Below are positions 1 through 64,000 of a stretch of DNA of 64,000 nt, piece after piece. The stretch is taken from the NCBI GenBank assembly GCA_017461235.1, contig JAFTYU010000013.1, positions 51,014-115,013 on the forward strand, written 5' to 3'. This DNA is from Clostridia bacterium (GTDB taxonomy: Bacteria; Bacillota; Clostridia; Oscillospirales; Acutalibacteraceae). The notes below the pieces were generated by a model, which was not told the origin of the DNA, searched no databases, and saw only the letters and a list, made by a program, of their open reading frames with translations. Made by a program: the position numbers and the translations under genes. Position 1 is the first letter of the stretch; every line of letters begins with the position of its first letter.

Positions 1-174
1 ACATACACCGTAGATGATATGAGAGTTTTCGCTGTATTGAGCGACGGAAGCGAAAAGGAAATTCAGAAGAGCGATTGTACAATAACCACCGAGGAATTCT
101 CGGACGGTGACGAAACGGGCGTTATTGTAACTGTAGAATATGAAAATTGCAGTTTTCAGTTTTTGAGTGAGTAG
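1..174 (+). CDS. 3' end of a protein ending in a bacterial Ig-like domain (partial)
   Basis: Frame 1 is open from the window edge to the TAG at 172-174 and encodes 57 residues. The pattern of a DMRVFAVLSDGSEKEI stretch followed by a strand ending VTVEYENCSFQF resembles the short group-3 bacterial Ig-like repeat (a Dxxx-hxVxAxxxDGS start and a VxVxY end), also present twice in the phage tail protein at 50412. The start and upstream domains lie outside the window, so the function of the whole protein is unknown. Its position just before secreted LRR proteins makes a surface protein likely, but that is inference. Confidence 0.6.
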   Translation, partial: TYTVDDMRVFAVLSDGSEKEIQKSDCTITTEEFSDGDETGVIVTVEYENCSFQFLSE

Positions 175-201
175 ATTGGCGGCTATTATTAACCATCGTA
201 A

Positions 202-301
202 GGGTCGGATCTATCCGACCCGTGAGTAAGGAAAGACAGTCTTTCTGAACAATAAACTCAAAAGATGTAGGGATCTCTCGCGGTACGCATAGATGCGTAC
301 C
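202..301. repeat. Cluster of three perfect hairpins before the first LRR gene
   Basis: Three inverted repeats follow each other: GGGTCGGA/TCCGACCC (202-221), GAAAGAC/GTCTTTC (231-245) and GGTACGCAT/ATGCGTACC (282-301). None is followed by a clear T-run, so they are poor terminators. They could be a structured 5' leader of the gene at 350 or remnants of small palindromic repeats. The second LRR gene has the same ribosome site but not this leader. Confidence 0.5.
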
Positions 302-349
302 TTACGGCAGTAGTCGGATATATTAAAATAAATACAAGGAGATAATGGT

Positions 350-3300
350 ATGAAAAATATATTCAAAAAATCCGTATCAATATTTTTAACGGTGATGATG
401 CTGTTATCAATAGCGCCAACGAGTGTCATAACCTACGTTAGTGCGGCGGATGCAATAACGTGGAATTTTGACGGCGAGAATCTGGTTGTAAACGGTTCGG
501 GTGAATTATCATCCACATATACCGCAACCGAAGAATGGAAAAATATGCAGGATAAATGCGTGAATGTAACCATCGAGGGTGATGTTACAATTATTGGTGA
601 TAATGCATTCAAGGATTTTACCGCCATAAAAAAGGTTGACGTTATAAGCCAGATAACAAAGGTCGGTGAATATGCTTTTTCAGGTTGTACCGCACTGGTG
701 GAAATTACCTTACCGGATTCTGTTACGGTAATTGACAGTTATGCTTTTTCGGGTTGTACAGCGTTAAAAGAATTTAGATTTCCGCAGAAATTAGTCAAGA
801 TTAATAAGTGGGCTTTCAAAGATTGTAATTGCTTTGATAACAAAGCGCTGGTTTTACCTGATACCCTGCAAAAGTTATCTTTAGGGGCTTTTTATGGTGC
901 AGATATAACAAGCCTTACTGCGCCCTTTGTCGGTGTCGGTCCTATTGATTGGGAGGACTCGGGCGGAAAGGGCAGTGCTTCGGTCGGATATATGTTTGGC
1001 AACACCACATTTGCTAAATCATATCCTTGCCGTGATGGTGTTTATGGCGGATATTATTACATTCCTGTTTCCTTGAAGGAAGTTACAATAACCAAATTTA
1101 TTTATGACCATAATTTTGAAAATGCTAAATATATTGAAAAAGTGACCGTCAAATCAACTGTAGAAGCAGAATGTTTGCCCACATCTTTTGCAAAGAATTG
1201 TAATGCACTCAAAGAATTAGTGATTGAAAATACTGATAATATAACCATGATTGGCAGCTCCGCCTTAGATTGTTGCTATGCTTTGGAGAGTTTTACCATT
1301 CCCCAGAATGTTACAGAAATCGGTTCAAGAGCCTTTGCTCTTTGCAGATTTAAAAGCATAGAAATTCCCGGCAAGGTTGAAACAATCGGCGCATACGCAT
1401 TTTTTAAATGTGATAGTATTAAAAGCGTAGTAATTCCTGATAGTGTTACGTCAATAGGTGACTACGCCTTTTGTGGTTGTACAAATCTTAAAGACGTAAA
1501 ATTCCCGAGTAAATTTTATTCAATTGGTGAAGGTGCTTTCGATGAAACTCAATACACAGGTACAGAGGCTGATTTTGTTATTACCGAAGACGGTGAACTT
1601 ACAAAATACAGGGGAAACGATACTGAAGTAGTAGTGCCTGATAGTGTTACACGAATCGGTACGGTGTTTTCAGGAAACAAGGATATAACAAAGATAGTTC
1701 TTCCCAATGGTTTGTTGTATCTTGAAGAAGATGCTTTTAAGGGTTGCTCGGCTCTTACTGAGATTAAGCTACCAGATAACTTGGAATATATTTCAGAAAA
1801 CTCATTTAATGGTTGCTCAAGTCTTACAGGAATTAATCTCCCTGATGGTTTGTCATATATTCCGGAAAATGCATTTTATGGTTGTTCAAGTCTTGATGAG
1901 ATTATTATTCCCGATTCAGTTCTTGAAATCAGAACCAATGCATTTAACGGTTGCTGTAAAATTAAAGAACTTGTAGTTCCCGATACTGTTGAAACAATTC
2001 AGAGCAGAGCATTTGCCGGTATGTGTGGCTTGGAAAAGCTTACCGTTCCCTTTGTAGGCAAAAATCGTGATGTTGAAACCGATACATACGAGGCAATTAT
2101 CGGTTATTGGTTTGATTTTGATACTACTTATCGTGAAGGGGCTTGTCATCATAGTACCCTTGAAAGTGTAACACAGGAATATGATCATGCTACAAGTCCT
2201 TATGATTATAGCAGCTTCAGAAAAACATATAAACCCCGCAATTTTAAAGACTTAACGGTAACAAGCGGTGTTCTCAGGTCTTATGCACTTGATGATTTCG
2301 GGCTTGAAATACTCAGTGTTGGCGAAAACGTTGAACTTATCGAGGAATATGCAGCATACAACTTGGGACTTACGGAATTGCATTTGCACGAGGACGCAAA
2401 ATTCACCGAAATTCCTGATAACACCTTTAACAAGAACAGTATTACAAGTGTTACTATTCCAAAAAATGTAAAAAGAATAGGGGGGGCATTCAGTAATAAT
2501 CAATTAACTGAAATTAATCTGAACGAGGGACTTGAGGTTATTGGTGACTATGCCTTCCAGGCTGCAAAAATCACTTCAATAGACCTGCCCGACAGCTTGG
2601 TTGAGATTGGGTTCCATTCCTTCTTTTGCTGTGCGAGACTTGAATATATTGAGTTCCCCAAGAATTTAAAAGAGATACACGGAGGTGCTTTCTGGAGGGC
2701 AGGACTTAAGGAGATTGTTTTCTCTGAAAGTATAACATATATCCAAGGTGCCGCATTCCATAGATGTCCCGTGAAAAAGATTGTAATACCCGAAAGCCTC
2801 TCGAACATAACCGAAGAAATATTCAAGGAATGCGAGGAGCTTGAGATAGTCGTAATCGGCGGAAAGGTTGAGGAAATCGGTTCCGTAGCTTTCGCTAACT
2901 GCACTTCTTTAGAAACAGTTGTTATTCCTGACAGCGTTACTTCCATAAGTGAAGATGCATTTATGGATTCTAACGAGGATATGGTTATTTACTGTAACGA
3001 GGGTTCATACGCCGAGGAATACGCAGTAAAAAATAACATTAAATATACAACACTCGTTCTCGATTCCGTTCCTAACCAGACCTATACAGGTAAAGAAATT
3101 AAACCCGAGGTCAAAGCAAAAGCCAACAACAGACCCCTGACTTTAAATACCGAGTATAAGCTAAGCTACAGTGATAATATCAATGTGGGTGTTGCAGGTA
3201 TTACTGCAAGGGGACTGGGCGATTTTAAGCACCTTGTTGCTAAGGGTAAATTCAATATTTTAGCCTGTCAGTTGAAAAACATTGATGTAAAGTACGAAGA

Positions 3301-3760
3301 CTTTACATACTATTCACCCAACGGTATCAAGATTGATTTAGTCCTTTATTTGGGTAACGATTTACTTACCGAGGGCGAGGACTACGAGATAATCGGTCTT
3401 GATAAGATAACGAGCGTAGGTACTTACAATATCGCGGTTAAGGGTAAAAATAATTTAAGCGGAACTAAAAATCTTACTCTTGATGTTTTACCGCGTAGTA
3501 TTACCGAAACTAAGGTATCTTCAAAGGATGGTATTAAGGTAACTGATTCCCAATATACACTCGTTGATGGTGTTGATTACAGGGTTGAAAAACGCACCAA
3601 CCAAAGTGGAGCTTTGGAAACCTATGTAGTTGGTGTGGGTAATTATACCGACGAAAAGCGTGTAAGCTCCACGGGTGACTCCTTTGAAACAAATATCTTA
3701 TACAGAATACTTGCCCTTTTTGAAAAAATCTTTGAGGCTATACGCAATATTTTTAAATAA
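350..3760 (+). CDS. Secreted BspA-type LRR_5 surface protein with Ig-like C-terminal repeats
   Basis: A 1136-residue secreted protein. Residues 1-32 form a signal peptide (KK-rich start, hydrophobic core, cleavage near VSA-AD). A typical LRR_5 N-cap (AITWNFDGENLVVNGSGEL) follows. About 23-residue LRR units recur to about residue 915 (pattern IGxxAFxxCxxLxxIxLPDSV), interrupted by two non-LRR loops beginning PFVG. Two Ig-like repeats (TYTGKEIKPEV type) occupy about 925-1090. The last ~22 residues are a hydrophobic/charged tail ending NIFK. The start is set by AAGGAG eight bases before the ATG. The LRR_5 family is linked to adhesion and host or substrate contact, but the ligand here is unknown. 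It is a tandem paralogue of the next gene. No sortase motif or clear transmembrane anchor is seen. Confidence 0.88.
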   Translation: MKNIFKKSVSIFLTVMMLLSIAPTSVITYVSAADAITWNFDGENLVVNGSGELSSTYTATEEWKNMQDKCVNVTIEGDVTIIGDNAFKDFTAIKKVDVISQITKVGEYAFSGCTALVEITLPDSVTVIDSYAFSGCTALKEFRFPQKLVKINKWAFKDCNCFDNKALVLPDTLQKLSLGAFYGADITSLTAPFVGVGPIDWEDSGGKGSASVGYMFGNTTFAKSYPCRDGVYGGYYYIPVSLKEVTITKFIYDHNFENAKYIEKVTVKSTVEAECLPTSFAKNCNALKELVIENTDNITMIGSSALDCCYALESFTIPQNVTEIGSRAFALCRFKSIEIPGKVETIGAYAFFKCDSIKSVVIPDSVTSIGDYAFCGCTNLKDVKFPSKFYSIGEGAFDETQYTGTEADFVITEDGELTKYRGNDTEVVVPDSVTRIGTVFSGNKDITKIVLPNGLLYLEEDAFKGCSALTEIKLPDNLEYISENSFNGCSSLTGINLPDGLSYIPENAFYGCSSLDEIIIPDSVLEIRTNAFNGCCKIKELVVPDTVETIQSRAFAGMCGLEKLTVPFVGKNRDVETDTYEAIIGYWFDFDTTYREGACHHSTLESVTQEYDHATSPYDYSSFRKTYKPRNFKDLTVTSGVLRSYALDDFGLEILSVGENVELIEEYAAYNLGLTELHLHEDAKFTEIPDNTFNKNSITSVTIPKNVKRIGGAFSNNQLTEINLNEGLEVIGDYAFQAAKITSIDLPDSLVEIGFHSFFCCARLEYIEFPKNLKEIHGGAFWRAGLKEIVFSESITYIQGAAFHRCPVKKIVIPESLSNITEEIFKECEELEIVVIGGKVEEIGSVAFANCTSLETVVIPDSVTSISEDAFMDSNEDMVIYCNEGSYAEEYAVKNNIKYTTLVLDSVPNQTYTGKEIKPEVKAKANNRPLTLNTEYKLSYSDNINVGVAGITARGLGDFKHLVAKGKFNILACQLKNIDVKYEDFTYYSPNGIKIDLVLYLGNDLLTEGEDYEIIGLDKITSVGTYNIAVKGKNNLSGTKNLTLDVLPRSITETKVSSKDGIKVTDSQYTLVDGVDYRVEKRTNQSGALETYVVGVGNYTDEKRVSSTGDSFETNILYRILALFEKIFEAIRNIFK

Positions 3761-3794
3761 GCTTTACCAAAAATAAATGCAAGGAGATAATGGT

Positions 3795-6700
3795 ATGGAA
3801 AATTCATTTAAAAAATCCTTATCAATATTCTTAACGGTGTTGATGCTCTTATCAATAGCACCAACAAGTGTCATAACCTACGTAAGTGCTGCAGACGCAA
3901 TAACGTGGAGTTTTGATGGTGAGAATCTGATTGTAAGCGGTTCGGGTGAATTATCATCCACATATACCTCAACTGAAGAATGGAAAAATATGCAGGATAA
4001 ATGCGTAAATGTTCTTGTTGAAGGCGATGTTACCATAATCGGTAAAAACGCATTTAAAGATTTTACCGCTATAAAAAAGCTTGAGGTTACAAGTCCCTTG
4101 ATAACCGTGGATGAATACGCTTTTTACGGCTGTACTGCACTTGAGAAAATAACCTTACCCGATACACTTCTGACTATTGAACAGTATGCTTTCGCTGAGT
4201 GTTCATCAGTTAAAAGTTTTGAATTTCCGCAGAAGTTAAGAGAAATCAACGCGTGGGCATTCAAGAATTTTACCTGTTTTGACGGTAAACCCCTTGTTTT
4301 ACCTGACTCCTTGAAAAAAGTATCTATCGGTGCATTCCACGGTGCGGATATTACAAGCCTTACAGCACCCTTGGTTGGTTACGGAGACTTTGGTAATATG
4401 GAGGATTCAAAAGGTAGTTACAATATCGGTACTATGTTCGGTACTGAGGAGTTTCCTAATACTTACAAGTGCGGTTATAGGGGGGATATATACAGTGAAA
4501 TATATTATATTCCAAATTCACTTAAAGAGGTTATTATAACCAAGGAACTTTATTGGGAAAACTTCCAGAATACAAAAATGATTGAAAAAATCACCATAAA
4601 GGAAACCGTTGAAACTACCGGAATACCCTCGAAATTTGTAATGAATGCACAAGGACTCAAGGAACTTGTTATTGAGGATGCGGATAAAATTAAAAGCATA
4701 GGCAGCTCGGCATTTGAGGGTTGCTGTGCTTTGCAGAATTTCACAATTCCCAAAAACGTTACAAACATCTATTCCAGAGCTTTTGCTATGTGTGTTTTCG
4801 ACAATATAGAGCTCCCCGAGACGGTAGAATTGATAGGTAGCTATGCATTTTTAAACTGTGTTAATATTACAAAAATTGTGCTTCCCGATAGTGTCAGCAA
4901 AATAGAGAATTATGCATTCAAGGGTTGTGTTAATCTTAAGGATGTAAAATTACCGAGTACGTATTATTGGATGGGAACGGGTGTGTTTGACGGTACTCAA
5001 TACACGGGAACAGGTGATGATTTTATTATTACCGATGATGGTGCACTTGTACAGTATATGGGCGATGATACTGAGGTTATAGTACCCGAAGGTGTTACAC
5101 GAATCGGTACGGCTTTTTCGGGAAGAAAGGATATAACAAAGATAGTTCTTCCCGACGGTCTATTGTATATTTCAAAAAATGCATTTAAGGATTGTTCGGG
5201 TCTTACGGAGATTATAATTCCCGACACCGTTCTCGAAATTGAATACAGAGCTTTTGACGGTTGCTCGAATATCAAAGAGCTTGTCATCCCCGACAGCGTA
5301 GTTAAAATTCATAATGAAGCATTTGCGGGTTTGTGTAAATTAGAAAAAATGACAGTGCCGTTCATTGGTGAAAGCCGTGATGTTCAAGGTGATACTAAAG
5401 AAGCTCTCATCGGTTATTGGTTCAGTAGGAATAGGTCCTATGAAAATCATAAATGTACCACCAATTGCGATTCCCACGGATACGGCTTTAAAGAAGTTAA
5501 ACAGGGTTATAGCGACGGTTGGAAAGACTATTATTACCGTACTGCATGTAAACCATGCGCATTTGTTGAATTAACCGTAACCGATTCGGTTATCAGAGCC
5601 AATTCACTTAATGGGTTTGAATTAAAATCCTTAACCCTTGGCGAAAACGTTAAGGGGTTGGAAAAATATGCCGCAGATAAATCAGGAATTGAAGAATTAC
5701 ATATAGACGAAAATATAAAAATTACCGAAATTCCAGATTATGCGTTTGGTAACAGCAATCTTACAAGCGTAACAATTCCAAGCAGTATTAAAAAAATAGG
5801 TAAGGCATTTGTATGCAATAATTTTACAAAAAATAAACTCAGTCAAATTAATCTTAGTGAAGGTCTTGAGATTATCGATGGCTCTTTTGCCGGTGCTAAG
5901 ATTACCTCAATAGACTTACCCGATAGCCTTATAGAAATCGGGAGAGAGTCCTTCTATAATTGCGGTGTGCTTGAGCGCGTTGTCTTTCCCAAAAACTTAA
6001 CAACCATAGGTTGGGATGCCTTCTGGGCTTGTTTCTCACTTGAAGAAGTAGTTCTGAGCGAAAGTATTACGACTATTTACGGTGGTGCATTCTGTTGGTG
6101 TCCGATTAAAAAGGTTGTTGTTCCTGAAAGCCTTGTAAGCATTGTTGAAAACACCTTCAGCGATTGCGATAAACTTGAAATTGTAGTAATCGGTGGTAAG
6201 GTTGAGAAAATCGGAACGGAAGCCTTTAAGAACTGTGGCTCATTGGATACTGTTGTTATCCCTGACAGCGTTACCGCAATAAGTGACGATGCCTTTAAAA
6301 ACGCCAATGAGGATATGGTTATTTACTGTAACGAAGGTTCTTATGCCGAGGAATACGCAATTCAGAACAATATTAAATATACAACCCTTGTTCTTGACTC
6401 AGTTCCTAATCAGACCTATACGGGGAAAGCCATTGAACCCCAAGTTAAAGCCAAAGCCAATAACCGACCCCTGACTTTAAACACTGAGTATAAGCTTAGC
6501 TATAGTGATAATATCAACGCGGGTGTTGCGAATATTGTTGCAAGGGGACTGGGTGATTTCAAACACCTTGTTGCTAAGGGTAAGTTCAATATTTTAGCCC
6601 GTCAGTTAAAGAGTGTTACGGTTAATTACAACGATTTTGCATACTATTCACCCAACGGCATTGAACCTGAAATATCACTTTATATCGGTGAAGATTTGCT

Positions 6701-7094
6701 TTGTGAAGGTGTGGATTATGAGATAATCGGTCTTGATAAGATAACGGGCGTAGGTACTTACAATATCGCGGTTAAGGGGACGGGGAACATAAGTGGAACC
6801 CACAATTTTACTTTAGATGTTTTACCGCGCAGCATTACTGAAACACGGGTTATTACAATCGGCGGTTTTAAAGTGACTGACTCCAAATATACTTTAGTTG
6901 AAGGTACTGATTACAGGCTCGAAACGCGTACAAGCGATAAGGGAAAAACGGAAGAATATATTGTCGGTATGGGTAATTATACTGATGAAAAGCGGATAAG
7001 CACGTCCGATAAGTCTTCAGATAATAACATTTTCGTGAAGTTGCTGGCTTTGCTCGAAAAACTGTTTTCTTCCATATTCGGTGTCTTTAAATGA
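3795..7094 (+). CDS. Tandem paralogue: secreted BspA-type LRR_5 surface protein
   Basis: A 1099-residue paralogue of the upstream protein with nearly the same signal peptide, LRR N-cap, loops, two Ig-like repeats and C-terminal tail (ending GVFK). The ATG at 3795 is preferred over the in-frame ATG at 3777, because the AAGGAG ribosome site (3781-3786) lies between them and matches the leader of the first gene. It has about two fewer LRR units than its neighbour around residues 460-510, consistent with unit gain or loss after duplication. Only 34 bases separate the two genes, so co-transcription is likely. Domain assignment is firm; ligand and function are unknown. Confidence 0.88.
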   Translation: MENSFKKSLSIFLTVLMLLSIAPTSVITYVSAADAITWSFDGENLIVSGSGELSSTYTSTEEWKNMQDKCVNVLVEGDVTIIGKNAFKDFTAIKKLEVTSPLITVDEYAFYGCTALEKITLPDTLLTIEQYAFAECSSVKSFEFPQKLREINAWAFKNFTCFDGKPLVLPDSLKKVSIGAFHGADITSLTAPLVGYGDFGNMEDSKGSYNIGTMFGTEEFPNTYKCGYRGDIYSEIYYIPNSLKEVIITKELYWENFQNTKMIEKITIKETVETTGIPSKFVMNAQGLKELVIEDADKIKSIGSSAFEGCCALQNFTIPKNVTNIYSRAFAMCVFDNIELPETVELIGSYAFLNCVNITKIVLPDSVSKIENYAFKGCVNLKDVKLPSTYYWMGTGVFDGTQYTGTGDDFIITDDGALVQYMGDDTEVIVPEGVTRIGTAFSGRKDITKIVLPDGLLYISKNAFKDCSGLTEIIIPDTVLEIEYRAFDGCSNIKELVIPDSVVKIHNEAFAGLCKLEKMTVPFIGESRDVQGDTKEALIGYWFSRNRSYENHKCTTNCDSHGYGFKEVKQGYSDGWKDYYYRTACKPCAFVELTVTDSVIRANSLNGFELKSLTLGENVKGLEKYAADKSGIEELHIDENIKITEIPDYAFGNSNLTSVTIPSSIKKIGKAFVCNNFTKNKLSQINLSEGLEIIDGSFAGAKITSIDLPDSLIEIGRESFYNCGVLERVVFPKNLTTIGWDAFWACFSLEEVVLSESITTIYGGAFCWCPIKKVVVPESLVSIVENTFSDCDKLEIVVIGGKVEKIGTEAFKNCGSLDTVVIPDSVTAISDDAFKNANEDMVIYCNEGSYAEEYAIQNNIKYTTLVLDSVPNQTYTGKAIEPQVKAKANNRPLTLNTEYKLSYSDNINAGVANIVARGLGDFKHLVAKGKFNILARQLKSVTVNYNDFAYYSPNGIEPEISLYIGEDLLCEGVDYEIIGLDKITGVGTYNIAVKGTGNISGTHNFTLDVLPRSITETRVITIGGFKVTDSKYTLVEGTDYRLETRTSDKGKTEEYIVGMGNYTDEKRISTSDKSSDNNIFVKLLALLEKLFSSIFGVFK

Positions 7095-7109
7095 AGTTAA
7101 GTTAATTGA

Positions 7110-7145
7110 AAAACCTACACTTTCCGTTCAGAGAGTGTAGGTTTT
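7110..7145. terminator. Bidirectional terminator between LRR gene and dusB
   Basis: A 12-base-pair stem (AAAACCTACACT / AGTGTAGGTTTT) has A-rich and T-rich flanks on both sides and lies between convergent genes, so it can serve both strands. Confidence 0.85.
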
Positions 7146-8111
7146 TTATCTGTTTTGTTCGATTAGCTCAAGAGCTATTTGTTGCAGTTCTTCAATTGAA
7201 CTTATCAAGCCTATTCTTGCACGATAATTGGCGGCACCGTGAAGTCCCTTTGTGTACCAGGCGGCATGTTTTCTGGCTTCTCTGATACCTACCCGTTCGC
7301 CTTTGTATTCGCATATTTTTTCGATGTGCCTGAGCATTACAAGCATTTTTTGAGTAACGGGGGGGTCAGGTAAAATCGCTTCGTTGTTAAGATAGGCGTT
7401 GATTTCAGCAAATACCCATGGTCTGCCTAATGCACCTCTGCCCACCATTAACATATCACAGCCTGTATCTTCAAGCATTTTGGCGGCACTCTTACCGTCG
7501 GTGATATCGCCGTTTCCTATAACTGGTATGCTTACTGCTTCCTTTACAAGTCGGATTATATTGGTGTTAACAGGCGGTGCGTACATCTGGACTTTGGTTC
7601 TGCCGTGTACGGTTATGGCGGCGGCTCCTGCTTGCTCACAACGCTTGGCAAGCTCTACCGCATTAATTGTTGCTTCGTCCCATCCCGAACGCATTTTTAC
7701 CGTTACGGGGACTGTGGAAACCTTAACCACCGCTTTCACAATCTGAGCCGCTGAAACGGGATTTTTCATAAGCAATGCGCCACCACCGGATGATGCAACT
7801 TTAGGTGCCGGACATCCCATATTTATGTCGATAAAATCGGGAGAGTATTCCAATGCTTTTTCAGCAGCTTTCGCCATTGTTTCGGGACAGTTTCCGAAAA
7901 TCTGCGAACCGGAAGGTCGCTCTGAATCGGATATAGCCAAAAGTTCGGCACTCTTTCTGTCGCCGAGACTGATGCCTTTTGCGCTTGCCATTTCACCAAC
8001 TGTGTACGCGGCGCCGTAACTGCGGCAAAGTTCTCTGAAAGCACGGTCAGCAACACCTGCCATAGGGGCAAGCGCAGCTTTGTCTGTTATGAGTAAATTG
8101 CCGATTTTCAT
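7146..8111 (-). CDS. dusB: tRNA-dihydrouridine synthase (DusB type)
   Basis: A 321-residue flavoenzyme that reduces specific uridines of tRNA to dihydrouridine using FMN and NADPH. The sequence starts with APMAGVADRAFRELCRSYGA, then has the DINMGCPAPKV motif with the catalytic-cysteine region, the KMRSGW and ITVHGRTKVQMY segments and the GNGDI/DMLMVGRGALGRPW phosphate-binding end. All are family hallmarks and the length is normal. GGGAG sits seven bases before the ATG, and a promoter (TTGAAT-17-TATTCT) lies upstream on the reverse strand. It is transcribed alone, against the LRR genes. The subfamily letter is less sure than the function. Confidence 0.93.
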   Translation of the reverse strand: MKIGNLLITDKAALAPMAGVADRAFRELCRSYGAAYTVGEMASAKGISLGDRKSAELLAISDSERPSGSQIFGNCPETMAKAAEKALEYSPDFIDINMGCPAPKVASSGGGALLMKNPVSAAQIVKAVVKVSTVPVTVKMRSGWDEATINAVELAKRCEQAGAAAITVHGRTKVQMYAPPVNTNIIRLVKEAVSIPVIGNGDITDGKSAAKMLEDTGCDMLMVGRGALGRPWVFAEINAYLNNEAILPDPPVTQKMLVMLRHIEKICEYKGERVGIREARKHAAWYTKGLHGAANYRARIGLISSIEELQQIALELIEQNR

Positions 8112-8148
8112 TTTTCATACTCCCGTGAATGATTTCTTCGTTCAATAA

Positions 8149-8177
8149 AGAATACCACGATTCGGCTGACAATTCAA
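8149..8177 (-). promoter_or_regulatory. Promoter of dusB
   Basis: On the reverse strand, TTGAAT (8172-8177) and TATTCT (8149-8154) are separated by 17 bases and placed about 40 bases before the dusB start. Confidence 0.5.
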
Positions 8178-8330
8178 GTATAATAAATATATGAGTTTAA
8201 ATAAATATTTAAAGATAAAAACACATCTCTATTATAAAATGTTGGCAATTTATTGTGATAAATCAGTAAGTTTAACAGTTTTTTTGCCTTATGTTTGTTA
8301 AAAGTGATAATATGAATTTCTTGACAAATG

Positions 8331-8339
8331 TGTTATAAT
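8331..8339 (+). promoter_or_regulatory. Extended -10 element of the gene at 8384
   Basis: TGTTATAAT gives an extended -10 (TGnTATAAT) about 45 bases upstream of the start. No good -35 lies 17 bases away. The nearby TTGACA at 8321 is only seven bases from the -10 and cannot pair with it. Confidence 0.45.
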
Positions 8340-8383
8340 TCAATCGTAAAGGTTTATACTTTTTTTATTTGGAGGAATCACTT

Positions 8384-9841
8384 ATGAAGAAAAGCTTCAA
8401 AAAGTCTGTTGCTGTGCTTTTAGCAACATTAATGCTCCTTTCGGTTGTGGGCATTTTTGCTGTTGCAGCATCATACACACTTACTTTTGCTGCAGGTAAC
8501 CACGGTAAAGAAAAAGATGTTACTTTTAAAATTACCGGTGAAAAAGGTGAGTACATCACCCTTCCCGGCGTAACATACACACGTGACGGTTATGTTCAGA
8601 TCGGTTGGACTACATCTAAATCCAGTAGCGGTAGCACAACATCATCAACATATATCGGTGATGTGGGCGAGCTCTACAAAATTGACAGAAACAGAAGTCT
8701 TTATCCTTATTGGAAGGTTCTGTCTTATAATGTTACATTTGCTCCCGGTGCTGACGGTGTCGGCGTTGCTCAGACTGATGAAGTTGACTTTGGTAAAACA
8801 ACAAACTTCCCCGGCGCTATTTTCACTCGTGACGGTTATATCCAGATCGGTTGGGCCTCAACGGAAGGTGGCGAGAAGGAGTATAACGTAACAGGTAAGA
8901 CACCCAAGATTGAGGGCGATACAACATATTACCCTGTATGGGAAAAATGTGATTACTCTGTTGAAACAAATATTTCAAGCATCAACTTCGGTAATGTCTG
9001 CGTTGGCTACAGCGCACCCGCTGCTGAGTCCTTTGTTATCACAAACGTAGGTAATATGAATCTTGTGTATACATTACCTTCAACCCCCAATTACGATATT
9101 ACCGTAACAAGTGGTTCTCTTAACCTTGCTAAAGGCCAATCGGTTACAATTACTGTTAAACCTTTGAATGGTCTTGTTAGCGGAGATTATTCAGCAAACC
9201 TTGTATTTGATTGCAATTATGATGTTTCTGATTTAGCTGTAGCAACAACTTTCGTAGTTAATGAACACAGCTTTGACAGATATGAATCAAACAATGACGC
9301 AACTTATGAAGCTGACGGTACAAAGAAAGCTGTTTGCAGTAATGGTTGCGGCGTAGAAGATATTGTTATTGATATCGGCAGTATGAAGGTTTATTCTGCA
9401 GATAACAATACAGTTGACGGTCTTCTCAGCGAGTACATTTACCACAAAACAATCCGTGTAACTGCATACGGTAGCGGTACAGATAATATTCAGGCAGACG
9501 GCTCAATTGCTGTTGGCACAAAGAGATTCCGTCCTGTTTCCTGGTATGTTAACGATGAATTCAACGGTGAATTCCAGGGTGACAACTACGATATCAACTT
9601 TGTTCATACTTCCTTCGGTGATTACACTCTTAAGATTAAGTATGTTGAAGAAGAGTTTGTTTGCGTAAACGAAGAAGATGGTACCTGTGAGTGGGTTGCT
9701 ACAGGTGAAGAAGATGAAAAAGCTTTCGACTACTACGTTGGTCCTTCTGCAAAAGAAGAACAGGAAGTTGTAAGACCCAATATGATTCTTAGCATTATCT
9801 TCGGTCTTTTCTCAAAGCTTTTTGAACTTCTCTTTGGTTAA
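8384..9841 (+). CDS. Secreted protein with two InlB-type B-repeats and an ASH-like domain
   Basis: A 485-residue protein. The ATG at 8384 is chosen because GGAGG (8371-8375) precedes it; an upstream in-frame TTG overlaps that site. Residues 1-28 are a signal peptide similar to those of the LRR pair (FKKSVAVLLATLMLLS). Two B-repeat/Flg_new-like modules follow (TRDGYVQIGWTT and TRDGYIQIGWAS), then an ASPM/SPD-2/Hydin-like beta domain (about 168-265, INFGNVCVGY...ITNVGNMNL), a region with CSNGCG, an unrecognised C-terminal domain and a tail IIFGLFSKLFELLFG like those of the LRR proteins. It probably acts at the cell surface; its binding partner is unknown. Confidence 0.8.
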   Translation: MKKSFKKSVAVLLATLMLLSVVGIFAVAASYTLTFAAGNHGKEKDVTFKITGEKGEYITLPGVTYTRDGYVQIGWTTSKSSSGSTTSSTYIGDVGELYKIDRNRSLYPYWKVLSYNVTFAPGADGVGVAQTDEVDFGKTTNFPGAIFTRDGYIQIGWASTEGGEKEYNVTGKTPKIEGDTTYYPVWEKCDYSVETNISSINFGNVCVGYSAPAAESFVITNVGNMNLVYTLPSTPNYDITVTSGSLNLAKGQSVTITVKPLNGLVSGDYSANLVFDCNYDVSDLAVATTFVVNEHSFDRYESNNDATYEADGTKKAVCSNGCGVEDIVIDIGSMKVYSADNNTVDGLLSEYIYHKTIRVTAYGSGTDNIQADGSIAVGTKRFRPVSWYVNDEFNGEFQGDNYDINFVHTSFGDYTLKIKYVEEEFVCVNEEDGTCEWVATGEEDEKAFDYYVGPSAKEEQEVVRPNMILSIIFGLFSKLFELLFG

Positions 9842-9860
9842 TTAAATAATAATTTATAGA

Positions 9861-9890
9861 GCAGACGATGTTACATCGTCTGCTTTTTTT
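9861..9890 (+). terminator. Rho-independent terminator
   Basis: GCAGACGATG/CATCGTCTGC stem with a three-base loop, followed by seven T, just after the stop codon at 9841. Confidence 0.92.
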
Positions 9891-9893
9891 ATG

Positions 9894-9921
9894 TTGAAAC
9901 AAGTAATATTTGTGGTATAAT
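9894..9921 (+). promoter_or_regulatory. Promoter of the FAD oxidoreductase gene
   Basis: TTGAAA (9894-9899) and TATAAT (9916-9921) with a 16-base spacer, 30 bases before the ATG at 9952. Confidence 0.7.
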
Positions 9922-9951
9922 TTATATCAGTAAATAACAGTAGGTGATATT

Positions 9952-11271
9952 ATGTCAACTAAAATAGTAGTTGCAGGTGGCGGACACGGCGGTATTGCTG
10001 CTGCGGCACTTATGGCGAAAGCAGGACTGGATGTAACTGTATATGAGAAAAACAGTGCAAATAATATGGGGTATGACTGGACAGATATTTTTGCTCCTGA
10101 TGCATTGGAATGTATCGGTTTGGATATGCCCGATGATGATTTATTTGAATATAAGACAGATATGACCTTTTATTCAACCAATGAGAAAACACCTATATAT
10201 CAGGATGTACCCATTGATGAACGCGAAATAAAAATGGAGCGTAGTGATATATATAAGGTCATTATAGACCATGCAGTTTCCTGTGGTGTAAAATTTGAGT
10301 ATAACTACATTGTTGAAGGGCCTATTACAGAAGGTACACGTGTAGTTGGTATAAAAACCGATAAGGGCGATGTTTATGCTGATCTTGTTATTGATGCCTG
10401 TGGTTGTGAGTCTGCTGTAAGAAGAAACCTTCCGAAAAATTGGCGAGTGCAGAAATCACCGCGACAGAATGAAAAATTCTATGTTTACAGGGCTTTTTAT
10501 AATAAGGTTGATGGTTTTACGGCAGATGACAAATACAAAGTCTGCCTTTTGCCTGAAGGAAAGACCGGTATAGGCTGGGTTGCATCAGAAGATGAATATA
10601 CGGATTTACTTATCGGGAGATTTATTCCCTTTGACCTGAAAGAAGCTCAACGTACCGCTGATGTTTTCAGAAAAAATAACCCCACTTTGGGTACAGAAAT
10701 TGTTCGTGGCGGTCAATTTGTGCAGATTCCCGTTCGTCAGCCTTTATCAATTATGGTTTGTGACGGTTACGCAGCAATAGGTGACAGTGCGTTTATGACT
10801 GTTCCGATTATCGGCTCCGGTATTGCCAACTCGTTTAAAGCGGCAAAAATTCTTGCAGAAACTGTTATCGGGGATACTGCCCATGAATATTCGGCTAAGA
10901 CATTGTGGGATTATCAGTATAGGTTCTATAAAGAACTGGGTGCAGGTCTTGCACCTTTGGCAGTGGTCAAATTGCTCTTGACTCAGCTTACTCCTGAACA
11001 GTTGGATTACATTTTTGATAACGGAATTCTTACATCTAAAGAAATGACAATTACCGCAAAAAGTACGGGGCTATGGGACTTTTTCCATTTATCACCGGAT
11101 TTGCCAAAGCGCGGTTTGGCGGCAATTAAGGACAAAGAATTGGTAAAAGAACTGCTGTGGGTAGTTAAGAAAATTGCATTGGTTGTAACAACTTGTGCAA
11201 GAATTCCGAAAAAATATGACAGAGCCGCCGTTCTCGGTTGGGCTTGGAAATACGATCAGATTTTCAGATAA
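9952..11271 (+). CDS. FAD-dependent oxidoreductase (geranylgeranyl reductase/halogenase-like fold)
   Basis: A 439-residue flavoprotein. The N-terminus has the FAD Rossmann motif (VVAGGGHGGIAAAALMAKAG followed by an acidic VYEKN). The middle has the VIDACGCESAVRR segment, and about residue 270 carries GYAAIGDSAFMTVPIIGSG, the second FAD contact typical of group A flavoprotein monooxygenases and the geranylgeranyl reductase family. The substrate cannot be read from the sequence. It has its own promoter and terminator, so it is probably monocistronic. In an anaerobe, reduction of a double bond is a more plausible reaction than oxygen-dependent hydroxylation, but this is inference. Confidence 0.75.
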   Translation: MSTKIVVAGGGHGGIAAAALMAKAGLDVTVYEKNSANNMGYDWTDIFAPDALECIGLDMPDDDLFEYKTDMTFYSTNEKTPIYQDVPIDEREIKMERSDIYKVIIDHAVSCGVKFEYNYIVEGPITEGTRVVGIKTDKGDVYADLVIDACGCESAVRRNLPKNWRVQKSPRQNEKFYVYRAFYNKVDGFTADDKYKVCLLPEGKTGIGWVASEDEYTDLLIGRFIPFDLKEAQRTADVFRKNNPTLGTEIVRGGQFVQIPVRQPLSIMVCDGYAAIGDSAFMTVPIIGSGIANSFKAAKILAETVIGDTAHEYSAKTLWDYQYRFYKELGAGLAPLAVVKLLLTQLTPEQLDYIFDNGILTSKEMTITAKSTGLWDFFHLSPDLPKRGLAAIKDKELVKELLWVVKKIALVVTTCARIPKKYDRAAVLGWAWKYDQIFR

Positions 11272-11276
11272 TAAAT

Positions 11277-11319
11277 AAAGGACTGTAAAAAACAAAAGTT
11301 TCGTTTTTTACAGTCCTTT
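11277..11319. terminator. Bidirectional terminator
   Basis: Long stem AAAGGACTGTAAAAAAC / GTTTTTTACAGTCCTTT with a nine-base loop between convergent genes, with A- and T-rich flanks. Confidence 0.88.
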
Positions 11320-11326
11320 TATACTT

Positions 11327-11797
11327 TTATTCGGGAAGCTTGCAAACATCAATCCATTGAGTAATATTTGAATATTGTTCTAATTCATCGGGCGTTAATT
11401 CAATGGCGCTGTTACTGCTTCCGCAAGCAGGAAAGACAGTTTCAAATCTTTTTAAGGATTCGTCAAGATAAACATCAACACCTTCATTGATGGCAAAGGG
11501 ACAAACACCACCAACCCCGTGACCTATTTTTTCGGTGACTTCATCAAAAGATAACATTTTGGCTTTTGCACCGAAAAATGATTTGTATTTTTTATTGTCA
11601 ATCTTTGCATCACCTGCGGTGACAATAAGAATGGGGGAGTTGTTAACGGAAAAGGACAATGTTTTGGCGATTCTGCATCCTTCGGTATTGAGTGCCCTTG
11701 CCGCAAGCTCAACAGTAGCACTTGACACAGGGAATTCCATTACCTTATCTTCCATATTGAATTGTTTGAAATATTCTTTAACTTTTTCAATTGACAT
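11327..11797 (-). CDS. YbaK/EbsC-family aminoacyl-tRNA deacylase
   Basis: A 156-residue YbaK-fold protein. The start is placed at 11797 (MSIEKVKEYFKQF) because GGGGTG precedes this ATG; the longer open frame to 11887 adds a non-family extension. Family features include the ATVELAARALNTEGCRIAKTL segment with its conserved lysine, the AGDAKIDNKKYKSFFG segment and GHGVGGVCPFAI. Such proteins hydrolyse mischarged tRNA such as Cys-tRNA(Pro), although several paralogues differ in specificity. Upstream sequence is unrelated and downstream lies a shared terminator, so it appears to be a single-gene unit. Confidence 0.85.
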   Translation of the reverse strand: MSIEKVKEYFKQFNMEDKVMEFPVSSATVELAARALNTEGCRIAKTLSFSVNNSPILIVTAGDAKIDNKKYKSFFGAKAKMLSFDEVTEKIGHGVGGVCPFAINEGVDVYLDESLKRFETVFPACGSSNSAIELTPDELEQYSNITQWIDVCKLPE

Positions 11798-11912
11798 ACC
11801 AAACACCCCGAAGTTGATTGTTGGATATATGATACCACATCGGCAAAAGGAGTGCAATATAAAAAGTCGTAAGAGAATACTTTGCAAAAAGATACCAGTA
11901 TTACCGGTTGCT

Positions 11913-12292
11913 TTATTTTGTGTTTTGTTTTGCGGTATTTATAGAGGCAATTAAAATACGGCGAATTGTACCGCATTGATTATACAACTCAGTGGCAGTT
12001 TCTCTGTTAAGAATTTCGGATTTTACAAATAATTCAATCCAATATTCTGTTTTATAACATTCTTTTAATGCAATCTGTAATTTAGAAACAAAGTCAGCTT
12101 TTCGTGAGCATAGTTTGCTTCACGAATATTTGCGCCTATAGATGTCGCACTTCGCTCTAACTGATTAACAAGAGAGTAATGTCCTTTTATTGTTTCGCAC
12201 AATTTAATGATTTTTAGTGCAAAATCAGTTGAAAGTTCCCTGAGTTTAGATTCAGCTATAAATTTACCATCTCTGTCAAAGAATCTGATAAC
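11913..12292 (-). pseudogene. Broken four-helix-bundle (23S rRNA intervening-sequence type) protein gene
   Basis: The reverse strand encodes LVNQLERSATSIGANIREA in one frame and ADFVSKLQIALKE...KTEYWIELF in the next. Together they match the four-helix-bundle/IVP protein family in order and length (about 125 residues). A single-base loss near 12107-12112 separates NYA from SRKADF, and restoring one T joins the frames. The 5' end also lacks an in-frame start and has a TAA just upstream. It ends at the TAA at 11913-11915. The family occurs in 23S rRNA intervening sequences, as the Avd accessory of diversity-generating retroelements and in stand-alone copies; here no retroelement is near. It is judged a decayed gene. 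Confidence 0.78.
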
Positions 12293-12311
12293 ATAAAATT
12301 ATAAATAGTCA

Positions 12312-12436
12312 AAGTGAAATATTGCTACGCAATATGAAATAATCCTGCGGATTGTGAAATAAAATTTGCCCACATTCGCGTAAGCGAATATTTCACATTT
12401 ACGAAGCAAATATTTCACAACGAAGTTATTTCACTT
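12312..12436. repeat. MITE-like palindromic element with TGAAAT spacers
   Basis: About 125 bases bounded by AAGTGAAATA and its exact inverse TATTTCACTT. Inside, short hairpins (ATTGC/GCAAT, AATCC/GGATT, ATTCGC/GCGAAT) are separated by TGAAAT motifs, direct on the left and inverted on the right. No coding potential is seen. Copy number elsewhere is unknown. Confidence 0.6.
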
Positions 12437-12459
12437 GCCCGAATGGGCAATTTTCGTTG

Positions 12460-12486
12460 AAAAAAGCACCCTAACGGGTGTTTTTT
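12460..12486. terminator. Terminator-like hairpin
   Basis: AAAAAAGCACCC-TAAC-GGGTGTTTTTT forms a symmetric stem with T-runs on both strands. It ends just before the second copy of the tmRNA 3' end. Confidence 0.65.
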
Positions 12487-12487
12487 C

Positions 12488-12509
12488 TGGTGGAGATGAT
12501 GGGGGTCGA
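12488..12509 (-). repeat. Second copy of the tmRNA 3' terminus (possible attachment-site scar)
   Basis: TGGTGGAGATGATGGG followed by GGTCGA repeats the last 22 bases of the tmRNA gene (12636-12657) with one mismatch, in the same orientation and 148 bases away. Between the copies lie small hairpins (GATGGGC/GCCCATC, GTTCGC/GCGAAC) and, near 12574, an inverted GGGTTCGACTCC like the tmRNA T-arm. The 3' end of ssrA is a known integration target, so this may be an attachment-site remnant. No integrase is near. Confidence 0.5.
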
Positions 12510-12599
12510 TGGGCTCTGCCCATCGTTCGCTTTGCGAACACCCGATTGTGTTCGGCTTCGCCGAGTGGGGTTCGACTCCTACATACATAATCTTAACAA

Positions 12600-12636
12600 A
12601 AAATGATAGTCCAACCTAAAGCTGAACTATCATTTT
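12600..12636 (-). terminator. Terminator of ssrA
   Basis: On the reverse strand, AAAATGATAGT pairs with ACTATCATTTT and T residues follow. It begins at the encoded CCA end of the tmRNA. Confidence 0.8.
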
Positions 12637-12987
12637 GGTGGAGATGATGGGAGTCGAACCCATGTCCGAAAATCTATTCCCGAAACTTTCTACGAGCGTA
12701 GTTTATCTTTTGAAATTCCCTTGGATGAACGCCGATAAACAGGCTTTTATCTTCGGTAGCCCTTTAGACCGTGACAAAGTACAAGGCTCTCCTTTGTTCA
12801 CGTGCACCGCTAAATGACGCTCTTATCCGGGTCGCGGTATTCCCGGTAAGAACGGCAGCTGACTTAAGCAGCTGCTAAAACTGTTTTATTATTGTCAGTT
12901 ATTTTTAAAATTGCGATTTTTAAAGCGGTACCGCACCTCTGCTCGCTTATAACGGTTCAAAATCCCCGTCGAAATCCTTTCATCCCC
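12636..12987 (-). ncRNA. ssrA: Transfer-messenger RNA (tmRNA)
   Basis: About 352 nucleotides. The 5' end GGGGATG pairs with CATCTCC just before the encoded ACCA, giving a full acceptor stem. The T-arm is GGGTTCGACTCCC and the 5' part has the GGATTTCGACGGGG element of tmRNAs. An open frame from GCA (about 12920) reads AILKITDNNKTVLAAA and then stop. This is a proteolysis tag with the usual hydrophobic alanine-rich end, although the resume codon is inferred. tmRNA with SmpB rescues stalled ribosomes; smpB lies just upstream on the same strand. A short open frame on the other strand is only a shadow. Confidence 0.95.
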
Positions 12988-12995
12988 ATATTATT

Positions 12996-13093
12996 AATTC
13001 GTAATTCATAATGCGTAATTCGTAATTGTGCTTCGCATTTTATGTTTGTTGAGCTTGGTTTTGGTTATTGATGTCAATTAATTACGCATTGGA
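12996..13093. repeat. Small inverted-repeat element rich in GTAATT
   Basis: The stretch starts with repeated GTAATTC/ATGCGTAATT words. AATGCGTAATT (13010-13020) is exactly inverted as AATTACGCATT (13080-13090). A related GTAATTC-rich stretch lies at 16360-16393 upstream of dnaX. It looks like a mobile intergenic repeat family rather than a gene. Confidence 0.5.
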
Positions 13094-13100
13094 TTATACA

Positions 13101-13571
13101 TCAATATTTGTTGCGTTCTGCTAAACTACGCTCAATATTTCTCTGTGCATCGCGTTTTGCCTCAGTTTCACGTTTGTCGTAGTTCTTTTTACCTTTACAA
13201 AGTCCCACAAGCATTTTGGCTCTGCCTCTTTCGTTAAAATAAACCGAAAGGGGAATGAGAGCACACCCCTGTTGCTTAACTTCACCCATTAACTTCTTTA
13301 TTTCTTTTTTATGCAAAAGAAGTCTTTTGGGGCGCATAGGGTCCTTGTTGAAACGGTTTCCCATTTCATAAGGTGAAATATGGACACCATTTGCAAGCAT
13401 TTCTCCGTTAACTACATTACACCAGGCGTCCTTAAGATTGAGTTTGCCTGCACGCACTGATTTGATTTCCGTGCCGAAAAGCTCAATGCCTGCTTCGTAT
13501 GTTTCAAGAACAAAGTAGTCATGGTATGCTTTTTTGTTCTGTGCAACGGTTTTATTTTCTTGTTTAGCCAT
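13101..13571 (-). CDS. smpB: SsrA-binding protein SmpB
   Basis: A 156-residue protein that binds tmRNA and delivers it to stalled ribosomes. It shows the family pattern of an early KKAYHDYFVLETYEAGIELFGTEIKSVRAGK, then GVHISPYEMGNRFNKDPMRPKRLLLHKKEI, the LIPLSVYFNERGRAKM segment and a basic tail KKNYDKRETEAKRDAQRNIERSL. Length is normal. Twenty bases separate it from recR upstream and ssrA lies just downstream, so the trans-translation genes form a unit beside recombination and replication genes. Confidence 0.97.
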   Translation of the reverse strand: MAKQENKTVAQNKKAYHDYFVLETYEAGIELFGTEIKSVRAGKLNLKDAWCNVVNGEMLANGVHISPYEMGNRFNKDPMRPKRLLLHKKEIKKLMGEVKQQGCALIPLSVYFNERGRAKMLVGLCKGKKNYDKRETEAKRDAQRNIERSLAERNKY

Positions 13572-13590
13572 AACTACTCCTTCTTTTAGT

Positions 13591-14190
13591 TTATAATTCG
13601 CTTCTGCCTGACAAGGCTCTCATAAGAGTCACATCATCGGCATATTCAATGTCTGCCCCTACGGGAATGCCATATGCAAGTCTTGTGACTTTTACTCCGA
13701 AGGGTTTAATAAGTTTGCTTATATACATAGCGGTTGTGTCGCCTTCAATAGTTGGATTGGTTGCCATAATGACTTCGGCAATATTTCCGTCAGAAACTCT
13801 CTCAATAAGATTTTTGATAGTCAATTGCTCGGGACCGATGCCGTTCATAGGCGATATAACGCCGTGCAAAACATGGTAAACACCATTGAATTCACGCATA
13901 CGCTCCATAGCAAGAACATCGCGTGGTTCTTCTACAACGCATACGGTTGCGTGGTCGCGGTTTACGCTCTCGCACACCGGGCAAAGCTCGTTCTCAGTCA
14001 GATTGTGACAAAGGGCACAATGGTGTATTTTTGTATGAGCATCTATTATGGCGTTTGCGAATTCCTGCGCTTGTTCATCAGTTAAATCAAGCACGTGAAA
14101 AGCCATTCTTTGAGCAGTTTTTCTGCCGATTGAGGGTATTTTCTGAAACTGCTCAATAAGTTTTTCCAGTGCCGCTACATCGTATGCCAT
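13591..14190 (-). CDS. recR: Recombination mediator RecR
   Basis: A 199-residue protein that acts with RecF/RecO to load RecA at gaps. It begins MAYDVAALEKLIEQFQKIPSIGRKTAQR with the helix-hairpin-helix, followed by a four-cysteine zinc site (CALC...CPVC), a Toprim core (VCVVEEPRDVLAMER) and the VTRLAYGIPVGADIEYAD end. The ATG at 14190 is chosen; it lies one base after the ybaB stop (TGA-T-ATG), so translation is probably coupled. The open frame extends four codons to a TTG inside ybaB, which is less likely. The ybaB-recR order is a widely conserved pair. Confidence 0.97.
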   Translation of the reverse strand: MAYDVAALEKLIEQFQKIPSIGRKTAQRMAFHVLDLTDEQAQEFANAIIDAHTKIHHCALCHNLTENELCPVCESVNRDHATVCVVEEPRDVLAMERMREFNGVYHVLHGVISPMNGIGPEQLTIKNLIERVSDGNIAEVIMATNPTIEGDTTAMYISKLIKPFGVKVTRLAYGIPVGADIEYADDVTLMRALSGRSEL

Positions 14191-14191
14191 A

Positions 14192-14536
14192 TCAGAAACC
14201 AAAGCCGGCAGGAAGATTGAGGCCGCTTGTTACGTTACCCATCTTCTGCTCCATTGTGTCAACTGCTTTGCGGATAGCTTCATTGGTAGCCGCAATTATC
14301 ATATCAGAGAGAATCTCAACGTCATCGGGGTCAACAACTTCGGGTTGGATTTTAACTTCAAGAACCTCGTGTTTGCCGTTAACCTTTACTTCAACAGCAC
14401 CGCCACCTGCACTTGCAGAATATTCAGCTTCTTCAACTTCTTGCTGAGTACGTGCCATTTCTGCCTGCATATCCTGAAATTTTTTAATCATAGCAGCCTG
14501 AGAGTTGCCGCCTTGGTTAGGGATTCTTGCTTTCAT
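14192..14536 (-). CDS. ybaB: YbaB/EbfC-family nucleoid-associated protein
   Basis: A 114-residue small dimeric DNA-binding protein. The N-terminus is a helix rich in Gln, Met and Glu (MIKKFQDMQAEMARTQQEVEEAEYSASAGGGAVEVKVNG), followed by the typical LEVKIQPEVVDPDDVEILSDMIIAATNEAI segment and a Gly-rich end. It is placed between dnaX and recR in the standard order and overlaps the start region of recR. The family coats or bends DNA and may affect recombination; the precise role is not settled. Confidence 0.95.
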   Translation of the reverse strand: MKARIPNQGGNSQAAMIKKFQDMQAEMARTQQEVEEAEYSASAGGGAVEVKVNGKHEVLEVKIQPEVVDPDDVEILSDMIIAATNEAIRKAVDTMEQKMGNVTSGLNLPAGFGF

Positions 14537-14562
14537 TCTATTTTACCATCCTTTTTGAGAAT

Positions 14563-16311
14563 TTATTCTTCTATAAAGAAATCAATTTTATGTTTGTTGA
14601 GTTTATTAATAAATGTGTCAACGGGGTCTATGTTTTCATCGGCGGCAGGTGATGAGCCGTCATTATAAATCATAGGCTTCAGCTTTTCTCCCGTTGCACG
14701 CATAAGAGCTTCAGCGATTGAGTCTGCGTGTGTTTTTTGCTTGAACATCTGTGGGAAAGCTGTGTTTTTAGCTTTTATGAAAACAGTGTTTCCTGCTCTG
14801 AATGCAGACGAGCCGATTAGCATAGGGAATAAAGGCCTGTTGATTTTTGAAAGTTGATTCAAGGTGTTTTCCCAAGCGGCAAAAGGTACTGCGTTATCAC
14901 TTTCTGTAACTATGCCTGTATCGATAGGTGCAGAAGATGTACAATGCGAAACGAGTTTCTTTTCTGCTTTGATTTCGTTGTCGGACTTCACCGCGAATTC
15001 AGGTTCGTTTGTTACAGGGGGCTCTTCGGGAAGCGGAATCTCGTCAGAATTATCAAATGAAGGCTCTTTGAGTTTTGTTTCAACCGGTGCTTGCTGCACA
15101 GGTTCTGCTTTAAGTTCCTTTGTTTCAATGGGTTTCTCTGTCTGAACGGAAATTCCGTTAGCTTTTAAAAGCATAAGCTGTGCTTCGAGTTCGTCAATAC
15201 GGCGTATTACAGCCGCGTTATCGGTAGAAAGAGCGGGTGAGCACAATCGTATGAGTGCTGTTTCCGTCTGTGCTCTCTGATGGGCACTATATTTAAGCTG
15301 TGACGCTTCGCGGCAGAGAGTTTCCATAATATAAAGTACGCTGCCGTACGTTATTCCTTGTGCGATATCCTTGTAGCGGATGATTTCATCGGGAGTGCAT
15401 ACTATAAACTTCTCGGGCTTTTTGGTGGTTTTGGCAATCATAATGTTTCTGAAATGATTTACCAGTTCACTCATAAGCCTTTCCATATCACAGGATGAAG
15501 AATGTAAACGGTCAATAATATCAAGGATTTTTGAGCTGTCTTCATTGAGAAGGGCATCTGAAATTTCAAAAAGATAATCTTTGCCTAAAAGGCCTGCCGC
15601 ATTACCAACGGTTTTTACTGTAATGGGCTCGTTGTAGCCTGCACATTGGTCAAGTATGGAAAGAGCATCTCGCAGAGCACCGTCTGAAACTCTGGCGATT
15701 AGCAATGCCGCTTCGTTGTCAAGTTCGAGCTTTTCATTTTCGGCAACCGTCATAAGTCTTGCGGCAATGTCTTCGGGCGGGATGCGCCTGAAGTCAAAAC
15801 GCTGACATCTTGAAAGAATAGTTGCGGGAAGCTTCTGAACTTCCGTTGTTGCCAATATGAAAAGTACGTGAGCAGGGGGTTCTTCCAGCGTTTTTAACAA
15901 TGCATTAAAGGCGCCGCCGGAAAGCATATGAACCTCGTCTATAATATAGACTCTGAATTTTGCGGCGGCAGGTGTGAAGTTCACTTCGTCGCGCAAATCA
16001 CGGATGTTATCAACGCTGTTGTTACTTGCGGCGTCAATTTCTGTAACATCAAGGATTGAGCCGTCATCAATACCGCGGCAGATTTCACACTCGTTACAGG
16101 GGTTGCCGTTTACGGGGTTGAGACAGTTGACTGCTTTCGCAAGAATTTTTGCGCAGGTGGTTTTGCCGGTTCCGCGAGAACCAGTGAAAAGATATGCGTG
16201 TGAAAGGCGACCTGTGGCAATTTCGTTCATCAATGTCTCTGTGATATGTCCCTGACCTGAAACATCCGAGAAAACCTGCGGTCTCCACTTTCTGTATAGT
16301 GCTCTGTACAA
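14563..16311 (-). CDS. dnaX: DNA polymerase III subunits gamma and tau
   Basis: A 582-residue clamp-loader ATPase. It has LYRKWRPQVFSDVSGQ, Walker A GSRGTGKTT, a zinc-binding cluster (CLNP...CNECEIC), Walker B VYIIDEVHML and the SRC motif (ILSRCQRFDF). A low-complexity linker rich in Glu and Pro (about 390-470) separates these from the C-terminal polymerase-binding domain. The start is placed at the TTG at 16311, because AGGGGTGA stands just upstream and the product then begins with the family-typical YRALYRKW. The open frame up to 16335 adds eight unlikely residues. A slippery A/T run for gamma production was not identified. Confidence 0.95.
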   Translation of the reverse strand: MYRALYRKWRPQVFSDVSGQGHITETLMNEIATGRLSHAYLFTGSRGTGKTTCAKILAKAVNCLNPVNGNPCNECEICRGIDDGSILDVTEIDAASNNSVDNIRDLRDEVNFTPAAAKFRVYIIDEVHMLSGGAFNALLKTLEEPPAHVLFILATTEVQKLPATILSRCQRFDFRRIPPEDIAARLMTVAENEKLELDNEAALLIARVSDGALRDALSILDQCAGYNEPITVKTVGNAAGLLGKDYLFEISDALLNEDSSKILDIIDRLHSSSCDMERLMSELVNHFRNIMIAKTTKKPEKFIVCTPDEIIRYKDIAQGITYGSVLYIMETLCREASQLKYSAHQRAQTETALIRLCSPALSTDNAAVIRRIDELEAQLMLLKANGISVQTEKPIETKELKAEPVQQAPVETKLKEPSFDNSDEIPLPEEPPVTNEPEFAVKSDNEIKAEKKLVSHCTSSAPIDTGIVTESDNAVPFAAWENTLNQLSKINRPLFPMLIGSSAFRAGNTVFIKAKNTAFPQMFKQKTHADSIAEALMRATGEKLKPMIYNDGSSPAADENIDPVDTFINKLNKHKIDFFIEE

Positions 16312-16335
16312 AATCTCACCCCTTATGAAATGCAA

Positions 16336-16556
16336 AATTCCGGAACTGTGTTGGCATTGTAATTCGGAATTCGTAATGCTTAGTGCGTAATTATAGGGGA
16401 AACTGCGTTTCCGAATAGTATAATGCTATCGCATAAATTCAATATTATTGTGGCAGTAGGATTGCGAAGTTTTAAAATGTTTGGAAGCAACGCTTCCCCG
16501 ACATTCCTTACTTCTCATTCCTGATTCCGCACTTTTTTTGCTTTGCAAACAAAAAA
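16336..16556. other. Intergenic stretch with small hairpins, no gene seen
   Basis: Between dnaX and the SRP RNA lie a GTAATTC/GCGTAATT repeat stretch (16360-16393), two GGAAA(C)/GTTTCC-type hairpins (about 16399-16414 and 16482-16496) and a run of ATTCC words (16503-16528). No open frame with a ribosome site was found on either strand. Confidence 0.5.
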
Positions 16557-16703
16557 CTTACGCTCCGCTCGGTCACACGACGAGCAGGCGGACTGTGGCG
16601 CACAGGACGGTCCGCTTAATGCTGCTCGGTTCCCCGCCTGACATGGTTCACGGTGCCCCGTCGCACAGGACCCACCCGTCGCATGACCGAATTGAGCGTA
16701 AGT
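16557..16703 (-). ncRNA. ffs: Signal recognition particle RNA (large bacterial type)
   Basis: The reverse strand contains GTGAACCATGTCAGG, then GGGGAACCGAGCAGCATTAAG, which is the conserved helix 8 hairpin with its GNAR-like tip and the AGCA internal loop that binds Ffh. The outer ends pair (CTTACGCTC with GAGCGTAAG), giving a molecule of about 147 bases or slightly longer; a T-run follows the 3' end. A good promoter lies just upstream. It scaffolds membrane targeting of nascent proteins. Linkage to dnaX/recR is common in Firmicutes. The open frame on the other strand is a shadow. Confidence 0.93.
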
Positions 16704-16714
16704 AAAGTGTATAT

Positions 16715-16743
16715 ATTATATATTATTAATAAATAAAAATCAA
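16715..16743 (-). promoter_or_regulatory. Promoter of the SRP RNA gene
   Basis: On the reverse strand, TTGATT (16738-16743) and TATAAT (16715-16720) are separated by 17 bases; transcription would start near 16707, matching the RNA's 5' end. Confidence 0.8.
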
Positions 16744-16759
16744 TAGAAAAGGTTAAAAA

Positions 16760-17503
16760 TCAGCCTTCGTATTCATCTTCATTTTCCCAGTTGTGCCAAA
16801 CACCCTGAATGTCATCGTTATCCTCAAACATTTCAAGCATCTTGCTCATGTTTTTCATATTGTCTTCGCCTTCAAGACGAGTATATGTCTGGGGAATGTA
16901 TGCAGCTTCACTGCTTACGAATGTGTAGCCTTTAGCCTCGAGATCGCCTAAAACTGCACCTAAATCGTTTGCATCTGTACGGATTTCAAAGATTTCTTCA
17001 TCATCTGTAATGAAATCAAGAGCGCCGCACTCAATAGCATCTTCCATTAATTTTTCTTCATCTACGCCTTCTTTTTCGATGATGATAACACCGAAATAGT
17101 CAAACATAAACATAACGCAACCTGATGTACCCATATTTCCGCCGTATTTATCGAAATAGTGGCGTACGTCGCCTGCGGTACGGTTACGGTTATCGGTAAG
17201 TGCTTTTACAACAACTGCGATACCTGCGGGGCCGTAGCCTTCGTAGATGATTTCTTCGTAGTTTGCGCCGTCGTTGGCACCGGCAGCCTTTTTTATAACA
17301 CGTTCGATATTGTCGTTGGGAACATTGTTAGCCTTGGCCTTCTGGATAAGCTCTTTAAGCTTTGAGTTGCCTGCAGGGTCGGGACCGCCGTCACGAACGG
17401 CAATCATAATTTCTCTGCCGATTTTGGTGAAAACCTTTGCTCTTGCGCCGTCGGTCTTCTCTTTTTTTCTTTTTATTGTGCTCCATTTGGAATGTCCTGA
17501 CAT
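16760..17503 (-). CDS. yebC: YebC/PmpR-family translation or regulatory protein
   Basis: A 247-residue protein starting MSGHSKWSTIKRKKEKTDGARAKVFTKIGREI, the signature N-terminus of the family. It also has GNSKLKELIQKAKANNVPNDNIERVIKKA, the YEGYGPAGIAVVVKALTDNRNRTAGDVRHYF core and the acidic C-terminus. AAAGGAG stands before the ATG at 17503; the longer open frame is not used. Family members were described as transcription regulators, and newer work supports a role in relieving ribosome stalling. A strong promoter precedes it. Its product is probably independent of the nearby SRP RNA, which has its own promoter. Confidence 0.95.
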   Translation of the reverse strand: MSGHSKWSTIKRKKEKTDGARAKVFTKIGREIMIAVRDGGPDPAGNSKLKELIQKAKANNVPNDNIERVIKKAAGANDGANYEEIIYEGYGPAGIAVVVKALTDNRNRTAGDVRHYFDKYGGNMGTSGCVMFMFDYFGVIIIEKEGVDEEKLMEDAIECGALDFITDDEEIFEIRTDANDLGAVLGDLEAKGYTFVSSEAAYIPQTYTRLEGEDNMKNMSKMLEMFEDNDDIQGVWHNWENEDEYEG

Positions 17504-17544
17504 CTGAATTCTCCTTTGGATAAAACTATATAAATAACTGAGAT

Positions 17545-17573
17545 ATTTTATCATAGGAGTAGTTTTTTGTCAA
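17545..17573 (-). promoter_or_regulatory. Promoter of yebC
   Basis: On the reverse strand, TTGACA (17568-17573) and TAAAAT (17545-17550) with a 17-base spacer, about 40 bases before the yebC start. Confidence 0.8.
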
Positions 17574-17738
17574 TGGTCTTAAACCCCATATTTATATGTT
17601 TAAAATTAAATATAGTACCAAAAATATCAATGGGTGAAATGATTTATGAAATTTAATAAAAAACTATGGAAACCTTTGCGCCGATATGGTAATATATTGT
17701 TTATTGACAACAATACAGAAAATATCGGATGTGGTAAA

Positions 17739-19028
17739 ATGAAATATAATTTCAACAGCGAAATTCATTCTCAGGGTGTTGAACTTTGCAATATAACTGC
17801 GCAAGGTTTTAAATCTGCGTGTGTGACTATAAGTTTTGTTCTTCCCCTTGATGAAAATGCGGCGCATTATGCTCTGGTGCCCGGGATGTTGACCCGTTCA
17901 TCCGAAAAATACCCTGATGTAACGTGCATTGAAAGAAAGCTTGCCCTTCTCTACGGTGCGGAGCTGGTTGCAGATATCACCAAAACAGGTGAAAATCAGA
18001 TTTTGAAATTAGGCGTTTCGTGCATAGATGACCGCTTTGCATTTGACGGCGAAAGCATTACGGCAGAATGTAGTGAGTTGCTGTTTGAGCTTGTTTTCAG
18101 ACCCTTGCTTGTAAACGGTGTTTTTGCACAGAAGGATGTTGAGAGCGAAAAGCGTCTTCTTTGTGAGAGGCTTGCCGCAGAGATAAGCGATAAAAGAGTG
18201 TATGCCAAAAATCGTTGTGAAGAAATTATGTTCAGTGACGAGACATACGGAATACATCGTTTGGGAACACAAAAAGATATTGAGACAATTACTCCCGAAA
18301 GTCTTTACGAAGCATATAAGAAGATTCTTTCAAGTGCCAAAATATGCGTGTGTGTAAGTGGTAAAACCGACTATCAGGCGGTAAAGAATACATTGGCGAA
18401 ATATCTGGGATGTATTGAGCGTGATTTGGTTATGAGTGAAACCCTTTTCGTTGAAAGGGCAGAAGACGTAACGTATAAAAAAGAGTGCGAACCTGTAAAA
18501 CAGGGCAAGCTTGTTATGGGCTTCCGTATGGGTATGCGTGATGCGGACGATAACTATGCTGCGCGCAGAGTTATGGTCGATATTTTCGGTGGCAGTCCGC
18601 ACTCTAAGCTGTTTACCGTTGTTCGTGAAAAAATGAGTCTTTGCTATTATTGCTCTGCTCGTTTAATAAGAGCAAAAGGTGTTATGTTTGTGCAGAGCGG
18701 TATTGAAAGTTATAATGAAGAAAAAGCTACTGAAGCAATACTTCAGCAGCTTGAAGATATTAAAAAAGGTAATTTTACAGACAGCGACATCGAAGCATCG
18801 GTAAAAGCCTTGGAAGACAGCTTCAAAAGTGTTTCCGACAGTCCCGAGACGTTGGACTCATGGTTTATGTCACAATGCGTTTCGGGTGAATACAAATACC
18901 CGGAAGATTTTATTGATGAATTTAAAAAGGTTACACGCGCGGATATTATAAGAGCTGCCGAAGACGTAACACTTGATACAATATTTATGCTTGAAGGAAC
19001 AGCGGAAGGCGGTGAAACCGATGAGTGA
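17739..19028 (+). CDS. M16 peptidase-like protein lacking the zinc site (YmfF type)
   Basis: A 429-residue insulinase-fold protein. No HxxEH zinc motif is present at the usual place, so it is probably the non-catalytic partner of the next protein, as in YmfF/YmfH-type pairs. The C-terminal half keeps the M16 pattern (FGGSPHSKLFTVVREKMSLCYYCSARL). The ATG at 17739 gives the family-like start MKYNFNSEIHSQGVELCNI; an in-frame ATG at 17646 would add 31 residues and cannot be excluded. It overlaps the next gene by eight bases, indicating translational coupling. The substrate is unknown. Confidence 0.85.
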   Translation: MKYNFNSEIHSQGVELCNITAQGFKSACVTISFVLPLDENAAHYALVPGMLTRSSEKYPDVTCIERKLALLYGAELVADITKTGENQILKLGVSCIDDRFAFDGESITAECSELLFELVFRPLLVNGVFAQKDVESEKRLLCERLAAEISDKRVYAKNRCEEIMFSDETYGIHRLGTQKDIETITPESLYEAYKKILSSAKICVCVSGKTDYQAVKNTLAKYLGCIERDLVMSETLFVERAEDVTYKKECEPVKQGKLVMGFRMGMRDADDNYAARRVMVDIFGGSPHSKLFTVVREKMSLCYYCSARLIRAKGVMFVQSGIESYNEEKATEAILQQLEDIKKGNFTDSDIEASVKALEDSFKSVSDSPETLDSWFMSQCVSGEYKYPEDFIDEFKKVTRADIIRAAEDVTLDTIFMLEGTAEGGETDE

Positions 19029-20313
19029 AAATAAAATAAAATATATTGAAAACAATGTTCTTGAAGAAGGTTATTATTCAATAGAACACAAATCGGGATT
19101 GCAGATTTTCGTTTATCCGAAGGATGATTATGCATCTACCTACGCAGTTTTCGGCACAAAGTACGGCTCTATTGATACCCGTTTTAAAAGAAGTGACAGA
19201 GAGAATTTTACGGAAATTCCTGCAGGTACTGCTCATTTTCTGGAGCACAAGCTTTTTGAAAGTGAAGAACTTGATGCATTCCAGCGTTACGCTAAAACAG
19301 GTGCTTCTGCCAATGCATATACAAGTTTTGACAGAACGTGCTATCTGTTTACGTGTACGGGCAATTTCAAGGAGAATTTTGAAATTCTTCTCGATTTTGT
19401 ACGACACCCTTATTTTACGGAAGAAACAGTAAAAAAAGAGCAGGGTATAATCGGTCAGGAGATTGATATGTACAAGGATTCGCCGGAATGGGAATGTCTT
19501 TTTAATCTTCTTGATGCCATGTACGTCAATCACCCTGTAAAGATAGATATAGCAGGCACAAAGCAGTCTATTTCTGAAATAACGGCGGAGATGCTTTTTG
19601 CTTGTTATGATACATTCTATAATCTTTCTAATATGGCACTTGCGGTTTCCGGTAATACAACCGTTGAAGAAGTTCTCGGGGTTGCCGACAGACTTCTTAC
19701 AAAGGATGAAGAGGTGACTGTGGAAAGAGCCTTTCTTGATGAGCCGGCTGAAATTGTAAAGGATTATGTTGAAGAAAATCTTCCTGTTGCAACGCCTGTT
19801 TTCGCTTTCGGATACAAGGAGAGTCATGATGCACCTGAAAGAACCTTGCAGGAAGAAATTGCAATGTCATTAATTCTTGATATTGTTGCAGGGCAGATGT
19901 CACCGTTGTATAAAGAGCTTCTTGATGACGGTCTTGTGAACAATACGTTCTCAACAGAGTATTTCCACGGATATAATTATGCCGCTCCGCTTTTTTCGGG
20001 TGAGTCAGTGAATCCCCGTGAAGTTGCTGCACGAATTAAAAAAGCAATTGGGGCGTTGAAAGACAGTCTTATAACCACAGAACAGTTTGAAACCGTTCGT
20101 AAAAAACAGTACGGTAAAACGGTAAGGGCGTTTTCTGATGTGGATACCCTTGCCAACGGTCTCGTTGTATCGCATTTTGTCAACGAAGAATTGTTTTCGG
20201 AATTTGAAGTTATAAAAGACCTTGACCTTGATTTTGTTAATAATTTGCTTGTTAGATCATTTAATGAAAACACGGCGGTGCTTTCCGTTGTGTGTCAGAA
20301 ACAGGATAACTGA
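19021..20313 (+). CDS. M16 family zinc peptidase (YmfH type)
   Basis: A 430-residue peptidase. It carries the inverted zinc motif HFLEH (in GTAHFLEHKLFE), an IGQEIDMYKDSPEW segment with the downstream glutamate ligand region, and the NMALAVSGN segment closing the first half, all typical of M16 enzymes. The second half (SPLYKELLDDGLVNNTFSTEYF) is the substrate-clamp domain. The ATG at 19021 lies inside the end of the previous gene. Together the two products are predicted to form a heteromeric peptidase chamber. The biological substrate in this organism is not known. Confidence 0.92.
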   Translation: MSENKIKYIENNVLEEGYYSIEHKSGLQIFVYPKDDYASTYAVFGTKYGSIDTRFKRSDRENFTEIPAGTAHFLEHKLFESEELDAFQRYAKTGASANAYTSFDRTCYLFTCTGNFKENFEILLDFVRHPYFTEETVKKEQGIIGQEIDMYKDSPEWECLFNLLDAMYVNHPVKIDIAGTKQSISEITAEMLFACYDTFYNLSNMALAVSGNTTVEEVLGVADRLLTKDEEVTVERAFLDEPAEIVKDYVEENLPVATPVFAFGYKESHDAPERTLQEEIAMSLILDIVAGQMSPLYKELLDDGLVNNTFSTEYFHGYNYAAPLFSGESVNPREVAARIKKAIGALKDSLITTEQFETVRKKQYGKTVRAFSDVDTLANGLVVSHFVNEELFSEFEVIKDLDLDFVNNLLVRSFNENTAVLSVVCQKQDN

Positions 20314-20624
20314 AACGGCCTTTAGGTCGTTATAGCCGTGGTAAGTTGATCCTCGTCCGGTTTTGAAAGGCGAATTTTGCACTAACGGCGTCAAAACTCT
20401 TGAAATATGACAGTGTTCCTGCGAGTTTTTCTTTGTTATTGCAAAAATTTTTGCCTTACAAAACTGCAGGCACCCGGAATGTAAAGATTTTGGTGCATCG
20501 GGGTGTTTCTTTGGTGCAGACATACAGACATATGTCAAGACGAAAAAGCCTTGATGTGCCGAAAGATTAAAATTTTAGGCGTACGGGATTCGACTCCGTA
20601 CGGCTATACATAGGAGTGTTTTAT
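20314..20624. other. 311-base intergenic region with hairpins, no gene seen
   Basis: The region contains a hairpin AACGGCC-TTTA-GGTCGTT (20314-20331), a GCAAAAATTTTTGC palindrome near 20437, and a perfect CGTACGG/CCGTACG stem (about 20580-20602) just before the lgt ribosome site. No start/ribosome-site pair supports a protein. It may hold a structured leader or a small RNA, or be a dispersed repeat. Confidence 0.4.
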
Positions 20625-21656
20625 TTGGAATGGTTTGCTGACAGTGCACAGGTTGTATTCGGCGGTATAGATAAAGTTTTTGATGTTTCATCTGTTTTCT
20701 GTGAGTTTTATATCGGTTCGGAATTTGTGCAGATAAGGTGGTATGGTGTTATAATTGCGTTAGGGTTCACGCTGGCGGCACTTTTTGGCGGTCGCATAGC
20801 ATACACCTGGCGGATAAGCTTATCAAAAATGGTCGATGTGCTTATCTACGGCTCCCTTGGCGGTATTATAGGGGCAAGAGCCTACTACGTTATATTTGAG
20901 TGGGACTATTACAGTGAGCATTTAGGCGAGATTATTGCGATATGGAACGGTGGACTTGCCATATACGGCGGTATTATAGGCGGGATTATTGCAGGATATA
21001 TAACCAGTAAGGTTTTGAAACTGAATTTCCTTAATCTTTTAGACCTTGTGGGTATGAGCCTTCTTATAGGTCAGGGGATAGGAAGATGGGGCAATTACGC
21101 CAACCAAGAGGCGTTCGGTACTTTTACAAACGGTGATTACGGTATGATGAGCGATAAAATAGTCAGGTACATTTCCCGTAATCCTTCAAAATTCGGGCTT
21201 GAAGGTGTTTCTGATGTGGCTGCTCATATTGAAGAAAACAAGCTTTTCGTTCATCCCACGTTTTTCTATGAGTTTGCATCTTGTATGCTTGGATTTCTGG
21301 TCTTATACATCATTCTTAAAAAATTCAGAAAATTCAGCGGTCAGTTATTCTTGTGTTACGGCATATGGTACGGAACTGAAAGGGCAATAGTTGAAGGCTT
21401 GAGAACAGACAGTCTTTATATAGGTAATACAGATCTCAGAGTGTCGCAGGTGCTTTCTGTTGCAATTGCCGCAGTATGTCTTGTAATACTTGTTATAAAT
21501 CTAATAAGAGTAAAAAAGAATCCTAAGCCCATTGAGGGTGTGGATTATTTTCCTGAGGGTTCTGCGAAAACTCTGAAGGAAAGAAAAGCCGAAAGAACCG
21601 CAAGGCTTGCGGAAACAGCGGCATCAAAAACAGAAAAGGATGTTGAAAATGGCTGA
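20625..21656 (+). CDS. lgt: Prolipoprotein diacylglyceryl transferase
   Basis: A 343-residue membrane enzyme that transfers diacylglycerol from phosphatidylglycerol to the lipobox cysteine of prolipoproteins. The signature GQGIGRWGNYANQEAFG is present and about seven hydrophobic segments are visible, starting with IRWYGVIIALGFTLAALFGG. The catalytic-loop YGxxxxG-like AIYGGIIGG is also seen. The TTG at 20625 is chosen, as AGGAG lies eight bases upstream; a GTG at 20616 overlaps that site. The C-terminal about 50 residues are a Lys/Glu/Ala-rich tail beyond the usual length. It overlaps folD by eight bases. Confidence 0.95.
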   Translation: MEWFADSAQVVFGGIDKVFDVSSVFCEFYIGSEFVQIRWYGVIIALGFTLAALFGGRIAYTWRISLSKMVDVLIYGSLGGIIGARAYYVIFEWDYYSEHLGEIIAIWNGGLAIYGGIIGGIIAGYITSKVLKLNFLNLLDLVGMSLLIGQGIGRWGNYANQEAFGTFTNGDYGMMSDKIVRYISRNPSKFGLEGVSDVAAHIEENKLFVHPTFFYEFASCMLGFLVLYIILKKFRKFSGQLFLCYGIWYGTERAIVEGLRTDSLYIGNTDLRVSQVLSVAIAAVCLVILVINLIRVKKNPKPIEGVDYFPEGSAKTLKERKAERTARLAETAASKTEKDVENG

Positions 21657-22485
21657 AATTATAAGCGGTAAAGTCGTTTCAGCGGCAAAACGTGAAGAAA
21701 TCAAAAATCGTGTTAAACAACTTAACGCAAACGGTAAACAGGTGGGTCTTGCGGTTATTATCGTCGGTAACAACAGTGCATCAAGAGTGTACGTAAATAA
21801 TAAGAAAAAAGCCTGTGAAGAAGTGGGTATCAACTCTTATGAATATGCTTTGCCCGAAGAAACAACACAGGAAGAGCTTCTGTCATTGATTGCGCAACTC
21901 AATAAGGATGAAAAAGTCAACGGCATACTTTGTCAGTTGCCATTGCCCGGACATATCGATGAACAAGCGGTTATCAATAACATCGACCCTTCAAAAGACG
22001 TTGATGCTTTCCATCCCTTTAACGTGGGTCACATAATGATAGGGGATTACACATTCCTGCCGTGTACTCCGGCAGGTATTATGGAAATGCTGAAGTTCTA
22101 TAATATAAGTGTAAAGGGTAAAAAATGTGTTGTTATAGGAAGAAGCAATATTGTTGGTAAACCTATGGCTATGCTCCTTCTTAAGGAGAACGGTACCGTT
22201 GAAATCTGCCATTCAAGAACAGAAAATCTTAAGACCGAAACCTTAAGTGCAGATATTCTTGTTGCCGCCGTAGGTAAGGCTGATTTCGTAACTGCAGATA
22301 TGGTTAAAGAAGGCGCGGTAGTTATTGATGTTGGTATGAACAGAAATGCAGATGGTAAGCTTTGCGGCGATGTTTGCTATGCAGAAGTTGAAAAGGTAGC
22401 ATCGTTTATAACCCCTGTTCCCGGAGGAGTTGGACCTATGACTATTACCATGCTCCTTGAAAATACCGTAAGAGCAGTTGAATAA
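21649..22485 (+). CDS. folD: Methylenetetrahydrofolate dehydrogenase/cyclohydrolase FolD
   Basis: A 278-residue bifunctional enzyme interconverting 5,10-methylene-, methenyl- and 10-formyl-tetrahydrofolate with NADP. It has the YVNNKKKACEEVGI segment with the catalytic lysine, QLPLPGHID, the DVDAFHPFNVG loop, VVIGRSNIVGKPMAMLL for the dinucleotide and GAVVIDVGMNR...TPVPGGVGPMTITMLLENT at the end. The ATG at 21649 lies within the lgt end, so translation is coupled. Length and motifs are normal. Confidence 0.97.
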   Translation: MAEIISGKVVSAAKREEIKNRVKQLNANGKQVGLAVIIVGNNSASRVYVNNKKKACEEVGINSYEYALPEETTQEELLSLIAQLNKDEKVNGILCQLPLPGHIDEQAVINNIDPSKDVDAFHPFNVGHIMIGDYTFLPCTPAGIMEMLKFYNISVKGKKCVVIGRSNIVGKPMAMLLLKENGTVEICHSRTENLKTETLSADILVAAVGKADFVTADMVKEGAVVIDVGMNRNADGKLCGDVCYAEVEKVASFITPVPGGVGPMTITMLLENTVRAVE

Positions 22486-22571
22486 TTCTGTAAGAATTTA
22501 ATTATTTTTTTAAATCAAATGGCATTATTAACATAAAAACGAAGGAATTTTTGTTAGGTTTTAATGATTGA

Positions 22572-22617
22572 AAACACCCTTATTGGCAGACAGATTGCTT
22601 GACAATAAAGGGTGTTT
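22572..22617 (+). terminator. Terminator of the lgt-folD operon
   Basis: AAACACCCTTATTG pairs with CAATAAAGGGTGTTT across a 17-base loop. The right arm overlaps the promoter of the next gene, so the two may compete. Confidence 0.55.
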
Positions 22618-22627
22618 ATATTATAAT
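22599..22627 (+). promoter_or_regulatory. Promoter of the LRR gene at 22703
   Basis: TTGACA (22599-22604) and TATAAT (22622-22627) with an ideal 17-base spacer. The spacer carries the right arm of the upstream terminator hairpin. Confidence 0.85.
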
Positions 22628-22702
22628 AATTCTATCTGTAAAGTGGATTATCACTTATCTTTTTTACGGTAAAAAGTACATTTTTGAAGGGATGCGTGTT
22701 TT

Positions 22703-25700
22703 ATGACAGCATGTAAGAAACCCCTCTGTGGCATACTTGCGTTTATTCTTGTATTCGTATTTATTGCCGCAGTGCCTGTTTCGGTTTTTGCAGAAGATGG
22801 CGAAGAAGTTACATTTTCAGCAACCGAAATCGAAAAAAACAAAAAACTCGACGAGAAAACAGGTCTTGAGTATCTTGAAACCGCTGACGGTTCGTCACTC
22901 CAGATTGTTGGCTATCAGGGTAAAGATACGGAAGTAAAAATACCTTCCAGTATTGATAGTCTCAGTATTATTGCAATCGGCTCATATGCCTTTGCCGGCA
23001 ATACAACAATCGAAGTTGTTAAACTCCCCAACGACGTTACCGAATTGGGCGAAGGTGCATTTAAAGGTTGTACTTCTCTTAAAGAGTTAAAGAAGGATGA
23101 TTCTCTTTCCAAAATCGGTGTATCTGCTTTTGAAGGATGTACATCTTTGGAAGAATATGAGATTTCTGACGCAGTAACAGATATCCCTGCAAGATGTTTT
23201 GCGGGCTGTACTTCACTTGCAGAGCTCAAAGTTCACAAGAACATTAAGAATGTTGCAAAGGATGCTTTTGTAGATACTGCTTGGGAAAACGCTAAAGAAG
23301 ACGGCGGTCTTGCTTTCGGCAGAGTTATGTATTCATATAAAGGTAATCTCAAAAACATTGAAATTCCAAAAGGTGTTTCCATAATAGAAGATTATGCATT
23401 TCTCGGTAACACAGACCTTGAAAAGCTTACATTCGGTCCTGACGTTGAAGAAATCGGTCTTTACGCTTTCCAGAACTGTGTAAACCTTAAAGAGGTTGTT
23501 ATTGATGATGCAATGGGTATCGTTAGTGCCGGTGCTTTCAAGGGCTGTAAATCCCTTAAGTCAATCGACTTTTCAGAAGCAACACTTGCAACTATCGGTT
23601 ACGAGAGTTTTGCAGATTGTACTTCTCTTGCGGAAGTAGGCACATCAGAAACTCTTTCTGAAATCGGTGACTATGCTTTCGCTAACACACAGGTTAAAAC
23701 CCTTAAGCTTTATAAGAACGTTAACTCTATTACTGCAGATGCTTTTGCAGGTGTAAAAACACTTGAAGGCATTGAGGTTGTTGACAATAATAAAACTTTC
23801 TCTGCGGTTGACGGCGTTCTTTATAATAAAAAGGGAACATCAATCATAGTATATCCTTCTGCTAAAAAGGGTGCTTTTGAAATTCCGCAGGGTGTTGAAT
23901 CTGTTTCTGACAGAGCCTTTAAGGATTCTGTAGTTACAGATGTTACCGTTGCTGATGATGCGGCTCTTAATTATATCGGTGTTTCAGCATTTGAAAATTC
24001 AGGTATTACTTCAATTGAAATCCCTGCAAACGTTTCAAAAATCAACAGTGCTGCATTTAAAAATGCAACTAAACTTTCAAAAATTGTATTTAACGAAGGT
24101 CTTACATATATCTGTGCTTCTGCTTTCGAAGGATGCACGGCACTCAAGGCTGTTGAAGTTCCTGCAACTGTTCAGACAATTGCGGCAGGCGCATTCAGAA
24201 ATGCAGGTCTTACAAGTGTTAAAACCGGTGATGGTGTAGCGCAGATTGCCGCAGAAGCATTCGCAGGTAACAAAGACCTTGCAGATGTTGTACTCGGCTC
24301 AAACGTTGCAAAAATCGGTAAAGATGCTTTTAAAGATTGTGTAGCACTCAAGAAGATTGCTCTCCCTGCGTCAGTGGTTGATTTCAGTGCTGCAGCTTTC
24401 AGCGGTTGTACCGCTCTTAACTCAATTGTTATTGATAGCAAAAACGCTGTTTATAAATCAAACGGTGCGTCAGTTTACACTGCTGATGGTGAAAAGCTTG
24501 TTGTTGCAGGTAATGCAAAATCAACAACAGTCGCTATCGCAGAAGGTACAAAGGTAATTGCGGCTAACGCTTTCGACCTTGCAGTTAACACAGCTGCAAT
24601 CACTTTCCCAAAATCACTTGTTAACGTTGAAGGAAACGCTCTTGATGTTACTGCATGGTATGCTGCTAATGATGGAGTTATCGTTGCAGGCAGCGTTCTT
24701 TACAAAGTTAAAGGCGGCGTGGCTGACCTTATTGTTCCGGAAGGCGTTAAAACAATTGCTGATGGCGCAGTCAAAAACTCGGCAGTAAAAACAGTAATCC
24801 TTCCTTCTACACTTAAAGAGATCGGAAAATCTGCTTTTGAAGGCTCAAGCATTGCATCTATTGTTATTCCTGACAGCGTAACAAAGATTGCAACAGCTGC
24901 ATTTAAAAATATTACAACGCTTAAAAAAGTTAAATTATCTGCAAACCTTGAAACATTAGGCACAGGCGCATTTAACGGTTGTAAAGCTCTTATTGAAGCT
25001 TCAATTCCCGAAAAAGTGAAGGTTCTTTCTGCGGACGCATTTGCAGGTTGTGAAGCACTTGCTAAAGTTGAACTCGGTGCAGTTGAAGAAATTGAACAGT
25101 ACGCATTTGAAGGTTGTACTGCATTGACTGAGATTACGCTTCCTGCAACAGTTGCAGTTTGTGAAGCATTAGCATTTGAAGGTTGTACTGCCCTTGAGAA
25201 AATTGCAGTTGACAAGGCTAATGAGGTTTACAGTGCTACTGAAGACGGTGTTGTTCTTGCCGCAAATGCTGAAGGCGAATTTGATACAATCGCCATCTAT
25301 CCTGCAGGTAAGAAAGGCGCTTACGCAGTCCCCGAGAACGTAAAACATATCGCAGACAAGGCTTTCTATAACTGCGATGCTCTTACAGAGATTACCTTTG
25401 CAGAAGGTTTTGACAGTATCGGCGCTGAAGCATTCTTTGATTGTGATAATATTACAAGTGTTGCTATGCCTGATAGTGCAAGAAATATCGGCGACCTCGC
25501 TTTTGCATCTTGTGACAATCTCCGTTATTTCGGTGTTGTAAATAACCTTACAGTTTACCAAGATAACACATTTGAAGGTTGTTACTATTTCAACTATGAT
25601 TCAGTTGATATTGATGTTGAAGATAACTACGGTGCTATCATCGGTATTATCATAGGTGTATTTGCTGTAATCGGTATTGTTTGGTACATTGTTTACAACA

Positions 25701-25810
25701 AAAAACAGAAAAAAATCCAGAAAGAAATTCTTGAGAAAAATGCTATTGCAGAAGAGCTTGCTGCAATGAAAGCAAAAGAAGCAGAGAAAGCTGAAGAAGA
25801 AACTGTCTGA
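22703..25810 (+). CDS. Membrane-anchored BspA-type LRR_5 protein
   Basis: A 1035-residue protein with a signal peptide (1-31, ending VFAED), then about forty LRR_5 units of the form IGxxAFxGCTxLxxIxLP. Several include the BspA-type DGVLYNKKGT...YPxxKKG insert. A single transmembrane helix lies near 978-1000 (IIGIIIGVFAVIGIVWYIV), followed by a Lys/Glu-rich cytoplasmic tail. The repeats are alanine- and lysine-rich, unlike the LRR pair at the left end, and this protein has a real membrane anchor instead of the short tail seen there. It is probably displayed outside on the membrane; the ligand is unknown. It has its own promoter and terminator. Confidence 0.88.
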   Translation: MTACKKPLCGILAFILVFVFIAAVPVSVFAEDGEEVTFSATEIEKNKKLDEKTGLEYLETADGSSLQIVGYQGKDTEVKIPSSIDSLSIIAIGSYAFAGNTTIEVVKLPNDVTELGEGAFKGCTSLKELKKDDSLSKIGVSAFEGCTSLEEYEISDAVTDIPARCFAGCTSLAELKVHKNIKNVAKDAFVDTAWENAKEDGGLAFGRVMYSYKGNLKNIEIPKGVSIIEDYAFLGNTDLEKLTFGPDVEEIGLYAFQNCVNLKEVVIDDAMGIVSAGAFKGCKSLKSIDFSEATLATIGYESFADCTSLAEVGTSETLSEIGDYAFANTQVKTLKLYKNVNSITADAFAGVKTLEGIEVVDNNKTFSAVDGVLYNKKGTSIIVYPSAKKGAFEIPQGVESVSDRAFKDSVVTDVTVADDAALNYIGVSAFENSGITSIEIPANVSKINSAAFKNATKLSKIVFNEGLTYICASAFEGCTALKAVEVPATVQTIAAGAFRNAGLTSVKTGDGVAQIAAEAFAGNKDLADVVLGSNVAKIGKDAFKDCVALKKIALPASVVDFSAAAFSGCTALNSIVIDSKNAVYKSNGASVYTADGEKLVVAGNAKSTTVAIAEGTKVIAANAFDLAVNTAAITFPKSLVNVEGNALDVTAWYAANDGVIVAGSVLYKVKGGVADLIVPEGVKTIADGAVKNSAVKTVILPSTLKEIGKSAFEGSSIASIVIPDSVTKIATAAFKNITTLKKVKLSANLETLGTGAFNGCKALIEASIPEKVKVLSADAFAGCEALAKVELGAVEEIEQYAFEGCTALTEITLPATVAVCEALAFEGCTALEKIAVDKANEVYSATEDGVVLAANAEGEFDTIAIYPAGKKGAYAVPENVKHIADKAFYNCDALTEITFAEGFDSIGAEAFFDCDNITSVAMPDSARNIGDLAFASCDNLRYFGVVNNLTVYQDNTFEGCYYFNYDSVDIDVEDNYGAIIGIIIGVFAVIGIVWYIVYNKKQKKIQKEILEKNAIAEELAAMKAKEAEKAEEETV

Positions 25811-25820
25811 TGATAATTTT

Positions 25821-25852
25821 AAACCCCTTGTTTCGGCAAGGGGTTTTGTTTT
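25821..25852 (+). terminator. Terminator of the LRR gene
   Basis: AAACCCCTTG/CAAGGGGTTT stem with a six-base loop, followed by a T-rich run. Confidence 0.9.
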
Positions 25853-25875
25853 TTTCTGTGAGCTTCCGAAAAAAT

Positions 25876-25903
25876 AACCCCCGCAATTATCATTGCGGGG
25901 GTT
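25876..25903 (-). terminator. Terminator of the reverse-strand operon ending at 25916
   Basis: AACCCCCGCAAT/ATTGCGGGGGTT stem with a four-base loop. On the reverse strand a run of T follows, fitting the SDR gene. Confidence 0.88.
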
Positions 25904-25915
25904 GACTGTTTTTTG

Positions 25916-26764
25916 TTAAACACCTGAATATGCGGAGAAACCGCCGTCAACAGGGATAATAACACCTGTAACGAATTTTGAATAAGTTTCATCGCTAAGG
26001 AAAAGTAATGTTCCCGTAAGGTCCTCGGGTACACCGAAACGACCTAAGGGGGTGTGACCGATTATCTTTTCGCTTCTGGGGGTGTATGAGCCGTCTTCAT
26101 TATAGAGAAGGGCTTTGTTCTGATTTGTGGAGAAGAAACCGGGAGCAATAGCATTAACGCGAAGACCAACCTCGGAGAAGTGCACTGCCATAAACTGTGT
26201 GAAGTTTGAAATAGCGGCTTTTGCAGCAGAGTATGCGGGGATCTTGGTAAGGGGTTTGTAAGAATTCATTGATGAGATGTTGATGATAGTGGCGTTTTCG
26301 TTACCAACCATATCTTTTGCAAAAACCTGAGTTGTGAGAAGTGTACCGAGGAAGTTGAGATTGAAAACAAACTCAATACCCTTGGGGTCAAGGTCAAAGA
26401 AGGTTTTTACATCTTCTGTTGCGTCAAGGTCGCAAAGCTCAAATTTTTCTTTTGTGGTATTTCCGCTCGGATGGTTACCGCCCGCACCGTTAATAAGGAT
26501 ATCACATTTGCCTATTTTAGCGTTGATCTCGTCTCGTGCGGCTTGGAGACTTTCTTTTTCGAGTACGTTGCAAGCAACGCCTATAGCTTCAAAACCTTCT
26601 GCTACTATTTCGTCAGCAACCTTCTGTGCTGCATCTAGTCTCAAATCAAGAACTGCAACTTTAACACCTTGTCTTGCAAGGTCTTTTGCAAAACCGCCGC
26701 AAAGAACACCGCCACCGCCTGTAACAACGGCAACTCTGCCTTTAAGATTTGAATGATTAAACAT
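25916..26764 (-). CDS. SDR oxidoreductase of the D-mannonate/fructuronate reductase type
   Basis: A 282-residue short-chain dehydrogenase. It has the nucleotide motif VVTGGGGVLCGGFAKDLARQG, the NGAGGNHPSGN segment with its long insert, the IINISS/YSAAKAAISN catalytic Ser-Tyr-Lys region and a C-terminal GVIIPVDGGFSAYSGV. The extended insert after GGNHP is typical of UxuB-like D-mannonate oxidoreductases in Firmicutes, so hexuronate metabolism (fructuronate to mannonate) is likely but not proven. The ATG at 26764 is chosen, with AAAGGAG eight bases upstream; a GTG at 26773 is less well placed. It follows a sugar isomerase gene by 33 bases and is probably co-transcribed. Confidence 0.85.
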   Translation of the reverse strand: MFNHSNLKGRVAVVTGGGGVLCGGFAKDLARQGVKVAVLDLRLDAAQKVADEIVAEGFEAIGVACNVLEKESLQAARDEINAKIGKCDILINGAGGNHPSGNTTKEKFELCDLDATEDVKTFFDLDPKGIEFVFNLNFLGTLLTTQVFAKDMVGNENATIINISSMNSYKPLTKIPAYSAAKAAISNFTQFMAVHFSEVGLRVNAIAPGFFSTNQNKALLYNEDGSYTPRSEKIIGHTPLGRFGVPEDLTGTLLFLSDETYSKFVTGVIIPVDGGFSAYSGV

Positions 26765-26797
26765 TTTAAACACTCCTTTAATTTATAGTATGTAGTA

Positions 26798-27697
26798 TTA
26801 TTTATTTCTTATTGTAACATTGTTGAGATTTGCTTTTTCAAGACAGACATCGAGAGCATCTGCCGCGGCATCGAAAGCGGCACGGTTAGTCGGGTATGTG
26901 TAGTCATCTTTTAACTTGTCTGCGGTTCCGCCTTCTCCTTCAAGGTCTTTAAGACCGTCAAACACCTTAAGGTGCGGTTCAAGTGTAAGGAAGTGGTCGC
27001 CGTCTTTATCTTTTGTGAATCTTTCAAGGAGTTCAACTATATGACCGTCACCAAGTCCCGCAGGACGAACTTTGCCACCTTCATAAAGACAATCTTTAAT
27101 GTGGAAATAGTCAATATAATCTTTGAGAAGCTCGTATGCAGGTAAAATCTGTTCTCCGCATTGAATGAAGTTTGAAGGATCAAAAATACCTTTGATTTTG
27201 CCGTCAAAAGCTTTGTAGATATCAAGGCAACGCTCGGCAATATCTCCGTAAATATCTTTTTCGTTTTCGTGGCAACACCAAATGCCGTTTTCAAGTGAAT
27301 AAGAACACATTTTATCGAGTCTTTCAAAAACTTCATCGCGGTATTCCTCAAGGCTTTGACCTTTTGTGAAGAAGAAGCTGAACATTCTGATGCGCTCTGT
27401 GCCCAGAATATTTGCAACTTCGACACAGTTTTTGAAGTCATCAAAATGAGGTGCGAAATCATCAGTAATTTCAATTTTACCGTAGTGAGAACCGATTGCG
27501 GAAACACCGATACCGTTATCATCAAGGATTTTTTTTAGCTCCTTTGCCTGTTCAGCGGTGTATAGTGAAATATTGCCGTGGTCAAGACCGCGGGGTTCAA
27601 TATGGGTCATACCATGTGCTTTAAGAGCATCTATCTGTTCTTTAATTCCGCCGCCGGCTTCATCTGCAAAGGCGGAAAGATGGAATGAAATAGCCAT
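26798..27697 (-). CDS. Sugar phosphate isomerase/epimerase (TIM barrel, AP-endonuclease-2 fold)
   Basis: A 299-residue TIM-barrel protein. The visible barrel pattern includes LSAFADEAGG at the start, an RMFSFFF strand, ENGIWCCHENEKDIYGD (His/Glu metal ligands), GIFDPSNFIQCG, FHIKDCLYEGGKVRPAGLGDG and a late LTLEPHL. This matches the xylose-isomerase-like/AP endonuclease 2 family, which needs a divalent metal. The exact sugar is unknown. It is followed by the hexuronate-type SDR, which suggests uronic acid or keto-sugar use. AAGGAG precedes the ATG. Confidence 0.85.
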   Translation of the reverse strand: MAISFHLSAFADEAGGGIKEQIDALKAHGMTHIEPRGLDHGNISLYTAEQAKELKKILDDNGIGVSAIGSHYGKIEITDDFAPHFDDFKNCVEVANILGTERIRMFSFFFTKGQSLEEYRDEVFERLDKMCSYSLENGIWCCHENEKDIYGDIAERCLDIYKAFDGKIKGIFDPSNFIQCGEQILPAYELLKDYIDYFHIKDCLYEGGKVRPAGLGDGHIVELLERFTKDKDGDHFLTLEPHLKVFDGLKDLEGEGGTADKLKDDYTYPTNRAAFDAAADALDVCLEKANLNNVTIRNK

Positions 27698-27713
27698 AAA
27701 ATATGTTCTCCTT

Positions 27714-28319
27714 TTAATTTAAAAATATTTGCTTATTCTTTTTTATATATTTTGCGCAAAGTCTGCAGAATTCATCGGAATTATATGTTTTTTTAAAAAG
27801 TTCGTCTGCTTTGCCGATAACGGCGTAATCAACAGAAGCTTCGCTATCGGGGTCATACATAGAACACAAGGGTGCTATGATTTCAAGATATTTATCAGCG
27901 CCGACTGCCACCAATGCATCGGGCAAAACGGGCAAAAGAGGTGCGCCGTTGTTTTTGAAGAAAGCGGACAGACTGTTTTTCGCATCTTCATCAAAATACT
28001 CGAGAGTATAGATGAACTTCTTTTCTGTAGGCAAATATTCAAAAGCTTCGTTCATATTTGCTGCATTTTCCAGAAAAACCTGTATATTCATTGCAACGCC
28101 GTGTAAAAGCTCAGTTTCATCGGTTTCATTAATTTTTTCATCTGTTAAAACAGTGAAATTCTGCCTTAAATCATAATCACGTTTCCAAACAGCACCTTCG
28201 CGCTTCATTCTTTCGCGTCTTTCGCGTGATGCGGAAAGCGCTTTATACCAGGCAAAAATCGCACCTGCTATTGCTACTATAAGGATTAACCATAAATACC
28301 ATTTAACGCCCCAAAGCAT
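27714..28319 (-). CDS. Single-pass membrane protein of unknown function
   Basis: A 201-residue protein with one N-terminal transmembrane helix (WYLWLILIVAIAGAIFAWY), then an RERRERMKREG basic stretch indicating the cytoplasmic side. The soluble part is helical with a FFKNNGAPLLPVLPDALVAVGADKYLEII segment that weakly recalls DMP19/DUF4375 proteins. This is a suggestion from pattern only. It lies between rsmI (5 bases) and the sugar isomerase (17 bases) on the same strand, so the block is probably one operon. Confidence 0.65.
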   Translation of the reverse strand: MLWGVKWYLWLILIVAIAGAIFAWYKALSASRERRERMKREGAVWKRDYDLRQNFTVLTDEKINETDETELLHGVAMNIQVFLENAANMNEAFEYLPTEKKFIYTLEYFDEDAKNSLSAFFKNNGAPLLPVLPDALVAVGADKYLEIIAPLCSMYDPDSEASVDYAVIGKADELFKKTYNSDEFCRLCAKYIKKNKQIFLN

Positions 28320-28323
28320 AAAA

Positions 28324-29148
28324 TCACTCCTGTAAAGTTCTGTAAATGTCGCTCTTTTTCAGACCTGTGGTTTTGGCAATTTCTTTGGATGCTTCATTTT
28401 TGGACATTCCTTCGGAAATGAGCTTCAATGCCATTTCTCTTGCCGTTTCGAGCGTGATTTCTTCTTCCTGTTCATCAGGCTTGCCTTCGATTATAAGCAC
28501 GTATTCGCCTTTAGGGCTCACTTCTCTGTATTTTTTTGCTGCTTCAAAAAGTGTAGTGCGCTCAACGTTTTCATAAATCTTGGTGAGTTCTTTTACCAAA
28601 GCGATTTTACGATCACCGAAATATTCCGCCATATCCTCAAGAGTAGAAGGGAGCTTGTGTGGTGCTTCGTAAAAAATCATTGTGCGCTTTTCGTTGACAA
28701 GCTCCAGAAGGTGCTCGCGACGATTTTGCCTGGCTTTTGTAAGAAAGCCTTCAAATGTGAATCTTCCCGAGGGCATACCCGAAACTGCCAGCGCGGTAAC
28801 AAAAGCACAGGGACCGGGTACTGCACAGACTTTAATGTTGTTTTCGTGGCAAAGTGCTGTTAAGTCTTCGCCGGGGTCAGAGATAATCGGCATACCTGCA
28901 TCTGAAACAAGTGCGCAATTTTCACCATTTAATATCCGGTTGATTATTGTGCCGCCGCGCTCGGTGCGGTTGTGCTCGTAGTAACTTATCATCGGCTTCT
29001 TTATACCGAAGTGGTTAAGGAGCTTGATTGTAACGCGCGTATCTTCGGCGGCAATGAAATCACAGGATGAAAGCACTTCTACGGCACGGGGAGAAAAATC
29101 ACCTAAATTGCCTATCGGTGTTCCTACAATATAGAGTATTCCTGCCAT
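28324..29148 (-). CDS. rsmI: 16S rRNA (cytidine1402-2'-O)-methyltransferase
   Basis: A 274-residue SAM-dependent enzyme that methylates the ribose of C1402 in 16S rRNA. It has ILYIVGTPIGNLGDFSPRAVEVL, then AAEDTRVTIKLLNHFGIKKP, SYYEHN, ALVSDAGMPIISDPGE and VPGPCAFVTALAVSGMPSGRFTFEGFL, which are the family landmarks. Length is normal, with a helical C-terminal domain. Its start overlaps the stop of the upstream phosphoribosyltransferase by one base, so the two are translationally coupled. Confidence 0.97.
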   Translation of the reverse strand: MAGILYIVGTPIGNLGDFSPRAVEVLSSCDFIAAEDTRVTIKLLNHFGIKKPMISYYEHNRTERGGTIINRILNGENCALVSDAGMPIISDPGEDLTALCHENNIKVCAVPGPCAFVTALAVSGMPSGRFTFEGFLTKARQNRREHLLELVNEKRTMIFYEAPHKLPSTLEDMAEYFGDRKIALVKELTKIYENVERTTLFEAAKKYREVSPKGEYVLIIEGKPDEQEEEITLETAREMALKLISEGMSKNEASKEIAKTTGLKKSDIYRTLQE

Positions 29149-29696
29149 TATAATATATTTCCTTCCTTATCAAAAAGGGGAAGTCTTTCCAAATAAATAA
29201 TATCCTTGCGGTCTGCGGCATCGCCTTCGGCAAGTATTGTCATATTACCTGCAATTTCTGCTTCTGCCTTTTTTACGAGTGTCTGCACGGCTTTGAGAGA
29301 TTCGCCGAGAGATATAACATCATCAACTATAAGAACTTTTTTACCCTTCATTTGTTCAGCTTCCGCAGTATCAAGATAAAGGTGCTGTTCGCCTTCGGTG
29401 GTTATTGAATTTACAATAACGTCAAATACACCTGTCATATAAAGCTTCGGCTTTTTACGTGCAACAAAATATTTTTTACCGCTTTGGCGTGACATTTCGT
29501 GTGCAAGCGGGATACCCTTTGCCTCCGCGGTGATTATGTAATCAAACTCAGGAGCTTTTTTCAGAAGCTCTTCGGCACAGGCTACGGTGAGCTCTGCATC
29601 GCCGAAAATAACAAATGCCGCTATTTTTAAATCATCATTTAATCGGCAAAGAGGAAGGTTTCTGTCAAGCCCTGCAATTTTCATTGAATGATACAT
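29148..29696 (-). CDS. Phosphoribosyltransferase (adenine/xanthine type)
   Basis: A 182-residue type I phosphoribosyltransferase. The PRPP-binding loop is VLIVDDVISLGESLKA, and the DYIITAEAKGIPLAHEMS segment matches the adenine/xanthine PRTase group. Substrate specificity is not clear. The ATG at 29696 has AAAGGAG eight bases upstream. It heads the reverse-strand block that continues into rsmI, and its promoter diverges from that of the DUF1643 gene. Confidence 0.82.
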   Translation of the reverse strand: MYHSMKIAGLDRNLPLCRLNDDLKIAAFVIFGDAELTVACAEELLKKAPEFDYIITAEAKGIPLAHEMSRQSGKKYFVARKKPKLYMTGVFDVIVNSITTEGEQHLYLDTAEAEQMKGKKVLIVDDVISLGESLKAVQTLVKKAEAEIAGNMTILAEGDAADRKDIIYLERLPLFDKEGNIL

Positions 29697-29735
29697 AAAT
29701 ATTACTCCTTTTATGCATAAATTACATCTATTATA

Positions 29736-29763
29736 ATTATATTACACCCATAAAAAAAGTCAA
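29736..29763 (-). promoter_or_regulatory. Promoter of the phosphoribosyltransferase-rsmI operon
   Basis: On the reverse strand, TTGACT (29758-29763) and TATAAT (29736-29741) with a 16-base spacer. Confidence 0.7.
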
Positions 29764-29774
29764 GGAAAATGATG

Positions 29775-29804
29775 TTGAAAAGTGTCGTATGATTATAGTA
29801 TAAT
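29775..29804 (+). promoter_or_regulatory. Promoter of the DUF1643 gene
   Basis: TTGAAA (29775-29780) and TATAAT (29799-29804) with an 18-base spacer, back to back with the divergent promoter. Confidence 0.65.
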
Positions 29805-29840
29805 AAGCCTGTAATCAGCTTTTGTAAGTGGGGTGAAAAA

Positions 29841-30464
29841 ATGCATATACCGCAATGTGAAACTAAGGATATTGAAATTCTGACTTTTGAGAATGCTTTG
29901 AAAACGGAAGCGGACGGCTCTTTTGAGTATGACAGGGAAAAGTGGCTTTACGTTCCGAACGCTTATACGGAGTACCGTTATATTTTAGGCACAAGGGGAA
30001 AAAATCCACTTATCTGTATAGGCATCAATCCGTCAACAGCAAAACCGGATGACCTTGATAATACCTTGAAATCTGTTGAAAGAACAGCGCATTTTAACGG
30101 GTATGACAGTTTTATAATGTTTAACGTTTACGCTCAGAGAGCCACTAATCCAAAGGATATGGATGGTTGCTTCAATGAGTGTTTACATAAAGAAAATATG
30201 GCAGCTTTCAGGTATATAATGGAGTCTTACGGTGAAGGTAATACTCCCGCAATATGGGCGGCTTGGGGTACCATAATCGAAAAAAGACCGTACCTTATTC
30301 CCTGTGTTTCTGATATGATTAAAATAGGTAATGAATACGGCGCTCAATGGTTTACTGTGGGCAAACGCTCCGTTAAAGGTCATCCGCATCATCCGTTGTA
30401 TCTTAAAAACGGAAGTGTTACGGAACTGTTTGATGTGAGTGAGTACATAAAGAGTCTTGTGTAA
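29841..30464 (+). CDS. DUF1643 family protein
   Basis: A 207-residue protein with the landmarks of DUF1643: RYILGTRGKNPLICIGINPSTAKPDDLDNTLKSVER, then FNVYAQRATNP and a late AAWG...GKRSVKGHPHHPLYL. GGGTG precedes the ATG. No catalytic function is established for this family; a nuclease- or glycosylase-like role has been suspected only from conserved polar residues. It has its own promoter and is followed after a short gap by the next promoter. Confidence 0.85.
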   Translation: MHIPQCETKDIEILTFENALKTEADGSFEYDREKWLYVPNAYTEYRYILGTRGKNPLICIGINPSTAKPDDLDNTLKSVERTAHFNGYDSFIMFNVYAQRATNPKDMDGCFNECLHKENMAAFRYIMESYGEGNTPAIWAAWGTIIEKRPYLIPCVSDMIKIGNEYGAQWFTVGKRSVKGHPHHPLYLKNGSVTELFDVSEYIKSLV

Positions 30465-30494
30465 TTGACATTAATCGATTAACTATGATATAAT
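30465..30494 (+). promoter_or_regulatory. Promoter of the ligase-iorAB operon
   Basis: TTGACA (30465-30470) and TATAAT (30489-30494) with an 18-base spacer; TTGACA begins right at the end of the upstream gene. Confidence 0.75.
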
Positions 30495-30528
30495 AACAAA
30501 ATATTTTTATTGTAAAGGAATGAAAGTT

Positions 30529-32169
30529 TTGCCTATTACAAATTATCTTGTTAATAACGCAAAAAACTACAAGGACGAGGTTGCGCTTGTAGAGATTAAC
30601 CCTGAAGTTCAGGAACAGAGCCGCAAGACATGGCGTGAATATGAGCTTATGCAACCCGACCCGTTGAATGCAGGCAGGAGCCAGATTACCTGGGGCGAGT
30701 TTGATAAACGAGCTAACCGATTTGCTAACCTTTTGCTTTCAAGGGGCATCAAAAAGGGTGACAGGGTTGCCATTCTTCTTATGAACAGCATCGAGTGGCT
30801 TCCCATATATTTCGGTATTCTTAAGACAGGTGCTCTTGCAGTGCCCCTTAACTATCGTTATACTGCAGATGAAATTAAGTATTGTCTTAAGCTTTCCGAT
30901 AGTGATGTGCTTGTTTTCGGACCCGAGTTTACAGGCCGTGTTGAAGAAATCTGTCATAGAATTCCCGACGTAAAATACACTTTTTATGTAGGGGAGGATT
31001 GCCCTACGTTTGCGGAAAGCTACGACAGACTTGTTACATACTGTTCATCTCGTGACCCGGGGATTACGCTTACCGATGACGATGAAGCTGCAGTTTATTT
31101 CTCATCGGGTACAACAGGCTTCCCGAAGGCTATTCTTCACGCTCACAGGAGCCTTGTTCATGCGGCAAAAACAGAGCAAGCTCATCATTCACAGGGGAGA
31201 GACGACGTTTTTCTCTGCATACCGCCTCTTTATCATACAGGCGCTAAAATGCATTGGTTCGGTTCACTTGTTGCAGGCAGTAAAGCGGTAATTCTCAAAG
31301 GAACAAAGCCGAAGTGGATAATTGAAGCGGCGAGCCGTGAGCTTTGCACCATCGTGTGGCTTCTTGTTCCGTGGGCTCAGGATATTCTTGATGCCATTGA
31401 CAGGGGCGATATAGACCTGTCTGATTATGAACTTTCACAATGGAGACTTATGCACATCGGCGCACAGCCTGTTCCGCCAAGTCTTATTAAGCGTTGGCTC
31501 AATATTTTCCCCCATCATCAGTATGATACAAACTACGGCTTGAGTGAGTCCATAGGACCCGGTTGTGTGCATCTCGGTGTTGAGAATGTGCATAAGGTAG
31601 GCGCTATCGGTAAAGCGGGCTACGGCTGGGAAGTTAAGATAGTTGACGAAAAGGGAGAAACCGTTTTACGTGGTGAAGTTGGTGAGCTTGCTGTTAAGGG
31701 TCCCGGCGTTATGACTTGTTATTATAAAGATGAAAAAGTGACTGCCGAAGTATTAAAAGACGGATGGCTTCATACGGGAGATATGGCGCAGGAAGACGAA
31801 GATGGTTTTATTTTCCTTGTTGACCGCAAGAAAGATGTTATTATTTCAGGCGGTGAAAATCTTTATCCAGTTCAGATTGAAGATTTCCTTCGCAAGCACG
31901 ACGCAATAAAAGATGTTGCTGTTATAGGTCTTCCGGATGCTCGTCTTGGTGAAATTGCAACAGCGATTATTGAAGTTAAAGACGGTGAAGCTCTTACAGA
32001 AGATGATGTGAATGACTTCTGCTATGATTTGCCGCGTTATAAACGTCCGCGTAAGATAATTTTTGCCGATGTTCCCAGAAATCCCACGGGAAAAATCGAA
32101 AAACCGAAACTCCGTGAGATTTACTGCGGCGAAAGCGTAGTTGCATCACAGAATGAAATCAATAAATAA
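30529..32169 (+). CDS. AMP-forming acyl-CoA synthetase/ligase
   Basis: A 546-residue class I adenylate-forming enzyme (about 549 if the ATG at 30520 is used). The TTG at 30529 is preferred because AAAGGA directly abuts the ATG but is well spaced for the TTG. The motifs are YFSSGTTGFPKAILHAH (A3), YGLSE (A5), GWLHTGDMAQEDEDGF (A7), DRKKDVIISGGENLYP (A8) and PTGKIEKP (A10 lysine). It activates a carboxylate to an acyl-CoA through an acyl-AMP. As the first gene before iorAB, an aryl- or indole-acetate substrate is plausible but inferred. Confidence 0.88.
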   Translation: MPITNYLVNNAKNYKDEVALVEINPEVQEQSRKTWREYELMQPDPLNAGRSQITWGEFDKRANRFANLLLSRGIKKGDRVAILLMNSIEWLPIYFGILKTGALAVPLNYRYTADEIKYCLKLSDSDVLVFGPEFTGRVEEICHRIPDVKYTFYVGEDCPTFAESYDRLVTYCSSRDPGITLTDDDEAAVYFSSGTTGFPKAILHAHRSLVHAAKTEQAHHSQGRDDVFLCIPPLYHTGAKMHWFGSLVAGSKAVILKGTKPKWIIEAASRELCTIVWLLVPWAQDILDAIDRGDIDLSDYELSQWRLMHIGAQPVPPSLIKRWLNIFPHHQYDTNYGLSESIGPGCVHLGVENVHKVGAIGKAGYGWEVKIVDEKGETVLRGEVGELAVKGPGVMTCYYKDEKVTAEVLKDGWLHTGDMAQEDEDGFIFLVDRKKDVIISGGENLYPVQIEDFLRKHDAIKDVAVIGLPDARLGEIATAIIEVKDGEALTEDDVNDFCYDLPRYKRPRKIIFADVPRNPTGKIEKPKLREIYCGESVVASQNEINK

Positions 32170-32189
32170 TTTCAAAGAGGTATATATAA

Positions 32190-33923
32190 ATGAAAAAACT
32201 TTTATTGGGTAATGAGGCAGTTGCCCGCGGTCTTTATGAAGCGGGGTGCCGTGTAGCATCAAGTTATCCCGGTACACCAAGTACCGAAGTTACCGAATGC
32301 ATAGCTAAATATGATGAAATTACAAGCGAATGGGCACCTAATGAAAAGGTTGCCTGTGAAGTTGCTTTTGGTGCGGCGGTTGCAGGTGCACGTTCTTTCT
32401 GCGCTATGAAGCATGTTGGTCTTAACGTAGCCGCAGACCCGCTTTTTACATCTTCATACACAGGTGTTAATGCAGGTCTTGTAATTGTGGTTGCCGATGA
32501 CCCCGGTATGCATTCTTCACAGAATGAGCAGGACAGCCGTCATTACGCAAAGGCATCAAAGATTATGATGCTTGAGCCTTCTGATTCTGATGAGTGTCTT
32601 AAATATTCAAAACTTGCATTTGAACTTTCAGAGCGCTTTGATACGCCTGTTCTTTTAAGACTTACAACGCGCGTTTCGCACTCAAGAAGTCTTGCTGAAG
32701 TCGGCGAAAGAGTTGATGACGGTCTGAAGGCTTATGAGAAAAATCCGCAGAAATACGTAATGGTTCCTGCAAATGCAAAGGGAAAACACGTTATCGTTGA
32801 AAAACGTATTCTTGACCAGATTGAGTATTGTGAAAGCGAAGCTATTGAAAACGGACTTAACAGTATTGAATATAACGATAAAAAAATCGGTGTTATAACT
32901 TCGGGTATCTGTTATGAATACGCAAAAGAGGCCTTAGGTGACAAGGCGTCTTACCTTAAGCTCGGTTGTGTATATCCGCTTCCCGAAAAGCTTATCAAGG
33001 ACTTCTGCGCAGAATGTGAAACTGTTTATGTTCTTGAAGAGCTTGATGATTATATTGAAACCCATTGCCGTAAAATCGGCGTTGATGTTAAGGGGAAAGG
33101 TGAATTTACTCTTCTTGGCGAATATTCACAGGGTCTTATCCGAAAGGTTATTCTTGGTGAAGATGTTACTTCGCTCAGAGCAGATGTTGAAATCCCTGCA
33201 AGACCTCCCGTTCTTTGCGCCGGTTGTCCGCACAGAGGTTTGTTCTATACACTTAAAAGATTGAATGTTACCGTCAGCGGTGATATCGGCTGTTATACTT
33301 TAGGTGTTGCAAAACCCTTGGGTATGATGGACACGGTTCTTTGTATGGGCGGTAGTGTTTCAGGGCTTCACGGCAGAAATCTTGCAGATCCTGAAAATGC
33401 CAATAAATCGGTTGCAGTTATCGGTGACTCAACCTTTATCCATTCAGGCGTTACGGGTCTTATTGACATTGCGTACAACAACAGTAATTCAGTTACAATT
33501 ATTCTTGACAACAGTATTACCGGTATGACAGGTCATCAGCAGAATCCCACAACAGGCTACAACATCAAGGGCGAGCCTGCTTCTGCAGTAAGTCTCGAAA
33601 AACTCTGCGCGGCGATTGGCATAGAGAATGTTTTCGTTGTTGATCCCTATGATCTGGATGATTGCTACACAAACATTAAAAAAGCTCTTTCTCTTAGTGC
33701 TCCGGCGGTTGTTATTTCGCGAAGACCGTGTGCACTCCTTAAGACGGTTAAACATAATCCGCCGCTTAAGGTTAATAAAGATAAATGTAAATCCTGCAAA
33801 ATGTGTATGAAAATCGGATGTCCTGCTATAAGTATGAAGGACGGCAAGGCTGAAATCGACTTTACACAGTGTCTGGGCTGCAACGTTTGTTCACAGCTTT
33901 GCAAATTCGGTGCTATTGAATAA
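32190..33923 (+). CDS. iorA: Indolepyruvate:ferredoxin oxidoreductase, alpha subunit
   Basis: A 577-residue thiamine diphosphate enzyme subunit. It starts LLLGNEAVARGLYEAGCRVASSYPGTPSTEV, the family N-terminus. The ThDP/Mg region is GDIGCYTLG...IGDSTFIHSGVTGLIDIAYNNS...ILDNSITGMTGHQ. Two [4Fe-4S] sites end the protein (CKSCKMCMKIGC and CLGCNVCSQLC). It oxidatively decarboxylates aryl pyruvates (from Trp, Phe, Tyr) to aryl-acetyl-CoA and reduces ferredoxin, an energy-conserving step of amino-acid fermentation. It works with IorB, encoded 19 bases downstream. Confidence 0.95.
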   Translation: MKKLLLGNEAVARGLYEAGCRVASSYPGTPSTEVTECIAKYDEITSEWAPNEKVACEVAFGAAVAGARSFCAMKHVGLNVAADPLFTSSYTGVNAGLVIVVADDPGMHSSQNEQDSRHYAKASKIMMLEPSDSDECLKYSKLAFELSERFDTPVLLRLTTRVSHSRSLAEVGERVDDGLKAYEKNPQKYVMVPANAKGKHVIVEKRILDQIEYCESEAIENGLNSIEYNDKKIGVITSGICYEYAKEALGDKASYLKLGCVYPLPEKLIKDFCAECETVYVLEELDDYIETHCRKIGVDVKGKGEFTLLGEYSQGLIRKVILGEDVTSLRADVEIPARPPVLCAGCPHRGLFYTLKRLNVTVSGDIGCYTLGVAKPLGMMDTVLCMGGSVSGLHGRNLADPENANKSVAVIGDSTFIHSGVTGLIDIAYNNSNSVTIILDNSITGMTGHQQNPTTGYNIKGEPASAVSLEKLCAAIGIENVFVVDPYDLDDCYTNIKKALSLSAPAVVISRRPCALLKTVKHNPPLKVNKDKCKSCKMCMKIGCPAISMKDGKAEIDFTQCLGCNVCSQLCKFGAIE

Positions 33924-33942
33924 GAAAGGGAGTGCTAATTAT

Positions 33943-34512
33943 ATGAATAAAGCAATAATGATTGTCGGTGTAGGCGGTCAGGGTACACTCCTTGCAAGCC
34001 GAATTTTAGGCAGTGCCCTTCTTACTAAGGGTTATGATGTGAAGGTTTCCGAAGTTCACGGTATGAGCCAACGCGGTGGCTCGGTTGTTACGTATGTAAA
34101 ATACGGTGAGAAAGTTTATTCACCCGTTGTAGGTGAAGGCGAAGCTGATTTGATTCTCGCTTTTGAGCAGCTTGAAGCAGCGAGATGGCTCGGTTGCCTT
34201 AAGCCTGACGGTAAAGTTATAGTAAATACTCAAAAAATTGATCCTATGTCAGTTGTAATCGGTGACTGTGTTTATCCCGACGGCGTTCTTGATGCCGTAA
34301 GAGCAACAGGCGCGGCAGTTGTTGAGCTTGATGCTCTTTCTCTTGCGGTTCAGGCGGGTTCACCAAAAGCAACAAACGTTGTGCTTATAGGTGCGATGGC
34401 AAAGAATACCGATATTGATAAGGAAATCTGGCTCGATGCAGTTGAATCCTGCGTTCCCGAAAAATTCCTTGAACTCAACATCAAGGCTTTCGAACTTGGT
34501 TACAATCAATGA
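33943..34512 (+). CDS. iorB: Indolepyruvate:ferredoxin oxidoreductase, beta subunit
   Basis: A 189-residue gamma-type 2-oxoacid oxidoreductase domain. It starts MNKAIMIVGVGGQGTLLASRILG, then EVHGMSQRGGSVVTYVKYG, the standard landmarks. The ATG at 33943 follows AAAGGGAG with normal spacing. The IorAB pair forms a heterodimeric or heterotetrameric enzyme; both subunits are required. A terminator follows the stop. Confidence 0.96.
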   Translation: MNKAIMIVGVGGQGTLLASRILGSALLTKGYDVKVSEVHGMSQRGGSVVTYVKYGEKVYSPVVGEGEADLILAFEQLEAARWLGCLKPDGKVIVNTQKIDPMSVVIGDCVYPDGVLDAVRATGAAVVELDALSLAVQAGSPKATNVVLIGAMAKNTDIDKEIWLDAVESCVPEKFLELNIKAFELGYNQ

Positions 34513-34518
34513 AAATAT

Positions 34519-34557
34519 ATAGATGCATTCTGGAAAATTCAGAGTGCATCTATTTTT
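34519..34557 (+). terminator. Terminator of the iorAB operon
   Basis: ATAGATGCATTCTG/CAGAGTGCATCTAT stem with a seven-base loop followed by TTTTTG. Confidence 0.85.
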
Positions 34558-34586
34558 GTTTTTACATATACTGTATTGGTGATACT

Positions 34587-35276
34587 ATGATAAAAATGTA
34601 TTTTAAACCAAGGTTTAAACGACCACCGCCTGTAAGAGCAAAACGTTTTTATTCAAAAACTAAAGCAAATACAGTTTTTTTCAGAATCGTTTCGGTTTTG
34701 TTGATTTTCTCTGTAGTTTCGGTGATTTGCGACATGAAAATGCGCCCGGTTATAGAAACGGTGGGCGGTACGGCATTGAAAAATTCACTTTCAAATGTGC
34801 TTGACCGTACAGTTAATGAGATTGTTGACGAGCTGGGTGTGCGGTACGGCGATATGGTGAATATTGAAAAGAATCCCGATGGTTCAATTGCGGCGGTCAC
34901 TCTCAACAGTTCATACATAAACGGCTATAAGGCGGATTTATCCGACGGTTGTTCAGACAGACTCGCAAAATTTGATAAAACCGTTGTGCCTGTTCCTATG
35001 AGTTCCATAATAGGGTTATCTTTCTTTGATAATCCTATATTTAACATTGATGTTACAGCTACTATTTATGGCTTTGCAGTAACAGATGTAGAATCAAAAT
35101 TTGAAAGTGCAGGAATAAACCAGACGCGGCATACCATTTACCTTGACGTGAAAGCATCGGCACATGCGTATATGGGGCTTGTACATCTTAACGAAAGTGT
35201 TGATGAGACAATTATACTTGTTGAAACAATTATTGTCGGTGAAGTGCCCCAATCCTACTATATAAGAAATGAATAG
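34587..35276 (+). CDS. yunB: Sporulation protein YunB
   Basis: A 229-residue protein with a basic N-terminus, one transmembrane helix (VFFRIVSVLLIFSVVSVICD), then the YunB pattern: IVDELGVRYGDMVNIEKNPDGSIAAVTLNSSYINGYKADLS, PMSSIIGLSFFDNP, and an end with ETIIVGEVPQSYY. YunB is made in the mother cell under sigma-E in Bacillus and is needed for efficient sporulation. Its presence supports an endospore-forming lineage. The ATG at 34587 is chosen with GGTGAT upstream; the longer open frame from 34509 runs through the iorAB terminator and is unlikely. Confidence 0.88.
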   Translation: MIKMYFKPRFKRPPPVRAKRFYSKTKANTVFFRIVSVLLIFSVVSVICDMKMRPVIETVGGTALKNSLSNVLDRTVNEIVDELGVRYGDMVNIEKNPDGSIAAVTLNSSYINGYKADLSDGCSDRLAKFDKTVVPVPMSSIIGLSFFDNPIFNIDVTATIYGFAVTDVESKFESAGINQTRHTIYLDVKASAHAYMGLVHLNESVDETIILVETIIVGEVPQSYYIRNE

Positions 35277-35303
35277 GGTATCTGAACAGAGCACATAAAA
35301 CAA

Positions 35304-35334
35304 GCGGATGTAAAAACATCGTTTTTACATCCGC
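35304..35334. terminator. Bidirectional terminator yunB/apgM
   Basis: GCGGATGTAAAAAC/GTTTTTACATCCGC perfect 14-base-pair stem with a three-base loop, between convergent genes. Confidence 0.88.
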
Positions 35335-35340
35335 AAAATT

Positions 35341-36549
35341 TTATTCGTTTATGAATTTGTCCATCAATGAGTATCCGACTTCAATATAGTTTCCTGTATT
35401 TTTAGCAGTGTTTTCATTGAAATTTTCGATACCGTTGTCTTTAGCCTTCGATTTCTGATAAATCATAAAGGGGACAGCATCACCTGCGTGAGTCATTGTA
35501 ACAATGGGAGTGGGGTGATCGGGGAGTACCATAACTTTATAATCATCATATTTTTCAAGGGCAGGAATAAGCTTTGCAAGCACCTTTTCGTCAATAATTT
35601 CAATTGATTTAACTTTGTTTTCAGGTTCGTTTCTGTGGCCGCATTCATCAGGTGCTTCAATATGAATGTAAACAAAATCTTTGTTTTCAAGCTCCTTGAT
35701 TGCACATTCTGCTTTACCGTCAAAATTAGTGTCGATATAACCTGTTGCACCTTCAACTTCAGGTGCATCCATGCCTGCACATTTTGCGATACCTTTAAGA
35801 AGGTCAACTGCAGAAATGATGGAACCGTCAACGCCGTATTTTGCTTTGAAGTCGGGAAGCGCGGGTTTGGTGCCTTCGCCCCAGAGCCATATTGAGTTTG
35901 CGGGGCGTTTTCCTTCAGCCATACGCTTTTTGTTTACGGGATGTTCCATAAGGAATGCGTAGCTTTCCTTCATCATTGCAAGAAGCGCTGTTGCATTTTC
36001 GCTTTTTGAAAGATATTCTACGATAACTCTGCCTGAAATATCGTGGGGTGGTGTCATTGAACCTAAATCAAGCGTGCCGTTGTGCCAAACAAGACAATGA
36101 CGATATGCAACACCGCTGTAAAAAGCGAAAATATCGTTGCCGAAATGCTCCTGAACGCTTTTTATAATCTCGGCGGCTTCTTCTGTTGAAATGTCACCTG
36201 CGCTGTAATCAACCATTGTTTTGTCTTCGTATTTTTCTTCGTCGGAGAGAGTTACGAGATTGCAACGGAAAATAATGTCGCTGTCAAGCATATTAACACC
36301 TATGCTCACAGCTTCAAGGGGCGAACGACCCGTGTAACATTCTTTGGGATTGTAGCCGAGAACGCTCATATTCGCAATGTCGCTACCGGGTTTGAGTCCG
36401 GCGGCAACAGTTTTTACAAGACCAACTTCGCCGTAACGTGCAAGCTTGTCGAGCATGGGCTTTTCGGCAAGCTCCATAGGTGTTTTACCGTTCAGGGCAG
36501 GTACGGGATAGTCTGCCATTCCGTCATATAAAACAACAATATATTTCAT
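35341..36549 (-). CDS. apgM: Cofactor-independent phosphoglycerate mutase, archaeal-type (ApgM)
   Basis: A 402-residue alkaline-phosphatase-superfamily enzyme that interconverts 3- and 2-phosphoglycerate. It begins KYIVVLYDGMADYPVPALNGKTPMELA with the metal-ligand aspartate, then SDIANMSVLGYNPKECYTGRSPLEA with the phospho-acceptor serine. The DFVYIHIEAPDECGHRNEPENKV and MVLPDHPTPIVTMTHAGDAVPF segments give the other metal ligands. This is the archaeal/ApgM branch, smaller than the usual GpmI. A homoserine kinase-like side activity has been proposed for some members. It has its own promoter. Confidence 0.92.
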   Translation of the reverse strand: MKYIVVLYDGMADYPVPALNGKTPMELAEKPMLDKLARYGEVGLVKTVAAGLKPGSDIANMSVLGYNPKECYTGRSPLEAVSIGVNMLDSDIIFRCNLVTLSDEEKYEDKTMVDYSAGDISTEEAAEIIKSVQEHFGNDIFAFYSGVAYRHCLVWHNGTLDLGSMTPPHDISGRVIVEYLSKSENATALLAMMKESYAFLMEHPVNKKRMAEGKRPANSIWLWGEGTKPALPDFKAKYGVDGSIISAVDLLKGIAKCAGMDAPEVEGATGYIDTNFDGKAECAIKELENKDFVYIHIEAPDECGHRNEPENKVKSIEIIDEKVLAKLIPALEKYDDYKVMVLPDHPTPIVTMTHAGDAVPFMIYQKSKAKDNGIENFNENTAKNTGNYIEVGYSLMDKFINE

Positions 36550-36583
36550 AGGTTTTTACCTCATTTCATTCAAGTTATATAAT

Positions 36584-36613
36584 AATATACAACTATTTTT
36601 TATGTCTTGTCAA
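36584..36613 (-). promoter_or_regulatory. Promoter of apgM
   Basis: On the reverse strand, TTGACA (36608-36613) and TATATT (36584-36589) with an 18-base spacer. Confidence 0.65.
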
Positions 36614-36662
36614 CAATACAAAAAAACAAAATCCAAAATGTATCTAAAAAGTCAACATCCAC

Positions 36663-36691
36663 TTGAAATATAGTGGGTTTTGGAGTAATAT
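36663..36691 (+). promoter_or_regulatory. Possible promoter of the gene at 36727
   Basis: TTGAAA (36663-36668) and TAATAT (36686-36691) with a 17-base spacer. The -10 is weak. Confidence 0.45.
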
Positions 36692-36726
36692 AGCCTTATA
36701 AAATTTCTTTTTAAAGGAGAATTATT

Positions 36727-37539
36727 ATGAAATTACCTATTGCAATACAGCTTTATTCCGTTCGTGATGATATGGAAAAAGATTTTGAAGGTACGGTTAA
36801 AAAGGTTAAGGAATTGGGTTATGATGGCGTTGAGTTTGCAGGTCTTTTCGGCAAAAGCGGCGTTGAAGTAAAAGCTCTCTGCGATGAGCTTGATATTGTT
36901 CCTGTGTCTGCTCACGTGCCTTATTATGATATGCTCGAAAATCCTGAAGCAGTTCTTAAGGATTACAAGGATTTAGGTTGTAAATACGTTGTTGTTCCCT
37001 ATCTTACAGAAGAATGTCGCCCCGGTACAGACGGTTGGGCTTCAACAGTTGAAGGCATCAGAAAAATAGGTGAAGCAGCAAAAAATATGGGTATTCAGCT
37101 TCTTTATCACAACCACGATTTTGAGTTCCTTAAAATAGATGGTAAATATGCACTCGATATTCTTTACGATACAGTTCCTGCTGACCTTCTTGCGACAGAG
37201 ATTGACACCTGTTGGGTAAATGTAGGCGGTGAAGAGCCTGCAGCTTACGTTGAAAAATACACAGGCAGAGCTCCCGTTGTTCACCTTAAAGATTTTAGTG
37301 GCGCAAAAGGCAACGGACCGCTTTACAAGCTCATAGGTATTGAGGAAGAAGAAACTGAAAGTGCCTCAACCTTTGAGTTCCGCCCCGTTGGCAGCGGTGT
37401 ACAGGATTGGGTTAAGATTCTTGCTGCTGCAGAAAAGGCAGGTGCAGAGTGGGTGGTCGTTGAGCAGGATGATCCGTCAATGGGCAAAACTCCTTTAGAG
37501 TGCGCCGAGATGAGCATCAATTATCTTAAAACCTTATAA
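36727..37539 (+). CDS. Sugar phosphate isomerase/epimerase (TIM barrel)
   Basis: A 270-residue xylose-isomerase-like TIM barrel. It starts LPIAIQLYSVRDDMEKDFEGTVKKVKELGYDGVEFAGLFG, then PVSAHVPYYDM, LLYHNHDFEF (metal-binding His/Glu region), ATEIDTCWVNVGG, VVHLKDFSG and WVVVEQDDPSMG. The family acts as isomerase, epimerase or dehydratase on keto-sugars or inositol derivatives; the substrate is unknown. AAAGGAG precedes the ATG. It stands alone on the forward strand, just before the prophage-like element. Confidence 0.87.
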   Translation: MKLPIAIQLYSVRDDMEKDFEGTVKKVKELGYDGVEFAGLFGKSGVEVKALCDELDIVPVSAHVPYYDMLENPEAVLKDYKDLGCKYVVVPYLTEECRPGTDGWASTVEGIRKIGEAAKNMGIQLLYHNHDFEFLKIDGKYALDILYDTVPADLLATEIDTCWVNVGGEEPAAYVEKYTGRAPVVHLKDFSGAKGNGPLYKLIGIEEEETESASTFEFRPVGSGVQDWVKILAAAEKAGAEWVVVEQDDPSMGKTPLECAEMSINYLKTL

Positions 37540-37573
37540 TATTAAAAGGACAGAAAAATTGTACATATAATTG

Positions 37574-37780
37574 TTACCGATTATGTTGTTCGATTATTCT
37601 GGCGTAGGTGCTTTTCTGAAAATCACCACGTTCAATGTGGCGTTTTTCGTGTGCCAGAGATTTCTGTTTAGCCTCGTCAGATAAACTTTCATTAATATAT
37701 ATATTAAAATCGCCGTTTGCGTCGGGTATTGTAAATGCTCTGACTGTAAGCGGCATTTTTATTTGTCTTATTAGAATCAG
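37574..37780 (-). CDS. Small ImmA/IrrE-like metallopeptidase of the lysogeny module
   Basis: About 69 residues. LSDEAKQKSLAHEKRHIERGDF contains the HExxH-type motif HEKRH, as in short phage ImmA/IrrE-like proteins. These can cleave XRE-type repressors and trigger induction. The stop of the repressor (37782-37784) almost touches this frame, and AAGGAGGAG (37787-37796) is placed for a start at the CTG (37780) or ATT (37777); the first ATG is at 37756 without a ribosome site. The start is therefore non-standard or uncertain. The protein is shorter than canonical ImmA (about 120-150 residues). Confidence 0.65.
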   Translation of the reverse strand: MILIRQIKMPLTVRAFTIPDANGDFNIYINESLSDEAKQKSLAHEKRHIERGDFQKSTYARIIEQHNR

Positions 37781-37781
37781 C

Positions 37782-38111
37782 TTATCTCTCCTCCTTATCA
37801 ATAAGCGCCTGAAACATTACAAGAAAGGTATCAAGTTGTTCTTCTGTTGCACGCTTTGACATATCAAACAACAGCTTGCGCTTCTTAAAGATGTCATCCC
37901 TTGTGTCTTCCACGGGGTCAAAGGTTTCATCAAAATACCCCAATGAAACGTTGAAGTACTGCGCAATTTTACTTAAGGTCTGCGTAGATAATGTTTTGGT
38001 TCTCCCTTGTTTTAGTTCTGATAAAGTACTCTTTGGTATGCCTGCCGCTTTGCATAGAGTGGCAGGCTTTATTCCTTTTTCGTTGCAGAGTTGCAAGATT
38101 TTTTCATACAT
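37782..38111 (-). CDS. XRE-family phage repressor
   Basis: A 109-residue protein. The N-terminal helix-turn-helix is IKPATLCKAAGIPKSTLSELKQGRTKTLSTQTLSKIAQYFNVSLGYF, typical of the Cro/CI-like XRE family. The C-terminal half is helical (EEQLDTFLVMFQALIDKEER), short, and has no S24 self-cleavage domain. That fits induction through an ImmA-type partner rather than RecA-driven self-cleavage. The ATG at 38111 is used; the open frame to 38252 runs through the control region. It is divergent from the structural genes, as expected for a lysogeny repressor. Confidence 0.88.
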   Translation of the reverse strand: MYEKILQLCNEKGIKPATLCKAAGIPKSTLSELKQGRTKTLSTQTLSKIAQYFNVSLGYFDETFDPVEDTRDDIFKKRKLLFDMSKRATEEQLDTFLVMFQALIDKEER

Positions 38112-38146
38112 ATTCACAGTATATACCCCCGTCTTTTTGTGCAAAG

Positions 38147-38162
38147 TTACGAAAATTCGTAA
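38147..38162. promoter_or_regulatory. Palindromic operator candidate near the repressor gene
   Basis: TTACGAA-AA-TTCGTAA, 7-base perfect arms with a 2-base spacer, about 35 bases upstream of the repressor start. It is a candidate site for repressor autoregulation. Confidence 0.5.
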
Positions 38163-38164
38163 AA

Positions 38165-38178
38165 CGAACAAATGTTCT
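38165..38178. promoter_or_regulatory. LexA (SOS) box candidate
   Basis: CGAACAAATGTTCT matches 13 of 14 positions of the Gram-positive LexA consensus CGAACRNRYGTTYC. It lies ten bases before the -35 of the rightward promoter and upstream of the repressor gene, so SOS control of either is possible. Confidence 0.6.
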
Positions 38179-38187
38179 GGAAATCCC

Positions 38188-38216
38188 TTGAAAAGTACAG
38201 ATTTCCGTATTATAAT
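38188..38216 (+). promoter_or_regulatory. Rightward phage promoter
   Basis: TTGAAA (38188-38193) and TATAAT (38211-38216) with a 17-base spacer, about 100 bases upstream of the first rightward gene. An operator half-site overlaps its spacer. Confidence 0.75.
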
Positions 38217-38241
38217 GCGGTTGTGGTTCAGAAATCTGTAC
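38195..38241. promoter_or_regulatory. Inverted operator pair around the phage promoter
   Basis: GTACAGATTTC (38195-38205) and its exact inverse GAAATCTGTAC (38231-38241) are 25 bases apart. The first lies inside the -35/-10 spacer and the second about 15 bases after the -10. This is a typical arrangement for repressor sites that block transcription. Confidence 0.65.
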
Positions 38242-38314
38242 AAATCACACATATAATATAACCTATTTATTGCAATGTGTCAATACCAAAAATAGTACCG
38301 GAGGTGTATAAAAT

Positions 38315-38542
38315 ATGTCAAGAAATATTGAAGAGAGAGTTGAATGTCCGTTTTTTTTGAGACACAGCAAAACCGCAATTACCTGCGAAGGTGTGTTGGA
38401 CGGGACTAATTGTGTTCATACGTTTAAAAGCGCAGCGCAGAGAGATTTTTATGAAACCGGATTTTGTTGCGTTAAAGGCGGAAGAAGCTGTCAGCATTAC
38501 AGAAATGTTTCCATTCTGTACGAAAGGGGGCTGAAGGTTTGA
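38315..38542 (+). CDS. Small cysteine-rich phage protein
   Basis: A 75-residue protein with cysteines in CPFF, CEG, CVH, CC and CQHY contexts, suggesting metal binding. GGAGGTG precedes the ATG. Similar small Cys-rich proteins stand before terminase genes in many Firmicutes prophages. Function is unknown. It is the first gene of the rightward run and overlaps the next by four bases. Confidence 0.7.
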   Translation: MSRNIEERVECPFFLRHSKTAITCEGVLDGTNCVHTFKSAAQRDFYETGFCCVKGGRSCQHYRNVSILYERGLKV

Positions 38543-38805
38543 AGGAAAAGAAAGAGCCCGATAAATACAAAAGAGTTTCATCGGCGGCAGATAATATGAG
38601 TGCTTTGATTGATGACATTATTAAATGTGCACGCAAAAGCTTTCGTTCAACAGGTGATGCCAAGGTAGATGCCAAATTTTTAAAAGAAAGTGTCGGGGCA
38701 TTACGGGAGCTTTACGGCTTGCTGGGTGACTGCGAGGGCGTAACGGATTCTTCGGATGGTGTTGTTATCCGTTTCGAAAAGCAGCTTGAGGAGTGGAGCA
38801 AATGA
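38539..38805 (+). CDS. Small helical phage protein, possible terminase small subunit
   Basis: An 88-residue, mainly helical protein, start TTG at 38539 overlapping the previous stop. Charged residues are spread throughout (KEKKEPDKYKRVSSAADNMSALIDDII...). Directly before TerL (four-base overlap) is the usual place of the small terminase, but no clear helix-turn-helix is visible and it is short for that role. The call rests on position. Confidence 0.55.
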   Translation: MKEKKEPDKYKRVSSAADNMSALIDDIIKCARKSFRSTGDAKVDAKFLKESVGALRELYGLLGDCEGVTDSSDGVVIRFEKQLEEWSK

Positions 38806-40175
38806 AAGAGTTGTTCATTTCACCCCCGAATGCCAAACAAAAGGAGTTTTTTGAGTGTCACAATCGTTTTATCGGTTACGGCGGCGCACGCGGTGGCGGT
38901 AAATCCTGGGCATTGAGAACAAAATTTGTTTTGCTTGCTTTTGAGTATAGCGGCCTTAAGCTATTGCTTTTAAGAAAAACGCTTCCCGAACTTCGCGAAA
39001 ATCACTTGTTACCGTTGCTTGCGTTGTTGAACGGTATCGCAAGATACAAGCGTGATGAAAGAGCATTTATTTTTCCTAACGGGTCGAGAATAAGATTGGG
39101 TTATTGTGATACGGAAAATGATATTTATCAGTATCAGGGTCAGGAGTATGACGTGATCGGTGTTGAAGAATGTACCCATTTTACATTTACTCAAATTCAA
39201 TTTCTTATGACGTGTAACAGAACAACACGTACCGACTTCAAACCCCGAATGTATTTTACGGGAAATCCGGGCGGTGTGGGACACAACTGGTTTAAACGTC
39301 TTTTTGTTAAGGGCAGGTATGAAAGCGGTGAGGATCCCGATGACTATAAGTTTATACCTGCCACAATCGACGATAACACAGTGCTTATGAAAACAAACCC
39401 CGAATATGTAAAGGTTCTTGAAGCTTTGCCGGAAAAACTGCGTCAGGCACACCGTTTCGGTAATTGGGATATATTTGACGGGCAGTTTTTTGAAGAGTTC
39501 CGTGATGTTGCGGACAGGTACAAGGACGGTTCATTTACACACGTTATAGAGCCTTTTGAAATACCAAATGATTGGGTTATTTACAGATCCTTTGACTTCG
39601 GTTACGCAAAGCCGTTTTCATGTGCGTGGTGGGCGGTAGATTATGACGGCAGATTATACAGGATACTTGAACTCTACGGTTGTACGAAGGTTCCTGACGA
39701 AGGGGTTAAATGGCCACCTGAAAAAATTTTTTCTGAAATTGCAGAAATCGAAAGAACGCACAGGTGGTTGAAAAATAAACGTGTTATTGGCGTTGCAGAC
39801 CCTTCTATATGGGATGCTTCACGTGGTGAAGCAATTATTGAGGCTGCAGTAAGAAACGGTATTTACTTTGATAAAGGTGACAATAAAAGGCTTCCCGGTT
39901 GGATGCAGGTCCATTATCGTATGGCTTTTGACGATAACGGAATACCTATGATGTATATCTTTAATACCTGCAAAGGCTTTATAAGAACTATACCTGAACT
40001 GAAATTCAGCGTTACAAATCCCGAAGACCTTGATACAACGGGAGAAGACCATATTGCAGATGAAGTCAGATATATGTGTATGGCAAGACCGATTGCATCT
40101 ACATTTAAAAAGAAACAGGCTGTATTAGGTGATGACCCGTTGGATTTGAACAAGGGTTATTACAGAACAATATAA
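38802..40175 (+). CDS. terL: Phage terminase large subunit
   Basis: A 457-residue DNA-packaging motor. Walker A is GGARGGGKS (27-35), Walker B is YDVIGVEE followed by coupling residues (FMTCNRTTR), and the RNase-H-like nuclease domain starts at FDFGYAKPFS, with VADPSIWDAS and a late DEVRYMCMA. The ATG at 38802 is used, with GAGGAG eight bases upstream; a GTG nine bases earlier overlaps that site. ATGA overlap with the preceding gene suggests coupling. Confidence 0.95.
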   Translation: MKELFISPPNAKQKEFFECHNRFIGYGGARGGGKSWALRTKFVLLAFEYSGLKLLLLRKTLPELRENHLLPLLALLNGIARYKRDERAFIFPNGSRIRLGYCDTENDIYQYQGQEYDVIGVEECTHFTFTQIQFLMTCNRTTRTDFKPRMYFTGNPGGVGHNWFKRLFVKGRYESGEDPDDYKFIPATIDDNTVLMKTNPEYVKVLEALPEKLRQAHRFGNWDIFDGQFFEEFRDVADRYKDGSFTHVIEPFEIPNDWVIYRSFDFGYAKPFSCAWWAVDYDGRLYRILELYGCTKVPDEGVKWPPEKIFSEIAEIERTHRWLKNKRVIGVADPSIWDASRGEAIIEAAVRNGIYFDKGDNKRLPGWMQVHYRMAFDDNGIPMMYIFNTCKGFIRTIPELKFSVTNPEDLDTTGEDHIADEVRYMCMARPIASTFKKKQAVLGDDPLDLNKGYYRTI

Positions 40176-40185
40176 AGGAGTAGTT

Positions 40186-41844
40186 ATGTCAGAAAAAGAA
40201 ATTAAAAAAGGTTTTCAGAAAAATAAACCTGCAGAGAGTGTGGGCATTAACGGTGTTATCGGAAAGGAAGAAACCGAGAGAGCCGTCAGTTTACTGAAAA
40301 AATATAAAGAAGGTAAAAATGCACTTGAAAAAAGAATTGTGGATAACGAACAGTGGTTTAAAATGCGTCATTGGGAACAGTTGCGCGGAGAAAAAGGTAC
40401 AAACAATGCATCGGCGTGGCTTTTTAACTCCATAGCAAACAAACACGCAGATGCGATGGATAATTATCCTACCGTAACCTGTCTCCCGCGTGAGGCAAGC
40501 GATGAAACGGCGGCTTTGGTGCTTTCGCAGGTATTGCCGGTTGTTCTCGAGCGTAACGGTTTCGAAAAGATTTACAGTGATGCCTGGTGGTATAAGTTGA
40601 AAGCAGGTACAGCGGTTTACGGCATTTTTTGGAATCCTTTAAAAAGCAACGGTCTCGGAGATATCGAAATTAAACAGGTGGATGTGTTGAATTTGTTCTG
40701 GGAGCCGGGTGTTAAGGATATACAAAAAAGCAAAAATGTTTTTCACGTTGAACTTATGGACAACGAGACTCTTGTGTCGCTTTATCCGCAATTGTCGGGT
40801 AAGCTCGGTTCATCATCTGTTGAAATCGCACACTACGTATATGACGATTCTGTTGACACATCTGAAAAAAGCGCTGTAATCGACAGATACTACAAGGTAA
40901 TTAAAGATGGGGTGGAAACCGTTCATTATTGCAAAATTTGTAATAGCGAGTTGCTCTATGCATCGGAAAACGACCCTGAATATTGTGAACGCGGTTTTTA
41001 CGATCACGGGCAATATCCCTTTGTGTTTGATTCACTCTTTGTTGAAGAAGGCTCACCCTGTGGCTTCGGCTACATAGATATTATGAAGGATGCGCAGAAA
41101 CAGATTGATTTGCTGGGGAATGCCCTTGTAAAGAATGCGGCAATGGCAACCAATCCCCGATATTTTATCAATTCGTCAGGGGCGGTCAATGAAGAGGAGT
41201 TTGCCGATTGGAGCAATAATTTCGTCCATGTTTCGGGTAGCAATTTAGGCGAAGACAGCATCAGAGAAATACGTATGTCGGGAATCCCGGAAATATATCT
41301 CGGTATTCTTAACAGTAAAATTGATGAACTCAAAGAAACAAGCGGTAACCGTGATTTTTCACAGGGAGGTGTTTCAAGCGGTGTTACTGCGGCATCGGCA
41401 ATTGCCGCATTACAGGAAGCAGGCAGCAAGCTGACCCGTGATATGGTTAAGGGCGGTTACAGGGCATTCTCTGAACTGAACTCTTTAGCTGTTGAACTCA
41501 TACGTCAGTTTTACGATGAACCGCGTTTTTTCAGGATTACAGGTGATAACGGTGAGCAACAGTTTATTTCTTACGATAACTCGTCCATCCGTATGAAAAA
41601 TCAGGGCAATACCTTCGGTATCGATATGGGTTCAAGAAAACCTGTTTTCGATATAAAAGTAAATGCAGAAAAAGCCAGCCCGTTTTCAAAAATAAGTCAG
41701 AATGAACTTGCTTTGCAGTTGTACAATGCAGGGATGTTTAACCCTGAACTTCGTCAACAGGCACTTATAGCGGTAGGTATGATGGATTTTGAAGGGAAAA
41801 GTGCATTAATGGCAAAACTCAGTTCCGGCGGTGGTATGGTTTGA
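40186..41844 (+). CDS. Phage portal protein
   Basis: A 552-residue protein directly after TerL. An N-terminal charged helix region is followed by NEQWFKMRHWEQLRGEKGTNNASAWLFNSIANKHADAMDNYP, a typical start of P22-like portals, then beta-rich wing segments and a long helical part (QEAGSKLTRDMVKGGYRAFSELNSLAVELIRQFYDEPRFF). The position before protease, scaffold and capsid fits. AAGGAG precedes the ATG. It forms the dodecameric ring for DNA passage. The last four bases overlap the prp start. Confidence 0.88.
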   Translation: MSEKEIKKGFQKNKPAESVGINGVIGKEETERAVSLLKKYKEGKNALEKRIVDNEQWFKMRHWEQLRGEKGTNNASAWLFNSIANKHADAMDNYPTVTCLPREASDETAALVLSQVLPVVLERNGFEKIYSDAWWYKLKAGTAVYGIFWNPLKSNGLGDIEIKQVDVLNLFWEPGVKDIQKSKNVFHVELMDNETLVSLYPQLSGKLGSSSVEIAHYVYDDSVDTSEKSAVIDRYYKVIKDGVETVHYCKICNSELLYASENDPEYCERGFYDHGQYPFVFDSLFVEEGSPCGFGYIDIMKDAQKQIDLLGNALVKNAAMATNPRYFINSSGAVNEEEFADWSNNFVHVSGSNLGEDSIREIRMSGIPEIYLGILNSKIDELKETSGNRDFSQGGVSSGVTAASAIAALQEAGSKLTRDMVKGGYRAFSELNSLAVELIRQFYDEPRFFRITGDNGEQQFISYDNSSIRMKNQGNTFGIDMGSRKPVFDIKVNAEKASPFSKISQNELALQLYNAGMFNPELRQQALIAVGMMDFEGKSALMAKLSSGGGMV

Positions 41845-42161
41845 CAAAAATTTATTACCGCGAATATTACGACAGGGCATTAATAACCGTTGAGGGTCAC
41901 AGTGGATATGCACAGAGCGGTTCTGACATCGTATGTGCAGGAGTTTCAACGCTGGTTTTTGCTTTTGTTAATTGCATTCTGGATGAAGAAAGTAATGGTA
42001 GGCTGAAGCTTATACGCAATATTGTCCGCGATTCGTATGTGTGCTTTGAAATTGAAAAATTTGATTTTTCAAAAGAGCGCATTTCCGGAATTGTTGATGC
42101 ATTTATAACAGGCTTTCTGATGCTGGCTGAAACTTATCCGCAATGTGTAAAACTTGAATAA
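41841..42161 (+). CDS. prp: Phage-encoded Prp cysteine protease
   Basis: A 106-residue protein with the Prp signature: VEGHSGYAQSGSDIVCAGVS, containing catalytic His20 and Cys32. Prp in Firmicutes removes an N-terminal extension of ribosomal protein L27 at an FFA-type site. Here it sits in the head-gene block right before scaffold and capsid genes, both of which carry an N-terminal QFFA motif (see those entries). It is therefore predicted to be the phage's own prohead protease. The start is the TTG at 41841 overlapping the portal stop. Confidence 0.88.
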   Translation: MTKIYYREYYDRALITVEGHSGYAQSGSDIVCAGVSTLVFAFVNCILDEESNGRLKLIRNIVRDSYVCFEIEKFDFSKERISGIVDAFITGFLMLAETYPQCVKLE

Positions 42162-42289
42162 GTTAATAATCCTACGGGATTTTTATATATAAGAGAATTC
42201 TCATGACACTTCGGAAAGACGATGGTTTAAAAAGTACAGAGAGAATCATCTTCTGTACATTTGTTTATTTCAGAAAGAAAGGAAATACT

Positions 42290-43039
42290 ATGAAAAATTT
42301 ACGGTACACTCCCGATTTGCAGTTTTTTGCCGGTGAGGGAGCAGAAAATGCAAACGGGGAATCGGGCGTCGAATGTGCTGTCGCCGGGCAGAACAGTGCC
42401 ACACAGGTGAACATTGACGATGAATTTGCCCAACTTATTAACGGCAAATTCAAGGAACAGTTTACTAAAAGAACACAGGCAATTATCGACAAAAGATTCA
42501 GACAAACAAAAGAACTTGAGGAATACAAAGAGAAGGTTTCTCCTGTTGTTGAACATCTTATGGAAAAATACGGTGTTGAAGCAGGTGGTGAAGGAACACT
42601 TATTGAGCTTATGAACAAAGAAAATAATGTTGCTTCCGATGAAAAAATGACTTCACGCCGAAACGAACTAAGAAACAGAGTTGGTGACTGGCTCCGCCAG
42701 AGTGAAGATACTAAGAAGCTTTATCCCGACTTTGATTTGCGAAAAGAGCTCCGTGAAAACAAACTGTTTTCGCAACTTCTTTTAGGCGGCGCACCGTTAA
42801 CTGCGGCATACGAAACCGTGCATAAAGACGAAATTCTTTCAGGCGCTATGGCTTACACCGCCGACAAGGTTCGTGAACAGGTCGTCAAAGGTATTGAAGC
42901 AAAGGGCCGAAGACCAATAGAAAACGGTGTTTCTTCCGAAAGTGCTGTTGTTACATCGGTTGACGTTAATTCCCTGACCTCACAAGATATTCTTAAAATT
43001 TTGAAACAGGTTGAGAATGGCGCAAATATCAGTTTTTAG
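42290..43039 (+). CDS. Phage scaffolding protein with an L27-like cleavage motif
   Basis: A 249-residue acidic, helix-rich protein (KFKEQFTKRTQAIIDKRFRQTKELEEYKEKV), as expected of scaffolds. The N-terminus MKNLRYTPDLQFFAGEG contains LQFFA, matching the Prp site of ribosomal protein L27, with predicted cleavage after Ala14. The ATG at 42290 is used, as AAAGGA lies eight bases upstream; the open frame from 42203 is a read-back. It immediately precedes the capsid gene. The scaffold identity rests on position and composition; the motif is directly visible. Confidence 0.85.
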   Translation: MKNLRYTPDLQFFAGEGAENANGESGVECAVAGQNSATQVNIDDEFAQLINGKFKEQFTKRTQAIIDKRFRQTKELEEYKEKVSPVVEHLMEKYGVEAGGEGTLIELMNKENNVASDEKMTSRRNELRNRVGDWLRQSEDTKKLYPDFDLRKELRENKLFSQLLLGGAPLTAAYETVHKDEILSGAMAYTADKVREQVVKGIEAKGRRPIENGVSSESAVVTSVDVNSLTSQDILKILKQVENGANISF

Positions 43040-43061
43040 CGCCATCGGAAAGGAATTTTTT

Positions 43062-44072
43062 ATGACAGATTATATTTTTGACATTCAGTTTTTTGCGGCA
43101 GGTGACGAAGTGAACGCGACCACATCACAAGCACTTTCTGCCGAGATGAAAACATTTTACGATAAGACTCTTATCACTCTTGCTTCACCTTATCTTGTTC
43201 ACGACCAGTTCGGTCAGAAACGCGATATTCCAAAAAACGGCGGTAAGATTATCGAGTTCCGCAAATTTTCATCGCTCCCCAAGGCTCTTACACCCCTTAC
43301 CGAAGGTGTAACACCCACAGGCAATAAACTTAATGTTTCAAGTATCACTGCTACAGTTGAACAGTACGGTGATTATATTGAACAGACTGACCTTCTTGAG
43401 CTTACAGCGGTGGATAACACGATTGTTGAAGCAACAAAACAGCTTGCGTCACAGGCAGGTCTTACAATGGATACCATTGTAAGAAACGAAATCGTTGGCG
43501 GTACAAACGTTATGTATTGTCCTAAGGTTTCAGGCGAAAGCGAAACTGAGGTTACATCGAGAAGTCAGATTGACTCTACCGCACTTCTTCGTGTTAAGGA
43601 TGTTTTCAAAGCCGCAGCTGAGCTCAAGGCAATGAATGCTCCTAAAATCGACGGTTATTACGTTGGTATCATTCATCCCTATGTTGCTTACGATCTTATG
43701 CAGGAAGCAGGCAATCAGTGGATGGAGGTACAGAAATATGCAACGCCCGAAAATATGCTTAAAGGCGAAATCGGCTGTCTTGGCGGTGTGCGTTTTGTTG
43801 AAAGCACAGAAGCAAAAATCTGGAACGAGGGTGCAAACGGTGCTGCAGTATTTGCTACTCTTATCATCGGTGCCGATGCATACGGTGTAACAAGTGTAAA
43901 CGGTGGCGGTGTTGAGCATATCGTAAAACAGAAGGGCTATGGCAATGATCCTCTTAATCAGCGTTCTTCAGTGGGCTGGAAGGGTCTTAAGACTGCAAAA
44001 AGACTTGTTGAAGAATACCTTATAAGAATTGAAAGCGGTTCCGCATTCAGTTCAACTGCAAAAGCTAACTGA
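43062..44072 (+). CDS. N4-gp56-type major capsid protein
   Basis: A 336-residue HK97-fold capsid protein of the N4-gp56 family. It shows ALSAEMKTFYDKTLITLASPYLVHDQFGQKRDIPKNGGKIIEFRKF, then LTEGVTPTGNKLNVSSITATVEQYGDYIEQTDLLELTAVD, which are family landmarks. The N-terminus MTDYIFDIQFFAAGDE carries IQFFA like the scaffold, so cleavage after Ala12 or Ala13 by the phage Prp is predicted. The ATG at 43062 has AAAGGAA upstream. Confidence 0.93.
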   Translation: MTDYIFDIQFFAAGDEVNATTSQALSAEMKTFYDKTLITLASPYLVHDQFGQKRDIPKNGGKIIEFRKFSSLPKALTPLTEGVTPTGNKLNVSSITATVEQYGDYIEQTDLLELTAVDNTIVEATKQLASQAGLTMDTIVRNEIVGGTNVMYCPKVSGESETEVTSRSQIDSTALLRVKDVFKAAAELKAMNAPKIDGYYVGIIHPYVAYDLMQEAGNQWMEVQKYATPENMLKGEIGCLGGVRFVESTEAKIWNEGANGAAVFATLIIGADAYGVTSVNGGGVEHIVKQKGYGNDPLNQRSSVGWKGLKTAKRLVEEYLIRIESGSAFSSTAKAN

Positions 44073-44082
44073 TTATTAAAAG

Positions 44083-44103
44083 GGGTGCCTTTTTGGCACC
44101 CCG
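44083..44103 (+). terminator. Hairpin after the capsid gene, possible attenuator
   Basis: GGGGTGCC-TTTTT-GGCACCCC is a strong stem just after the capsid stop codon. No T-run follows, so it may stabilise the 3' end of the capsid message or slow polymerase rather than fully terminate. Confidence 0.6.
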
Positions 44104-44125
44104 ATGTATAAAGGAGATGTTATTA

Positions 44126-44347
44126 ATGGCAAATACTAAAGCTAAAGCAGAAAAGCTTGTAAGCGTTTTTATTCCCAAACAATCAAGAAATGACACAGAA
44201 CGTTTTATCGCAGTAAACGGTGAACGTATTCTTGTTCAGACAGGCAAAACTGTTGAAATTCCCGAAAGATTTGCGGAAGTTATCAAAAACAGTGAGAATA
44301 TGGCGGCGGTTTCTGCCGCGTATATCGATGCTAATATTTCCCTTTAA
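44126..44347 (+). CDS. Small phage structural or connector protein
   Basis: A 73-residue protein with VSVFIPKQSRNDTERFIAVNGERILVQTGKTVEIPERFAEVIKNSENM. Such small proteins directly after the capsid gene are often head decoration or connector factors, but no specific family is recognised. The ATG at 44126 has AAAGGAG upstream; an upstream in-frame ATG lies next to the hairpin at 44083. Confidence 0.65.
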   Translation: MANTKAKAEKLVSVFIPKQSRNDTERFIAVNGERILVQTGKTVEIPERFAEVIKNSENMAAVSAAYIDANISL

Positions 44348-44358
44348 GGAGGGGTTCT

Positions 44359-44736
44359 GTGACTTTACAAAGAGCGATAGAGCTTTTCGATTGTGAAAGG
44401 GCAAACGCCATAGCTCTGGCTGAAAAAATACGTTGGATTTCTCAACTGGATTACAAGATAAGTTCTGAAATTTGTGAACCGAGAGGTGCAGAGCCGTTTA
44501 AAGGTTATAGCGAAACATCACCCCTTACAACCGAAATTAAGGCCCCGGATGAATACGGTGAGATATACGGGTTGTATCTTAATATGAAACTTGATTATAT
44601 GAACGGCGAAATTGCCCGTTTCAATAATTCGGCGTTGCTTTTCAACAATATGTACAAGGACATGAGTAATTATTTGAATCGAAAGCAGGCAATTCTTAAG
44701 AATACAGGGATAAAGGCGGGGGATTTGTATGTATAA
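44359..44736 (+). CDS. Phage head-tail connector-type protein (unknown family)
   Basis: A 125-residue helical protein starting at a GTG with GGAGG upstream. Repeated helices (AIALAEKIRWISQLDYKISSEIC, YLNMKLDYMNGEIARFNNSALLFNNMYKDMSNYLNRKQAIL) fit a small connector or neck protein, in the place where gp6/gp16-like adaptors lie. No direct match is recognised, so the call is by position. It overlaps the next gene by eight bases. Confidence 0.6.
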   Translation: MTLQRAIELFDCERANAIALAEKIRWISQLDYKISSEICEPRGAEPFKGYSETSPLTTEIKAPDEYGEIYGLYLNMKLDYMNGEIARFNNSALLFNNMYKDMSNYLNRKQAILKNTGIKAGDLYV

Positions 44737-46486
44737 GCCACGTCTGAATGAGCTTCACACTAACCGCGAAATCATAACACGTTTCAAAGGGTACGATAAT
44801 AATCTTATAACGGATGAGAATGCTTTTTCGTTTACGGAAAACATAGGGTTCGGCGCATATCCTGCACTTTCGCCCAGAAATAAACGTGTGTTTTTTAACG
44901 TGAGCGGTGAAAATCTTCATGGCGTATTTTCTAAAGAGTGTATTTCATATATCAATAACGGTTGCTTGTATTACGGCGGAAATAAAGTTTCGGGTTTGTT
45001 TTTTCCCGATATACCCGAAGAACGCAAGTTTGTTTCTTTGGGTGCAAAACTTATTGTGTTTCCGGATAAGGTTTATGTCAATACCGAAAATCTTACGGAA
45101 TACGGGAAGCTTGAAGCGGAGTTCACAAGCAACGGTGAAGTTACCGTGGGTATGTGCAAGGGCGACGGCACTTTGTACGGTGCTTATGCGGTAGGGTCGG
45201 TTATGCCCGGTAATCCTTCCGACGGCGATTTGTGGCTTGATACATCTTCTGATGAGCACGTATTAAAACAGTATTATGACGTTCTCGGCTTCTGGCAGGA
45301 TATTGCTCACACTTACGTAAGAATCAACAGTGTAGGTATCGGGAAGAATTTTAATCTGTATGACGGTGTAGCTTTACACGGCTTTGATGAAGTAGGGTTG
45401 AACGGAACACATATAATCCGTGACAAAGGTGATGATTATATTGTAATTACGGGAGTTTTGGCAAATTCTTGCATAATCACGGACGAAATCAAGGTCGAAA
45501 GAAAAGTGCCGGATATGGATTTTATCTGCGAACACGGCAACAGAATATGGGGTTGCTCATCTAAGAATAATGAGATTTACGCTTCAAAGCTCGGCGACCC
45601 GGCGAATTTTAATTCCTTTATGGGTATTTCTACCGATAGTTATGCCGTGAGCGTCGGTAGTGACGGCGTTTTTACTGCAGCAACGAGCTACAGGGGATAC
45701 ATACTTTTCTTTAAAGAAAACTGTGTTCATAAAATCTACGGGCAAAATCCGCCATATACCGTAACGACATCGTATATACGCGGCGTTCAGAAGGGCTCGC
45801 ACCGTTCTGTGGTGTGTCTTAACGAAACACTTTATTATAAATCCGTAGGCGGTATCTGTGCCTATGAAGGCGGCGTACCCGTGTGTGTTTCCCGGGCTCT
45901 CGGAGATGAATATTATTACGATGCAGTGGCAGGCTCCTGCTTCAACAGATACTACGTCTGCATGTCCGATAAAAACGATGTGCGCCATCTTTTCGTTTAT
46001 GATGAAGACAAGGCCTTGTGGGCACGAGAAGACACTATTGATATCCGTGAATTTTCCCGTAATAATTGCAATCTTTATTTTATTATGAAGGACGGTGACT
46101 TAAACCGTTTGGGTCTTATAGACGGAGAAAACCGCTATGGTTCTTTTACGGGAGAACTGAAGGGCTTTTCGGAAGAAAAAGCTTTCTCCTGGTGCGCGGA
46201 AAGCGGTTTGTGGGGATTGGAATTGCCTGAAAATAAGTATTATTCCAATATTTGTGTGAGAGCTTGCGGTACGAAAGGGTCTAAGCTTAATGTCTGGTTC
46301 GAGTTTGACAGCAGTAAAAACTGGGTCAAGCAGCTCGAAACAACTTTTGAAAAGACAGGCTCTCTTATGGTGCCGTTTATAACACCGCGTTGTGACCATA
46401 TGCGAATAAAAATACAGGGCACGGGAGATATAAAAATATACAGCATTTCAAGAAAAATTGAATCGGGGAGTGAGCTGAATGTATGA
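44729..46486 (+). CDS. Phage packaged-DNA stabilisation/tail hub-like beta-propeller protein
   Basis: A 585-residue beta-rich protein. The segment EHGNRIWGCSSKNNEIYASKLGDPANFNSF, then VHKIYGQNPPYTVTTSYIRGVQKGSHRSVVCLNETLYY, recalls P22 gp10-like stabilisation proteins that plug the portal of short-tailed phages. No tape measure or tail tube gene is nearby, supporting a podovirus-like particle. Function is inferred. It overlaps the next gene by eight bases. Confidence 0.65.
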   Translation: MYKPRLNELHTNREIITRFKGYDNNLITDENAFSFTENIGFGAYPALSPRNKRVFFNVSGENLHGVFSKECISYINNGCLYYGGNKVSGLFFPDIPEERKFVSLGAKLIVFPDKVYVNTENLTEYGKLEAEFTSNGEVTVGMCKGDGTLYGAYAVGSVMPGNPSDGDLWLDTSSDEHVLKQYYDVLGFWQDIAHTYVRINSVGIGKNFNLYDGVALHGFDEVGLNGTHIIRDKGDDYIVITGVLANSCIITDEIKVERKVPDMDFICEHGNRIWGCSSKNNEIYASKLGDPANFNSFMGISTDSYAVSVGSDGVFTAATSYRGYILFFKENCVHKIYGQNPPYTVTTSYIRGVQKGSHRSVVCLNETLYYKSVGGICAYEGGVPVCVSRALGDEYYYDAVAGSCFNRYYVCMSDKNDVRHLFVYDEDKALWAREDTIDIREFSRNNCNLYFIMKDGDLNRLGLIDGENRYGSFTGELKGFSEEKAFSWCAESGLWGLELPENKYYSNICVRACGTKGSKLNVWFEFDSSKNWVKQLETTFEKTGSLMVPFITPRCDHMRIKIQGTGDIKIYSISRKIESGSELNV

Positions 46487-47441
46487 CCTTAATTTAAGTG
46501 TTCCCAATATCACTTCCCGAAAATACTCTAACGATAATCGCTTTCTGCTCCTGAAAAATTATCTTTATGAGTTGAACGAAACTCTGTCTTATGCACTTGC
46601 TGAAAAAACACAAAGTGAAATTTCAGCGATTACCGGACAGATAAACACTATGGAAAAAATACAACAGGAAACGGCAACAAAGCTCAGTTCTTTAAACACA
46701 TTAAAATTTAAGGAGCTGAAAGAAAAAATTCTCAGTACGGCAGAAGAGATAGAAAAGGACTGCAACTCTGCCATAGAGCAAAGCGAAAAACAGATTCTAC
46801 AGACTGTTACGTCGGATTTTGTGAGCCGGAGCGAATTCGGTGAATACTCTGCAAATACAGAAACTGCAATAAAACAAAATTCAGATGACATAAAGCTTGT
46901 GGCTGAAAATACCGAAACTATTACAACAGACCTTGAAAATTTTAAAGATTCAACGAAAGCTGAATTTACCGTTCAGGCAGAAGCCATATCATCACAAATA
47001 GAAACTCTTTATATAACTAAAGAAGATGCGCTGGAACTGGAAAACAGAGTAAATTCTCAAATTATATCAACGGCAGAAAACGTTACGGAAACTTTTTCTT
47101 CATCGGTTTCAGAAGTGAAAAATGATTTGAGTTCTGTCGGCGGTGAGTTGAGCGAGCTTGTTTCATCACTTGATATTTATATAAGGCGCGGTGAGTTGGA
47201 AAAAGGTGTTTACGGTGTGGAAATCGGGCGAAGTGACAGTAACATAAAAGCCCGTTTTACAAACAACAGACTCTCATTTTATCAGGGTGTAGTTGAAGTT
47301 GCATACGTTTCAGGCAGTACTCTTTATATTACTGATGCACAGATTCTTGATTATTTAAAGATCGGTAATTCCAATGACGGATTTTTTCTCTTTGACACTA
47401 CCCAAAACGGTCTTGAAGTGAGGTGGATGGATGGCAATTAA
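46479..47441 (+). CDS. Phage tail fibre or baseplate-like coiled-coil protein
   Basis: A 320-residue protein. The first ~230 residues are heptad-rich helix (SEISAITGQINTMEKIQQETATKLSSLN... and repeated EN/EK/ES segments), consistent with a trimeric stalk. The C-terminal region KGVYGVEIGRSDSNIKARFTNNRLSFYQGVVEVAYVSGSTLYITDAQILDYLKIG is a motif common in the last part of Firmicutes phage tail proteins. It overlaps the following gene by 11 bases. Confidence 0.75.
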   Translation: MYDLNLSVPNITSRKYSNDNRFLLLKNYLYELNETLSYALAEKTQSEISAITGQINTMEKIQQETATKLSSLNTLKFKELKEKILSTAEEIEKDCNSAIEQSEKQILQTVTSDFVSRSEFGEYSANTETAIKQNSDDIKLVAENTETITTDLENFKDSTKAEFTVQAEAISSQIETLYITKEDALELENRVNSQIISTAENVTETFSSSVSEVKNDLSSVGGELSELVSSLDIYIRRGELEKGVYGVEIGRSDSNIKARFTNNRLSFYQGVVEVAYVSGSTLYITDAQILDYLKIGNSNDGFFLFDTTQNGLEVRWMDGN

Positions 47442-49194
47442 GTATTACGGTTCTTGTACGGGTACGTCATCAGGTAAATATGATTTATGGATGACTGTGG
47501 CTCAGAATTCTCAGAATATTTCTTCAAATACAAGTAATCTCACAGTAAAAGTATTTTTGAAAAGAAATGACGGGTATCCGTCATCAGCATATAACCTTAC
47601 GGAAAGCGAAAATAATATAAAGATAAGTGTGGGCGGAGTCAGTAAAGTCAATAAGAATATTACCGTTGATACACGAAATAACGTTACGGTCACACTTGCC
47701 CAGTGGAAAGGTGACGTAACGCATAATGCAGACGGAAGTTTGTCCGTTGCAATCAATGCGGTGTTTACAATGGGCAACACTACTCTTTCCGGCGGTAGCG
47801 TAAAAGGAAGTTTTAAGTGTACAACCATACCGAGAGCATCTTCAATGAGTTTTTCGTCAACTTCTGTTAATCCCGGCTCTGATGTTGATGTCAGTATTTC
47901 TTCCGCATCAAAAAGCTTTACTCACAGGATTATATGGGGTATAGGAAATAAAAACAGCAGTGCGGAGCTTGCCGCGAGCGTAACGTCATATGTGTTAAGT
48001 GTCCCTGTGTCATGGGCATCACAGTTAACAGATGCATCAAAAGGCGTATTGAATGTTTCTTTAAAAACTTATAATAACGGAGTGTTGATAGGCACGGTTA
48101 AATACAGTATCGGTTTTGTTATACCGAAAACAGATGATTATTTACCGGATTTTGACATCGCGTTCGAGCGCATTGATAACAATGTGCCCGTTGATTGGGG
48201 TGAATACCTGAAGGGTATAAGTCAGCTTGGGGTTATTGTCAGTAACGGCTCATACAAATACGGTGCAACGTTTGATTCGGTAGCGATTACGGTGTGTGGT
48301 GTGACAAAAAGAGCTTTTCCCGCGGTGTTTGATTTAACAGCTTCGGGCGATATTACCGTATCTGTTACGGTAAGAGACAGCAGGGGCTTGAGCAGGAAAA
48401 AATCAAGGATAATAAATGTTTGCGATTATTCTCCGCCGAGCGTGAATATGAAAAGCATAACACGATGTGATGCTGACGGAAGTGTAAACCCACGGGGAAC
48501 ATATCTTTGTATGAATTATGATGTAAGCTACAGCGATGTTAACTCCAAGAATACATATAATCTTGTGTTGAAATACAGAAATACGAAAGCTCAGTATTAT
48601 AGCGATGATACTTGTGTTGTCGGCTCGCCGTTTGTTTTCGGTGACGGTAACATAGGTGAAGGCTCTTCGTATATCGTGAGTGTGGGTATCAGTGACGAAG
48701 TGTTGAAGTCTGGTGAGATTTTATGTTCTGTTCCCGTAGCTGATATTCCTTTTAATATCCGCAAAGGCGGCAAGGGTGCGGCGTTCGGTAAATTTGCAGA
48801 GAACGATAATGAATTAAGTGTTGCCTGGGATTTATATGTTCAGGGTAATCTGACAGTTGACGGTACGCTTAATTATGTGAATCTTAATTTTCAGGAAACA
48901 GAGTATTCGGAAAATGCAGCTTGCGAAATAAGATATTATCCGACCTTGCGTGAAGTTCTTCTTCGGATTCGTTTTAAGGTGTTAACAGACATCCCGAAAG
49001 GCGATGTATATACGGTTATTAAAATACCTGACAAACCACCTGCGATTTTTACTCCGCTTCAAAGTGTGGTGGGACATTTCACAGACTGCAGCAGTAGTGT
49101 GGGTGTTTTTAATACGGGTGATGTTGCTATCCGTACCGAAACGGATATTGCCGCAGGCACGTATGTGTATATAAGCGGAAGTTATATTGTATAG
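47431..49194 (+). CDS. Phage minor structural protein, DUF859-like
   Basis: A 587-residue beta-rich protein. The N-terminus (YYGSCTGTSSGKYDLWMTVAQNSQNISSNTSNLTVKVFLKR) and later RASSMSFSSTSVNPGSDVDVSI fit the DUF859 family of phage tail or receptor-binding-associated proteins. The C-terminal part includes AFGKFAENDNELSVAWDLYVQGNLTVDG, a region often found in tail appendage proteins. Function is inferred as host contact. Confidence 0.75.
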   Translation: MAIKYYGSCTGTSSGKYDLWMTVAQNSQNISSNTSNLTVKVFLKRNDGYPSSAYNLTESENNIKISVGGVSKVNKNITVDTRNNVTVTLAQWKGDVTHNADGSLSVAINAVFTMGNTTLSGGSVKGSFKCTTIPRASSMSFSSTSVNPGSDVDVSISSASKSFTHRIIWGIGNKNSSAELAASVTSYVLSVPVSWASQLTDASKGVLNVSLKTYNNGVLIGTVKYSIGFVIPKTDDYLPDFDIAFERIDNNVPVDWGEYLKGISQLGVIVSNGSYKYGATFDSVAITVCGVTKRAFPAVFDLTASGDITVSVTVRDSRGLSRKKSRIINVCDYSPPSVNMKSITRCDADGSVNPRGTYLCMNYDVSYSDVNSKNTYNLVLKYRNTKAQYYSDDTCVVGSPFVFGDGNIGEGSSYIVSVGISDEVLKSGEILCSVPVADIPFNIRKGGKGAAFGKFAENDNELSVAWDLYVQGNLTVDGTLNYVNLNFQETEYSENAACEIRYYPTLREVLLRIRFKVLTDIPKGDVYTVIKIPDKPPAIFTPLQSVVGHFTDCSSSVGVFNTGDVAIRTETDIAAGTYVYISGSYIV

Positions 49195-49196
49195 GA

Positions 49197-50411
49197 GTGA
49201 TAAACATAGCATATTCAACTATTTCTTACGGCTCATCGGGCAGTGATGTAAAAAAACTTCAGGAAACACTGAATAATCACGGATATTCTTTGGCGGTTGA
49301 CGGTCAGTTCGGCAGTAAAACACAGGCGGCTGTAAGAGATTATCAAAAGAAAAACGGTCTTGTGGTTGACGGTATTGTAGGAACAAAAACATGGGGCAGT
49401 CTTACGTCGAAGGGTTCGGCCTCATCGTCCTCTTTGTCATCTTCCGGAGTCTCGTCTAAAAAGGTATCTCTTCCTAAAAGCACGCCAAGACCCGAATATG
49501 AAAAAAGTGATGCGGTACAGTCTGCAGAAAATGAATTGAAAAGCTGGGAAAATAACAAGCCCGGTGAGTATGAAAGCAAATATTCAGAGCAGATAGAATC
49601 AATTTTAAACGACATTCTCAACAGGGAAGAGTTTAATTATAATCTCAATGCAGATCCGTTGTATCAGCAGTACCGCGAACAATATATTCAAAATGGCAAA
49701 AAAGCTATGATGGATACCGTGGGTCAGGCAGCTGCACTTACGGGCGGTTATGCCAATTCCTACGCGGTGAGTGCAGGCAATCAGGCTTACGACGAATATC
49801 TTAATGAACTTAATTCCATTGCTCTCGATTTGCGTGACAGAGCATACACTCTTTACTCGGATGAAGGGGACAGGATGCTTGAAGACATAACCTTGCTTCG
49901 TTCACTTGACGGTGATGATTACGACAAGTATCTCGGAGAGTTGGAAAGATATTATTCTGACGGAGAGTTCCTGCTTGATAAACTCGTTTCAATGTCTGAT
50001 GCAGAGTTTGATGCATTTCTTGCTCAAGTCGATGCATGGGAGAACGACAGGGACTATGAGTTCGACAAGTATCAGGATGCACTCGACAGACAGGAGTTTG
50101 AAAAAGAAATGGCGTTCAAGGAAGCGGAGGCAAAGCGTGACCAGGCGAACGAGGACCGTAACTATGCACTTGCGTTGCGTAAGTCTTCGTCATCAGGAAG
50201 CTCTTCATCGAGCAAATCATCTTCCGACAAAAATAATTCCGACAGCACGAAAGCTGCCCCTGTTACATATAAAGAGTTCTGTTTGCGGACAGGGGTTACA
50301 ACAATTATGACAGAGAAAGAGTATAACAGCAGTTCATCTATGCAAAAAACGTTCCCCACATATCAGAAATACCTTGCAAAGATGTACAAAAAGTACGGGG
50401 AGGCAAGCTAA
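49197..50411 (+). CDS. Phage peptidoglycan-binding virion protein
   Basis: A 404-residue protein with a peptidoglycan-binding domain 1 at residues 13-66 (GSSGSDVKKLQETLNNHGYSLAVDGQFGSKTQAAVRDYQKKNGLVVDG). A Ser-rich linker follows, then a long, acidic helical region with LTGGYANSYAVSAGNQAYDEYLNELN, and a second Ser/Lys linker near 320-345. It may be an internal virion or tail-tip protein touching the cell wall during entry. The GTG start overlaps AGGAG (49193-49197), so the true start is uncertain. Confidence 0.68.
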   Translation: MINIAYSTISYGSSGSDVKKLQETLNNHGYSLAVDGQFGSKTQAAVRDYQKKNGLVVDGIVGTKTWGSLTSKGSASSSSLSSSGVSSKKVSLPKSTPRPEYEKSDAVQSAENELKSWENNKPGEYESKYSEQIESILNDILNREEFNYNLNADPLYQQYREQYIQNGKKAMMDTVGQAAALTGGYANSYAVSAGNQAYDEYLNELNSIALDLRDRAYTLYSDEGDRMLEDITLLRSLDGDDYDKYLGELERYYSDGEFLLDKLVSMSDAEFDAFLAQVDAWENDRDYEFDKYQDALDRQEFEKEMAFKEAEAKRDQANEDRNYALALRKSSSSGSSSSSKSSSDKNNSDSTKAAPVTYKEFCLRTGVTTIMTEKEYNSSSSMQKTFPTYQKYLAKMYKKYGEAS

Positions 50412-52319
50412 ATGAAGGTGTCGGTAACAAAAAATGATGTAGTTATTGTAGAGTGTGACAGAATTAATGAAGGTGAGGTTTGCGTAAATACCTGCGAGTT
50501 TGAGCTGCCCGAGTGTTTTAAGGGACTTTGCATAACTGCCGTGTTCAGCAATATTCCTGTTCCGGTATATGATAATAAATGCAATGTCCCGTCTTTGAAA
50601 AAAGGTACGGCAGCTCTGGGGGTTTATGCATATCGTGAAAAGGAAGACGGAATTGAACTTATGTATTCACCGAAGCCGACGTCATTTTATGTTGGTGATG
50701 GTTCATACTGTGATGAAATCGCTGTTGAAAGCATACCTGCAATAAGCGAATTTGAACAGTATTGCAAAAGCTTTTCCGGAAAGGTCGAAGACAGTCTCAG
50801 GAAGTTAGATGCAGTCTCATCTAAAAGACATTACAATACATTTTCTGTTCTGGGTGATTCTTATTCTACATTTGTTGATTTCGTAACCCCAAACACCAAT
50901 TTGTGTTGGTATCCTGCGGGAAACGAAAACGCAACAGGTTCAAACAATGACGTTTCAAGCATTGAACAGATGTGGTGGCATATTTTTGCAAATCAATATG
51001 AAAGCGCGTTGCAGGTGAACAACTCTTACAGCGGTTCGCCTATATGTTATGATGGCTGGGGTTCAGGTCAAACGGACAGTGCGGAAACAGGCTTTATAGC
51101 AAGGGCAAATGATATCGGAACACCGGAATTGATTTTTGTCTTCGGCGGCTCGAACGACGATTGGGTGAACGCTTCAATCGGTGAGTATAAATATTCTGAT
51201 TGGACTGAAGAAGATTTTATTTCCTTGAGACCGTCGCTTGCATATTTGTTGAATTATCTGAAACAACACAATGCAGGAGCAAAAATTGTTTTCATTCTTA
51301 ATGAAAATCTTGATGCGGAAATTGATGCTTCGGTGTTGACAATATGCGGTCATTATGGTGTTGAAGTTATTGAACTTGAAAATATAGCGGTTTCAAACGG
51401 ACACCCCACAATCGCAGGTCAGGCGAGTATAGCACAACAGGTGTATGATTTTATAACAAGTTCAAAAATAACTGAATTTACTGCAACAATTACCAAAAAT
51501 GATTTTGCATCAGGTTTTACTTTAGATGACCTTAAGCCTTATTTAACTGTTACGGCAACTTATGATGACGGAACAATTGAAAATATTACTGATTATCAGT
51601 TGAGCGGAAGTGTTGCGATTGGAACAAATACTATAACGGTATCTTACGGAGTATATACAACGACTCTTGATATAGTTGTGTCGGAAGTTGAATTGACAAG
51701 TATATCTGCACAGTTATCACAAACAGAATTCAATATGGATGTAACTTTCGACAACATAAAACCTTATCTGACCGTTACAGTACATTATGCAGATGGTTCA
51801 ACATCAATAGTCAATGATTATACATTAAGTGGTGAGCTTAATGTGGGTGAAAATACAATAACAGTTTCTTATGGTGGTAAAACAACTACTGTAATAGTTA
51901 CTGTGGAAGTTGCAAGTGGTACATATGAATTGTCAGTAGAAACTTTAGACAACTCACAGTATCAGTATTATTGCCCTGTTTTCAATACACCTATAAATGA
52001 AAGTGTGCGGATAGTGTTTACCCGTGACTTTGAATTGTTTTCAACAAATTCAAGTATCAAGGGCAAAGATGCTTTACCGTCATCGTTAAAAGATGGCGGA
52101 GCACAACTCGGCACAGTTGATATATCGGACGAATATGTCGACCAAACAATTTCTTTAACAAGTGAATACGCATATTTCGTGTTATCAATCGGAACTAAAG
52201 CGGTCAATCCGCTTACTCTGAAAAATTTCCATTGTTATGTTGACGGCTTTGAAGTTGAACCTGTTGACTGGGTTGCTTATAGCGGTGAAAATGAAATAAC
52301 TGTAGAAAAACTTGCTTAA
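50412..52319 (+). CDS. Tail protein with SGNH-hydrolase domain and Ig-like repeats
   Basis: A 635-residue protein. Residues about 145-345 form an SGNH/GDSL-type hydrolase: the VLGDSYSTF block with nucleophile Ser150, GGSNDDW (245-251) as the oxyanion block, and NGHPTIAGQ with His331. Two group-3 bacterial Ig-like repeats follow (about 352-430 and 435-510), then a C-terminal beta domain. A receptor-processing esterase or deacetylase acting on cell-surface glycans is plausible; the substrate is unknown. The catalytic aspartate that usually precedes the histidine is replaced by SNGH. Confidence 0.8.
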   Translation: MKVSVTKNDVVIVECDRINEGEVCVNTCEFELPECFKGLCITAVFSNIPVPVYDNKCNVPSLKKGTAALGVYAYREKEDGIELMYSPKPTSFYVGDGSYCDEIAVESIPAISEFEQYCKSFSGKVEDSLRKLDAVSSKRHYNTFSVLGDSYSTFVDFVTPNTNLCWYPAGNENATGSNNDVSSIEQMWWHIFANQYESALQVNNSYSGSPICYDGWGSGQTDSAETGFIARANDIGTPELIFVFGGSNDDWVNASIGEYKYSDWTEEDFISLRPSLAYLLNYLKQHNAGAKIVFILNENLDAEIDASVLTICGHYGVEVIELENIAVSNGHPTIAGQASIAQQVYDFITSSKITEFTATITKNDFASGFTLDDLKPYLTVTATYDDGTIENITDYQLSGSVAIGTNTITVSYGVYTTTLDIVVSEVELTSISAQLSQTEFNMDVTFDNIKPYLTVTVHYADGSTSIVNDYTLSGELNVGENTITVSYGGKTTTVIVTVEVASGTYELSVETLDNSQYQYYCPVFNTPINESVRIVFTRDFELFSTNSSIKGKDALPSSLKDGGAQLGTVDISDEYVDQTISLTSEYAYFVLSIGTKAVNPLTLKNFHCYVDGFEVEPVDWVAYSGENEITVEKLA

Positions 52320-52325
52320 GGCGGT

Positions 52326-52628
52326 GTGAATGTGGCTGAAAAAATAGTTTTAATTGCATCACTTTTAACTGCATTGGGAGTAATAATCACTACCGCAGTA
52401 AAGATTTATAAATTCATCCGCAAGTGGGAAAAGTGGGTTGAAGAACAGACGGAGCATTCCCTTGATAACTACTTATCTATCAAACGTCTTACAATTATGT
52501 CCCACGAAATACCGTTGAGCGAGCGTATTGCCGCCGGAGAAAAGTACATAAAATACGGCGGAAACGGCGAAGTGAAGCATAAATACGATGAGTTAGTGGA
52601 ACTTTTACCTAAAGAAAATGATAAGTGA
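52326..52628 (+). CDS. Small single-pass phage membrane protein, holin-like
   Basis: A 100-residue protein with one N-terminal membrane helix (IVLIASLLTALGVIITTAVKIYKFI), then a charged soluble region. It lies before the phi-LC3-type holin and the endolysin, so a lysis-related role is likely. GTG at 52326 or 52332 are both possible starts. Overlap with the next frame is minimal. Confidence 0.6.
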   Translation: MNVAEKIVLIASLLTALGVIITTAVKIYKFIRKWEKWVEEQTEHSLDNYLSIKRLTIMSHEIPLSERIAAGEKYIKYGGNGEVKHKYDELVELLPKENDK

Positions 52629-52665
52629 GATTTACGATGAATATTTTATAGTGAGGTGTATTTGT

Positions 52666-52953
52666 TTGAAACTGAATATTAAAGCGAGATTGAAAAATAA
52701 AACGTTTGTGGTGAGCACAGCGGTGCTTGTTGTTGCTCTTATTTACAGAGTTCTTTCGGTGTTTGATGTTTTTCCTTCTGTCAGTGAGAGCGAAATCGGT
52801 GAAATTATAACGCTTGCGGTGAACGTTTTAGCCCTTGTGGGTGTAGTCGTTGACCCTACTACCGAAGGTATAAGTGACAGTGAGAGAGCAATGACCTATT
52901 TAACCGAAAAAGATGTGCGTGTAACAGAAAATAAGGAGAATTACATTGGCTAA
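52666..52953 (+). CDS. Phage holin, phi-LC3 family
   Basis: A 95-residue protein with the phi-LC3 holin pattern: MKLNIKARLKNKTFVVSTAVLVVALIY, then EIITLAVNVLALVGVVVDPTTEGISDSERAMTY. Two membrane segments are visible. The start is the TTG at 52666 with GAGGT about eight bases upstream; the longer frame from 52618 is not needed. It makes the membrane lesions through which the endolysin exits. It overlaps the endolysin start. Confidence 0.88.
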   Translation: MKLNIKARLKNKTFVVSTAVLVVALIYRVLSVFDVFPSVSESEIGEIITLAVNVLALVGVVVDPTTEGISDSERAMTYLTEKDVRVTENKENYIG

Positions 52954-53635
52954 AAAAATCTACATTTCACCAAGCAACCAAAGCGGTAATCTTTATGCAA
53001 CGGGAAGCACCAACGAGATGGTGCAGTGCCATAAAATTGCGAAAGCCTGCGTGGCGTATCTGAAAAAAGCGGGCTTCGATGTAATGTGCACGTATAACCT
53101 TGATATGTATAAAAGGGTGGCAGAGAGCAACTCCTTCGGTGCTGATATGCACGTTGCGATTCACACAAATGCCACAGTCAGGCACAATGTTACAGGCGGT
53201 ACCCAGATTCTTCTCTATAGTCTTGCCGGTGAACGTAAAAAAGCAGGTCAGGCAGTTCTCGACAGACTTGCTCCCATCACACCCGGTAAAAGCGCCGAGA
53301 GACTTATTGAGAAATCTGATTTCTATGAATGCAGAGCCGCAAAGGGTCTTACTGTTTACTGTGAATGTGAGTTCCACGATACCAAAACGGGCTCCGATTT
53401 TATAATAAAAAATACAACTGCAGGCGGCGAAGCAATTGCTAAAGGTATCTGTGACTACTACGATGTGGCTCTCCCTGAAAAAGACATCACCGATAAAAAA
53501 ACAAACGCCCCGATTGAGAACGGGACGTTGTATGTTGTTCAGACGGGTGCATTCTCATCAAAAAAGAATGCTGAGAATTACCTGAAAAGCTTGGAAAAGG
53601 CAGGCTTTGAAGGGTTTATAACCGTTAAAAATTGA
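52946..53635 (+). CDS. Endolysin: N-acetylmuramoyl-L-alanine amidase with SPOR domain
   Basis: A 229-residue protein. The Amidase_3-type domain starts KKIYISPSNQSGNLYATGSTNE, with AIHTNATV and VYCECEFHD giving further zinc-ligand and catalytic regions. A SPOR domain (YVVQTGAFSSKKNAENYLKSLEKAGFEGFITV) forms the last ~40 residues and binds peptidoglycan. The TTG at 52946 has GGAGA upstream. The stop codon ends one base before the stop of the reverse-strand LRR-dockerin gene. It cleaves the stem peptide from muramic acid. Confidence 0.9.
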   Translation: MAKKIYISPSNQSGNLYATGSTNEMVQCHKIAKACVAYLKKAGFDVMCTYNLDMYKRVAESNSFGADMHVAIHTNATVRHNVTGGTQILLYSLAGERKKAGQAVLDRLAPITPGKSAERLIEKSDFYECRAAKGLTVYCECEFHDTKTGSDFIIKNTTAGGEAIAKGICDYYDVALPEKDITDKKTNAPIENGTLYVVQTGAFSSKKNAENYLKSLEKAGFEGFITVKN

Positions 53636-54721
53636 TTAAACTATACCTGCAACAATCATAAGAATTCTTCTTGCATCATCCGTGTCAATGGTGCCATTTG
53701 AATTGAGATCGCACAGGATGAAAACATCTTCTTCGGGAGCATAGTCCAGACAGGCGGCTACGCGTAATGCAAGGTTTGCATCTTCGGTAGTGACTCTGCC
53801 GTCACTGTTCATATCACCGAAATTTGAAAGAGTCTGGTTGGTGTCGGTTATGGTGGCGGGTATTCCGTTGGCTCTTGCATAAGCCATAGCGGCACTGTCC
53901 ATACTGCAGGTGAACGTGATTATATGAGAAAATTCCGTTGAGTTTGCTTCTCTTACGGCAAAGGCATACCGTCCGATTGTTGTTACATTATCGGGTATGG
54001 TTATTGCAGTAAGGGCAGTACAGCTTTCAAAAGCGTAGCTTGCAATCTCCAATTCACCCGTGCCGAATGTAACGCTTGCAAGAGCGGTGCAGCCTTTGAA
54101 AGCGCTGTTACCGATGTAGCCTAAAACATCGGGGAATTTTATTGATGCAATTGCCGTGCAACCTGAAAAAGCGTAGTCGGATATGTATAAAAGGGTATCG
54201 CTCATCTTGATGTAATCAAGCTGAGTGCAGCTGTGGAAGGCACGTTGACCTATAACCTTTAATGCATTGCCGCAAAACAGCTCTTTTAGAGCAGTACAAC
54301 CGTAAAAGGCATATTCACCAACCATCTGTACGTTTTTGAGATTAATGCCGGTAAGGGAGGTGCAGGAGTTGAAAGCCTTTGCGCCTATTGATTGTACGTT
54401 GTCACCGATTACTACAGAGCTGAGATTTTTACAACCGTAAAAAGCCATTGAGCCGATTGTGGTGACCGTTTTCGGAATCCTTACAATTTCAATATTGTTT
54501 TTTTGCTGAAAAGCACCGTTTCCTATGGCAGTAACGTTTATTCCGTTGATTTTTTCAGGGATAGTCACCAGGTCGGTGTAAAAATCAGTATAACCGGTAA
54601 TAGTGTAGGTGCCGTCATCGTTTTTGGTGTAATTGAAACCGTTATAGTTGGCGGCACAGGCAACACTCGCTGTTGCAACGACCATTATGACCGCAAGAAG
54701 CACGGAAAAAAACCTTTTCAT
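53636..54721 (-). CDS. Secreted LRR_5 protein with a C-terminal dockerin
   Basis: A 361-residue protein: signal peptide (MKRFFSVLLAVIMVVATASVACAA), about eight LRR_5 units (IGNGAFQQKNNIEIVRIPKTV type), and a type I dockerin-like pair of EF-hand repeats at the end (GDMNSDGRVTTEDANLALRV and CDLNSNGTIDTDDARRILMIVAGIV). A dockerin normally docks to a cohesin on a scaffoldin; no cohesin is in the window. CGGAGG lies before the ATG at 54721. Its stop abuts the endolysin stop, so it could be host DNA or element cargo. Confidence 0.88.
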   Translation of the reverse strand: MKRFFSVLLAVIMVVATASVACAANYNGFNYTKNDDGTYTITGYTDFYTDLVTIPEKINGINVTAIGNGAFQQKNNIEIVRIPKTVTTIGSMAFYGCKNLSSVVIGDNVQSIGAKAFNSCTSLTGINLKNVQMVGEYAFYGCTALKELFCGNALKVIGQRAFHSCTQLDYIKMSDTLLYISDYAFSGCTAIASIKFPDVLGYIGNSAFKGCTALASVTFGTGELEIASYAFESCTALTAITIPDNVTTIGRYAFAVREANSTEFSHIITFTCSMDSAAMAYARANGIPATITDTNQTLSNFGDMNSDGRVTTEDANLALRVAACLDYAPEEDVFILCDLNSNGTIDTDDARRILMIVAGIV

Positions 54722-54772
54722 AAAAAAACCTCCGTTTTTTACGAGGCACAAAGCCGATATGTTGATAAATAT

Positions 54773-54801
54773 ATTATACAATATCTTAATTCATTTGTAC
54801 A
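54773..54801 (-). promoter_or_regulatory. Promoter of the LRR-dockerin gene
   Basis: On the reverse strand, TGTACA (54796-54801) and TATAAT (54773-54778) with a 17-base spacer. Confidence 0.5.
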
Positions 54802-54879
54802 TATCTAATTTTCCGAACTGCAAACTATGAAATAATATTCATTTTTCCGTATATTGACCTTGTTTTTTGTTGAAAACTG

Positions 54880-54908
54880 TTGCAATTTTAACACACCCGA
54901 TGTATAAT
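54880..54908 (+). promoter_or_regulatory. Promoter of the amino-acid ABC transporter operon
   Basis: TTGCAA (54880-54885) and TATAAT (54903-54908) with a 17-base spacer, 49 bases before the binding-protein start. Confidence 0.75.
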
Positions 54909-54957
54909 GCACTAAACAGGAGTGTCTTCTCCTGAAAATAAAAGTGAGGTTTTAGAA

Positions 54958-55737
54958 ATGAAAAAGTTTTTAAAAGTTACAGCTGTCGTAATGGTTTTTG
55001 CAATGCTTGCTTGTTTCGCTGCATGTGGTGCAGATGATAAAGGCGCAGAAAAAGGAACACTCGTTATGGCAACAAACGCTGCCTTCCCTCCCTATGAATA
55101 CAAAGAGGGCGATGCGTTCGTAGGTATCGACATCGAAATTGCTCAGGCTATTGCAGATAAACTTGACATGACTCTTGAAATCAAAGACGTTGAGTTCGGT
55201 TCAATTATCGGCGGTGTTCAGACAGGTAAGTTTGATATGGGTATCGCAGGTATGACTGTTACTGATGAAAGACTTAAGAGCGTTAACTTCTCAACATCTT
55301 ATGCAACAGGTATTCAGGTTGTTATTGTAGCTTCCGGTTCAGACATCAAATCCCTTGATGATCTTAAGGGTGACGGTTCAATGAAGTTTGGTGTTCAGCA
55401 GGATACAACAGGTGACATCTATGCATCAGATACTGCGGAAAATGGCGGTTACGGTGAAGATAATGTTATCCGTTACAAAACAGGTGCAGACGCTGTTCAG
55501 GCTCTTAAAGCAGGTAAAGTTCAGGCAGTTATCATTGATAACGAGCCCGCAAAAGCTTTCGTAGAAGCTAATGAAGGCCTTGAAATTCTTGATGCAGAAT
55601 GGGCAAGAGAAGATTATGCTATTGCTATCGCAAAAGAAAATACAGAACTTCTTGAAAAAGTCAACAATGCTCTTGCAGAGTTGAAAGATGAAGGTAAACT
55701 TGCAGAAATTATCAACAAATATATTCCTGCAAAATAA
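54958..55737 (+). CDS. Polar amino-acid ABC transporter substrate-binding lipoprotein
   Basis: A 259-residue type 3 solute-binding protein. The N-terminus has a signal ending CFAAC, a lipobox-like site for Lgt, which is encoded in this window. The body has LVMATNAAFPPYEYKEGDAFVGIDIEIAQAIADKLDM, the typical start, and FGVQQDTTGDIYA. Ligand could be Gln, His, Arg or cystine; not decided. The ATG at 54958 has GAGGT upstream; the longer frame is not used. It is the first gene of the three-gene operon and is followed by a hairpin. Confidence 0.93.
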   Translation: MKKFLKVTAVVMVFAMLACFAACGADDKGAEKGTLVMATNAAFPPYEYKEGDAFVGIDIEIAQAIADKLDMTLEIKDVEFGSIIGGVQTGKFDMGIAGMTVTDERLKSVNFSTSYATGIQVVIVASGSDIKSLDDLKGDGSMKFGVQQDTTGDIYASDTAENGGYGEDNVIRYKTGADAVQALKAGKVQAVIIDNEPAKAFVEANEGLEILDAEWAREDYAIAIAKENTELLEKVNNALAELKDEGKLAEIINKYIPAK

Positions 55738-55757
55738 GTCTGTTTGAATAACACGGT

Positions 55758-55785
55758 ACGAGGACGGATTACCGTCCTCGTATTT
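55758..55785 (+). terminator. Intra-operon hairpin, probable partial terminator
   Basis: ACGAGGACGG-ATTA-CCGTCCTCGT followed by ATTTTG lies between the binding-protein and permease genes. It probably lets most transcripts stop after the binding-protein gene. Confidence 0.75.
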
Positions 55786-55808
55786 TGCGGTATTAAGGAG
55801 GGAAGCAA

Positions 55809-56552
55809 TTGGAATTTTTGAAATTATGGCTTCTTGATTTGAAGGATGTTTTTGTCCTTTGTTTCGTAAACGACAATCGTTGGGAGTGGCTTCTGGAAGG
55901 TTTTATCAACTCGATAATAATTACAGTTCTGGCGATTATCATCGGTTTATTTTTTGGTATAGTTCTGGCTACTATTCGTTCATCTTATGATAAAAACGAG
56001 GAAACCCTTAAACTCAGAGGTGGCATAGGCTACGTGCTGCTTAAGTTTCTGAATGGTGTTTCGAAAGTATATATTACCGTAATACGCGGTATCCCTGTGG
56101 TAGTGCAACTTATGATATGGTATTTTGTAATACTTGTTTCTCAGGATAGTGATATCGTAGTTGCTGTTGTTGCTTTCGGATTCAATTCAGCGGCTTATGT
56201 GGCTGAGATTTTCCGTGGGGGTATAATGTCTATTGACAATGGGCAGTTTGAAGCAGGCAGAAGTCTGGGTTTCAACTATGTGCAGACTATGATACATATA
56301 GTTATTCCCCAGACCATAAAAGCAACGCTTCCCACGTTGTTAAATGAGGTTATCGCTTTACTTAAAGAAACATCCGTTGCGGGTTATGTAGGTATTATGG
56401 ACCTTACAAAAGCGGGTGACCTTATAAGAGGACGTACTTTTGAGGCGTTTATGCCCCTTATAGCAGTGGCTGTTATTTATCTTATAACGGTTATTGTGCT
56501 GACTAAGGTGTTCTCTGTCATCGAAAGGAGGCTCCGCCATAATGAACGATAA
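55809..56552 (+). CDS. Polar amino-acid ABC transporter permease
   Basis: A 247-residue membrane protein with the HisMQ-type topology. It has [50 protein letters not shown] and the EAA loop region [21 protein letters not shown] that couples to the ATPase. A C-terminal helix ends in RLRHNER. The start is the TTG at 55809 with AAGGAGGG upstream. It overlaps the ATPase gene by 11 bases. Confidence 0.93.
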
Positions 56553-57285
56553 CATTATTCAGGTTAAAGATTTGAAAAAACATTATGCCGGTGGTGGGGT
56601 TAAGGCTCTTGACGGTGTTACTGTTGACATCAAACGAGGCGAGGTTGTAGTTATCATCGGTCCATCGGGTAGTGGTAAATCAACATTGCTCCGTTCCCTT
56701 AACCTTCTTGAACTTCCGACTGCGGGTCAGATATTGTTTAATGATGTAAATATTACCGATAAAAAAGTTAATATTAATATTCACCGTCAGAAAATGGGTA
56801 TGGTGTTCCAGCATTTCAATTTGTTTGCCAATATGAATATACTCAAAAATATGACGATTGCGCCCACAAGTCTTCTTAAGAAAAGCAAAGCAGATGCGGA
56901 AAAAAGAGCGTTGGAACTTCTGGACAGGGTCGGGCTTAAGGATAGAGCAGGTGCCTATCCGAGTCAACTTTCAGGCGGACAGAAGCAACGTGTTGCCATA
57001 GTTCGTTCTCTGGCGATGAATCCCGAGGTTATGCTCTTTGATGAGCCCACATCAGCACTCGACCCCGAAATGGTAGGCGAGGTTCTTGATGTTATGAAGG
57101 ATCTTGCAAAACAGGGAATGACAATGATAGTCGTTACTCACGAAATGGGCTTTGCCAAAGAAGTGGCAGACAGAGTTATATTTATGGACGAAGGCATTAT
57201 TGCCGAGGAGGGTACTCCCGACGAAATCTTCAACCATCCCAATACAGACAGACTTAAAACCTTCTTAAGCAAAGTTCTTATTTAA
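56542..57285 (+). CDS. Polar amino-acid ABC transporter ATP-binding protein
   Basis: A 247-residue ATPase. Walker A is GPSGSGKST (about 39-47), the signature is LSGGQKQR, Walker B is [23 protein letters not shown] and the H-loop is VVTHEMGFA. It is the GlnQ/HisP type, working with the permease and lipoprotein encoded upstream. A terminator follows the stop. Confidence 0.96.
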
Positions 57286-57300
57286 ATTAAATAAAATTGA

Positions 57301-57328
57301 GAAAGATGCGGATTTTTCTGCATCTTTC
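57301..57328 (+). terminator. Terminator of the ABC transporter operon
   Basis: GAAAGATGC/GCATCTTTC stem with a ten-base loop, T-rich after it. Confidence 0.65.
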
Positions 57329-57416
57329 TTTGTGGTTAAAATGCACAAGTCGAGATAGGAATATTTGGTGTTTTGCACAAGGTTGTGCTCTCGGGGATTA
57401 AAAAATTTTATTTTGG

Positions 57417-57445
57417 TTGAAAAGAAGAATTTTCTGTGTTATACT
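57417..57445 (+). promoter_or_regulatory. Promoter of the GPH transporter gene
   Basis: TTGAAA (57417-57422) and TATACT (57440-57445) with a 17-base spacer. The same TTG would be the first codon of the longest open frame, which argues against that start. Confidence 0.75.
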
Positions 57446-57476
57446 TCTTGTATTAATGACCTTGGGGGTGTATTTT

Positions 57477-59054
57477 TTGGCGACAGAAAATATAGAAGTC
57501 CAAGAAAATACGGCTGTTCAGTCAGTTGACTCAGCCACAAGAGAATATGTTTACGAAAACCGTCGCTACGTTGGTATGAAGGAAACTGTATGGTACGTTG
57601 TTTACGATATGTGCCAGAGCTTCAATATCGACTCATTCAGCGAGCGTTTCGTTACCAATATTCTTCAGATTGACTTGGATTTACAGACGTTTGTAAATGT
57701 GTTTAACGGCTTTTGGGACGTTATCAACGATATTTTTACAGCGGCAATTGTTGAAAAAACCCGTACACGTTGGGGTAAATTCAAACCCTACCTTGTAGCT
57801 TTGGGTATTCCGGGTACTTTAGGTACTTGTTTTTATTGGTTACTGCCCATGTTCTTTAAGGGCAAAGGTGCCAGAGATACGTCAAAATTCTGGACATACT
57901 TCATTCTCGCTATTGTGCGAGAGGGTGCAGGTACTTTCAGGGCGATTTCAAAAACAGGTATGTTGGCAACCATAACGCCACACCCTGTTGACCGTACACG
58001 ATTGATTACCGTTGCGGAGTTCTTCTCCGGCTTGTTGGGTGAAAAACTGCCACAGCAGATTCTTACGGTTTTACTTGACTTGATTGGTAATAAGGTTGTT
58101 AACCTTTCATATACATCAACCTTTATGTTTATGGGTAACTTTACATCAATCGTCAGTGGTGTCGCATCGCTCATTTTCTGCGTTATGACTCGTGAAAGAG
58201 TTATGCAGTCCGTTGAAACACCCAGCGTATGGCAGGGTATTAAGTCAGTTGTTAACAACAAACCCATTTTGTTGCTGACCCTTTCCGAAACCCTTTCAAA
58301 CTTCAGTGTCGGCGGTAGCATTAACGACTATTACATAGACGTTCTTAACTTTGCGTCAATGACTATGGTTGCCGGTATCCCCGGTGCTATTATCAACCCG
58401 TTCTCATTCTCATGGGTACCGTGGTTCAGAAGAAGATTCTCAACAAAGACTCTCTATCTTCTCGGCACAAAGAGCCAGTCACTTCTTGATATTCCCGTTT
58501 TCCTTATCGGTATGATAGGCGGTAAACATAACGGTCTGTATAAAAAAGTCTTGCCAATGTTCTTTGTCATGGCTATAAAAGAAGCAATTTATATGATTTT
58601 CTGGGGTGTACGTCGAGTTATTCCCAGTGAAATGTATAATGAGTCTATGGACTATTGTGAATGGAAGAACGGTTACAGAACCGAAGCTATGACATCCGTG
58701 GCACGAGATCTTACCAAGAAGCTTGCAAGTATTGCAAACGGTGCCTTGAGCCTGCAGCTCAAGAAGCTTATCGGTTACGATATTTCTTCTTATACAAGAG
58801 GTGCCGCACAGACTGATGATACTAAGATGGGTCTTTTTGCAATGGCAACTATCATCCCTACAGTTACAGGTCTTCTGGGTATTATCCCCATTCTCTTCTA
58901 TGACCTTAGCGGTGAAAAACGTGAACGTATGTATGTTGAACTTCTTGCAAGACGTGAAGAAGCTTCAAAACTTGCTATGTCAGGTAATAAAGAGGATATC
59001 GAAAAACTTGCTAAAGAGCAGCTTAGTGTTGCAAAACAAGGCAAGGAGTTATAA
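57477..59054 (+). CDS. GPH (melibiose carrier)-family sugar transporter
   Basis: A 525-residue major-facilitator-type protein of the glycoside-pentoside-hexuronide cation symporter family. The hallmark loop RTRWGKFKPYL is present, with multiple membrane helices and another GPH-like segment NESMDYCEWKNGYRTEAMTS (usual form ...DYxEWKTGxR). The start is the TTG at 57477 with GGGGGTG seven bases before it; the longer open frame would start in the -35 box and add a false membrane helix. It probably imports glycosides or hexuronides, which would fit the uronate-type SDR gene 30 kb away, but this is weak inference. Confidence 0.85.
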   Translation: MATENIEVQENTAVQSVDSATREYVYENRRYVGMKETVWYVVYDMCQSFNIDSFSERFVTNILQIDLDLQTFVNVFNGFWDVINDIFTAAIVEKTRTRWGKFKPYLVALGIPGTLGTCFYWLLPMFFKGKGARDTSKFWTYFILAIVREGAGTFRAISKTGMLATITPHPVDRTRLITVAEFFSGLLGEKLPQQILTVLLDLIGNKVVNLSYTSTFMFMGNFTSIVSGVASLIFCVMTRERVMQSVETPSVWQGIKSVVNNKPILLLTLSETLSNFSVGGSINDYYIDVLNFASMTMVAGIPGAIINPFSFSWVPWFRRRFSTKTLYLLGTKSQSLLDIPVFLIGMIGGKHNGLYKKVLPMFFVMAIKEAIYMIFWGVRRVIPSEMYNESMDYCEWKNGYRTEAMTSVARDLTKKLASIANGALSLQLKKLIGYDISSYTRGAAQTDDTKMGLFAMATIIPTVTGLLGIIPILFYDLSGEKRERMYVELLARREEASKLAMSGNKEDIEKLAKEQLSVAKQGKEL

Positions 59055-59064
59055 TTTAAAATTA

Positions 59065-59096
59065 CACCGTGGGCTAAAAGCCCACGGTGCTTTTTT
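59065..59096 (+). terminator. Terminator of the GPH transporter gene
   Basis: CACCGTGGGCT/AGCCCACGGTG stem with a three-base loop and six T. Confidence 0.93.
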
Positions 59097-59134
59097 ATCC
59101 AATGTTTACAATTGTAAAAAATAAGTGCATTTTA

Positions 59135-59163
59135 TTGAAATGAACTCTCTGTTATGATATAAT
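59135..59163 (+). promoter_or_regulatory. Promoter of the genes from 59212
   Basis: TTGAAA (59135-59140) and TATAAT (59158-59163) with a 17-base spacer. Confidence 0.8.
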
Positions 59164-59211
59164 CCATATATAAAATAGAGTGATGTTATCTGAAAATGCA
59201 GGGGTGAGAGA

Positions 59212-60018
59212 ATGACAAAGTCGGATTATTTATCCAATTCTGCAAAGCTGTTATTGATTTGCAGTGGCTTTTTGTTTGTAGTAAATTCTCTTGCCTTTTT
59301 TGGTATGTATAGTGATGTTCTGTCAGAGATATCCGCTAAACTCACAACTGCTTGTTTTTACATTGTTCTTGTTTTAGGCTTTCTCGCTTTTAACGGTGAA
59401 GGAATCGCATATAAACATTCCCGTCAGCCTGAAAATAAGAAAAAAACCTTGGTGCTTAAAATACTTCTTTTGTCCGCGTTTTTTATAAGATTCATTAAAA
59501 TTCCTGTGGAAAATGCTGCTTTGTCTTTTGATTCGCACAGTTTCAGTGGTGTAATCAGCAGGTTGTTTTTAGGTGTTTTCAATACTGTGGCATCCTACGG
59601 CTTTTTGCTGACGATTGTTGCTTTGTGGTATATCTTCAGGGATTCGGGAGTCAAAAAACTTCTTTTGCCCGAGTGTGTGTCTTTTTTTACAGGTGTGTTA
59701 TATAATGTTTACAAAATGCTCAATTACTCTGTAACCAGATACGGTCTGGATATTTTTGGTGAGTTTTTCGTTTCTGTTTTCGGTAACGGAAAGGTTATGA
59801 GTGTACTGTGCCTGATACATTTTTTGTGTGATATAGTGATGTTCATTCTTGTTCTTTTGCACTATAATCGACAGGCAATTGCAGAGCAGAAAGAAAAAGC
59901 CGTAATTACAAACAGAATGATTACATCGCGAAAAATATACAGCACTGATTGTTTTGGTCTTGATACTTTGGAGGATGATTTCTTCCTTGATAAACAGGAA
60001 GAGCTTGCGGAAATTTGA
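59212..60018 (+). CDS. Multi-pass membrane protein of unknown function
   Basis: A 268-residue protein with about six hydrophobic segments, beginning LLLICSGFLFVVNSLAFFGMY and TACFYIVLVLGFLAF. A soluble C-terminal tail (about 225-268) is rich in Asp and Glu. The family is not recognised. GGGGTGAGAG lies before the ATG at 59212. It has its own promoter and is followed after 16 bases by the secreted glucosaminidase gene, which may be co-transcribed. Confidence 0.7.
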   Translation: MTKSDYLSNSAKLLLICSGFLFVVNSLAFFGMYSDVLSEISAKLTTACFYIVLVLGFLAFNGEGIAYKHSRQPENKKKTLVLKILLLSAFFIRFIKIPVENAALSFDSHSFSGVISRLFLGVFNTVASYGFLLTIVALWYIFRDSGVKKLLLPECVSFFTGVLYNVYKMLNYSVTRYGLDIFGEFFVSVFGNGKVMSVLCLIHFLCDIVMFILVLLHYNRQAIAEQKEKAVITNRMITSRKIYSTDCFGLDTLEDDFFLDKQEELAEI

Positions 60019-60034
60019 AAATAGGGAGTGGACT

Positions 60035-62494
60035 ATGAAAAGATACCTACATATTGTTGTTTCATTGATTTTATGCATATCTTTTTGTTCAGCGTTGGCG
60101 GTTGATTCGTCAGCGGCACTTTCCGGTGACCTTGATGGTGACGGTAAGGTTACAACCGTAGATGCAAGAATTATTCTTCAGATAGCCGCAGGGCATATTA
60201 CCCCGACAACTGACCGGAAAAAACTTGCTGATATGAATGGTGACGGAGTCGTTTCAGTTGTTGATGCAAGGGAAGCGTTGTATGATGCTATCGGTAATTA
60301 CAGCGATTCTGAATATATTGCTCTTCTTCTGGACAAGGGCTTTCCTAAATCCTATGTTGAAGACTTGCTTGCACTTTATCGCAAATATCCCCAGTGGGAA
60401 TTTGAACCCTTTATAACCAATCTTGATTGGAATGAAGCGGTTAAAGGCGAAAGGACCCCGCATAATAAACAGTTGATTGAAAAGTCAGTTATAGCCGCTT
60501 ATAAATGTACTTGCAGTTCGTGTAATGGTGTTATTCAGGAAACGGGCGGATGGGTCAGTGCATCACAGACTGCGGTCGAACGCTATCTTGATCCACGCAA
60601 CTTTTTGACTGAGTACCACATTTTTCAGTTTGAATATAATGTTTACGAAGAAGGTCAGAATGTAGAAGTAATTGAATCTATACTCAAGGATACCTGGATG
60701 TATAACAGTTACATAACATATTATGACGGTCTCGGTAATGCAAAAACATACACATTGAACGGCAAAAAAATCAAATATTCTCAGGCAATACTTAATGCCG
60801 CGAAGGATAGTGGTGTAAGTGCGTATTACCTTGCTTCAAAAATAGTTCAGGAAGTGGGTTCTGATACATCATCCTATGCCACCGGCTCAAATGGCAAAGA
60901 ATGGCCTTATAACGGTATTTATAACTATTATAATATCGGTGCTAATAATGGTGCTCTTGACGGATTGAAATATGCTGACGGATATATGAAGACAAAGTCA
61001 TCTGCCACAATGTACAAGTCCGCTTCAGCATCGTCAGCGGTTGTAATAACCGTGCCTTCGGGAGCTTCGCTGGGTTATATATCTAAAAGCGGCGATTTTT
61101 ACCGTGTGAATGTCACTGTCAACGGCACGAAATACACAGGATACATTTCTGCATCAAACATATCTTTGTCCACATCATACGGCAGACCGTGGACGAATCC
61201 GTATCAGACTATTTATTATGGTGCTAAATATATTCATGAGTCTTTTTCGGAGCATCAGCCTACGGGATATCTGCAGAAATTCAACGTGAACCCTGCGTCG
61301 GGCAATTTGTATCATAATGAATATATGGCTAACGTCAGGGCGGCGGCATTCGAATCAGAGTCCACATATAACGCATATGTTGACTGTGGAATATTAAGTC
61401 AGAAAAAAGTTTTCTTAATACCCGTTTTCCGTAATATGCCTTACGGTGATTTATTGGAGTCGGAGCGGTTTACAGGCTCTGCTCCGGTTGTTTCCTGCAA
61501 TCTTACTACGTCTGATTCTGTTACTTTAACGTGGACCACACTTGAAGACGCCACAGGTTATCAGGTGTTTAAATACGATTCAAGTCAGTCAGAATATCAG
61601 TATATTAAAGCTACAACATCTAATTCATATACGGATGCTTCTCTCAAACAGGGCAAAACCGAGATTTACCGTGTAAGAGCCTATAAAAAAGATGCTTCCG
61701 GCAATAATATTTATTCATCATACAGCTCCAAGTTCTATGCAACTTGTTCGCCGTCTGCACCCGTCGGTTTAACAAAGGGAGCGGTTACATCGAGTTCTGC
61801 ATCTTTGAGTTGGAACGCCGTGTCAGGCTGTACGGGTTATGGAGTATATCGTTATGATGCGGTTTCAGGTGCTTATTCTAAAATTGGTTCTACCACGTCA
61901 ACATCTTATAAAGACACTTCCGTTTTGTCGGGTACTACATACAAATACAAAATAAAGGCCTATGTTAAAACTGAAAATATGAAGGCATGGTCATCGTATT
62001 CTTCAGCCCTTGAGATTGTAACAAGCGGAACAGCACCTACACAGATAGGCACCGTGAATGTAAGTGATTGGCTTAATATACGCAGTTCGCCGAGTACAAG
62101 CGGCTCGGTAGTTGTTCAGGTTGCTGACGGTCAGAAAATGTACATAATCGGCACAAGCGGTGACTGGTATAAGGTTACCTTCACGCTTGATGGTGAAATT
62201 TATACAGGTTATGCTCATTCGGATTACGTTACGGTTTCTGCTATTTCGCAAAAAGAAAGTTGTCCGTACACCGAACCTACCGCAACGGTCAAGGATGGTG
62301 ATTCAGGCACATCGGTCAAGTGGGTACAATGGTATTTATATAAATTGGGTTACCTTTCTGCATCGGATGTTGACGGAGACTTTGGTCCTACAACTTTGTC
62401 GGCGGTAAAGAAATTTCAGTCAGATAAATCTCTGACCGTTGACGGACTTGTGGGTTCGGGAACAAGAACTGCTTTGAAGAATGCTTATAAATAA
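60035..62494 (+). CDS. Secreted dockerin-glucosaminidase-SH3-FnIII-peptidoglycan-binding protein
   Basis: An 819-residue protein. In order: signal peptide (MKRYLHIVVSLILCISFCSALA); a dockerin-like pair of Ca-binding repeats at about 33-90 (GDLDGDGKVTTVDARIIL, ADMNGDGVVSVVDAREAL); a segment typical of clostridial glucosaminidases (FPKSYVEDLLALYRKYPQW...); a glucosaminidase domain (SAYYLASKIVQEVGSD...YNYYNIGAN...) carrying an inserted bacterial SH3 domain; two FnIII domains; a second SH3; and a peptidoglycan-binding domain 1 (GDSGTSVKWVQWYLYKLGYL...). AGGGAG precedes the ATG at 60035. It probably trims cell-wall glycan. A dockerin directly after the signal peptide is unusual. Confidence 0.88.
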   Translation: MKRYLHIVVSLILCISFCSALAVDSSAALSGDLDGDGKVTTVDARIILQIAAGHITPTTDRKKLADMNGDGVVSVVDAREALYDAIGNYSDSEYIALLLDKGFPKSYVEDLLALYRKYPQWEFEPFITNLDWNEAVKGERTPHNKQLIEKSVIAAYKCTCSSCNGVIQETGGWVSASQTAVERYLDPRNFLTEYHIFQFEYNVYEEGQNVEVIESILKDTWMYNSYITYYDGLGNAKTYTLNGKKIKYSQAILNAAKDSGVSAYYLASKIVQEVGSDTSSYATGSNGKEWPYNGIYNYYNIGANNGALDGLKYADGYMKTKSSATMYKSASASSAVVITVPSGASLGYISKSGDFYRVNVTVNGTKYTGYISASNISLSTSYGRPWTNPYQTIYYGAKYIHESFSEHQPTGYLQKFNVNPASGNLYHNEYMANVRAAAFESESTYNAYVDCGILSQKKVFLIPVFRNMPYGDLLESERFTGSAPVVSCNLTTSDSVTLTWTTLEDATGYQVFKYDSSQSEYQYIKATTSNSYTDASLKQGKTEIYRVRAYKKDASGNNIYSSYSSKFYATCSPSAPVGLTKGAVTSSSASLSWNAVSGCTGYGVYRYDAVSGAYSKIGSTTSTSYKDTSVLSGTTYKYKIKAYVKTENMKAWSSYSSALEIVTSGTAPTQIGTVNVSDWLNIRSSPSTSGSVVVQVADGQKMYIIGTSGDWYKVTFTLDGEIYTGYAHSDYVTVSAISQKESCPYTEPTATVKDGDSGTSVKWVQWYLYKLGYLSASDVDGDFGPTTLSAVKKFQSDKSLTVDGLVGSGTRTALKNAYK

Positions 62495-62495
62495 G

Positions 62496-62539
62496 AAAGG
62501 GGCTGTAAAAAAACGAAAGTTTTTTACAGCTCCTTTTTT
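62496..62539 (+). terminator. Terminator after the glucosaminidase gene
   Basis: AGGGGCTGTAAAAAA/TTTTTTACAGCTCCT stem followed by TTTTTT. Confidence 0.85.
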
Positions 62540-62540
62540 A

Positions 62541-62891
62541 GAGGATAGGAAAAAAGATGCAGAACGAACAAACTGAGCAAAACCAAGGCTAAAGCCTTGG
62601 TTTTGGTTACCCAAAGGCGTACAAAGGTACGTCGAGTGGCGAAGTTTGTTTGTAGTACAAAACGAAAAAATTTCTCTTAATTTTGGTTTTCACAAAAATG
62701 GGACTTTTACAGGCTTTAAAACCTGCAAAAGTCCCTTGATTTATATAGTTTTGTTCGGTCTGCGCTTTTTTTACATCCCTTTTAGTTGAAAATCAAGTTT
62801 TGGAGTTTATAAGCACGTGGTCTGTAACCGTTACAGGATGTAGGGCTTGCGTTTGTGTTATATGAGTATTTGCAGATTTAAGAATTCAGGC
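62541..62891. other. 350-base intergenic region with hairpins, no gene seen
   Basis: It holds AAAACCAAGGCT/AGCCTTGGTTTT (62579-62604), a CGTAC/GTACG hairpin (about 62618-62631) and a long imperfect stem GGGACTTTT...AAAAGTCCC (62700-62735) that could act as terminator on either strand. No coding frame with a ribosome site was found. Confidence 0.5.
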
Positions 62892-63908
62892 TTATAGCTC
62901 TATCCATAAAGCCGGGCGCACAGCATTATTATCATTGCTGACATCATCGCCACGTTCATAAATATCGCCGTCACCGAAGACTGCGGTATTAACATCCTGC
63001 GTTTTGCCGGGTGAGCGCAACCACCACCAACAGTTGCCGTCGGGGTTTTCCCAAGCTCCACGCGCAACTGCGTAATCCGTAGGCTTGCAAATTCGTTCAT
63101 TGTCAGCTTCAAAATATTTGTTTGCTTGGTTTATACTTAACAGAAACACCTTATCCTGTGTTGCGGCGCCGGGTGCCGTGTTATACGCGGGGTTCGTGTT
63201 ATCGGATACTGTTACGGTAGGAATTTTTGCTCTTTCTTCATCAGAAAAGGCAGTATTAAAAAAATCGTTATTTAACCACTTGCGCAACGAGCAGCTTTCC
63301 CAGCTAACATCTGCACAAACGGTGTTATATTGTTTACAATCAAGGGCGTGTTTGCTGATTATAAGAGCTTTGCCGTTTTTTACTTCAAGTATGAGCCACT
63401 CAATATCCTCTTTGCCGTCAGAGATATTGTTATTTTGTTCGTATGAACCGAAAAATATATAGTCTCCGGCGGTTGCCACCTTGATTTTTTCAATCTTGTA
63501 CGAGTCATAGATTGAGTCTGCTTTTTCGCAGCTGTCCTTGTAATCGTCTAATTCAATCAATATTTCATACGTCTCAACGATGCTTCCTGCATTCATCAGT
63601 GCCAAGGCATCATTGTATTTTTTGTTCGGTATGATAACGGCGTTTATAATAATAAGTAAAGCAATCACTGTACAGACGACAGGTGTTGCGATAATGAGAA
63701 TTTTCTTTTTAAACTTCCTGACGAGTTCATTTCTTTTATGTGTAGTTTCTGTAGTTAATGAAGACACCGTATTTTGTTCTCCGTTTTTAGTTTCCGCTGA
63801 AAAAGCTTCGCCGCGGCTGTTCGTTTGCTCTGTGTAATTGTCGGTAACTGCTTCGGTGCTGTTTGCTTCAAGTGTGTTGTCGTGCGATTTGCATTTAAAA
63901 ATTGACAT
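62892..63908 (-). CDS. DUF6273-type protein with one membrane helix
   Basis: A 338-residue protein. After a low-complexity polar N-terminus (about 1-75) comes one transmembrane helix (ILIIATPVVCTVIALLIIINAVII), then a short TPR-like pair of helices (KKYNDALALMNAGSIVETYEILIELDDYKDSCEKAD). The C-terminal domain has IFFGSYEQ, then SCSLRKWLNNDFFNTAFSDEE, and ends CWWWLRSPG...NAVRPALWIEL, the pattern of DUF6273. Its function is unknown. The ATG at 63908 has AGGAGA seven bases upstream; earlier in-frame ATGs lack a site. Confidence 0.82.
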   Translation of the reverse strand: MSIFKCKSHDNTLEANSTEAVTDNYTEQTNSRGEAFSAETKNGEQNTVSSLTTETTHKRNELVRKFKKKILIIATPVVCTVIALLIIINAVIIPNKKYNDALALMNAGSIVETYEILIELDDYKDSCEKADSIYDSYKIEKIKVATAGDYIFFGSYEQNNNISDGKEDIEWLILEVKNGKALIISKHALDCKQYNTVCADVSWESCSLRKWLNNDFFNTAFSDEERAKIPTVTVSDNTNPAYNTAPGAATQDKVFLLSINQANKYFEADNERICKPTDYAVARGAWENPDGNCWWWLRSPGKTQDVNTAVFGDGDIYERGDDVSNDNNAVRPALWIEL

Positions 63909-63975
63909 TTGAATGTCTCCTGACATTTTGATAATTCCTGCGATTTGCGTTATCTTACTGCCTTCTGTGATTCTC

Positions 63976-63999
63976 ACAACATAATCTGCATTATGTTGT
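63976..63999. repeat. Perfect palindrome at the window end
   Basis: ACAACATAAT-CTGC-ATTATGTTGT has 10-base perfect arms. It lies about 70 bases upstream of the DUF6273 gene and may be an operator, or a terminator of a gene beyond the window. Confidence 0.55.
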
Positions 64000-64000
64000 A

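Follow-up and report, generated by a model that had tools for sequence, protein, structure and literature searches.

In phage 80alpha, the capsid and the scaffold protein both carry an L27-type N-terminal site at which the host protease Prp cuts the F/A bond, removing 13 and 14 residues (PMC5744158, excerpts). Why Prp cuts these proteins is an open question, as the cleavage is dispensable and uncleavable versions of capsid and scaffold still yield viable phage (excerpts of PMC5744158). Streptococcus phage Cp-1 encodes a cysteine protease which is said to cut the N-terminus of the capsid protein and which, together with Prp, makes up MEROPS clan CR (PMC9405229, excerpts). FpGTA, a gene transfer agent (GTA) of Faecalibacterium, comprises podovirus-type TerS, TerL, portal, scaffold and capsid genes in two separate operons. 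It has no replication genes, keeps lysis genes and is conserved in a genus of gut Clostridia; particles with DNA of approximately 9 kb have been shown, and a word search of the paper text found no mention of a protease (PMC12946183, excerpts).

Here, we describe a locus where Prp is encoded among the head genes. The window, i.e. the whole stretch of DNA analysed, comprises 64,000 nt of Clostridia bacterium GCA_017461235.1 (JAFTYU010000013.1, positions 51,014-115,013, forward strand). It contains a 15.9-kb cassette (37782-53635) with the following features, given by window coordinates and strand:

37782..38171, minus: HTH (Cro/C1-type) repressor, left edge of the cassette (PF13443, 51.1 bits)
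38315..38542, plus: small ORF of 75 aa, no family match, order conserved
38539..38805, plus: small ORF of 88 aa without Pfam or PHROG match, by its position possibly the small terminase; in 13/13 aligned genomes
38802..40175, plus: large terminase (PF04466 and PF03237); the start is an ATG with a ribosome-site-like stretch, GTG 38793 in the ORF list
40186..41844, plus: P22-like portal (PF16510, 104.9 bits)
41841..42161, plus: Prp cysteine protease, 106 aa, with His20 and Cys32 (PF04327, 57.6 bits)
42290..43039, plus: scaffold-position protein between Prp and capsid, 249 aa, ATG start (phrog_13908, 170.8 bits)
42290..42328, plus: predicted 13-residue scaffold leader ending in QFF (from the sequence, with the F/A bond by analogy with 80alpha, PMC5744158, excerpts)
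43062..44072, plus: major capsid protein, 336 aa, ATG start (phrog_1357 'major head protein', 290.1 bits; PF13252, PF25209)
43062..43094, plus: predicted 11-residue capsid leader ending in QFF (same basis, PMC5744158, excerpts)
44126..44347, plus: small conserved protein 3' of the capsid gene (phrog_15239)
44359..44736, plus: conserved protein, head completion by position (phrog_12105)
44729..46486, plus: internal virion or short-tail protein (phrog_511, 205 bits)
46479..47441, plus: tail-associated protein (weak phrog_18110 and phrog_1885)
47431..49194, plus: tail protein, DUF859 (PF05895; phrog_372, 246.6 bits)
49197..50411, plus: peptidoglycan-binding protein (PF01471)
50412..52319, plus: GDSL lipase-like protein with Ig-like domain (PF16255, 182 bits)
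52326..52628, plus: small ORF of 100 aa, no family match, counterparts in some relatives
52666..52953, plus: holin (PF04531, 65.7 bits)
52946..53635, plus: amidase endolysin, right edge of the cassette (PF01520)

The order portal, Prp, scaffold, capsid (40186-44072) and the catalytic residues His20 and Cys32, both proposed by an initial annotation of this DNA, hold up against the rechecked coordinates and the PF04327 match, which lies well above the curated cut-off of 27. The TTG start of Prp overlaps the portal stop codon. Prp (MEROPS family C108) also matches phrog_4478 ('peptidase'), and its family profile matches by sequence the S. aureus Prp structures 4peo and 7kld, plus 2g0i, 2idl, 7jvs and 1s12. 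Within the context GHxGxxxxGxDxVCA, the two columns without variation in 37/37 aligned Prps are those of His20 and Cys32. The protein downstream is named scaffold because of its gene position and the annotated scaffolds of other phages; its best PHROG, phrog_13908, is of 'unknown function', and two further phrogs follow at E 0.045 and 0.087.

The scaffold begins with MKNLRYTPDLQFF followed by AG, the capsid protein with MTDYIFDIQFF/AA, and the putative cuts, placed at the F/A bond after 80alpha (PMC5744158, excerpts), give the L27-type sites LQFF/AG and IQFF/AA. That these are L27-type motifs, as the initial annotation had it, is confirmed by their frequency, which is above chance in capsid and scaffold. 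The strict pattern [LIVMF]Q[FLHMI]F[AGSCT] within the first 45 residues occurs in 0/1224 other ORFs (120 aa or longer, starting behind a ribosome-site-like stretch, some perhaps not real genes) versus 82/156 capsids and 70/137 scaffolds, sets that were not dereplicated and in which some scaffold starts, set by rule, may be wrong. Within the window, the strict site is confined to these two proteins.

Searching viral contigs with the single Prp sequence as query found no relatives. The set of related loci includes contigs of genus genomes, of which some viral contigs may be near-copies. Prp presence was counted at 101 loci whose sequence extends at least 4.5 kb upstream of the capsid gene, 94 once identical N-termini were removed. 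A phage Prp is present at 81 of these 94 distinct loci, either in the head cluster or 3' of a portal elsewhere; seven have a portal without Prp, and six were placed in neither class. Even at loci whose scaffold and capsid genes have been relocated, Prp stays behind the portal. For six loci (L100, L103, L133, L136, L138, L140), a TerL-portal-Prp module sits on a separate contig of their assembly, and we infer that this module and the separate capsid part constitute one element. An earlier tally of 15 Prp-less loci, 13 with strict sites, was withdrawn since six proved to have Prp elsewhere. The apparent absence of Prp from the clade with LNLQ[RQ]F[GA] sites was also rejected: seven records of 37-50 kb have it elsewhere, following the portal in the five read out (L011, L034, L047, L051, L070), and 6 of 17 records without a Prp match are fragments of 5-16 kb.

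The strict site itself is no marker of a locus's own Prp, a use we rejected: capsid or scaffold carries it at 50/81 loci with phage Prp versus 5/7 with portal and no Prp (Fisher p 0.71). The expected co-occurrence of Prp and motif in relatives thus fails in this form. It survives as covariation, for which 94 loci with a capsid site were used, 84 of them with both sites and 66 remaining once the set was dereplicated at 15% Prp distance; L002, which duplicates the window, and L009 were excluded here, from the strict-site count and from the first Prp-less count. Across the 66 loci, the capsid site covaries with Prp (r 0.36, or 0.25 as the partial correlation given the capsid body, p 0.0002) and with the scaffold site (partial r 0.41, p 0.0002). 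Sites within one locus are closer than between loci (0.383 versus 0.584, p 0.0001), and these values come from a site finder that takes the best-looking site per N-terminus and so favours likeness of all sites alike. At the sequence level, it is supported that Prp and its two motif-bearing neighbours are conserved and covary across a wide clade.

The initial annotation had also asked for the host L27 extension and the host Prp, and both were found. The host's own Prp lies intact between the L21 and L27 genes, and L27 is the long form, MLKINIQLFAHKKG. A tree built from few columns, with host Prps drawn mostly from one family and order, splits the ribosomal host Prps from the phage Prps at 97/97 support. 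By this tree, the cassette Prp is a phage-lineage enzyme apart from the ribosomal host Prps; a recent capture from the host is contradicted by the same tree, with the same few columns and narrow host sample, and was rejected.

In the genus, the cassette occupies the same chromosomal locus in 13/22 genomes as judged by flank genes, and scanning 10 flank genes showed them to be chromosomal. The large terminase is present in 17/22 genomes. Among 19 genomes with the capsid, 16 have the cassette Prp, two sister genomes (G042, G053) do not, and one is ended by a contig end. Prp is not indispensable, as G042 and G053 lost it. Alignments cover 13 members picked for having a second Prp gene. In all 13, Prp has 106 aa and the catalytic pair and both sites are present, with one capsid site reading IQCFA; the repressor adjoins the cassette in 12/13 and is absent in G055.

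With an intact Prp beside L27, the host enzyme might make every cut and the cassette Prp be redundant or act on another substrate, e.g., L27 during induction. This would explain why 5/7 portal-bearing Prp-less loci keep the strict site and why, in G042 and G053, capsid and scaffold sites are identical to host L27 at P5-P1'. Moreover, the scaffold site equals the host L27 site in 4/5 Prp-less members whose host L27 was read. By analogy with 80alpha, the host Prp probably serves the portal-bearing loci without a Prp of their own. As a general account we consider this unlikely, because the cassette Prp is kept in length and catalytic pair alongside the host enzyme in the 12 aligned members for which the host copy was available, is present at most related loci and covaries with the sites. 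The scaffold sites have also drifted in Prp-bearing genus members, where 0/12 agree with host L27 throughout the six positions. The proposal that head maturation does not depend on the host enzyme is therefore likely where sites drifted; it is not forced, given the strict sites at Prp-less loci. By analogy, the cassette Prp most likely cuts scaffold and capsid at the F/A bond.

The head-gene reading frames are intact, and dN/dS medians are 0.05-0.27 where measurable, with synonymous sites near saturation and few pairs for most genes (two for TerL, two for Prp, 43 for the capsid). The structural genes of the cassette are under purifying selection. In G052 the tail genes are shortened, and G049 has no cassette. 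GC content is 41.0% in the cassette, compared with 40.6 and 40.5% for its two flanks. The window and G046 deviate in the flank upstream, G041, G050 and G057 in the one downstream, so that rearrangement at the edges has to be assumed.

The initial annotation spoke of a phage that brings its own Prp. The Prp is of phage lineage, but its carrier, inherited with the chromosome, looks from its gene content like something other than an ordinary phage, a candidate for a domesticated podovirus-type GTA or PBSX-like element. Two hallmarks of a self-sufficient temperate phage were not found: the Pfam and PHROG scan of cassette ORFs gave no integrase or recombinase, and no replication genes were recognised in 37782-53635. 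Three hallmarks of a GTA were found: phage-derived head and tail genes with no recognised integration or replication genes, descent together with the host chromosome at one constant locus (13/22 genomes; r 0.92, see below), and purifying selection on the structural genes, with the near-saturation of synonymous sites as a limit. Three small cassette ORFs without family could be integration or replication genes of a novel kind. Insertion at a tRNA was rejected, as 36-56 kb holds none.

Fixed attachment sites are common among phages, and ordinary temperate phages of one family might have entered one such site repeatedly, with integrase and replication genes missed or located elsewhere. Viral contigs of 40-44 kb do contain capsid relatives, and G052 has two more at other places, so exchange with phages is possible, and the assembly has two PF00589 tyrosine integrases on other contigs. 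Still, we regard repeated integration as improbable. The window contig has no PF00589 match and the assembly no PF00239 resolvase. Apart from the missing tRNA, no exact direct repeat of at least 12 bases was found between 37300-37800 and 53600-54960, the stretches compared. The amidase stop lies at most 9 bases from that of a convergent LRR gene in 8/8 genomes with that flank, and G054 has remnants only, a decayed copy at the same locus. Element distances track host L21+Prp+L27 distances (matrix correlation r 0.92, p 0.0001) in 12 of the 13 genomes, G045 being left out for lack of an available ribosomal locus. The tail gene at 46479 does not follow (r 0.36, p 0.087), and element and host trees disagree at some forks, e.g., G044 and G051 stand together in the element tree at 0.985.

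Implementing these facts, we consider it likely that a dedicated phage-lineage Prp cuts scaffold and capsid leaders in a podovirus-type, domesticated particle factory resembling a GTA or PBSX. The cassette would have settled before the divergence of the species sampled from the genus, been passed on mainly with the chromosome since then and kept intact by selection, which suggests that the bacterium retains the particle for its own use. During assembly, the cassette Prp would cut the F/A bond of the L27-type sites, so that the scaffold loses 13 and the capsid protein 11 residues, comparable to 80alpha with host Prp. We infer that the cassette forms particles and packages DNA; release would be by its holin and amidase.

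What the particle is kept for is less certain. As with PBSX or tailocins, it might serve for killing or as a lysis device, with any packaged DNA undelivered. Retained lysis genes, tail proteins and repressor would suit this, clostridial domesticated prophages or tailocins retaining capsid genes are described (PMC10538166, excerpts), and for Faecalibacterium the authors of the FpGTA study do not decide this question either (PMC12946183, excerpts). The head genes are, however, among the most conserved by median dN (capsid 0.084, TerL 0.114) and a tail gene is the least (0.70), which fits packaging better than killing without heads. PBSX reportedly keeps heads as well, which weakens this argument, and we hold the killing function to be possible but rather doubtful. 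Somewhat better placed, though still tentative, is a podovirus-type GTA of hindgut and rumen Clostridia with its own Prp, kept since before the species split beside a working host Prp. If this GTA reading is true, leader cleavage would be under control during particle production and independent of ribosome assembly, and cleavage sites match host L27 where the private Prp is lost. A private Prp at one chromosomal place for so long, even with the host enzyme present, suggests that cleavage is of value in some setting. Genomes with Prp kept, with Prp lost and with sites changed along with the enzyme provide natural variants for testing its value.

Among known systems, 80alpha shares with the cassette the L27-type N-terminal sites on both capsid and scaffold. 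The difference is the enzyme, supplied by the host in 80alpha and encoded between portal and scaffold in the cassette, in a lineage apart from host Prps. A Prp/DUF464 gene in the head module is also found in phiFL3A, TP712 and Dorea phage DO134P1, whose scaffold/coat N-termini read LQFFA/LQIFA, LQRFA/LQRFS and LQLFA/LQVFT, respectively; in contrast to the cassette, these are phage records of 38-42 kb with capsids unmatched by the capsid profile used here. Across these records, the Prp gene is labelled 'ribosomal protein', 'unknown' or left unannotated, with 'peptidase' in RefSeq phiFL3A. Cp-1 orf13 (104 aa), which we take to be the Cp-1 protease, matches PF04327 over nearly the whole model at 18.5 bits, below the cut-off. 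Cp-1 differs in being a phi29-like phage with a leader of about 40 residues. PBSX of Bacillus subtilis is reportedly a defective prophage kept by its host as a particle factory, of another phage type and about twice the cassette in length. This host-kept production of particles is where PBSX, which is named in PMC12946183 (excerpts), resembles the cassette. The cassette is a further candidate for the short list of Gram-positive GTA-like elements, in gut Clostridia, the group where packaging of chromosomal DNA was just reported (PMC12946183, excerpts). By description, the likeness to FpGTA lies in podovirus-type head genes, lysis genes and the lack of replication genes; FpGTA has two operons and particles that were seen, whereas the cassette is one 15.9-kb unit.

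Between 40186 and 44072 of the window, the portal and Prp genes are followed in the same direction by those for a scaffold-position protein and the major capsid protein, which confirms the initial annotation in its claim of this order with a cleavage motif in both putative substrates. Prp, a cysteine protease cutting L27-type N-terminal leaders, has 106 aa here, starts with TTG within the portal stop and matches PF04327 with 57.6 bits. The scaffold N-terminus reads MKNLRYTPDLQFF|AG and that of the capsid MTDYIFDIQFF|AA, where the bar marks the predicted cut. The host side was checked as well: the genome also carries the usual Prp, placed between L21 and L27, and a long-form L27 with the N-terminus MLKINIQLFAHKKG. 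When the strict site pattern ([LIVMF]Q[FLHMI]F[AGSCT]) was sought within the first 45 residues of ORFs on the loci carrying relatives, it occurred in 82 of 156 capsids and 70 of 137 scaffolds versus 0 of 1224 other ORFs. Inside the window it is restricted to the scaffold and capsid proteins.

Loci were fetched via the capsid, covering 80 of 143 relatives found on viral contigs and 78 of 88 matches in bacterial genomes, and Prp was called with an iterated profile (matches at E <= 1.5e-5, noise at E >= 2). This left 94 distinct loci, each with at least 4.5 kb ahead of the capsid. Prp lies inside the head cluster in 68 of them, mostly immediately 5' of the scaffold gene, and the capsid or scaffold of 42 of these carries a strict site. 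Such a site is also found in two of seven viral records (37-50 kb) with Prp away from the head cluster, five of which (L011, L034, L047, L051, L070) have the displaced Prp following the portal; in all six assemblies with Prp on another contig; and in three of six loci counted neither as Prp-bearing nor as Prp-less (L029, L052, L062, L101, L137, L156). Seven loci lack Prp despite a portal ahead of the capsid (L075/L157, L094, L155, L159, L160, L161, L164), and five of them retain a strict site. The expected strict co-occurrence of gene and motif in relatives is thus not borne out: with a strict site in 50/81 loci where a phage Prp is present vs 5/7 where it is absent (Fisher p 0.71), site and Prp gene have no one-to-one tie. 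Three phages with capsids outside the reach of the profile likewise combine a head-module Prp with L27-type N-termini.

Some further features of these relatives were observed. In L034 (2-4942) and equally in L029, L039, L047, L051, L052, L062 and L067, a long ORF (minimum length 1228-1665 aa, its left end open in the stretch covered) lies 5' of the scaffold gene; for that of L034 a Pfam search gave no family at E 0.001. In the viral record of L034 (L175:10108-12155), a phage tail-type protein with a weak Gp58 match and a cysteine-rich C-terminus has a radical-SAM protein (PF04055, 63.7 bits) as its immediate downstream neighbour, an arrangement that would fit modification of the tail protein by the phage itself. 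Split matches suggest that capsids of this family often contain an insertion of ~80-100 residues, at about position 260 in the numbering of the window capsid (L102, L104, L106 and other loci with 1.2-1.3 kb capsid matches). A PF04327 match is absent in 9 of 60 genomes searched, including one single-contig genome rated 100% complete.

Across 66 dereplicated loci, Prp covaries with the capsid site (r 0.36; 0.25 with the capsid body removed) and the scaffold site (r 0.31; partial 0.23), and both sites covary with each other (r 0.45; partial 0.41; p 0.0002 in each case). Sites are more alike within a locus than between loci (0.383 vs 0.584, p 0.0001). In the Prp tree, which has few alignment columns relative to its row number, one branch (97/97) splits 33 L27-linked host enzymes from 70 phage enzymes. 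One clade (100/99) comprises the five loci L055, L064, L065, L077 and L079, whose capsid sites are of FHLF[DA]- or FYTFD-type or near forms. Loci with LRLFD/LRLFE sites fit the tree less neatly: L061 and L068 form a clade with L154, which has the capsid site LQLFA, and L057 and L162 fall outside. We read covariation and tree as evidence that the phage Prp would cut the capsid and scaffold sites.

Natural losses of Prp occur in two groups. The sister genomes G042 and G053 have a portal-scaffold gap without Prp, and each assembly (76 and 83% complete) holds a single, L27-linked Prp. Their capsid and scaffold sites are retained and equal the host L27 site from P5 to P1'; among 12 Prp-bearing genus members such identity is found for four capsids and no scaffold. 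The second group, distant from the genus cassette, consists of L155, L157 and L160, with a portal but no Prp, leaderless capsids and the scaffold sites ISLQFFA, ISLQFFA and IGLQFFA, respectively; host L27 reads RISLQFFAHKKG in all three. Both groups point the same way, with sites matching host L27, which we regard as suggestive because there are two groups only. Prp and site are both absent from L161 and L164.

The phage-type genes of the window are confined to one cassette between chromosomal genes:

37782-53635, cassette: repressor, two small ORFs, TerL, portal, Prp, scaffold, capsid
after the capsid: three more head or internal proteins, then tail proteins
right end of the cassette: peptidoglycan-binding protein, GDSL protein, holin, amidase
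left flank: AMP-binding, oxidoreductase (two), YunB, phosphoglycerate mutase and TIM-barrel genes
right flank: LRR, solute-binding, ABC and MFS genes

All 10 scanned flank genes are chromosomal, and cassette and flanks have the same GC content. Two contigs other than that of the cassette hold the genome's tyrosine integrases; PF00239 gave 0 matches in the assembly, and no tRNA was found at 36-56 kb of the window. A gene for a BspA-type leucine-rich-repeat protein (53636-54721) converges on the amidase gene in all eight genomes with the right flank, the two stops being at most 9 bases apart (8/8), and may be a cassette member rather than a flank gene.

Within the host genus, the capsid is present in 19 and TerL in 17 of 22 genomes; in a sample spread evenly over the family, a capsid relative was found in 15 of 150 genomes, of which two belong to this genus. 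The next recognised upstream gene is a YdjC-like deacetylase in ten genomes (G041, G043, G044, G045, G050, G051, G052, G056, G057, G059), and LRR and transporter genes lie downstream in eight (G000, G044, G045, G046, G047, G051, G056, G059). Since both flanks occur together in five genomes, they belong to one locus, shared by 13 of the 22; the other capsid-bearing genomes have short contigs or flanks that were not identified. Beside the deacetylase, G054 retains just remnants of tail and lysis genes, and in G049 the 12 kb examined at the locus contain no cassette gene. Cassette Prp accompanies the capsid in 16 of 19 genomes, the remainder being G042 and G053, which lack it, and G060, which is cut by a contig end. 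G052 has two extra capsid relatives (91% and 65%) elsewhere in the genome, with diverged Prps (contigs C12, C23; L220, L222, L268); these relatives may be genuine prophages from which exchange could arise.

In 13 genomes picked for the presence of cassette Prp, all head genes are full length. Tail genes are shortened in G052, and G055 is cut by a contig end. Stops appear in the repressor of three genomes, probably because the reading was extended past the gene start. Median dN/dS, taken over pairs with dS < 1.5 (saturation affects most pairs, and no pair was usable for two tail genes), ranges from 0.048 (TerL) to 0.268 (44359 gene), with 0.087 for Prp, 0.191 for scaffold and 0.053 for capsid; flank genes gave 0.056-0.206. 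For six cassette genes taken together as a concatenate, protein distances track those of host L21+Prp+L27 (r 0.92, p 0.0001, 12 genomes). Tested singly, seven of eight genes gave r 0.78-0.94 (p 0.0005), the exception being the 46479 gene (r 0.36, p 0.087).

All of this fits a domesticated podovirus-type cassette with a private Prp that, judged from sequence, would trim the scaffold and capsid proteins. Its particle may carry chromosomal DNA as a gene transfer agent (GTA), kill in the manner of the defective prophage PBSX, or still serve continued spread. Among the matches listed from open-licence PMC, in part the 10-25 best among hundreds or thousands, no publication describes a phage- or GTA-encoded Prp with L27-type capsid and scaffold sites; the sole exception is a remark on Cp-1 in PMC9405229, and PMC4418427 and PMC5397363 possibly hold an earlier mention.

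According to PMC12946183, FpGTA, the GTA of Faecalibacterium, has podovirus-type genes and its particles were purified; this precedent makes the GTA reading of the cassette plausible. In six assemblies (L100, L103, L133, L136, L138, L140), the TerL-portal-Prp module lies on a different contig from the scaffold-capsid pair (L100/L170, L103/L173, L133/L171, L136/L279, L138/L167, L140/L168; those of L138 and L140 measure 54-215 kb). We infer that they are parts of one element, as if one particle were coded at two sites of the chromosome, an arrangement resembling the two operons of FpGTA.
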